Virus record (IMG/VR): IMGVR_UViG_3300009506_000152
Location: 1 to 28,351 of that record
Direction: 5' to 3' (one strand)
DNA length: 28,351 nucleotides
Source: a virus
Made by a program: the position numbers and the translations under genes. This document shows positions 1 to 28,351 of this stretch, piece by piece; within the stretch, counting starts at the first letter, position 1, and the number at the start of each line of letters is the position of its first letter. The notes beneath the pieces are model-generated. The model did no database searches, was not told where the DNA came from, and worked only from the letters and a program-made list of their open reading frames with translations.

Positions 1-2201
1 ACGCGAAGTACCGACAGTGGACGGAGGGAAAGGAGTATCCCTGGGAGAACTCCTCGGACGTGGCGCTCTCGGACATCGCCGAGGCGGCGCTCAACCTGCA
101 GGACACGCTCACCAACGCGATCCTTTCTAGCCGCCCTGTGGTTTCCGCCAACGCGCTGAACAAGTACAACGCGGACAAAGAGCGCGGAATTGACCGTGTT
201 CTCGACAGCCAGTTCTTCGTAGAGCAGGACGGCGAGAAGATCATCGAGGAGCTCGCCGAGCTGTTCCTGGTGGATGGAAAGTTCACGGCGTACGTCCCAT
301 GGCTTCGCGTGCGGCGCCCGGTAACGGATCTCCGGATCTTTGATCCGATCCCAAACGAGATTCCTCCGGTGGCCCATTTCGAGCAGATCCTTCAGCAGGA
401 ATTTCGGGATCTCGATTACTTCAGGAGGGATGAAGAGGGCTGGGATTATCGCGTTGTCCCGAAAGACCAGACGATGCCAGACATGATGGTGAGCTTCTAC
501 ACCAGGCGCTCCGATAGGAACGTCGAGATGATCGTCCGGAAGCACAGCGTAGTTTTCGACGGTCCCCGTGTGATCGTGAAGGACTACGACGATGTCCTCG
601 TCCCGCCTCGAGTCGCGAACCTGCAGCCGCCTGGTCCCAACAATCCTGGTGGGTCGCCTCACGTCATCCTCGTGGACATGCCGACGATCGATGAGATCGA
701 GGCCCTTAAACGGGAGGGCTACTACGATCTCGCGAACAGCGATCCAGAAGAGAACGATCTGGGATTGCGCAGCCGAGATGACAGTCGCGAGGAGGCGAAG
801 AAGCAGAAGGACATCATTCAGGGTGTCCAGGAGGAGACCTATCCGACCGACGAGCAGCATCGCACGGTCACCCGTTACACCTGCTTCGACGTTTACGACC
901 TCGATGGGGACGGCATCCCCGAGGATGTGATCTTCTGGGTGCTCAAGGAGGACAAGATCCTCCTGAAGGCGACTCCGATGACGGAGATGTTCCCGGCGGA
1001 TCCGCCAAGGCGTCCGTTCGCGGAGGCGAATTTCCTACCCGTAAAGGGGAGGCATGAGGGGATCAGTCTCCCAGAGCTGATGGAAGGGACGCACGACTTT
1101 CTGAAGGAGACGCTCGATCAGGGGATGGACGGAGGTACCCTCGCGACGACGCCCTTCTTCTTCTACCGGGCGTCGAGCTCGATGAAGCCAGAGATCCTGC
1201 GGCCCTGGCCGGGTGATGGTGTTCCGCTCGCAGACCCGCAACGCGATGTGAACTTCCCGGTGATCCCCTTCGACGGTTCGTTTGCGCTCAACGCATTCTC
1301 CCTCGGTAGACAACTCCAGGAGCGCCTCACCCTCGTTGGCGATCTCCAGGCAGGACGAGTGCCGCAAGGGAAGTCGTCTGCGCTTCGAACCGTCGGAGGG
1401 ATCAACACGATTCTCGCGCAGGGTGAGGCGCGCCCGGAGCGTATCCTGCGCCGCTTCTTCATGGGATTTGCCGAGATCTACAAGCAGATGCACGAGCTGA
1501 ATCAGTATTTCTTCCCGGATGAGAAGCACATGCGAATCGTGGGGATCAACGAGCCTGGCGAGGATCCCTACCCGAAGATTGTTCGGAAGTCTGATCTGGA
1601 CGGTCGATACGTGTTCGACTTCCGCGCCTCGATCCTCAACGCGAGCAAGGTGGCGAAGCAGCAGGGCCTCGAGCAGATGCTCACGATGCTCGTCAATCCG
1701 TTGATGATCCAGCTGGGAATGGTGGGTCCGGAGGAGATCTTCCGGATGCTGCGCGACTACGCGCGTTCCACGGGGAACGATCCAGATCGGTACCTCAGGG
1801 AACCGTCTGCTGGAGCGGGCGCGATTCGGCTGACGGCCAACCAGGCGATCGGGATCATCCTTGACCACTTGGTGCCTGATGGTGTGCCAGCCGAGCCCAG
1901 TGCAGAGGAACACGTCGCGCAGTTGCAGGGCTTCATGCATGATGATCGCTTCGGACTGCTCGACAATGTCCAGCTCGAAATCTTCAAGGCCTGGCTCTCG
2001 CAGGTGATGCAGCTGGCTGTGCAGCAGCAGGGGCAGCAGCAGATTGCCCAACTCGCCGAGACCTTCCAGCAGAAGCAGAACGTCTCGGCTGGTGGAAACG
2101 GAGCGAATCCTCCGGCGGTCGATCAGAGCACCCGCGTGGGGAAGAACGAAGTCATGGATGAGACGATGCCGAGCAACAATCGTGGCGGGTTGCCTTTCTG
2201 A
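1..2201 (+). CDS. Portal protein, podovirus type (5' end cut by the window)
   Basis: The portal forms the dodecameric DNA gate at the capsid vertex, binds terminase during packaging and later carries the adaptor and tail. The frame is open from base 3 with no stop, and the residues before the GTG at base 60 (..WTEGKEYPWENSSD..) are typical of portal N-termini. That GTG is therefore an internal valine and the true start is left of the window. More than 730 residues are visible, the size of large podovirus portals. A Ca-binding-like DLDGDG loop near bases 897-914, followed by an acidic beta stretch, recurs in P22-type portals. The C-terminus (about bases 1990-2090) is a Gln-rich helix, fitting the portal barrel. 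The gene stops in a TGATG overlap with the next gene. Its position ahead of scaffold and capsid genes supports the call. Family membership is inferred from motifs and gene order. Confidence 0.88.
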   Translation, partial: AKYRQWTEGKEYPWENSSDVALSDIAEAALNLQDTLTNAILSSRPVVSANALNKYNADKERGIDRVLDSQFFVEQDGEKIIEELAELFLVDGKFTAYVPWLRVRRPVTDLRIFDPIPNEIPPVAHFEQILQQEFRDLDYFRRDEEGWDYRVVPKDQTMPDMMVSFYTRRSDRNVEMIVRKHSVVFDGPRVIVKDYDDVLVPPRVANLQPPGPNNPGGSPHVILVDMPTIDEIEALKREGYYDLANSDPEENDLGLRSRDDSREEAKKQKDIIQGVQEETYPTDEQHRTVTRYTCFDVYDLDGDGIPEDVIFWVLKEDKILLKATPMTEMFPADPPRRPFAEANFLPVKGRHEGISLPELMEGTHDFLKETLDQGMDGGTLATTPFFFYRASSSMKPEILRPWPGDGVPLADPQRDVNFPVIPFDGSFALNAFSLGRQLQERLTLVGDLQAGRVPQGKSSALRTVGGINTILAQGEARPERILRRFFMGFAEIYKQMHELNQYFFPDEKHMRIVGINEPGEDPYPKIVRKSDLDGRYVFDFRASILNASKVAKQQGLEQMLTMLVNPLMIQLGMVGPEEIFRMLRDYARSTGNDPDRYLREPSAGAGAIRLTANQAIGIILDHLVPDGVPAEPSAEEHVAQLQGFMHDDRFGLLDNVQLEIFKAWLSQVMQLAVQQQGQQQIAQLAETFQQKQNVSAGGNGANPPAVDQSTRVGKNEVMDETMPSNNRGGLPF

Positions 2202-2590
2202 TGCGGCCCGATCGGGATCTCGACTGGAGGAAACGGCTCGATCGTGAAAAGGTTTCGACCGTTCGGGAGCGCAAGCCAGACCTGTTGGCTGTAAAGCGGA
2301 CGGCGCTCTCGGTCACCCAGATCACGGGTGATGAGCACTGGGATCACTTCCTCTCCGTGATCAATGCGAGGATCGAGAAGCAGCAGGAGCAGATGGACGT
2401 CGCCCTCGAGCGGCTGAAAAGCTCCGACAATTTCACCACCGAGGATCTGATCAACGAGAAGCTTGCGGTGCGCCTGCTGGGTCGTGAGATCGAGGCGCTC
2501 CGTTGGGTGATCGGGCTTCCACAGGAACTGATCGAGAATGGCCAGCGAGCAGCCGAACTACTTGGAACTGAAGAAGAATCCTCTTCGTGA
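2201..2590 (+). CDS. Small helical protein after portal, unknown function
   Basis: A 129-residue protein whose ATG shares its A with the portal stop (TGATG), so it is probably translationally coupled; no clear Shine-Dalgarno is visible. The N-terminus is very basic and charged (residues 1-30). Residues about 48-105 form amphipathic helices with a coiled-coil look (INARIEKQQEQMDVALERL), and the C-terminus ends in an acidic/serine tail. I do not recognise a family. A position between portal and scaffold would suit a packaging or head-assembly accessory protein, but nothing in the sequence proves it. Its last 53 bases overlap the start of the next gene in another frame. Confidence 0.7.
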   Translation: MRPDRDLDWRKRLDREKVSTVRERKPDLLAVKRTALSVTQITGDEHWDHFLSVINARIEKQQEQMDVALERLKSSDNFTTEDLINEKLAVRLLGREIEALRWVIGLPQELIENGQRAAELLGTEEESSS

Positions 2591-2753
2591 TCTCCGCTGT
2601 ACCTCCTGCGGAAGGAGGCTTCTACGGTGGCGACCAGATCAGGACACCTGGCTGGAGATCCGCTGCCGTCACTGCAAGATCATGGTCGTGGTGAAGCTGG
2701 GTTTGGTGTCCTCCCATCAAGGAATGGTTGACAGGAGAGGGTCGCTCCAGTAG
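2538..2753 (+). CDS. Com-like zinc-ribbon protein (Mu Com family)
   Basis: A 71-residue protein with two CxxC knuckles, C21-C24 and C43-C46. The pattern LRCTSC...LEIRCRHC matches the Mu Com layout, in which a basic first knuckle is followed by an EIRCPRC-type second knuckle. In phage Mu, Com is a small zinc protein that binds mom mRNA and opens its start site for translation. No mom-like gene is visible here, so the target is unknown. A role in post-transcriptional control of neighbouring head genes is a guess. The ATG lies 53 bases inside the preceding gene, with AGGAACT about 8-10 bases upstream as a weak ribosome site. A terminator follows about 50 bases after the stop. Confidence 0.75.
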   Translation: MASEQPNYLELKKNPLRDLRCTSCGRRLLRWRPDQDTWLEIRCRHCKIMVVVKLGLVSSHQGMVDRRGSLQ

Positions 2754-2801
2754 CCATTTGTAGAACGCGAGGCTTCCTGCGCCCGTAGGAACGCGCAACT
2801 G

Positions 2802-2835
2802 GCCCCGCCCGGTTTCCGGGCGGGGCTGTTTTTTT
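2802..2835 (+). terminator. Strong rho-independent terminator between Com-like gene and scaffold
   Basis: A perfect 11-bp stem, GCCCCGCCCGG (2802-2812) with CCGGGCGGGGC (2816-2826), closes a three-base TTT loop and is followed by TGTTTTTTT. It ends 12 bases before the scaffold ATG, so the U-tract runs straight into the scaffold ribosome-binding region (GGTGGGGAAGG). An intrinsic terminator is the natural reading. Head genes downstream must then be transcribed by read-through, antitermination or a promoter I cannot identify. Confidence 0.85.
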
Positions 2836-2847
2836 GGTGGGGAAGGC

Positions 2848-3639
2848 ATGGATCCCAAGCAGGGTCAACTCGAACTGAGTGACGAGTCACCCGAACAAGA
2901 TCCGGAAGCGCTGAACCCGGAAACGGCTGCTCTGGAAGGCGAGGGCGAAACGCCCCCTGAAGAACCTCCGCCGCCTCTGGAACCCAGTCGCGCAGATCGG
3001 CTGGAGGCGCAGCTCGCCGAAGAGCGCGAAGCGCGCATCCGGCTCGAGGAGCGCCTGCGTGCGCAAGAGGCGCAGAGGGCTCCACAGCAACCACCTCCCA
3101 AGATATTCACCCGGTCGGAGCTCCGATCTGCTGTGGATAACGGCACGATCAGCGAAGATCAGATGGAGGAGATCTGGGCTAAGCAGCAGCGCGACGAGAT
3201 CAAACGTGAGATGGAACAAGATCTCGAGAAGCGTGATCGGCAACGTGAGACCGAGCGATTCATCGCGGATGAGACTGCGAAGTACATCGCTTCCTATCCC
3301 GATCTTCGAAACACCCAGAGCGACACCTGGCGGCGCGTGAAGCAGGAGTACGACTTTCTGGTTCGAACGGGTGATCCCGACAACAAGGCTACCGAGCTGA
3401 AGGCGCTTCGCGCTGCGTTGGGCAACGCTGAGCGTATTCAGGAACGCACCGCGAATCGACGCGAGACTCCCACCGAGACTTCCGGATCGCAGGCCCCCGG
3501 TTCGGGCGACCGCCCTGTGGACATCTGGAATCGCGTTCCGAAGAAGTATCGCCCTTGGTACAAGCAACAGGTGGCGGAAGGGCGCAAGACGCTTGAGGAC
3601 GTGAAGAAAGACATCCCCTATATGGACACGACCCAGTAG
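2848..3639 (+). CDS. Putative capsid scaffolding protein
   Basis: A 263-residue, strongly charged protein. Residues 1-45 are acidic and Pro-rich. Residues 48-75 and 100-145 are long Glu/Arg/Gln helices with coiled-coil character (RLEAQLAEEREARIRLEERL). A flexible stretch at about 195-225 precedes a short basic C-terminus with RVPKKYRPWYKQQ. An acidic coiled-coil protein with a basic C-terminal helix just before the coat gene is the hallmark of phage scaffolds, which bind the coat through the basic tail and leave before DNA packaging. The ATG is preceded by GGTGGGGAAGG and sits 12 bases after a terminator. The stop overlaps the next GTG by one base. The call rests on composition and position; there is no catalytic motif to confirm it. 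Confidence 0.72.
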   Translation: MDPKQGQLELSDESPEQDPEALNPETAALEGEGETPPEEPPPPLEPSRADRLEAQLAEEREARIRLEERLRAQEAQRAPQQPPPKIFTRSELRSAVDNGTISEDQMEEIWAKQQRDEIKREMEQDLEKRDRQRETERFIADETAKYIASYPDLRNTQSDTWRRVKQEYDFLVRTGDPDNKATELKALRAALGNAERIQERTANRRETPTETSGSQAPGSGDRPVDIWNRVPKKYRPWYKQQVAEGRKTLEDVKKDIPYMDTTQ

Positions 3640-3965
3640 TGGCGCACGCGCACATCTACATCCCTGGCCAGGCAGCGATTCCGAGGACTCCGAGAGAGCA
3701 TCCTGGCAGGAAGTCTCGTACGACTGCTGCGGGCTGGGTGCTCGATTATCTGGTTCCTCGCAACCAGACCGTGTGTCTCTGTACTGGGTGTGCTCACGGA
3801 TTTGATCCGAAGAAAGTCAATTACGTCTCTATGCTACAGCGATTCGGGTACGTGAAGTCGAATTGCGATGGATGCAAGATGGTTCACTTGAATTGCAACC
3901 TGTTCGTATCAGAATCTTTGCTTGGCACTCGTCATGGAGAGTGCTGGGATCCACGATACCTCTAG
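3639..3965 (+). CDS. Cys-rich, zinc-binding-like small protein
   Basis: A 108-residue product starting at GTG, one base inside the scaffold stop (TAGTG), so probably coupled to scaffold translation. The N-terminus is basic and His/Pro-rich. Seven cysteines follow: C46, C48, C51, then C76, C79, C86 and C102, arranged as CLCTGC, about 24 residues, then CDGC. This looks like one structural zinc site. Small proteins of this shape are common and mostly unnamed in phage head operons. The function is unknown; a virion or assembly role is inferred only from its place between scaffold and capsid genes. The next gene starts 13 bases after its stop. Confidence 0.65.
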   Translation: MAHAHIYIPGQAAIPRTPREHPGRKSRTTAAGWVLDYLVPRNQTVCLCTGCAHGFDPKKVNYVSMLQRFGYVKSNCDGCKMVHLNCNLFVSESLLGTRHGECWDPRYL

Positions 3966-3978
3966 GGAGGGGAACAAA

Positions 3979-4701
3979 ATGGAAGCGATGGGAACGATTG
4001 CCGGTGGTGCCATCGTGGTCAAGAAGTACCAGGCCGGAACGACGATCTCGGCAGCAGGGACGCCCTTGATCGGTTCGACGATCTCTTCGAGCGATTTGGG
4101 TTCGGTCGAGCCGATGACGACGACCACGGCGCTGACGGCTGGAAACGCCGGGCTCGCGCTGGACACCACGGGGACCGTGGCGGCAACGGGAATCACGGAC
4201 ACCAACGACATCCTCGTGAGCGTGGCCATCAATCCGGACCTCATCATCCGTTGCAAGATGTGCAATGGGGCGACCGAAGATACGGCGCTCACCCTCTACC
4301 CGACCAACGCTGCGGACGCGACTGGAGCGTTGGCATCGAACGTTACGACCCTGGACGACTCCATCTTCTGGGGGTACGACGGCGGAAACAAGGGTGAGTA
4401 TCGGTGTGCGGACGACGCTGCTGGATCAGCAGCGATCAATTTCCCGAACGCGATCGCAAGTGGTGACAACTTCCTCTACGCATCTGGGTTTCCGTGCAAG
4501 ACGCTGGCAGCTGCAAGTCCGTACATCACGCTGACGACGGCTCTCACTCAGGCGGATGCGACGACCGCAGACAACGACAACGACAACTTCGTCATCTACG
4601 ACGTGCAGCTGGGCACCGAGGACGACGACGGGGCCAACAACAGCTTCTACCTGCTGGTTCAGTACCAGCACATCTTCGGATCGTGGGGAACCAGCGCGTA
4701 A
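3979..4701 (+). CDS. Putative head decoration or capsid-associated protein
   Basis: A 240-residue, Thr/Ala/Asp-rich protein predicted to be mostly beta strand, placed directly before the coat gene where capsid-stabilising or decoration proteins usually sit. I chose ATG 3979 because GGGAGGGGAA lies just upstream. The same frame extends further left to an in-frame ATG at 3922, but that would overlap the preceding gene by 44 bases. The N-terminus (GTIAGGAIVVKKYQAGTTI) is basic/hydrophobic; a CKMC pair lies near residues 95-98 and two more cysteines lie near residues 140 and 165. No enzyme motif is seen. It could instead be a minor head fibre. Confidence 0.6.
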   Translation: MEAMGTIAGGAIVVKKYQAGTTISAAGTPLIGSTISSSDLGSVEPMTTTTALTAGNAGLALDTTGTVAATGITDTNDILVSVAINPDLIIRCKMCNGATEDTALTLYPTNAADATGALASNVTTLDDSIFWGYDGGNKGEYRCADDAAGSAAINFPNAIASGDNFLYASGFPCKTLAAASPYITLTTALTQADATTADNDNDNFVIYDVQLGTEDDDGANNSFYLLVQYQHIFGSWGTSA

Positions 4702-4731
4702 CCATCTGATCCATAGGGGGGGAGGTCAACC

Positions 4732-5652
4732 ATGGCCGTACCGCACATCTCAACCAATTTCCCCGATGTCCTGGATCCGACCTTCATTCGGATCTTCGAC
4801 GAGGAGTTCGATCAGCTTCCGGACATGCTCCCGACGCTGTTCACCGACTCGCCGACGGGGCCGCGAGGGGACCAGACGAAGTGGAGCCAGGTGGGTACCC
4901 TGCCAGACTTCACGCAGTTCTCGGGCACCATTGGCTACCAATCGCAGAGCCAGGGGTACGACACCACGGCGACGCATCTGGAGTGGGCCAACGGCATCCA
5001 GGTCGAGCGGAAGCTCTTCGACGACGACCAGCACCAGATCATGAATCAGCGCCCGGCGGCGCTGGCCATGTCGGCGCAGAGGACTCGCCAGAAGCACGGG
5101 GCGCAGTTCTTCAATGGGGCGTTCTCGGCGGGCAATTCGTTCTACGTGAATTCCGAGGGTGTGGCGACCTGTTCTGACTCGCACACCACGACATCGGGCG
5201 CGTCGACGACCACCGGATTCGACAACCTCGGTACGGCGGCGCTCTCTGCGGCAGCCGTCTCGGCTGCGCGCACGCAGATGCGCGGGTTCCGCGGCGACCA
5301 GGCCGAGCGGATCTCGGTGATGCCCGACGAGCTGTGGGTTCCTCCGGATCTGCAGGATCGGGCATTGGAGATCGTGCGCTCGCGCCAGGATCCCGACTCG
5401 GCGAACAACGCCATCAACCCGCAGGACGGGCGTTACCGGCTCTACGATTGGGAGTACATGAGTGACACGAACAACTGGTTCATGTGTGACTCGGGTCTGC
5501 GCCGGAAGAGCCTCTTCTGGATCGATCGGGTGATGAAGGAGTTCGGTCGGATGGAGGACTTCGACACTCTCGTGGCGAAGTACCGCTGCTACATGCGGTA
5601 TAGCTGGGCGTGGGTCGACTGGCGCTTCATCTTCGGCGCGCAGGTGAGCTAG
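4732..5652 (+). CDS. Major capsid protein (HK97-fold coat)
   Basis: A 306-residue protein with an excellent ribosome site (GGGGGGGAGGTCAACC before ATG 4732), as expected for the most abundant virion protein. The N-terminus resembles short-tailed phage coat proteins (FPDVLDPTFIRIFDEEFDQL). The mid-part carries a Ser/Thr-rich loop at about residues 140-165, then a VMPDELWVPPDL.DRALEIV segment characteristic of the A-domain of HK97-like coats. The C-terminus (MRYSWAWVDWRFIFGAQVS) is an aromatic beta strand typical of the family. Its place after scaffold and decoration genes agrees. No N-terminal prohead protease delta-domain is evident, consistent with a separate scaffold and no protease gene in the window. 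Confidence 0.88.
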   Translation: MAVPHISTNFPDVLDPTFIRIFDEEFDQLPDMLPTLFTDSPTGPRGDQTKWSQVGTLPDFTQFSGTIGYQSQSQGYDTTATHLEWANGIQVERKLFDDDQHQIMNQRPAALAMSAQRTRQKHGAQFFNGAFSAGNSFYVNSEGVATCSDSHTTTSGASTTTGFDNLGTAALSAAAVSAARTQMRGFRGDQAERISVMPDELWVPPDLQDRALEIVRSRQDPDSANNAINPQDGRYRLYDWEYMSDTNNWFMCDSGLRRKSLFWIDRVMKEFGRMEDFDTLVAKYRCYMRYSWAWVDWRFIFGAQVS

Positions 5653-5654
5653 CA

Positions 5655-5855
5655 ATGGCTCCGCGCAAGAAGAAGGACGAAGAGCCTGAGGTCGAGGAGC
5701 TCGCCGAGCCCGAAGAGGCGGTTGAGATCGAGGAGGTGGTCGAGGCGCCGGAGGCGTCCGAGGCTCCAGAGGTGCCGCTCGCGGCAGTCATCGTGACGGC
5801 TCCCAACCTCTCCGATCGAGCGAGGCGGCTCAACGATCCTCGTCGCAAGAGGTGA
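5655..5855 (+). CDS. Small acidic protein after capsid, unknown function
   Basis: A 66-residue protein starting at ATG 5655, two bases after the capsid stop, with AGGTGAG at 5642-5648 as its ribosome site inside the capsid gene. After a Lys/Arg-rich start (MAPRKKKDEE) come about 30 residues dominated by Glu, Val and Ala in short VEE/EAPEA repeats, ending in a basic RRLNDPRRKR tail. It looks disordered and low in complexity. Similar short acidic proteins follow the coat gene in many phages without assigned function. A head-completion or linker role is possible. Confidence 0.6.
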   Translation: MAPRKKKDEEPEVEELAEPEEAVEIEEVVEAPEASEAPEVPLAAVIVTAPNLSDRARRLNDPRRKR

Positions 5856-5858
5856 GAC

Positions 5859-6023
5859 GTGGCTGAGACGAAGAAGGGCGGGTCGAGCAAGATCGACCGG
5901 AAGTCCATCAAGCTGCCCCCGGAGAAGACGGCCAACTGGCCCGCGAATCCGGGGAGCAAGCAGCCAAAGGACCGTGGTCTGGGATTGCCGAAGATCCCGC
6001 AAGGTGTGATGGAAGACTTCTAG
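5859..6023 (+). CDS. 54-residue basic micro-protein
   Basis: A short gene starting at GTG 5859, four bases after the previous stop, with AGAGGTGAG at 5848-5856 as a strong ribosome site. The product is rich in Lys, Pro and Gly (KKGGSSKIDRKSIKLPPEK, then PANPGSKQPKD) and ends in VMEDF. It has no hydrophobic core, so it is probably unstructured alone. The frame, spacing and ribosome site argue for a real gene despite its size. The function is unknown; it may bind a partner in the head or connector. Confidence 0.55.
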   Translation: MAETKKGGSSKIDRKSIKLPPEKTANWPANPGSKQPKDRGLGLPKIPQGVMEDF

Positions 6024-6032
6024 ACGGGTAAG

Positions 6033-6051
6033 CGCGAGTTCAATTCTCGCG
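6033..6051 (+). other. tRNA T-arm-like hairpin in intergenic gap
   Basis: A perfect 6-bp stem CGCGAG (6033-6038)/CTCGCG (6046-6051) holds the seven-base loop TTCAATT, which fits the tRNA T-loop consensus TTCRANT. The following GGGCGGC could pass as an acceptor 3' strand, but no matching 5' strand, D-arm or anticodon arm is found upstream. It lies in the 62-base gap between the micro-protein and the beta-helix gene; the rest of the gap holds only the GGAGAGAGGTGA ribosome site of the next gene. Confidence 0.6.
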
Positions 6052-6085
6052 GGCGGCTACGGGCGTCCCTGGAGAGAGGTGAATC

Positions 6086-7006
6086 ATGGGTCTGACAGCA
6101 TTCCCGAAGGGTGTGTCAAGCTTTGGCATGCCGGTTCTAGGTTCGGGCGACGAAACGCTCACGACGGGGAACGTGTTCTTCGTCGACTCGGGGCATGTGG
6201 AGGCCTCCGACGCCAACGCGGCGACGGATCCCAGCAAGCCCGCAGCGACGATCGATGGCTGCATCGCGAAATGCACCGCGAGCAACGGCGACATCATCTT
6301 CGTGATGCCGGGGCACGATGAGAACCCCACGTCCTCCATCACGATGGACGTGGCGGGCGTCTGGGTGCGTGGGATCGGCTGGGGAGACAGTCGCCCCAGG
6401 GTGACCTTCGGCGCGCTCGCCGCCACCGTGGCGATGTCCGCAGCGGGGTGCCGGATCTCGAACATCGTGTTCGATCTCGGGACCGTTGCCGCCACCGTGA
6501 CCAACTGCTTCAACATCACCGCGGATGGTTGCATCGTGGAGAAGTGTCAGATCGAGCCGCACGCAACCTCTCAGTTCACCAATTTCCTGACGGCGACAGA
6601 TGCCGAGCATGTGGTGATCCGAGACAACGTGTTCCAGGGGCTACACACGGCGAGCGGAACTTCCGGCGTGGTGGTCGATGGTTGCGACGATCTGAGGATC
6701 GAGCGGAATATCATCATGGGGCACTTCACGGAGCACGCACTCGACAACACGACTCCAGCTTCGGTAGACGAGATCCTTCGTGCGGTGATCGTTGGGAACG
6801 TCATCCACAACGATTCCAGCACAGCGGGAGACTTCTGTGTTGAGCTCGATGCAGCCGCCACCGGAATCATGGTGAACAACGCGCTCTCTGGTAGCCTCGC
6901 GCTCGCGTCCAACGTCGACTTTGGCAACATGCGGATGATCGAGAACTACCTGACGGATGCCGTGGACGTTCACGCGGTAGTGATGCCGACGACCGCAGCT
7001 GCGTGA
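6086..7006 (+). CDS. Beta-helix, fibre-like virion protein
   Basis: A 306-residue protein with GGAGAGAGGTGA as its ribosome site. The N-terminus (MGLTAFPKGVSSFGMPVLG) is typical of small phage head or fibre proteins. From about residue 45, short hydrophobic strands repeat every 20-25 residues with turns at Asn, Gly and Asp (GDIIFVMPGHDE, GVWVRGIGW, GCRISNIVFDLG, DGCIVEKCQIEP, EHVVIRDNVFQG, DDLRIERNIIMG). This is the signature of a right-handed parallel beta-helix. Such folds form trimeric fibres and spikes that bind or cut surface sugars. No enzyme active site can be assigned. Position far from the tail fibres, next to the coat genes, suggests a capsid-attached fibre or spike, though a tail role is possible. 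A glycosyltransferase follows. Confidence 0.7.
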   Translation: MGLTAFPKGVSSFGMPVLGSGDETLTTGNVFFVDSGHVEASDANAATDPSKPAATIDGCIAKCTASNGDIIFVMPGHDENPTSSITMDVAGVWVRGIGWGDSRPRVTFGALAATVAMSAAGCRISNIVFDLGTVAATVTNCFNITADGCIVEKCQIEPHATSQFTNFLTATDAEHVVIRDNVFQGLHTASGTSGVVVDGCDDLRIERNIIMGHFTEHALDNTTPASVDEILRAVIVGNVIHNDSSTAGDFCVELDAAATGIMVNNALSGSLALASNVDFGNMRMIENYLTDAVDVHAVVMPTTAAA

Positions 7007-7018
7007 TGAGGGGGTGGA

Positions 7019-7693
7019 GTGAATCAGAAGCTCGCAGTGTGTTATCCGGGCGATATGCCCACACATTACGCTTCTGCCATCGAGTCCATCCTCAACATCC
7101 GTCACCCTGAAGGGTACGAGGTTCGTTGGTTTCGGGGATTGGGTTGGTGCCAGGCAAGGCGTAGGGCTGACGCAGCCGAGAAGGCGCTCGCGTGGGATTC
7201 GGATCTGCTCGCCTGGCTGGACGTCGATCAGGTATACGATCCCGATGTCCTGGAACGTCTCGTAGCCCGCGTTGAGGAAGGGTACCCCTGCGTTGCGGCG
7301 CTCGTTCCTGTTCGCGGGAAGTCCAAGGCCTTGGATTCCCCCTTCGATGGGGCGGGTTGGCGTCTCGTGGACGATCAATTCAAGCAGGTGACGCCGGAAG
7401 ATGGGAAGATGGTGCGTGCGGAGTTCCCAACGCATGCATGCTGCATTTTCAAGGCAGCAGACATCCAGAAGTTACTGCGCCCCTGGTACGCGTATCGGTT
7501 CGATGCGAAGACCTGGGAGGAGACGGAAGGAGAGGATTCAAGGTTCTTCTACCGGCTGAACAAGGAGCTGGGTGTGGAGACCTGGATCGACACGACGATC
7601 AAGGTGAAGCACTGCCACGTGTTCCAGATCGATGATACCTACCCGGAGCGGTTTCGGGATTGGGTGCCCGGTCCAGCTGGCAGTGGATATTGA
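7019..7693 (+). CDS. GT-A-type glycosyltransferase (family 2-like)
   Basis: A 224-residue protein starting at GTG 7019, with AGGGGG four bases upstream. The N-terminal half follows GT-A logic: a Rossmann-like start (KLAVCYPGDM), then WDSDLLAWLDVDQVYDP with a DxD motif at D68/D70 that would bind the metal and nucleotide sugar. The second half has a VAALVPVRGKS strand, a HACCIFKAADIQKL acceptor-loop pattern, GEDSRFFYRL at 171-180 in the place of the catalytic ED, and a late HCH at 198-200 as a likely metal ligand. The enzyme would act in the cytoplasm. Lying between a beta-helix protein and a lectin-like protein, it may modify a virion protein or a host surface sugar; the acceptor is not visible in the sequence. 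Confidence 0.78.
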   Translation: MNQKLAVCYPGDMPTHYASAIESILNIRHPEGYEVRWFRGLGWCQARRRADAAEKALAWDSDLLAWLDVDQVYDPDVLERLVARVEEGYPCVAALVPVRGKSKALDSPFDGAGWRLVDDQFKQVTPEDGKMVRAEFPTHACCIFKAADIQKLLRPWYAYRFDAKTWEETEGEDSRFFYRLNKELGVETWIDTTIKVKHCHVFQIDDTYPERFRDWVPGPAGSGY

Positions 7694-7702
7694 GGAGAGA
7701 GC

Positions 7703-8419
7703 ATGGGCTATCTCAGACCCGCACAGGTAGACGAGATCGAGAACGAGAAGTCGGTTCTCGAACGCACCCTCCAGTCCCGCGACGTGCAGGACCGCGGAAA
7801 CATCAATGCGCACATCCGACGCATCGACAAGGAGTTGGCCGAGAAGGCACCTCCGGATCTGACGCCCGAGGAGCGGGATCAGAAGGCCAAGGAGTGCCAG
7901 ATGATCGAGGAGCGCCTGCTCCCGTCCATGCCTTCGGACGAGGAGATGCGGCGCAACCCGGCTGGAGCCACCGGCAAGCACATGCGCTGGGAGAAGCTCG
8001 CGAAGGCGAAGGATCGCTTTCCAGAGGGTGAGATCTTCCGCTGGAAGGACAACCAACTCGCGCTTCACAAGGGTGACAACGATCCCGACGTGGCGAATTT
8101 CGAGCGGCTTCGACCGTTGCACAATCATGCCTCGATGCTGGGTGCGCAGATTTCCGGACAGCAGTACTTCGGGACGAATCCCTCGCAGGCCTTCCTCGAT
8201 GGCTACGACCGGACCTTCGGGAATGGAAATGGTCAACCCAATGAAGAAGAGACCTCCACGGCACCGCGTGCGGCCAGAAAGCGTTCATCGAGGCGCAAGA
8301 AGTCGACCGAAGCGGAAAAGAAGTTGACTCCAATGCCCTGTGGAAAGATGCTGGGACCGACAGGCAGGCATTTTCACGTGGCGAAATGTGATGTGTGCCA
8401 GGAGGCGATGAAGGAGTAG
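7703..8419 (+). CDS. Coiled-coil protein with C-terminal Cys/His zinc-like motif
   Basis: A 238-residue protein with a clear GAGGAGAGAG ribosome site. Residues 1-70 are charged helices (EIENEKSVLERTLQSRD, RRIDKELAEK). A middle section carries MRWEKLAKAKDRFPEGEIF and FERLRPLHNHASMLGAQI. Residues 175-215 are a very basic, Ser/Lys-rich linker. The last 30 residues contain C-GKMLGPTGRHFHVAK-C-DV-C, a likely zinc knuckle. I know of no named family. Its position among structural genes and helical make-up suggest a virion or assembly factor. The basic linker plus zinc knuckle could bind nucleic acid. Confidence 0.6.
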   Translation: MGYLRPAQVDEIENEKSVLERTLQSRDVQDRGNINAHIRRIDKELAEKAPPDLTPEERDQKAKECQMIEERLLPSMPSDEEMRRNPAGATGKHMRWEKLAKAKDRFPEGEIFRWKDNQLALHKGDNDPDVANFERLRPLHNHASMLGAQISGQQYFGTNPSQAFLDGYDRTFGNGNGQPNEEETSTAPRAARKRSSRRKKSTEAEKKLTPMPCGKMLGPTGRHFHVAKCDVCQEAMKE

Positions 8420-8422
8420 TCG

Positions 8423-9487
8423 ATGGCTGTCATCGTTTGGGACTTTGCAGATGCATTCGAGAGCGGAGACTTTTCGGGATGGGACATCTCTGAGGTCGAT
8501 GTCTCTAGTGTTTTGAGCGTTGATCACTACAGCACGTTGGCCCAGCATGGGTTCGCTCCATATTCCGGAGCCTACTGCATGCACGTCAATTACAGTGCTG
8601 CGACGAACAATGCGTACATCGGAGATTCCGCTATTGCTTGCGCGGATGGAGAAACGATCTGGGTTCGATTCAACATGTACATCGATTCGAGGGTCGCGAC
8701 GGATTCAACGGTTACCGATGCGGTGAAGATCCTTGACTTCCAGAGTGCAGCGAGCGCATCGATTGTTTCGTTTGGCATGAACATCAATGCATCCACTGAT
8801 TCCATCTTCTGGCAGGTGACGGACGAAACAACCGGAACCACCTCTGACACGTTGGCTGCTGAGTTGGACACGTGGAACACGATCGAGATCAAGCTCAACA
8901 TCCAGACGGCGGCGGCTACTGGAGAAATCGAATTGTACGTGACCCCAGAAGGAAAGGAGCCCTCTTCCTCGGTCACGATTCAGAGCACCCTGAACCAGGC
9001 GACTGCTGCGGTAACGAAGGGGCTTTTTGGAATCACCGGCATTGCTGCAACGACGAGGGGGCAGGTTCTCTTCGACAACTTCTATCAGAGCGGCCCGTCT
9101 GGATCTCCAGCGCGGATCTATCCCGACAAGGATCGCTTTGCGGTTACCAGAACAGTGACACGATCCGGTCATGTCTTCCTCGGACAGGGAACAGTGGAGC
9201 AGGTGCAGGTGACCGACGGCGGAAGTGGAGCTTCCGCGATCGAGATCTACGACACGGACACATCGCAGACCTTCATCGATTCGAAGCGCTTGGCGCTCTT
9301 CGCGGCTACTGCAGGGAGCACGGAAAGCTCTGGTGACAGTCCGTTCGATGTGGTTCGAGGATGCTACGCGGTGGTCACGGACGGCGGGTCCGGCGTGGAG
9401 GCCACGGTTCGAATCAGCCGAGCGCCAAATTGGTTCTCGAACGCGAACATCGTGCAACTCGGACGGCGACGAAACCTATCGGCTTGA
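8423..9487 (+). CDS. Lectin-like fibre or virion surface protein
   Basis: A 354-residue beta-rich protein with AAGGAG six bases before ATG 8423. Residues 1-220 follow the layout of concanavalin A/LamG-type jelly rolls: WDFADAFESGDFSGW opening, an aromatic strand with ETIWVRFNMYID, then DTWNTIEIKLNIQTAAATGEI and GQVLFDNFYQSG, the usual closing strand where a ligand-contacting Asp/Asn lies. Residues 230-354 form a second small beta domain beginning YPDKDRFAVTRTVTRSG. Lectin-like domains in phages bind glycans on the host or environment. Two bases of spacing and shared orientation put it in the same operon as the glycosyltransferase two genes upstream. Fold assignment is by pattern only. Confidence 0.6.
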   Translation: MAVIVWDFADAFESGDFSGWDISEVDVSSVLSVDHYSTLAQHGFAPYSGAYCMHVNYSAATNNAYIGDSAIACADGETIWVRFNMYIDSRVATDSTVTDAVKILDFQSAASASIVSFGMNINASTDSIFWQVTDETTGTTSDTLAAELDTWNTIEIKLNIQTAAATGEIELYVTPEGKEPSSSVTIQSTLNQATAAVTKGLFGITGIAATTRGQVLFDNFYQSGPSGSPARIYPDKDRFAVTRTVTRSGHVFLGQGTVEQVQVTDGGSGASAIEIYDTDTSQTFIDSKRLALFAATAGSTESSGDSPFDVVRGCYAVVTDGGSGVEATVRISRAPNWFSNANIVQLGRRRNLSA

Positions 9488-9495
9488 GGTGATCC

Positions 9496-10035
9496 ATGCC
9501 CAGATATCGGCCCTTGCATGTTCTCTCTCCCGTAGAGACGGATCGTCTCAATGGGTTCCTGGCTGAACTGAAGGACGAGACCGTCTACAAGAAGCGGCTG
9601 GCGGATCTGGAGGCCTTGAAGGCTCAAGTCAACAAGAGCATCGAGGTCTACGGCGACGCCAGGAAGATGACGGCGCTTGTGGCCGAGGCCGATGGGAAGC
9701 GAGCAGAAGCGCAGAACCTGATGGATCAGGCCATCGCTGCGAAGAAGGCAGCGGAAGAGAAAGCTTCTCTCATCCTCGAGGAAGCTCGCTCCGCAGCAGA
9801 TGCCACCCGGAACGACGCCAGCGCGAAGTTCGCAGAGCGCGAGCAGGCCGTGCGTGATGCCGAAGCCAGGCTGGGTGAGAAGGAGAAGGCTCTTCTCAAG
9901 CGCGAGGATGAGGTCGAGACAAAGGCCGCGATGGCGACACTGGATCTCAACTCCGCGAAGCAGATCAGGGAAACCTATACGGAGGCCACGAAGCGCCTTG
10001 CCTCCGCCATTGACGAGATTTCGAGGACGTTGTGA
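9496..10035 (+). CDS. Long coiled-coil protein, structural candidate
   Basis: A 179-residue protein with GAGGTGAT three bases before ATG 9496. After a 20-residue basic head it is almost entirely Ala/Glu/Lys/Arg heptads (residues 30-165; for example LGEKEKALLKREDEVETKAA), predicting one continuous coiled coil. It lacks a signal peptide, membrane segment or motif. It stops directly before the adaptor ATG with no gap. Similar helical proteins precede connector genes in other podovirus-like genomes with no assigned role; it could be an assembly chaperone or part of the tail hub. Confidence 0.62.
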   Translation: MPRYRPLHVLSPVETDRLNGFLAELKDETVYKKRLADLEALKAQVNKSIEVYGDARKMTALVAEADGKRAEAQNLMDQAIAAKKAAEEKASLILEEARSAADATRNDASAKFAEREQAVRDAEARLGEKEKALLKREDEVETKAAMATLDLNSAKQIRETYTEATKRLASAIDEISRTL

Positions 10036-11055
10036 ATGGGCGCAACGACACAGCTCACCACCTTTTCCGACCTCTACACGGACCTCCAGAATAGAGTTCG
10101 GGTCACGACGGGTGTCTCCGCTACGGAGAACCAGGCGAAGCGGTACATCAACATCGCCTTGCACGACATGCATGTTGGTCGCGCGGAGATCATGCCCTGG
10201 TGCGAGCGGAGCTCCGTCCTCATCACGCAGCCCCAGTACACCACCGGAACGGTCACGATCTCGCAGGGCTCGACCAGTCTGGCAGGTACATCCACCGCGT
10301 GGGATACGGCCAACGCGTTTGGCAACAACAACATGCAGGTGGGTGGTAAGATCACCTTCGCGGGTGGGCTCGACGTCTACGAGATCTCCGCGGTGGGGAG
10401 CGACACGACCGCTACGCTGACGAGTGCCTACGTTGGCTCCGACCTGACGGATGCCACCTACGTCTACTTCGAAGACGAGTACGCGCTGGCTTCAGACTTC
10501 CTGCGCCCCATCGATCAGCAGCACTTCTCGGACTCGATCCCGATCGAGCTGATCAGCCGGATGGACTTTCGCAGGATGTATCCGACCAACGGTATTCCCA
10601 GCCACCCGAAGGTGGCCACGATCGTGGACAAGAGCTTCGGCTCGAACACCACGCCTGTGCGGAAGATCCGTTTCCATCCGCCGCCGGATTCGGCCTTCAA
10701 CATTCCCTATTCCTACGCGACCTCGAATCTCGCGGTGACTTCGGCTGGCGCCGAGCAGGCGCAGCTGGTCAACGACACGGACGAGCCGATCGTCACGCTC
10801 CGCTACCGGCACACCATCGTCTTCCATGCGCTCTACCACTGGTATCGCGACAAGAAGAACGACCAGCGCAGCCAGGAGGCCAAGGGAGAGTACGAGCAGA
10901 TCCTCTCCCGCGTGGCAGAGGACACGGAGCTGGGGAGCCGCAGGCCGTCGATTCGCCCGCGGCGCGATGCCTACGTGCGGCGCGCCTCGAGGCCCTGGTC
11001 GCGGGGCAGTGCGCGGTATGACTACAACGGCAAGTTCGATCGGTTGGAGATATGA
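10036..11055 (+). CDS. Head-tail adaptor (P22 gp4 / T7 gp11-like)
   Basis: A 339-residue protein. The N-terminal helices (FSDLYTDLQNRVRVTTGV, then AKRYINIALHDMHVGR) match the pattern of gp4/tubular-protein-A adaptors that bind the portal and start the tail. Residues about 68-145 form an inserted beta barrel (TGTVTISQGSTSLAGTSTAW ... VGGKITFAGGLDVYEISAVG), common in such adaptors. Then come YFEDEYALASDFLRP and a C-terminal helix with YHWYRDKKNDQRSQEAKGEY, also typical. The extreme C-terminus is Arg-rich. The protein would form a dodecameric ring between portal and nozzle. The ATGA overlap with the nozzle gene at 11052 suggests coupled synthesis of the two ring proteins. Confidence 0.8.
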   Translation: MGATTQLTTFSDLYTDLQNRVRVTTGVSATENQAKRYINIALHDMHVGRAEIMPWCERSSVLITQPQYTTGTVTISQGSTSLAGTSTAWDTANAFGNNNMQVGGKITFAGGLDVYEISAVGSDTTATLTSAYVGSDLTDATYVYFEDEYALASDFLRPIDQQHFSDSIPIELISRMDFRRMYPTNGIPSHPKVATIVDKSFGSNTTPVRKIRFHPPPDSAFNIPYSYATSNLAVTSAGAEQAQLVNDTDEPIVTLRYRHTIVFHALYHWYRDKKNDQRSQEAKGEYEQILSRVAEDTELGSRRPSIRPRRDAYVRRASRPWSRGSARYDYNGKFDRLEI

Positions 11056-12917
11056 CGACTCGGAATCTCCAGACGAAGCTCTACTTCGATGGTGGCTGGG
11101 CGACGGACTTCGGCCCAACCGCGAAGGCCGCAGTGCAGCGCGATGGATCCCTCATGGTCCCCTATCTCGTGGACGGAGAGAATTGCCAATACGACCTCGA
11201 TGGCGGTCCTGCGAAGATTGGTGGCACGCAGCGTATCAATGCCGTGGCACTGAACGTCAACGGAACGAACGTCAGGGGCCTGGTGGATTTCTGGGTGCTT
11301 GGAACCGGCTCGACCCACACGCAGCACCGCGTGGTGCATGTCGGGGAGGGCATTCGGGCAGACGCTGGAAATGGGGTCTTCTCGAACATCCTCGGTGCTG
11401 CGGGTGTGCGTAGCACCACCTCGGTTCCCAACTATGCGATCTTCCAAGACACGCTGATTCTCATGAGCGATGCTCAGACCGAGGTTCCACTCAAGTGGAG
11501 TGGCTCTGGAAGCGTCGCCACGCTGGGGACGAACACCCCGGATTGCGCCTTTGGGATCCCTCACAAGAATCGCTTCTTCATGGCGGGAGATCTGACCCAG
11601 AAGTCCCGCCTCTACTACAGCGAGCCTCTTCCTAACGGCGCTGACGGAGACTGGAACGCGGTAGAGGCGGGATACATCGATGTCGATCCGGACGATGGCG
11701 ACGAAATTCGCGCGCTGGCCTCGCACAAAGGCATCCTGTGGATCTTCAAGGGGCCGTATCATGGATCGATCCATGTGCTCAAGGGGGACACGCCACTGGG
11801 TGGCGTGACGGCCTTTGCCGCGGCTACGCAGCCGGTTCCGTTCGAGCTCGACATCTTCGTGCGCGGTCTCGGTGCCGCGAGCCAGAATTCCGTCTTCCGC
11901 TTCCGAGATGACATCGGTTTCATCGACGCGAAGACCGGGAGTGTCCGATCGCTCAACGCGACCGACCAATTCGGAGACTTCCGCGAGGCCGCTCTCTCGT
12001 TCCCGATCAACGACTACCTGCTGGAGCGGGTGAACAAGGCCGTGATCAAGAAGGCCTGGGCTGCTCAGGACGTTTCCAAGGGTGGAGTGGCGATCTCCCT
12101 GTCCACGGACACAGCGACCGAGAACAACACGGTGCTCTGGATGGATTACCGCTTCGATCCGCCCAGATGGTCGTTGTGGCCCGCGATCGAGGCAACCTGT
12201 GTGGCCTCGGTGATCGACACGACGCGAGGCAACCGGCAATCGATCTTTCTGGGGGACTCGTCTGGCTGGGTACGTCGCACCGACACGCCGAATCGAAGTA
12301 TCGATGCGGCCACGACGATCCCCTACAAGGTAACGCTTCCCTTCCTCGACTTCAGCGCGCCGATTGCGATGAAGACCTTCGCGCGTGGTTCGGTGGGGAT
12401 TCAGCCGCAAGGGGAGTACAACGGAACCTTCTCCTGGACGCGAGACAACAACGCCCAGCAGTCGACGACCTTCTCGCAGGGTGGTGGTGATGTGCTCGCT
12501 GGTACGGGAGATGAAGGATCCTTCGCGTCCGTCTCTTCGGGTGGCGCTGGGTACATCATCGTGGAGGCTGCGGGACACGCGGTTACGGCGGGAAACATCA
12601 TCGACCTGGCTGGTGGCACGATCTACGACGGTACTTACACGGTCGCCTCGATCATTGGGGCCTTCATCGTTCTGCCAGGTACTTTCGCGGGAACCGCCTC
12701 GGGAACCTACACGGCGGCGAATGTGGCCAACTACTTCGTGCTGGGTACGTCGACCCTTGGTGGTGCGCAATTCGTCGATCGCTTCTTTGAGCTCGAGGAG
12801 GGTGGCGAGTTCCGGACGATTCAGTTTCAGATCACGCAGAATGGTCTGAACCAGGATATTGAGGTTCATAATCTCTACGCCGAGATCGAGATCGGCGCGG
12901 ATTCCACGGAGAACTGA
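11052..12917 (+). CDS. Tail nozzle protein (P22 gp10 / T7 gp12-like)
   Basis: A 621-residue beta-rich protein overlapping the adaptor by 4 bases. Repeated strands with Trp/Gly patterns (LVDFWVLG, SRLYYSEPLPNG, EIRALASHKGILWIFKG, NSVFRFRDDIGFIDAKTG, NTVLWMDYRFDPPRWSLWP) match the beta-propeller seen in short-tail nozzles, where a hexamer forms the tube through which DNA leaves. Residues about 486-555 hold an extra beta module (IIVEAAGHAVTAGNIIDLAG ... YDGTYTV) of the type often spliced into phage tail proteins. The C-terminal strand EFRTIQFQITQNGLNQDIEV resembles the end of this family. Size and the adaptor neighbour agree. The next gene starts at the stop (TGATG). Confidence 0.8.
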   Translation: MTTRNLQTKLYFDGGWATDFGPTAKAAVQRDGSLMVPYLVDGENCQYDLDGGPAKIGGTQRINAVALNVNGTNVRGLVDFWVLGTGSTHTQHRVVHVGEGIRADAGNGVFSNILGAAGVRSTTSVPNYAIFQDTLILMSDAQTEVPLKWSGSGSVATLGTNTPDCAFGIPHKNRFFMAGDLTQKSRLYYSEPLPNGADGDWNAVEAGYIDVDPDDGDEIRALASHKGILWIFKGPYHGSIHVLKGDTPLGGVTAFAAATQPVPFELDIFVRGLGAASQNSVFRFRDDIGFIDAKTGSVRSLNATDQFGDFREAALSFPINDYLLERVNKAVIKKAWAAQDVSKGGVAISLSTDTATENNTVLWMDYRFDPPRWSLWPAIEATCVASVIDTTRGNRQSIFLGDSSGWVRRTDTPNRSIDAATTIPYKVTLPFLDFSAPIAMKTFARGSVGIQPQGEYNGTFSWTRDNNAQQSTTFSQGGGDVLAGTGDEGSFASVSSGGAGYIIVEAAGHAVTAGNIIDLAGGTIYDGTYTVASIIGAFIVLPGTFAGTASGTYTAANVANYFVLGTSTLGGAQFVDRFFELEEGGEFRTIQFQITQNGLNQDIEVHNLYAEIEIGADSTEN

Positions 12918-13363
12918 TGGCGCTCTCGGCATCGAAGACCTGGGTCGCAGGAGAAGTGCTAACTGCCAGTGACCTGAACGGTGAGTTCTCGAATATCTAC
13001 TCCAATGGAGAGGATCTTGGCTGGCCCGCCACGAAAGCGAAGGATTTAGATGGACAGCAGTTCACGCTGGATGCAGATGGTGATTCGACACTCACAGCGG
13101 ATACGGACGACCGGGTCGACATCGCACTCTCAGGCACGGATCTCTTTCGCTTCGATGGAACCGCGACGACGCCCGTCAATGGGCTCGACTTCGTGGCTGG
13201 TGCGACGGGAACAGCGGTTTCTATAGAGGCAGTCAGTGGTACGGACTCCAATGTCAACATCGAGCTCACGCCATTGGGTACCGGCACGGTCACGATCAAT
13301 GGCGGAACGATCTATCTGGAGGAGGATGCCCAGCATATCCTCTCTTCTCAGGTTTTTGGGTGA
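12917..13363 (+). CDS. Short fibre-type protein, tail-associated
   Basis: A 148-residue protein whose ATG overlaps the nozzle stop by one base. The N-terminus (MALSASKTWVAGEVLTASDL, then NGEFSNIYSNGED) is a widely seen phage fibre attachment sequence; similar starts sit at the head of long fibres. The rest is repetitive Asp/Thr/Gly beta (FTLDADGDSTLTADTDDRVD), typical of fibre shafts, ending in TIYLEEDAQHILSSQVFG. Normally such a module continues into a receptor-binding tip; here it stops, so it may be a short spike or a base for another fibre. It probably attaches to the nozzle. Confidence 0.65.
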   Translation: MALSASKTWVAGEVLTASDLNGEFSNIYSNGEDLGWPATKAKDLDGQQFTLDADGDSTLTADTDDRVDIALSGTDLFRFDGTATTPVNGLDFVAGATGTAVSIEAVSGTDSNVNIELTPLGTGTVTINGGTIYLEEDAQHILSSQVFG

Positions 13364-13371
13364 GGTAGACG

Positions 13372-13719
13372 ATGGCAACCTACTCTAAGGTATTCCTGTC
13401 CGGTGGGACGGGCGACGGGCGTGGAATCAAGGTGGCGGCGACGTCCACGCCGGGGACCGCGATTCACACAGCGCACGCGACGGCCACGGACGAGATCCAC
13501 CTGTGGGCCTGGAATTCGGATTCTGCCGATCGCCTGCTCACGATCGAGTTTGGAGACGTGACCGACCCGGATGACATCATCGAGTTTACTGTGCCCACGC
13601 AGGACGGGCTCTATCTGGTGGTGCCGGGCCTCATCCTGTCCAACAGCGACGTGGTGCGCGCCTTCGGGGCCGCGGGCAATGTCCTCGTCATCAACGGGTA
13701 CGTCAATAGGATCACGTAA
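13372..13719 (+). CDS. Small conserved-type virion beta protein
   Basis: A 115-residue protein with TGAGGTAGACG before ATG 13372. It is all beta: YSKVFLSGGTGDGRGIKVAA, then EIHLWAWNSDSADRLLTIEFG, IIEFTVPTQDGLYLVVPGL and a closing VLVINGYVNRIT. This pattern, a small sandwich with LTIEFG and VVPGL strands, recurs next to fibre genes in many tailed-phage genomes I recall, usually unnamed. A collar, plug or fibre-connecting role is likely. The stop overlaps the next ATG by one base (TAATGG), so it is coupled to the fibre gene. Confidence 0.6.
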   Translation: MATYSKVFLSGGTGDGRGIKVAATSTPGTAIHTAHATATDEIHLWAWNSDSADRLLTIEFGDVTDPDDIIEFTVPTQDGLYLVVPGLILSNSDVVRAFGAAGNVLVINGYVNRIT

Positions 13720-14621
13720 TGGGACTTCGCGGATCACTTGGCAAGCTCGCCTATCGGCACTTCATCCGGTACGAGGACATCCGACCGGCACCCACTGCAG
13801 CCGAGCTTCCGACACTCTCCTATACCCAGCTCCCCCTCCCGCGTGGGTATCTCGCGGGGTGCACTACCTCGAACAACGGCGTGGACGCCGACCACGATAT
13901 CGACATCTCGGCTGGTCAGGCGCGAAACACAGGGGACTCGGCAAACATCCTGATTACCTCCTCAATCACGAAGCGAATTGATGCGACCTGGGCATCGGGT
14001 ACGGGCAATGGAGGCCTCAACGATACGGATCAGCCGGTGGGGAACAACACCTGGTATCACATCCACGCGCTGGGTAAGTCGACCAATGACGCCTATGACG
14101 TGGGGTTCGATACGAGCGCCTCGGCTGCGAATCTCCTAGCCGACACTGCTGTGGTAGCAGCAGGATTTACTACCTACCGCAGGATTGGGTCGGTCCTGAC
14201 GGATGGAACCGCGAACATCCTGGCCTTCGTGCAGACCGGGAACCACTTCGAATGGCCTGACCCAATCGGAGATGCCTTCACTACGGTCACACAGAATTCC
14301 GAACTGACCCACACGCTTTCGGGATCTCCGTTGGGCGTTTCTGTGATCGCTGACATCCAGTTCCATATCACGGACACGGATGCAATCACCGCAGGCTACA
14401 TCTACTCGACCAATGTTACAGGAGAGACTCCGAACGTCACCAACACGGCCCCGTACAGCATGCTTCGAAACGGTGGTACGCCATCGCACGATACCCGTAG
14501 ATTCCTGATGCGGGTGGACACCTCCGCACAGATCAATGCTTATTTTGCATGTTCCTCTACGATCAACAATGTGAACTACGCTGTATTTGGATGGTTCGAC
14601 GATCTCGGGAGACATGATTGA
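13719..14621 (+). CDS. Tail fibre/appendage protein
   Basis: A 300-residue beta-rich protein starting one base inside the preceding stop. It opens with a Pro-rich adaptor stretch (YEDIRPAPTAAELPTLSY). The central pattern is a frequently encountered phage fibre module: GYLAGCTTSNNG, DHDIDISAGQARNTGDSANI, then TWYHIHALGKSTNDAYDVGF, YRRIGSVLTDGTANI. The C-terminal third (residues 215-300) is Ser/Thr-rich with FLMRVDTSAQINAYF. No enzyme motif is visible. It probably forms a fibre or the outer part of a tail appendage and may contact the receptor. It ends at TGATGG, overlapping the next gene by one base. Confidence 0.65.
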   Translation: MGLRGSLGKLAYRHFIRYEDIRPAPTAAELPTLSYTQLPLPRGYLAGCTTSNNGVDADHDIDISAGQARNTGDSANILITSSITKRIDATWASGTGNGGLNDTDQPVGNNTWYHIHALGKSTNDAYDVGFDTSASAANLLADTAVVAAGFTTYRRIGSVLTDGTANILAFVQTGNHFEWPDPIGDAFTTVTQNSELTHTLSGSPLGVSVIADIQFHITDTDAITAGYIYSTNVTGETPNVTNTAPYSMLRNGGTPSHDTRRFLMRVDTSAQINAYFACSSTINNVNYAVFGWFDDLGRHD

Positions 14622-15037
14622 TGGCTCGCCCCGATATCAAAGTTAGACTTGCTCAAAATGACGAGGCTGAAATTGTCCAGGCACTGTTCGATGATGTCTT
14701 CCAGATGGGCGACTGGAATCCGACCTTTGAAGCGATCTTTCCGCATTGGCTCGTGGCAGAGATCGCAGGAGAAGTCGTAGGAACCATCAACATTCGCATC
14801 TCGATGCCTATCTCAAGCATCGAGTTCCTCTCGATCGATCCGAAACTTCGGCTGGTTGATCGAACGCGCGTGACGCGGATGCTGCTCGATTCGGCCATCG
14901 CCATCTGTGGAGCAAGTGGATCACAGGGGGTCTCGTCCATGATCCCTGATGAACTGGAGTCTTATCGCGAGATGCTGGAAGACTGCGGGCATCAGATTGG
15001 CAGTCACGGCGTCATGGTAGTTGGGAGAATCCGATGA
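14621..15037 (+). CDS. GNAT-like N-acetyltransferase
   Basis: A 138-residue protein; ATG 14621 is preferred over the TTG one codon earlier. The order of elements fits the GNAT fold: KVRLAQNDEAEIVQALFDDV (beta1-alpha1), WLVAEIAGEVVGTINIRI (beta2-3), IEFLSIDPKLRL (beta4), a helix TRVTRMLLDSAIAICG, and CGHQIGSHGVMVVGRI (beta6-7). GNAT enzymes move an acetyl group from acetyl-CoA to an amine. The usual pyrophosphate-binding R/QxxGxG/A loop after beta4 reads RLVDRT here, so CoA binding may be weak or lost. It sits between fibre genes in the late operon, suggesting that a virion or host protein is the substrate if the enzyme is active. Confidence 0.6.
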   Translation: MARPDIKVRLAQNDEAEIVQALFDDVFQMGDWNPTFEAIFPHWLVAEIAGEVVGTINIRISMPISSIEFLSIDPKLRLVDRTRVTRMLLDSAIAICGASGSQGVSSMIPDELESYREMLEDCGHQIGSHGVMVVGRIR

Positions 15038-16155
15038 GTGGATCATCCTCGAGCTCGAAAACAGTCGTCCACAAGTTCGACAAGCAATTTCGGGCGATCC
15101 AGGATACTACCGCGCAGATCCTGCAGCAGGCGTTGGGTGCTACGCTCAACCAACAGCAGTTCCAGCAGGCGCTGTTCGGCCTACTGCAACCGGAATTCGA
15201 GCGGCTCGCTGCAGAGAACCAGATCGCTGACCAGCTGGGAAGCCCCGAGGCACGCGCGAACCTGCTGCGCGAGTCGATCGACCGCAACGCGCAGATCTCT
15301 GCGCAGGCGCAACAGCTGGGTGACCAGCTCACCCAGAGCGTCCAGAACTTTGGGCAGCTGACCGACACCGACCGCCAGCTGATCAGCAACGCGATCCAGG
15401 GTGCGCGCCAGGTGGGTCAGAGCGAGATCGATAAATTCGTGTCGAGCAACTTCCTCGCGGCCAACGAGGTCGCCGCCGCGCGCGGTCTGCGCCCGACCGA
15501 TGCTCCCGTCGGGAACATCCGCGGTCGCGTGGCGGAAGAGGCCACGCGACAGAAGGGTCTCTTGGAGAGCCAGCTGGGAAGCCAAGCCGCGGAGCTCGCC
15601 TTGCAACTGCCCCAGCAGCGCACCGCGCTAATCGGGCAGCTGGCCGGGCAGCAGCTGGGGCTCGCGCAGGCGGGCGAGCAGTTCCAGGCCTCGTTGGCCC
15701 AGAATGCCGCAGCCAACCGGCTGAACCTCGCGCAGACCGCAGGCCAGCTGGGCCTCGGACTCACGGGTCTGGCAGGTACTGGCCCAGGTGTGCTGGGCGC
15801 CTCTCGACCGGCCATCGGCTCGACCTCTTCGTCGGCCTCGGGTGGCCTGCTCTCGACCGAACAGGTCAAGACCAATACCCACCCGGTCAATCGCGCCGAG
15901 ATCCTTCGCAGGATGCAGACAGTGCCGCTCCAGGCCTGGCAGTACCTGTGGGAGACGGGCAGCGAGGCCTTCAGGATCGGCCCCTACGCGGAGGACTTCC
16001 AAGAGGCCTTCGGGGGCGAGTCTTACCAGATCGACCCGCTCCACGCGCTGGGAGTGGCCATGGCTGCGCTGCAGGAGCTCACGGAGAGGGTGGAACGGAT
16101 CGAGCAGGTGATCGAGTTCCTGGCTACCGAGAAACCCGTCGCAGAGGCGAACTGA
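15034..16155 (+). CDS. Helical virion protein with C-terminal S74-type chaperone domain
   Basis: A 373-residue protein overlapping the GNAT gene by 4 bases (ATGA). Residues 1-250 are Gln/Ala-rich helices (for example AQAQQLGDQLTQSVQNFGQL and LIGQLAGQQLGLAQAGEQFQ). A Ser/Gly hinge at 255-273 is followed by a domain like the intramolecular chaperone of phage fibres (Peptidase_S74). STEQVKTN at 274-281 aligns with the canonical SDxRxKxNI, then LRRMQTVPLQAWQYLW, RIGPYAEDF, YQIDPLHALGVAMAALQEL and a C-terminal coiled coil. In this family Ser and Lys perform self-cleavage before the serine; S274 and K279 keep that spacing. The chaperone would trimerise the protein and be released. A tail needle or shaft role is plausible. 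Confidence 0.68.
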   Translation: MSGSSSSSKTVVHKFDKQFRAIQDTTAQILQQALGATLNQQQFQQALFGLLQPEFERLAAENQIADQLGSPEARANLLRESIDRNAQISAQAQQLGDQLTQSVQNFGQLTDTDRQLISNAIQGARQVGQSEIDKFVSSNFLAANEVAAARGLRPTDAPVGNIRGRVAEEATRQKGLLESQLGSQAAELALQLPQQRTALIGQLAGQQLGLAQAGEQFQASLAQNAAANRLNLAQTAGQLGLGLTGLAGTGPGVLGASRPAIGSTSSSASGGLLSTEQVKTNTHPVNRAEILRRMQTVPLQAWQYLWETGSEAFRIGPYAEDFQEAFGGESYQIDPLHALGVAMAALQELTERVERIEQVIEFLATEKPVAEAN

Positions 16156-16156
16156 G

Positions 16157-17062
16157 ATGGTGCTCTTCTGGCAGCTACTGCTGCAATTGCTCCAAGGAGC
16201 AGCAGGGTCCGCTGGCGGGGCCGCAGCGGGTGGTGCTGCTGCGGGTGGTGCTGCTGCGGGTGCCACTGCTGGCGGGGCTGCGGCGGGTGGTGCTGCTGCG
16301 GGTGGAGCAGGTGCTGCAGGCCTTGGCATTGGAACGGTGACAGAAGGCGCAGCCCTCTCTCCGTTGGTGGGCGCTGAGAAGGCCCTGACAGCGGTGCCTG
16401 CGGGCGAGGTCACGCCTGCGGCGGCGCCAGTATCCACAGCACCTGCTGCTCCTGCAGCGACACCAGCAGCGCCCCCTGCGGCTACCACGGATCTGGGAAT
16501 GACGGGCACACAGATCACTCCAGAGCAGGCCATGGCGAACATCACCGGGCCACAGGCCAGCGGTACCGTGCCTACTGGCACCTACTCCGTACAGCCGGGT
16601 GCGCCCAATGTGCAGTTCGGATTCGCAACGAAGAATCCCTTCGGGTCGACGCCCGTGCCGAACATGTCGACGCCAACCGGCCCGGCCTACTCGCCGCCTC
16701 CGTCAGCAGGGCCGACCATCTCGGCTGTTCCCGAAGGTCTGCTCAAGCGCATCAATACCTTCCTCGAGGACGTCAAGAAGAGCGAGGGCTACCAGCTCTA
16801 CCAGAACCTTCAGGAACTCCGTGGCATTGCCAAGGCGGGTGAGCAGCAACAGCCTGGTGCCCAGGAGAATTACATCCCGCAGGAGCAACCCATCGAACCG
16901 ACCATTCCAACCAGCATCCCGGAACTCACGCGGGCGGAAACCACGAACTTCGCCTCGGATCTCGGGCTTGGCACCCAGGGTCTGGGGTTCAGTAACGAAC
17001 GTGCGCGTGCAATTCAGGATCTGATCTCGGAGCTCCGGCTCAATAGGAGAAGCTTTGGCTGA
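16157..17062 (+). CDS. Gly/Ala-repeat ejection-type protein
   Basis: A 301-residue protein starting one base after the previous stop. A hydrophobic start (MVLFWQLLLQLLQ) leads into GGAAA repeats (residues 20-54), then Ala/Pro-rich linker to about 115, a Pro/Gly/Thr stretch with no charge to about 190, and a helical charged C-terminus (LLKRINTFLEDVKKSEGYQL). Gly-zipper and Ala-rich hydrophobic stretches are typical of the small ejection proteins of podoviruses (P22 gp7/gp20, T7 gp14), which are packed in the head and insert in the host envelope to form a DNA channel. The order before two large candidate ejection proteins supports this, but there is no family motif. The last 8 bases overlap the next gene. 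Confidence 0.6.
   Translation: MVLFWQLLLQLLQGAAGSAGGAAAGGAAAGGAAAGATAGGAAAGGAAAGGAGAAGLGIGTVTEGAALSPLVGAEKALTAVPAGEVTPAAAPVSTAPAAPAATPAAPPAATTDLGMTGTQITPEQAMANITGPQASGTVPTGTYSVQPGAPNVQFGFATKNPFGSTPVPNMSTPTGPAYSPPPSAGPTISAVPEGLLKRINTFLEDVKKSEGYQLYQNLQELRGIAKAGEQQQPGAQENYIPQEQPIEPTIPTSIPELTRAETTNFASDLGLGTQGLGFSNERARAIQDLISELRLNRRSFG
16214..16318 (+). repeat. In-frame 15-bp tandem repeat encoding GGAAA
   Basis: Five perfect GGAAA units and degenerate ones occupy residues 20-54 of the preceding ejection-type protein. At DNA level the clearest unit is GGTGGTGCTGCTGCG (16229-16243, 16244-16258), with diverged copies to 16318. Because the unit is a multiple of three, slippage would alter length without a frameshift. 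Confidence 0.8.
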
Positions 17063-19013
17063 TGGAACTGCAGGACTGGGCCTCTCCGACGAGGAACGGC
17101 GACGCGCGTTTGAGCGGTCCAACACGGTACTGGGGCTTGATGAATCTCAGCTCGACCTGAACCCCACTGGCGGGCCTGCTTCGAAGTCACTGGGGCTTGC
17201 ACCTCAAGCATCGAATGCGCCCAGCTTTGAAGATCTCTTCGGCAACACCGAGCTTGGAATCCTCCCCAAGGAGGTCGGCACGGGACCAGGCCAGGTCGAT
17301 CCCGAGGCGATCTTCCAGGCGGGTGGGCCGCAGGCGATTCAAGAGACGCAGCGCACCTCGATGGGAATCGGCACGGCGCTCGACCTGACCGACGCGCTCC
17401 TCGGCAAGACCACGGGGACGCAGCGCGCCGACCCGGTCGATCTCAATGGGTTCCAGCAGACCCTGCTGTGGATCTCGGACATCCAGGCCGCGGTGCAGGG
17501 AAGAGCCCTGCCCAGCGCGCAGCTCGACCAGCAGAAATGGAGACTGAACCAGCTGGAGTACAAGAACAACACCCAGTCGATCATCTCCGGCCTCTCCGCG
17601 CTGAAGGAATTCACCGACCTGACCTCGCGCCTCCCACGCGAGGATCGCGTGGCCGCGATGGCTACGCAGGTTCCTCGGTTCGAGAAGATGGTGCCTGGCT
17701 TTGGGGCCATCGGGCTCGCACTGGCCGACTCGCCCACGGAGGCCGACGCCTTCCACGCTTTCCTAGCTACGCCCAACCTGTTCGGCGGGACCGCTGCTGA
17801 GCAGTTGATGAACTACGTCACGGCGCTGGGCGCTGTGGACCCCGCGCGAGCTGGCACGATCATCGAGAATGCGATCAAGGAGGGCGGGATCATCTCGCAG
17901 TCGATCGATGCCATTGGGCCTTCGGTGATCTCCGGGACGCTCGACGCACAGATCGAGACGGGCCGTAGCATGGGCGGCGAGATGGCTGACTTCGCTAATC
18001 GGATCGCCAACGCGGACGACATCACACCCGAGGAGTACATCAATTGGGAGAGCAAGCTCCCAGAGAATGTGAAGGTCAAGGATGCCTACCTCGAGTCGCT
18101 GGGTCGATCGCCAGAGCGGTACCTGACGGTGTTTCCTGGCATGAAGACTGCCGAACTCGAGGAGCTCCAGCGCAAGCATGAAGTTGAAGGAGAATTCACT
18201 AACCCCATCGCTATGATCAATACAAAGGATCCGACCCAGATTGTGGGTGGCCCTGCTCAGGGCAAGCGCATTCGGAATCTCCCTGACTACTACGTTCCGA
18301 TGAACATCACCCACGAGGCCCTCTTCCCGAAGGAGGCCGGCGTGGCTGGCCCCTTCGGTCCGCCTACGAAGGCGACGACCACGGACGTCCAGAAAGAACT
18401 GATCAACCTTCGTCGGAACGCCGACGAACTGATCGGGATCCAGGAGGGCTACCGTCGAAATCTCCAGACCTATCCAGCCAAAGCTTGGAATCTCTATCTC
18501 AGCGCGAAGAGCGGATTTGGTGGGGAACTCTCTCCGGAAGACCAGGAGTTCCGACGTCGGTTCATCGGGAACCGCACCCGAACGGTCACCTCGCTGTCGG
18601 CGGTTTTGAATCGGTTGAGTGGTGCTGCGGTCAGCGAGCACGAGATGAAGCGGATCGAGCTGACGCGCCCCGCAATGGGGGACGCTCCAGACGAGTTCGA
18701 GTACAAACTCGATACTTCGATCGCACTGAACCAATTCGCTGTCGCCAGGATGAATGCATGGCGACTGATCGGTGGTCCGGACTCAAGGATGGAGCATGCC
18801 TTCAATCTTCGCAGGGAGGATGTTCGCAACATCGTTCAGGACACGGGGCGCGCGATCCGGCATCGCTATCGCGGACTGTATCCGAACGCAACAGAGGAGC
18901 AGGTCACCCGAGCCACATCGAAGGCTCTCGCGAAGGAGTTCGGTGTTCGAGAGCAAGATCTCCTGCCCATCATCAGTCAGGATCCCGATCGGACATTTGA
19001 AGGGGGAGGTTGA
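17055..19013 (+). CDS. Large internal/ejection virion protein
   Basis: A 652-residue protein starting at TTG 17055: AGGAGA at 17045-17050 is four bases upstream and no ATG occurs in this frame for about 100 codons. The first 110 residues look disordered. The centre is helical with ISGLSALKEFTDLTSRLP and AGTIIENAIKEGGIISQSI. The last third carries QEFRRRFIGNRTRTVTSLSA, NRLSGAAVSEHEMKRIELTR and PDEFEYKLDTSIALNQFAVA, a pattern I associate with C-terminal domains of large podovirus internal proteins. No lytic transglycosylase motif is visible. It would be packed inside the head and leave with the DNA. The adjoining upstream and downstream genes encode similar Gly/Ala-rich proteins. Function is inferred from position and composition. 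Confidence 0.65.
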   Translation: MADGTAGLGLSDEERRRAFERSNTVLGLDESQLDLNPTGGPASKSLGLAPQASNAPSFEDLFGNTELGILPKEVGTGPGQVDPEAIFQAGGPQAIQETQRTSMGIGTALDLTDALLGKTTGTQRADPVDLNGFQQTLLWISDIQAAVQGRALPSAQLDQQKWRLNQLEYKNNTQSIISGLSALKEFTDLTSRLPREDRVAAMATQVPRFEKMVPGFGAIGLALADSPTEADAFHAFLATPNLFGGTAAEQLMNYVTALGAVDPARAGTIIENAIKEGGIISQSIDAIGPSVISGTLDAQIETGRSMGGEMADFANRIANADDITPEEYINWESKLPENVKVKDAYLESLGRSPERYLTVFPGMKTAELEELQRKHEVEGEFTNPIAMINTKDPTQIVGGPAQGKRIRNLPDYYVPMNITHEALFPKEAGVAGPFGPPTKATTTDVQKELINLRRNADELIGIQEGYRRNLQTYPAKAWNLYLSAKSGFGGELSPEDQEFRRRFIGNRTRTVTSLSAVLNRLSGAAVSEHEMKRIELTRPAMGDAPDEFEYKLDTSIALNQFAVARMNAWRLIGGPDSRMEHAFNLRREDVRNIVQDTGRAIRHRYRGLYPNATEEQVTRATSKALAKEFGVREQDLLPIISQDPDRTFEGGG

Positions 19014-19015
19014 AC

Positions 19016-21235
19016 ATGGCTCCCCAAGATCCCGTCAAGGTCGACCCGAACCTCGAACTTCCGCCGCTCTCCCAGGCTGACCTCGAGACGCTCTTCCCAG
19101 GCAAGCGAGCTGCAGAACAAGCGGCAGCTGCCGACCAAGCGCGCCCGCTCGACGTTTTTCGCGGTGCGGGGACAGCAGAATCTCCCGATGAGAAATCAGC
19201 CCGCGCCGACCGCCAACTCTACGATTACATCGCCACAGAGCAGCAGCGCGGGCGCGAACGCTCTCAGCTGACGCCTTTCGACGCCGACGGTGCCGCTTTT
19301 GCAGCGACCCTTGCTGGATCGACGGCTATTGCTCCGTTTGGGCCGGGGATTGCCGCTGCAGTAGGCGGCGGCGTACGCGGCGCTGCAGCCATGATGGCCG
19401 TGCAGGGAGGAACCGCTGGCTTCCTCGAACTGGTGACACGATTTCTCAACGGCGAGCCGATGGAAGAGGCGCTCCCGAAGGCTGGAGAAACAGCAGGGAT
19501 CTTCGCACTTGCGGAGGGAGTCGGTCCTGTGCTGGCTACAGCAGGAGGAAAGACCATCGGTTCGATCCGCAGTGTTGTTCACAAAGGACGCCAGGTCATC
19601 CGTGCCCTCCGTGGGGTCAAGCCGCTTCCGGAGATCGAGCGGATCGCGTCGACTTCTCACCCGTTTGCAAACTTCCTTGAGCCGGAGGCTCAACAGGTCT
19701 ACGAGACGGTGACAGAAGTTGGCGGCATCCCGATGCCCAGCCAACTGATCCAGCACGACATCATCGATGTCACCCAGAACATCCTCGACCGCTCGTTTAC
19801 GGCGGGCGCTGGACAGCGCGCCGTCCGCGCGCTGAATGAGAAGGCGCTCACACAGGCCATGAATGAGGTCGTCGATAACCTCCCCCGCGTGGATGCCAGA
19901 TATGTCGGCGGGATGATCCAGGATGTCGTCACGGGCAGGTTGCAACAGATCAAGGGGGTCGCACAGGGATTCTACCGGCAAGCCGACAAGATTCTCGGGA
20001 AGACCAAGGAAGTCTCTCGTCAGGTGATCAGGGAAGTCCCTGCGGTCGGACAGAATGGCGCCCCGCTGCTCGACATGAACGGAAAGCCTGTCGTCCGGTC
20101 GGTGACCGAGACAATCACAGAAACCGTTCCGGAGAACGGCGTCAACTTCATCCCCTTGAAGGAGATGGCGAAGAAGGAGCTCGAACTCCTCGACAAGGGA
20201 CTCCACACAAATCCTGGGCTCGAGAAGATCCTCAAGGAGGTTCTCGAAAAGCCTGATACGGTCTTCTACTCCACCGCACAGCAAGTACGCACAGAACTCT
20301 TCGACATCAGTCAGCAGTTCGCGCGCGGCGCTGGAGACATCACACCCGCTTCCAAGCGTGCGGCCACGGCGATGACCACGCCGCTCACCCGAGAGATGAA
20401 GATCGCCGCCACGAAGGCAGGGCCGGAGGCGCGGCAGTACATCGATATGGCTGACAAGCTCTGGCGCGAAGAGATCCGCGGCGAGTTGACCCAGAAGTTC
20501 ATCACCAAGCTGGTGAACAACCAGGCCGACGATGTGCTCGACGCGATTCTCGTTCGCGGCAAGCCAGGTGACATCCGGATGATCCGCGACATCGTGATGA
20601 AGGAGAATCCGAAGGCCTGGGATGCCGTGCAGGGATCGTTCCTGCAGCGTCTGCTCTACGCCCACGCGGAAAAGCGGCTGATTGGCGATGGTACTCGGAT
20701 CGTAGGGTTCAATGCCAAGGAGCTTCTTGAGGATTTTGCGAGGATCCAGGGCACCGATGGGCGTGCGCTGAAGGAACTCTTTCCCAGCATGTACGACAAG
20801 GGAGGTCGGACGCTTTCCGGGTTCAAGCGGTATCTCCAAGCGCTGGAAACCCTGCAACGCGCGAATGAAGCAGGCGGTCGTGGTGGCGTGTTCTTCCAAC
20901 TGAGTCAGTCTGGAGCTATCGGACTTCTGGTCGGTGCTGGAACGGCATACGTCACGGATAGTCCCGTGACTGGTGGTGCTGCTGGAGTCCTAGCCTCATC
21001 TGGATACCTGATCGCCCCAAATGTGGTTGGCAGGATGTTTCGAAACCCCGAGATCGTTTCGTGGCTTGTGCAAGGCGCGAAGCACGCTCCCGGAACCGTT
21101 CCCGCTGCGCGTGCGGCTATCGCGGTTCTCGGCCTGATGGTGCGCAACAACCTCCTCGAGGGGGACGATGCGAAGCGTGCCGTCAACCAGATGCAGAACC
21201 TCAACGACTTCTTGAAGGAACAAGAAGGGCGATGA
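19016..21235 (+). CDS. Large ejection protein with hydrophobic Gly/Ala segments
   Basis: A 739-residue protein. ATG 19016 follows GGGGGAGG at 19002-19009 with good spacing, so the upstream in-frame TTG at 19010 is not preferred. Residues about 85-135 are Ala/Gly-rich and hydrophobic (AAFAATLAGSTAIAPFGPGI, then AAAVGGGVRGAAAMMAVQGG), and residues about 640-720 contain similar stretches (QSGAIGLLVGAGTAYVTD, ASSGYLIAPNVVGRMF, AARAAIAVLGLMV). Between them are long charged helices. The combination of a soluble helical body with membrane-active ends matches ejection proteins such as P22 gp16 or T7 gp16 that cross or line the host membrane. No enzyme motif is seen. It ends in an overlap with the next gene (GATGAG). 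Confidence 0.68.
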   Translation: MAPQDPVKVDPNLELPPLSQADLETLFPGKRAAEQAAAADQARPLDVFRGAGTAESPDEKSARADRQLYDYIATEQQRGRERSQLTPFDADGAAFAATLAGSTAIAPFGPGIAAAVGGGVRGAAAMMAVQGGTAGFLELVTRFLNGEPMEEALPKAGETAGIFALAEGVGPVLATAGGKTIGSIRSVVHKGRQVIRALRGVKPLPEIERIASTSHPFANFLEPEAQQVYETVTEVGGIPMPSQLIQHDIIDVTQNILDRSFTAGAGQRAVRALNEKALTQAMNEVVDNLPRVDARYVGGMIQDVVTGRLQQIKGVAQGFYRQADKILGKTKEVSRQVIREVPAVGQNGAPLLDMNGKPVVRSVTETITETVPENGVNFIPLKEMAKKELELLDKGLHTNPGLEKILKEVLEKPDTVFYSTAQQVRTELFDISQQFARGAGDITPASKRAATAMTTPLTREMKIAATKAGPEARQYIDMADKLWREEIRGELTQKFITKLVNNQADDVLDAILVRGKPGDIRMIRDIVMKENPKAWDAVQGSFLQRLLYAHAEKRLIGDGTRIVGFNAKELLEDFARIQGTDGRALKELFPSMYDKGGRTLSGFKRYLQALETLQRANEAGGRGGVFFQLSQSGAIGLLVGAGTAYVTDSPVTGGAAGVLASSGYLIAPNVVGRMFRNPEIVSWLVQGAKHAPGTVPAARAAIAVLGLMVRNNLLEGDDAKRAVNQMQNLNDFLKEQEGR

Positions 21236-21666
21236 GGGTCGAGCTCGCAGTGGTCGCCCTCCTGATGGCGACGTCTGCCTTCGCGGACCAGGATCCCGAC
21301 TTCACCCGCGTGAACAACCGCTGCAACTCCTGGGCGTTGTGTAAGCAGCAGTCGGCCACAGGGATCTGTGTCTCGCATCGCAACGGAGATGAGCTGGTGC
21401 TCGACGTTGGTAAGTTTGCCCACTACACCTTCTACTCCGTCGAGTCGACCGCCAGCAGTTACTCCTGCGACATCTATACGAACACCGATGGATACGATGC
21501 CTCGGTCGCTGACAGCACCGCGACCGATCAGGTCAATACTACCTCGATCACAGACGAGGCTCCGGTCTACACCATGCAGGTGCTCCTGCAGAAGCTGTGG
21601 ATCAATTGCACCGAGGTGGCAGACAACGTAGTGAACATCGATGTGGTGGTATGCGTGGAGAACTGA
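21232..21666 (+). CDS. Secreted Cys-rich small protein (Sec signal peptide)
   Basis: I start this gene at ATG 21232, which shares four bases with the preceding stop and has AGAAGGG just upstream. The 144-residue product begins MRVELAVVALLMATSAFA, a textbook Sec signal with an AFA cleavage site before DQDPD. The mature part has six cysteines (in NRCNSWALCKQQ, GICVSH, SYSCDIY, INCTEV and VVCVEN), enough for three disulfides, and beta-type strands (FAHYTFYSVESTASS). The protein would be exported to the periplasm or beyond. It is the first of four consecutive signal-peptide genes in the late operon. I recognise no family. Confidence 0.7.
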   Translation: MRVELAVVALLMATSAFADQDPDFTRVNNRCNSWALCKQQSATGICVSHRNGDELVLDVGKFAHYTFYSVESTASSYSCDIYTNTDGYDASVADSTATDQVNTTSITDEAPVYTMQVLLQKLWINCTEVADNVVNIDVVVCVEN

Positions 21667-21669
21667 CGG

Positions 21670-23343
21670 ATGAAGAGGTATCTCGCTCTTGCGATCATCT
21701 CGTTCTACTTCGCATTAATCTTCGGATCTATTGCTCAAGAAGGAATCTGGGAAGATTCTCTTCCGCTTGATCCGATTGGCGTTGTAGATGCAGGAAGCAT
21801 CACGGGTACCGATCCCGGAACGGACCTCACCGCAGACCTAGAAGAAGAACAGCAAATTGGAGACGTCGACGTTGCAAGTTCTGTGACGTCTGACGATTCG
21901 GTACTAATAGGGAGCTCGCCTACCGCAGCTGCGTGGATTAAGCTTCCTACCGGTGGTACAGATGGGTGCTCCGGTACGAATGACAAATCACTTTATAAAG
22001 CATCCACCAATGCCTTTAGTTGCGGGACCGATCAGAATTCCAATTCTTTCGGCGTGATCGATCCGCCAACGGGTGACACGTTAACGGCGCTTTCCCCCGG
22101 AGATACGCTCAACATTGGCGCTTCAGGTGGAATCACCGTCAGCGGAAACTCTGCCTATCAGTTGCTCACCTTTTTGTTCGACGTGAATTCGACTCGCTTC
22201 GGAACGCAATCGACTTTCACAGATCTAGACGCTACGCCAGATGTTTCCAACTACAACCTATGGATCACGAACACCAGTGACGTGACCATCACAGGCTTTG
22301 ACAACGGCGGTGCTGGACAGATGCTCTTCATCGAGAGCAACGGAAACATTACTTACGATTGTACCGGCGCTTCGCTGGATTGTGGCTCTACAGATCTCGT
22401 TACCGAGGACGGTGATATCACGATTTGGCACCGGATGAATTCCGGCTGGCATCTGGCTGGTTTTTTCGACGCTTCCGAAGACGCGAATTTGAAGATCGCT
22501 GACTACTTGCCGCTTGCCGGGTGGGGATCAAAGACCACCTTCGCGGCAGCGGACACGAGCCCCGACGTGTGCGGAGGCGGCTTGCGCTTCGCTACTACGG
22601 CATCGGACACCGTGACCATCGACAAATTCGATTGCGCAGCTGGGGTGGTCGATGGCTTTCGGTGGCAGGTACAGAGCCAAGGAGAAGTCACTTACGACTG
22701 TGTAACTTCATCCCTAATTTGCGGTGCTTTTGATCTCGAAACGTACAAAGGGGATGTCACGATTTGGGAGTTTGATGGCGCCTTCGGCTTAGCACGGATC
22801 GTTGGGTTTGTTCCAGGCATCTATTCTCCGGCTATTACGATTGCTCCAGATTTCATTCTCAAAGAACACACAACGGGGGTCACTCCAGATCCGGGGCCGG
22901 GATTCGGAGTGCTTTGGATCGATAGCGGCTATTCACCCCAACGCCTTATGTTCACTGACGACGACGACAATCATCACGTATTGGCGTACACGAGCAACTA
23001 TCGCGAATGCCAGCAGAGCATCACGACCGAGCAAGCCGGTGACATCCTGATGTGCGCAAAAGCGCAAGCTACTGTGACGCTTGTGGAACTCGATTGCACC
23101 GCGTTGGGGTCCACCACGCCGGTTGCTGAAATTGTCGAGGTAGTGGAATGCGATAGTCAAGGTGCTAACTGCGTGGGGTCTGGATTCACGATTCAAGCCG
23201 ACTTGTTGGAAAACAACTATCCAGATAGCTCGGGCACGGACTGGACGATCGATACTCTGGATTGGTGGGGTTTGAAGCTAACTTCGTTCACTACACAAGC
23301 TGATTTTCTCCACTGTCAGATAGCATTCACGGAGCACGAATGA
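21670..23343 (+). CDS. Exported fibre-like protein with two Cys-paired beta repeats
   Basis: A 557-residue protein. MKRYLALAIISFYFALIFGS is a signal peptide with cleavage likely near SIA/QEG. Residues 40-165 are beta with GDTLNIGASGGITVSG; residues 177-270 and 285-382 are two copies of one domain (TPDV, then TITxFD or TIDKFD, then a DC-six residues-CG pair, then GDITIW/GDVTIW and a closing GFFDAS/GFVPG). This module is common in phage tail fibres without signal peptides. The C-terminal 160 residues add more cysteines, 14 in all. Codon use differs from neighbouring genes (more A/T-rich, TTA and CTA leucines), hinting at separate acquisition. It is coupled to the next gene by a 4-base overlap. 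Function unknown; an exported decoy, adhesin or receptor-modifying fibre is possible. Confidence 0.7.
   Translation: MKRYLALAIISFYFALIFGSIAQEGIWEDSLPLDPIGVVDAGSITGTDPGTDLTADLEEEQQIGDVDVASSVTSDDSVLIGSSPTAAAWIKLPTGGTDGCSGTNDKSLYKASTNAFSCGTDQNSNSFGVIDPPTGDTLTALSPGDTLNIGASGGITVSGNSAYQLLTFLFDVNSTRFGTQSTFTDLDATPDVSNYNLWITNTSDVTITGFDNGGAGQMLFIESNGNITYDCTGASLDCGSTDLVTEDGDITIWHRMNSGWHLAGFFDASEDANLKIADYLPLAGWGSKTTFAAADTSPDVCGGGLRFATTASDTVTIDKFDCAAGVVDGFRWQVQSQGEVTYDCVTSSLICGAFDLETYKGDVTIWEFDGAFGLARIVGFVPGIYSPAITIAPDFILKEHTTGVTPDPGPGFGVLWIDSGYSPQRLMFTDDDDNHHVLAYTSNYRECQQSITTEQAGDILMCAKAQATVTLVELDCTALGSTTPVAEIVEVVECDSQGANCVGSGFTIQADLLENNYPDSSGTDWTIDTLDWWGLKLTSFTTQADFLHCQIAFTEHE
22198..22479 (+). repeat. 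Cys-paired beta repeat, copy 1
   Basis: Residues 177-270 of the 557-residue exported protein. Anchors: ATPDV, TITGFD, ITYDC-six-CG, GDITIW and GFFDAS. Confidence 0.7.
22522..22815 (+). repeat. Cys-paired beta repeat, copy 2
   Basis: Residues 285-382 of the same protein. Anchors: TSPDV, TIDKFD, VTYDC-six-CG, GDVTIW and GFVPG. It has an extra cysteine pair (VCGG, FDCA) absent from copy 1. Confidence 0.7.
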
Positions 23344-24461
23344 GGAAAGCAGAGAAGATCCTACTCATCCTCGCCGCGCTTGCAGCGCTTGGCGCGACGC
23401 TGACCCACGGCCTCGGCTCCAAGACGGACGAGTATTTCTGCTCCTGGGAAGCCAGCACCTCCACCGTCGATTGCGACACGCCGCTAGCTAGCTTCTTCAC
23501 GGATATCGATACCGACTATGGGTCGGAAGTGGTTACTTCGGACTGGACTTTCAATGGGCCACTTGCACTTGGGGATACGTTCGATCTCGGCAATTTCGTA
23601 GCGATCGGAGCGGATACGACTCCGGCAGTCGATGCAAGCGTGCTCTACGAAGCGGATACTGCTCAAACGATTACTTCGCTTGACAGCATGGGCGTAGGGT
23701 GGCTCACGATCATCTATACCTCGATCGATGGCGTGATTTTTGATTGCACCACATCCTCCCTTTCTTGCGGAATCGCGGACATCACTACCGACACGGGTGA
23801 CGTGACGGTGTGGATTCGTGCTGGCAGCTCACCAAGTCGGCGGCTGATCTCGTGGTACGACGCGAGCGCGGATTACACCTACACACCGAATGAGCTGGGT
23901 AGCTCGCTCACCTCTTCGACCAATGACATCACCGCTACGAGCGGAGATCAAGTCTGCTTCGGGAACGGAACCGAAGACTTCTGCTTCGATCACGGGACTA
24001 GCAATCAGCTCCGTGTGGCGAGCAACACGGGTGTCAACAATATCAACTGGATGGGTTGGTCCCATACGACCACGAATCAGGCATCCCATCGCTGGAATAT
24101 GAACCAATGGAGCACCGCAAACCCCTCACTCACCAGCGCGAACCTCTCCACTGGAAACATCTCCACCTACACCTATGCGGGCAACGTCGAGGTGGAAATG
24201 GGCAGCGCTTCAGACGGCGCGCATGGCTGGATCTACGATCTCGACGGAACTGCGACGACAACATTCTGCGTGGATCCCGCTGTTGCGGATAGCTTCTACC
24301 TGCCTAATTCGGGCAGCGTCACGAAGTTGACGGCAGGTAACAAAGTCTGCGCTCCGACTGCTACCCTTGGAGCATACATCCATTATATCGGCATCGACAG
24401 CAACACGTGGTTGATCCTCGACCACTACCCGTATGATGCTTGGACAGATGGGGGAGCATGA
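23340..24461 (+). CDS. Exported fibre-like protein with one Cys-paired beta repeat
   Basis: A 373-residue protein overlapping the previous stop by 4 bases (ATGA). MRKAEKILLILAALAALGAT is a strong N-terminal hydrophobic signal with a basic start; cleavage is probably near residues 18-25. Residues 82-178 are a third copy of the repeat found twice in the upstream protein (TTPAV, TITSLD, VIFDC-six-CG, GDVTVW, SWYDAS). Residues 200-373 form a different beta region with QVCFGNGTEDFCFDHG, SHRWNMNQWSTANPS and a closing GAYIHYIGIDSNTWLILDHY typical of fibre-domain ends. Eight cysteines in total. It seems to be a sister of the preceding gene. No catalytic motif is seen. Confidence 0.7.
   Translation: MRKAEKILLILAALAALGATLTHGLGSKTDEYFCSWEASTSTVDCDTPLASFFTDIDTDYGSEVVTSDWTFNGPLALGDTFDLGNFVAIGADTTPAVDASVLYEADTAQTITSLDSMGVGWLTIIYTSIDGVIFDCTTSSLSCGIADITTDTGDVTVWIRAGSSPSRRLISWYDASADYTYTPNELGSSLTSSTNDITATSGDQVCFGNGTEDFCFDHGTSNQLRVASNTGVNNINWMGWSHTTTNQASHRWNMNQWSTANPSLTSANLSTGNISTYTYAGNVEVEMGSASDGAHGWIYDLDGTATTTFCVDPAVADSFYLPNSGSVTKLTAGNKVCAPTATLGAYIHYIGIDSNTWLILDHYPYDAWTDGGA
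23583..23873 (+). repeat. Cys-paired beta repeat, copy 3
   Basis: Residues 82-178 of the 373-residue exported protein. Anchors: TTPAV, TITSLD, VIFDC-six-CG, GDVTVW and SWYDAS. Shared across a gene boundary with copies 1 and 2, implying duplication or recombination between neighbours. Confidence 0.7.
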
Positions 24462-24811
24462 TGAGAACGCTGCTAATTCTTCTACTACTTGTGGGTGCTG
24501 CCTCTGCGCAGACCGCGCCGCAAACCTACGAAGTCACCATCACCGATCAAGATCAGCTCGACTCGCTCGTAGAAGTCTGCGATTACGTGCGGGTATGGGC
24601 GCGCAATCCGACCCCTTGGAACGCGAACGTCTGCGCGACCTACCTCGTGCTCTACGGTGGGCAGGCGTTTTGGGAGGATGCCGAAGCGGTGCTCGCTGAC
24701 CGAGCTGCGGCGCAGCGCAAGCGCGACTCCACCCGCAAGTTTGGCCGCATCCGTCCGACCGCCACCCCTGAGCCTACGACGCCGACACCAACACCGACCG
24801 CGGAGCCCTAG
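24461..24811 (+). CDS. Small exported protein with Thr/Pro C-terminal tail
   Basis: A 116-residue protein with signal peptide MRTLLILLLLVGAASA, cleaved before QTAPQ (ASA site). ATG 24461 is preferred over ATG 24458 because GGGGGAG at 24450-24456 is then four bases away. The mature part has one cysteine pair (EVCDYV and NVCATY) and a helical, charged section (ADRAAAQRKRDSTRKFGR). It ends in PTATPEPTTPTPTPTAEP, a flexible Thr/Pro spacer. There is no lipobox cysteine at the signal cleavage site, so it is not a lipoprotein. It closes the block of four exported proteins and adjoins the lysis genes. Function unknown. Confidence 0.68.
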   Translation: MRTLLILLLLVGAASAQTAPQTYEVTITDQDQLDSLVEVCDYVRVWARNPTPWNANVCATYLVLYGGQAFWEDAEAVLADRAAAQRKRDSTRKFGRIRPTATPEPTTPTPTPTAEP

Positions 24812-25096
24812 ATGGGAGAGCAGGTACATCACTGGATTGGAAGTACGCTCGACACCCTCTTGCTTACGGGAATCCTGATCACTGCGTTGGTGACAATCTT
24901 TCGGGCGGGACGTTGGTTCCAGGGTCTGATGGCATCGGTGGATCACATGAGTGATCGGCTCGACCGTCACAGCAGTAGCATCGAAACACTACACCGCACG
25001 CTGGAAGAGCATGTAACCGAAGAGACAACCCGCTTCGAAGACATCGAGAGGAAGATCGATCTCATCTGCACGCAGACCAACGGGAGTGGCCAATGA
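24812..25096 (+). CDS. Membrane-anchored coiled-coil protein, lysis-region
   Basis: A 94-residue protein starting directly after the previous stop. One membrane helix (about residues 13-30, LDTLLLTGILITALVTIF) is followed by a basic turn (RAGRW) and a coiled coil (residues 40-85, including SSSIETLHRTLEEHVTEETT). Its topology suits a holin partner, an inner-membrane spanin-like protein or a superinfection factor. Position between the exported block and the endolysin suggests a lysis role. The gene ends in a 4-base overlap with a second protein of the same architecture. No family is recognised with certainty. Confidence 0.58.
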   Translation: MGEQVHHWIGSTLDTLLLTGILITALVTIFRAGRWFQGLMASVDHMSDRLDRHSSSIETLHRTLEEHVTEETTRFEDIERKIDLICTQTNGSGQ

Positions 25097-25374
25097 GAAA
25101 ATGGCTCCTTGGGATCACTGGCGCCATCGTCCTTGGCCTTCTGGGATTTCTCGCAAGCGCCTTCGTAACGCATTGGGTCCAGGCTGGGGACGACCACCGG
25201 AAGATCCAGAGCGTCGAGGATCTCGCCATCGCGACCAACGCGCTCGCTAATGAACTGCACGAAATCCACGAGCAGCAGGACATCCGCGTTGAAGAACAGA
25301 AGCACCTGTGTCGCATCGGAAAGATCGAGGACGAGGAGTTCTGTCGCGAGATCGAGGCCGAGAAGGAGGACTGA
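25093..25374 (+). CDS. Second membrane-anchored coiled-coil protein, lysis-region
   Basis: A 93-residue protein overlapping the previous gene by ATGA. Residues 4-26 (WLLGITGAIVLGLLGFLASA, then FVTHW) form one membrane helix, followed by an acidic helical tail (SVEDLAIATNALANELHEIH) and a short end with C78 and C88 about ten residues apart. Layout matches its neighbour, suggesting an ancient duplication or a paired complex. It could be a holin or antiholin, as many small phage membrane proteins next to endolysins are. It overlaps the endolysin start by one base. Confidence 0.58.
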   Translation: MRKWLLGITGAIVLGLLGFLASAFVTHWVQAGDDHRKIQSVEDLAIATNALANELHEIHEQQDIRVEEQKHLCRIGKIEDEEFCREIEAEKED

Positions 25375-25793
25375 TGCCGCGCTTCGGGAAAGCCTCGCTC
25401 GACAAGCTCGCCACCTGCCACAGCGAGCTCCGGATCGTCTGCGGCGCGGTGATCCCCTACATGGACTTCACGATCATCTGGGGGGCGCGTGGAATGGAGC
25501 CCCAGAACGAGGCCTTCGCGAAGGGCTTCAGCCATGTACCCTGGCCGGAGTCGAAGCACAATGCGATTCCTCCTGACCTGTCCGATGCCGTCGACATCGC
25601 GCCGTGGCACACCGAACGTCCGCACATCCGCTGGAAGAATGAGAACGAGTTCATCTACCTGGCGGGTCGGATGATGCAAGCTGCGTCATCGTTGGGGATC
25701 AAACTTCGATGGGGTGGAGACTGGGATCGTGACCAGGATCTCTACGATGTGAACAAGCCCTTCGACTTGGGGCATTTCGAGAGGTACGAATGA
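25374..25793 (+). CDS. Endolysin, peptidase M15 (VanY/L-Ala-D-Glu type)
   Basis: A 139-residue enzyme starting at ATG 25374, with AAGGAGGA just upstream. The sequence follows M15C endolysins: SKHNAIPPDLSDAVDIAP holds zinc ligands H62 and D74, and LRWGGDWDRDQ with FDLGHFE near residue 134 gives the catalytic acid D131 and third ligand H134. Such peptidases cut cell-wall peptides, most often L-Ala-D-Glu. There is no signal peptide and no wall-binding domain, as is usual for small endolysins of phages of Gram-negative hosts; a holin must therefore provide access. The gene lies in the lysis module, before a 58-residue holin-like gene and spanins, supporting the call. Confidence 0.85.
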   Translation: MPRFGKASLDKLATCHSELRIVCGAVIPYMDFTIIWGARGMEPQNEAFAKGFSHVPWPESKHNAIPPDLSDAVDIAPWHTERPHIRWKNENEFIYLAGRMMQAASSLGIKLRWGGDWDRDQDLYDVNKPFDLGHFERYE

Positions 25794-25969
25794 TGGAGAA
25801 GAAGTGGTATCGAAGCAAGACCGTGTGGACGAACGCTCTGGGTGGCGTTGCGGTCATCATCCAGGCGGCTACCGGAACGCAGTGGCTCGACCCTGAGGTT
25901 CAGTCTGCAATTCTCGTGATTGCGAATCTTGTCTTGCGACTGTTCACGAAGACCGGGCTAATCGCCTGA
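25793..25969 (+). CDS. 58-residue holin-like protein
   Basis: A short gene from ATG 25793 to a TGA at 25967-25969, sharing one base with the endolysin stop. A further in-frame ATG lies at 25790. The product starts MEKKWYRSKTVWTNALGGVA, continues VIIQAATG, then LDPEVQSAILVIANLVLRLF and ends TKTGLIA. K(x)WYxSKTVWxN followed by two short hydrophobic segments (about 13-27 and 38-51) is a recurring phage pattern annotated as a small holin. It would assemble in the inner membrane and let the endolysin reach the wall. It overlaps the next start by one base. Confidence 0.7.
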   Translation: MEKKWYRSKTVWTNALGGVAVIIQAATGTQWLDPEVQSAILVIANLVLRLFTKTGLIA

Positions 25970-26214
25970 TGGTTCCCGCGATCGTCGCTGTCGTGATGGC
26001 CGCGGTGCTCGTCGGACTGTTCGCATTTCTCTGGGGCAAGACGACCGGGAAGAACGCAGAGAACAAAGCCATTCGCAAGGCGTTCGAGAACGCTGGACTC
26101 GCGAGGGAGGTGATGGATGAGATCCTGGCAGAGCCTTTGGATTCTCCTCATGGCCTGTTCGATGATTGGGTGTCGAACGGTGATGATCGTAAGGGTTCCT
26201 CCGCCTCCACCTGA
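25969..26214 (+). CDS. Inner-membrane spanin subunit, Rz-like
   Basis: An 81-residue protein with N-terminal membrane helix (VPAIVAVVMAAVLVGLFAFL) and then a charged helical tail (GKNAENKAIRKAFENAGLAR) facing the periplasm. It is short for an Rz protein. Its last 98 bases overlap the start of an Rz1-type lipoprotein gene in another frame, the overlapped Rz/Rz1 architecture seen in lambda-like and many other phages. Together the two would span the periplasm and fuse the inner and outer membranes in the last step of lysis. Identity is from architecture only. Confidence 0.68.
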   Translation: MVPAIVAVVMAAVLVGLFAFLWGKTTGKNAENKAIRKAFENAGLAREVMDEILAEPLDSPHGLFDDWVSNGDDRKGSSAST

Positions 26215-26365
26215 GCCCAGCACGCTGGTAGGCCTGCAGTGGGAAGAGAAGCACGATGAGTGCCACGGAGAGACGATCTACGAGTTGGCTCCTGCCGTCG
26301 GCACGTACATGGCTGAGGTGAAGCGGTACTTCAAGGGGTTGAAGGAGTTTGTGAAGGTGCCCTAG
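26117..26365 (+). CDS. Outer-membrane spanin lipoprotein, Rz1-like
   Basis: An 82-residue protein starting inside the Rz-like gene at ATG 26117, with GGGAGG about six bases upstream. The signal (MRSWQSLWILLMACSMIGC) ends in a lipobox, SMIGC, so C19 would be lipidated and the protein carried to the outer membrane. VRVPPPPPEP follows, the proline tract typical of Rz1. The mature part is longer than in lambda Rz1 and contains a helical, charged end (YMAEVKRYFKGLKEFVKV). It is the last gene of the rightward late operon. Confidence 0.75.
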   Translation: MRSWQSLWILLMACSMIGCRTVMIVRVPPPPPEPSTLVGLQWEEKHDECHGETIYELAPAVGTYMAEVKRYFKGLKEFVKVP

Positions 26366-26378
26366 CGGGTGAGAGGTC

Positions 26379-26477
26379 GGAGCGGGATGGGGAGCCCAAC
26401 TGGGCTCGTAGCCGCGTTTCAGTGGGGGGGCGCGCTACCGAGTTCAGGCCCATCCCGCTCCTTTTACTTTTTCTTTC
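26379..26477 (+). terminator. Late-operon terminator folded as a three-way junction
   Basis: A perfect 13-bp outer stem, GGAGCGGGATGGG (26379-26391) with CCCATCCCGCTCC (26449-26461), is followed by TTTTACTTTTTCTTTC. The 57-base interior holds two more hairpins: GAGCCC-AACT-GGGCTC (26392-26407) and GTAG(C)CGCG ... CGCGCTAC (26408-26438, one bulge). The U-rich tail and the position 14 bases after the last lysis gene mark it as the end of the late transcript. The convergent minus-strand gene ends inside the U-tract. No other gene lies in 26366-26463. Confidence 0.8.
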
Positions 26478-26691
26478 GAAACTTCTCTGCCAGTTCATGC
26501 CACGTATCACTCTTGACCAAGAAGCACGGAATGCACCAGATATATTGCAAGCTGGCTGGTTCCATCTCGTTGGTGTCTGAGTGAAATGCTCCAACGACTT
26601 CACTCCCTACAGGTTTTCCACAGCGGGGGCAATCCGGTAGCCGTTCTTCTGGATGCGATGAAATCACCGATAGAACCAAATCCCTACTCAT
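26464..26691 (-). CDS. 75-residue zinc-ribbon protein coupled to integrase
   Basis: This minus-strand gene starts at ATG 26691, sharing ATGA with the integrase stop, and stops at 26464-26466. The product, MSRDLVLSVISSHPEE..., has a CPRC (C21, C24) and a CIPC (C53, C56) pair about 30 residues apart, a classic zinc ribbon, and ends in a basic helix (HELAEKFRKKK). Co-translation with integrase suggests a function in lysogeny or recombination, for example a directionality or regulatory factor. However, it lacks the winged-helix look of known excisionases. The Com-like protein at 2538 has a similar metal site, but the sequences are not clearly alike. Function unknown. Confidence 0.68.
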   Translation of the reverse strand: MSRDLVLSVISSHPEERLPDCPRCGKPVGSEVVGAFHSDTNEMEPASLQYIWCIPCFLVKSDTWHELAEKFRKKK

Positions 26692-27548
26692 AGATTCGCC
26701 CACCCCATGTCGACATCCTCTTCGATGTAGTGCGCGTAGTGCTTCTCCAGCACCTGCTGGGAGACCCCGAAGATCTCGCTGGCCTTGCGCAGGCTGATGC
26801 CGCCCGTGAGTGCCCAGCTGATTGCAGAGTGCCGCGTGCAGTGCAGCTTGAAGGGGCGCACACCTGCCGCATCGCGCACCCTGTTGAACTGCCTGCCCAC
26901 GGTGCGCTGGTCGAGGCCACCGAAGATCGCGATCCGCTTCCAGCGATTCCGGTCGATCTCGTAGGTGTTGTCGAGCAGTGCTCGAACTGTCGGGGACATC
27001 GGGAACCAACGCTCGCCGCCCCACTTCGTGCCCTTCTGGATGTTCCCATCCAGATCGAGCGCGCGATGGATGTGGATGCGCTTGCGCCGGTTGTCGACAT
27101 CCTCGTACTGCAACGCGAGGGCTTCACCACGACGCATTCCCGTAGCGAAGAGAAACTCGATGAAGTAGGAGAGCAGGAGTCTTTTCTCGTTCCCAACCGA
27201 GGTCGAGATGATCTTCTGCGCCTCCTCCTTCGTCCAGCACTCCACCCCGTTCGGCCCGCGCTTGAGTTCAGCGATCAGCTTGCCCAGCGGCAGGTGATCG
27301 GCGTGCCCGTTGAGGCCTGCGCGCAGAACCGAGAGGTACCGTGCGACGGTCACCTTGGAGAGCCCCTTCTCGAGGAGGCTGTTTCGAAATCGCTCGACCG
27401 CGCGCAGCGAGAGCTGGTCGGGCGTGAACTCGCCGAACTCTTCGTCGATCGTGTTGACCGGCGCGATGTTGGTAGCGTTGGTCCGCGCCGAGTCGATCGG
27501 GGCGCGGGTACGCTGCCAGTCCCGCATGAGGGCGTTGATTGTGGCCAT
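26688..27548 (-). CDS. int: Tyrosine-family site-specific integrase
   Basis: A 286-residue integrase starting at minus-strand ATG 27548 with GGGAGG (27556-27561) seven bases upstream. The frame is open further left of the start, but that stretch crosses the divergent promoter and HTH gene and has no integrase features. Residues 40-90 are a core-binding domain. The catalytic domain shows R139 (FATGMRRGEAL), K175 (KGTKWGGERW), HCTR with H236 and R239, and the nucleophile Y271 in KHYAHY. The usual His/Trp before it (LGHS) reads FGVS here, so position 262 is valine. The N-terminal arm-binding domain is short or absent. It would insert and excise the phage at an att site, not identified here. The stop overlaps the zinc-ribbon gene. 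Confidence 0.88.
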   Translation of the reverse strand: MATINALMRDWQRTRAPIDSARTNATNIAPVNTIDEEFGEFTPDQLSLRAVERFRNSLLEKGLSKVTVARYLSVLRAGLNGHADHLPLGKLIAELKRGPNGVECWTKEEAQKIISTSVGNEKRLLLSYFIEFLFATGMRRGEALALQYEDVDNRRKRIHIHRALDLDGNIQKGTKWGGERWFPMSPTVRALLDNTYEIDRNRWKRIAIFGGLDQRTVGRQFNRVRDAAGVRPFKLHCTRHSAISWALTGGISLRKASEIFGVSQQVLEKHYAHYIEEDVDMGWANL

Positions 27549-27562
27549 CGGTGATCCTCCCA

Positions 27563-27583
27563 TTTCGCGTTCCGCCCGCGAAA
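27563..27583 (-). promoter_or_regulatory. Inverted repeat in the integrase leader
   Basis: Perfect 7-bp arms TTTCGCG (27563-27569) and CGCGAAA (27577-27583), seven-base loop, lying between the predicted integrase transcription start (about 27585) and its ribosome site. It could be an RNA hairpin near the Shine-Dalgarno or a second repressor site. Confidence 0.5.
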
Positions 27584-27591
27584 ACAAAGCC

Positions 27592-27620
27592 AGTATACGG
27601 CTTGTCAACGGGCCTGACAA
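27592..27620 (-). promoter_or_regulatory. Predicted integrase promoter (minus strand)
   Basis: On the minus strand, TTGTCA (27620-27615) as -35 and TATACT (27597-27592) as -10 are separated by 17 bases; each matches the sigma-70 consensus at five of six positions. Transcription would start near 27585, about 37 bases before the integrase ATG. Confidence 0.65.
27602..27620. promoter_or_regulatory. Operator-like palindrome over the integrase -35
   Basis: TTGTCA (27602-27607) and TGACAA (27615-27620) form a perfect 6-bp inverted repeat with a 7-base centre (ACGGGCC). It covers the -35 and part of the spacer of the integrase promoter and lies about 33 bases upstream of the -10 of the HTH gene. 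The neighbouring HTH protein is the natural candidate to bind it. Confidence 0.55.
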
Positions 27621-27652
27621 CACCCCGTCCCTTGCGGGTTTTTCGGGCACTG

Positions 27653-27658
27653 TATAAG
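27653..27658 (+). promoter_or_regulatory. Predicted -10 of the HTH gene, leaderless
   Basis: TATAAG at 27653-27658 matches five of six consensus bases. A start about seven bases further would fall at 27664-27667, at or within three bases of the ATG at 27667. No -35 consensus is found at 15-18 bases upstream, so activation or a non-standard sigma contact may be needed. No Shine-Dalgarno is visible. Confidence 0.5.
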
Positions 27659-27666
27659 CTTCGTCA

Positions 27667-27957
27667 ATGGCCAAATACACCCCCGCGCCCGTGTTTGAGA
27701 GGGACGATCCTCGCACCGGGGACGAGTTCATCCGGGAGTGGGCAAAGCACGTCGGGTCCGTCCGAGCCGCGGAGCGGCTCGCCGGGATGTATCCGACCCA
27801 CCTGCACCAATGGCTGAAAGATCCCGACCGGCGCCTGAACCCGGAGACCACGCTGAAGCTCTCACGGGCCGCAGGGCTTCCCACAGAGGCGCTGGAGTAC
27901 CGTTTCCGGCCTATCAAGGATCTCGACTTCTGGTACTGGGTGGATGAGGTCAAGTGA
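27667..27957 (+). CDS. HTH regulator, Cro/CI-like, divergent from integrase
   Basis: A 96-residue protein with a helix-turn-helix at about residues 29-51 (GSVRAAERLAGMYPTHLHQW) followed by LNPETTLKLSRAAGLP, the helical core of small lambda-repressor-like proteins. The C-terminus (IKDLDFWYWVDEVK) is aromatic and may mediate dimerisation. No CI-type self-cleavage domain is present, so it is Cro-sized or a minimal repressor. It is transcribed away from the integrase with an operator-like palindrome between them. Its stop shares GTGA with the helicase start, so it heads the early operon. The leader appears to lack a ribosome site. Confidence 0.68.
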   Translation: MAKYTPAPVFERDDPRTGDEFIREWAKHVGSVRAAERLAGMYPTHLHQWLKDPDRRLNPETTLKLSRAAGLPTEALEYRFRPIKDLDFWYWVDEVK

Positions 27958-28351
27958 CTCTGTCGGAGCCCTCGGCGCCTCTGGGAATGACCCTCCGGGT
28001 GACCCCCACGGTGATTGTGATCGAGCTCCCGATATCCCGGTCCCACGAGATCAAACAGGTGCCCGGCGCACAGTGGCGACCAGGCGAGCGCGCGTGGCAC
28101 CTGCCCGCGACGCCTCACGCCGCTAGGGCGCTTCTGGCCGTTTTTCCGGCCCTGCAGGACGACCCACAGCTAAACGGCGTCCTCGAGCCCACCTACCCCG
28201 CCTACGTGGCGTCTGAGAACCTCCCCGGACATTTCCAGACCCAGCTCTGGGAGCATCAGCGCCGGGCCGTGGACGCCTGCTGGAAGCGGCCCGCCTCGAT
28301 GCTCGCGATGGAGATGCGGACGGGCAAGACGGCCTGCTCGATCGCACTGGC
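27954..28351 (+). CDS. SNF2-type helicase, N-terminal part (cut by window end)
   Basis: A GTG start at 27954 overlaps the HTH stop (GTGA); the frame stays open to the window end, 132 codons. The first 80 residues include GAQWRPGERAWHLPATPHAA, a pattern like the small HARP-type domain found before SNF2/helicase cores in phage proteins. Then QLWEHQRRAVDACW (Q-motif) and MLAMEMRTGKTACSI (Walker A, GKT near residues 124-126) begin the ATPase core. Such helicases remodel DNA forks or replace other replication helicases in temperate phages. The motor's remaining motifs are beyond the window. The start has no visible Shine-Dalgarno and likely depends on coupling to the HTH gene. Confidence 0.75.
   Translation, partial: MTLSEPSAPLGMTLRVTPTVIVIELPISRSHEIKQVPGAQWRPGERAWHLPATPHAARALLAVFPALQDDPQLNGVLEPTYPAYVASENLPGHFQTQLWEHQRRAVDACWKRPASMLAMEMRTGKTACSIAL

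Follow-up and report, generated by a model that had tools for sequence, protein, structure and literature searches.

Predicted exported, cysteine-rich proteins with tailspike-like modules in the late operon of a podovirus-type phage

The late operon and genes A through D

Why should a phage late operon carry, between its ejection protein and lysis genes, four consecutive genes whose products all begin like secreted proteins? The window (the whole 28,351-nucleotide stretch analysed, IMG/VR virus record IMGVR_UViG_3300009506_000152) has late genes in podovirus-type order: portal (PHROG 1216), major capsid protein (MCP), adaptor, nozzle/stabilisation-type protein and fibre genes, followed by cysteine-free ejection-type proteins, the four genes in question (here A through D), and the lysis genes. 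A preliminary description placed the four genes at 21232-24811 with 6, 14, 8 and 2 encoded cysteines, and coordinates, order and counts were all correct on recheck. The features are as follows.

12917-14621, + strand: probable virion fibre locus of this phage (ORFs 12917-13363, N-terminal anchor-like; 13372-13719; 13719-14621)
19010-21235, + strand: ejection-type protein upstream of A, 741 aa, no cysteine, overlapping the beginning of A by its final 4 bases
21232-21666, + strand: gene A, 144 aa (126 aa after cleavage), 6 Cys, pI about 4.1, without known family
21670-23343, + strand: gene B, 557 aa, 14 Cys, two module copies (aa ~175-273 and ~280-388) and a cysteine-rich C-terminal region
23340-24461, + strand: gene C, 373 aa, 8 Cys, one module copy (aa ~92-178)
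24458-24811, + strand: gene D, 117 aa, 2 Cys, Pro/Thr-rich C-terminal tail, without known family; an alternative start at 24461 is possible
24812-26365, + strand: lysis region downstream of D
24812 and 25093, + strand: two small membrane proteins of the lysis region
From 25374, + strand: endolysin (PHROG 465, M15-like)
25790, + strand: holin-like gene
25969 and 26117, + strand: overlapping genes, inner-membrane spanin-like (25969) and lipoprotein spanin-like (26117)
26688-28118, strand opposite to the late operon: integrase

ATGA overlaps place the starts of A, C and D on the preceding stop codons, three bases separate the A stop from the B start, and the gene after D begins directly at the D stop; these overlapping and adjoining starts indicate that the N-terminal sequences discussed below are the true N-termini. 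The spanin-like gene pair indicates a Gram-negative-type host, and the host is not narrowed beyond such an envelope because MCP relatives are found in metagenome-assembled genomes (MAGs) of several phyla.

Close homologues of A, B and C were not found in IMG/VR (by peptide-pattern scan and module profile), and tblastn against 50,697 phage records gave none for B or C; B is absent from 20 related records. Sequence searches of the PDB with B and C gave nothing useful, and A has no similarity to the exported protein of the related locus L010.

We note three other features of the window. Its fibre locus seems to be split into three ORFs, while L010 has a single 573-aa fibre (18005-19726), the start and end of which are matched by the 12917 and 13719 products, respectively. 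A glycosyltransferase-like gene that encodes cysteines lies in the structural operon (7019-7693), and among the first relatives gathered its only homologue is in L010 (50%). A GNAT-acetyltransferase-like gene (14618-15037) lies between the fibre and ejection genes, a position that is kept in many relatives.

Predicted export signals and cysteines

The N-termini were scored with a custom n/h/c-region scorer, not SignalP, which permits an n-region net charge of zero; a stricter form missed A, which has a Glu in its n-region, and the control rates given here are from the relaxed form. Predicted cleavage sites are SAFA↓DQ in A, GSIA↓QE in B and AASA↓QT in D, all with short h-regions and good -3,-1 positions. 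C has a basic n-region and a strong h-region, and its site is less certain (LGA↓TL or THG↓LG), so that its N-terminus could be a membrane anchor. The Sec-type N-termini that the preliminary description had assigned to all four proteins, with AFA, SIA-like and ASA sites in three, were thus recovered by this scorer, as clearly cleavable signals in A, B and D and as an ambiguous one in C. Shuffled N-termini reach a passing score in 0.2-0.6% of trials, none of the other late structural genes of the window passes, and only 1 of 474 conserved late-gene homologues in the relatives does so, that one probably through a mis-set start. Signal-like matches in the relatives L073/L074, L084, L097 and L102 were left uncounted, since they appear to be conserved genes (homologues of 3922-4701 or 7703-8419) with wrong starts. 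The mature A through D proteins have no second transmembrane segment (the highest 19-residue Kyte-Doolittle mean is at most 1.43), and A, B and C are strongly acidic (pI about 4.1). Sec export of the four proteins is a well supported prediction. None has a lipobox with a lipidated +1 cysteine, the first cysteines being residues 31, 100, 34 and 41, respectively; without such an outer-membrane anchor, placement on the cell surface would require lysis or a host secretion system.

None of the cysteines of A through D falls within a signal region, and several are close neighbours (B 231/238 and 344/351, C 136/143 and 34/45), which fits local disulphides. In this phage and its relatives (gathered as described below) cysteine makes up 2.7% of the exported proteins versus 0.64% of the conserved late proteins. 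The preliminary description had stressed that all four counts are even; they are, and four even counts by themselves are weak evidence (1 in 16). Across the lineage all 11 complete mature exported proteins, A through D among them, have an even count, compared to 62% of non-exported late proteins with two or more cysteines, so the chance of such a run is 0.0005 at one half each and about 0.005 at the control rate; cleavage points in the relatives were picked by eye, and we take this as supporting evidence only. Even counts as stand-alone proof of export were rejected because of that 62%. A conserved 8-cysteine protein encoded at 6086-7006, found in many relatives, has no signal peptide, another indication that even counts alone do not imply export. 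Together, these sequence features make disulphide bonding of A through D a well supported expectation.

A tailspike-like module and its relatives

B and C share a module, some 80-100 residues long and marked by a conserved C-x6-C motif, which is present twice in B and once in C (C vs B, 38% identity over 88 aa). An AlphaFold model of the module built from a three-row alignment reached pLDDT 80 and pTM 0.76 (one of five runs was good), and Foldseek matched it to phage proteins in BFVD (best E 1.8e-7), some of them tail spike and tail fibre entries. Against the PDB it matches the tailspike 24qj (Z 8.5, rmsd 3.0 over 88 residues), CBA120 TSP4 (Z 6.3), T4 gp9 (Z 5.8) and the secreted proteases CpaA (6o38; Z 9.1, rmsd 4.3 over 98 residues) and StcE (4dny). 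The top PDB matches are mostly phage receptor-binding or spike proteins, though Z values of this size can reflect a common arrangement. Residues 191-249 of B resemble PF25692 (Phage_depo_C) at 18.1 bits, below the cut-off of 25 (E 0.0038). A single-sequence model of the C-terminal 132 residues of B was unusable (pLDDT 33). Pfam and PHROGs searches recognised no virion-attachment N-terminal domain in A through D, which have a signal-type segment in that place; nor did these searches match spanin or SAR endolysin features, a catalytic domain or a Pfam enzyme family.

The module profile of B and C also matches a virion fibre of the related locus G006 (L035:6379-6816) at E 1e-5, with no match among reversed ORFs; in that fibre both cysteines of the C-x6-C motif are replaced. 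The module fold and this homology support a fibre-like nature for B and C. The fibre-like character given in the preliminary description is therefore supported for these two proteins and only conjectural for A and D; D has a Pro/Thr-rich tail and no fibre signature.

Relatives were gathered by MCP, initially 24 and then 80 related IMG/VR loci, with five loci in bacterial MAGs; none of the lineage members found is cultured. A through D are absent from all of them, but exported, cysteine-rich proteins recur, so that the set has not been seen elsewhere while its theme appears to be shared. Two relatives have different exported, cysteine-rich proteins that are beta-helix-like, and one of these occupies the A-D slot. 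This is in G001: its ejection-protein gene is followed directly by a gene for a beta-helix-like protein of 571 aa, which begins with a hydrophobic segment and has 14 mature cysteines. Further upstream, the late operon of G001 encodes a 143-aa protein with a signal peptide and 10 cysteines. L107 has two adjoining signal-bearing proteins with 6 and 12 mature cysteines, and the exported proteins of L029 and L107 resemble right-handed beta-helices by sequence. The L051 case is a signal peptide followed by a protein with matches to tail-fibre PHROGs (E 3e-25); further signal-bearing cases are found in L082, L048 and L025, the last two with incomplete proteins. In MW202785 the gene in the A-D slot is a tailspike gene by PHROG match (tail spike, E 6.5e-11) and by annotation, and in G007/G008 the slot encodes fibre-like proteins; in other relatives nothing lies there, or else a fibre or tailspike that lacks a signal. 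In T7 the corresponding slot is that of the tail fibre. One related contig (G024; L114:9044-9514) encodes a signal-bearing 8-cysteine protein that looks by eye like an HNH-type nuclease; an exported nuclease would be unusual.

A second fibre domain shows the same sharing. A virion-anchored fibre in L099 shares its C1q-like head with the signal-bearing L051 protein (52% identity over 149 residues), and the N-terminal part of this fibre is 59% identical to the window's 12917 product. A scan of IMG/VR for such heads gave 80 loci with 61 complete proteins, 58 of which have ordinary N-termini and three signal-like ones (L131, which is the same as L051, L132 and L195). In L132 (2537-3447) two small adjoining signal-bearing proteins, the second with the C1q-like fibre head, lie in a phage structural region with an MCP of Pfam GP7 just upstream. 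L212 (2790-5820; IMG/VR 3300014656_004515), and likewise L195, encodes three products in a row with signal-like N-termini, the first a tail protein of the nozzle/stabilisation type (phrog_3287, E 6.4e-24) and the next two fibre-like; a signal on a core tail protein would be very odd, and L195 is one 6.4-kb fragment. Counted by eye, cysteines in these cases beyond the lineage number two in each L132 protein, six in the mature L195 nozzle-type protein and one in the small L195 fibre-like gene. Fibre-type domains thus appear, from the relatives' sequences, to have switched repeatedly between virus particle and export. It was fair to call signal peptides on fibre-like phage proteins unexpected, and the occurrence of the same modules on ordinary virion fibres of relatives sharpens that point.

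Possible roles and known systems

Operon position, N-terminal signals, cysteine enrichment, the shared tailspike-like module and the sharing of modules and heads with relatives' virion fibres were computed directly; from these we infer actual export, disulphide bonds, ligand and role. Our first choice, held tentatively, is that A through D are Sec-exported late proteins, of which B and C, and probably A, bind receptors or glycans and act as a late receptor mask or decoy. The four proteins would leave the cytoplasm through the host Sec pathway late in infection and would fold and form disulphides in the periplasm; in B and C, probably with A, tailspike/fibre-type beta-sandwich modules would have had their virion anchor swapped for a signal peptide. 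Given the position immediately upstream of the lysis genes, we propose that they accumulate just before lysis, and breakage of the envelope would then expose or free them. Their most likely ligands would be the surface structures bound by the phage family's own fibres, and the effect would be to keep progeny off debris and already infected cells. This choice is guided by the established benefit of phage exclusion proteins, protection from adsorption to infected cells and lysed fragments (PMC9586334). Known exclusion proteins are described as early products (PMC9586334), and the late expression of A through D argues against ordinary early superinfection exclusion.

In relatives the A-D slot serves receptor binding, and this counts against a mask or decoy in that it would fit a virion part equally well; also weighing against it are the unclear cleavage site of C, the missing lipobox and a fibre character that is supported for B and C alone. 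B and C, with A and D as helpers, could be receptor-binding proteins of the virion that mature in the periplasm and join DNA-filled heads once holin and spanins open the envelope. The tailspike of MW202785 and the fibre-like proteins of G007/G008 in this slot, the T7 tail fibre as well, and the signal-like N-termini of the L195/L212 nozzle-type protein and its two fibre-like neighbours speak for such an appendage, and the nature of the slot together with the L195 contig keeps late virion decoration in consideration. We nevertheless think it distinctly less probable than the mask or decoy: no precedent was found among tailed phages, a probable virion fibre locus is already present at 12917-14621 of the window, no attachment domain was recognised in A through D, and L195 is a single short fragment. 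The broader proposal, that receptor-binding tail parts of this podovirus lineage and of others are Sec-exported, disulphide-bonded, matured in the periplasm and joined to the virion only at lysis, is a long shot, and if true it would mean that the assembly of a tailed phage is partly extracytoplasmic.

It is unlikely that, instead of masking receptors, the exported proteins work as enzymes or adhesins on polymers outside the cell or on neighbour cells, for example in a depolymerase-like way that clears capsule or biofilm for the progeny. The module does resemble beta-sandwiches of tailspike depolymerases (24qj) and secreted proteases, and the L029 and L107 proteins look like beta-helices, but it is a binding or linker fold rather than a catalytic helix, fold likeness shows no function, and A through D carry no enzyme match. 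That the hydrophobic N-termini are membrane-insertion or virion-anchoring segments, with the proteins retained by the particle or the inner membrane, would suit C and the G001 protein, which have no clean cleavage site; the signals of A, B and D, the cysteine enrichment and the near absence of such N-termini from the lineage's conserved virion proteins make this quite improbable. The integrase gene suggests that the phage may be temperate, and the missing recognisable homologues and the G+C content of B (52% vs 60%) are frequent traits of moron genes; even so, surface proteins that benefit the host in the prophage state are the least probable of these explanations, since A through D are translationally coupled within a late operon that should be silent in a lysogen.

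Fibre modules seem to move between virion-anchored and exported proteins, within the lineage and likewise in environmental phages unrelated to it. Phages may thus encode a so far overlooked protein class whose site of action, at lysis, would be the cell surface or the medium. It becomes possible to ask by experiment if soluble receptor-binding proteins are released by phages and if virion parts of any tailed phage fold in the periplasm.

The preliminary description knew of no named system with this layout, and within capped searches of an incomplete literature we found none either. A close likeness is to phage tailspikes and tail fibres (PF25692-type beta-sandwich; CBA120 TSP4, Solidus gp83, T4 gp9), which B and C resemble in module fold and modular build and A through D in position between ejection and lysis genes; the differences are the signal peptides, the paired cysteines, the missing recognised virion-attachment domain and the sub-cut-off Pfam match. 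PblA and PblB of the streptococcal phage SM1 are tail proteins that reach the surface of a Gram-positive host; they lack a signal sequence, and lysis proteins bring about their release. The cell-surface destination is common to them and, by prediction, to A through D, whereas the signal sequence is found only in the latter. The C1q-like fibre heads of environmental phages (PF00386-like, phrog_15750) are not present in A through D, but appear to have undergone the same re-targeting in the three signal-like cases among 61. T5 Llp-type exclusion lipoproteins are likewise phage-encoded and exported, and share the capacity, putative for A through D, to block a receptor and stop adsorption to infected cells or fragments (PMC9586334). 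T5 Llp itself is small and sits in the outer membrane as a lipoprotein, and proteins of its type are described as early products (PMC9586334), whereas A through D have no lipobox and are coupled to late genes, and B and C are large and fibre-like.
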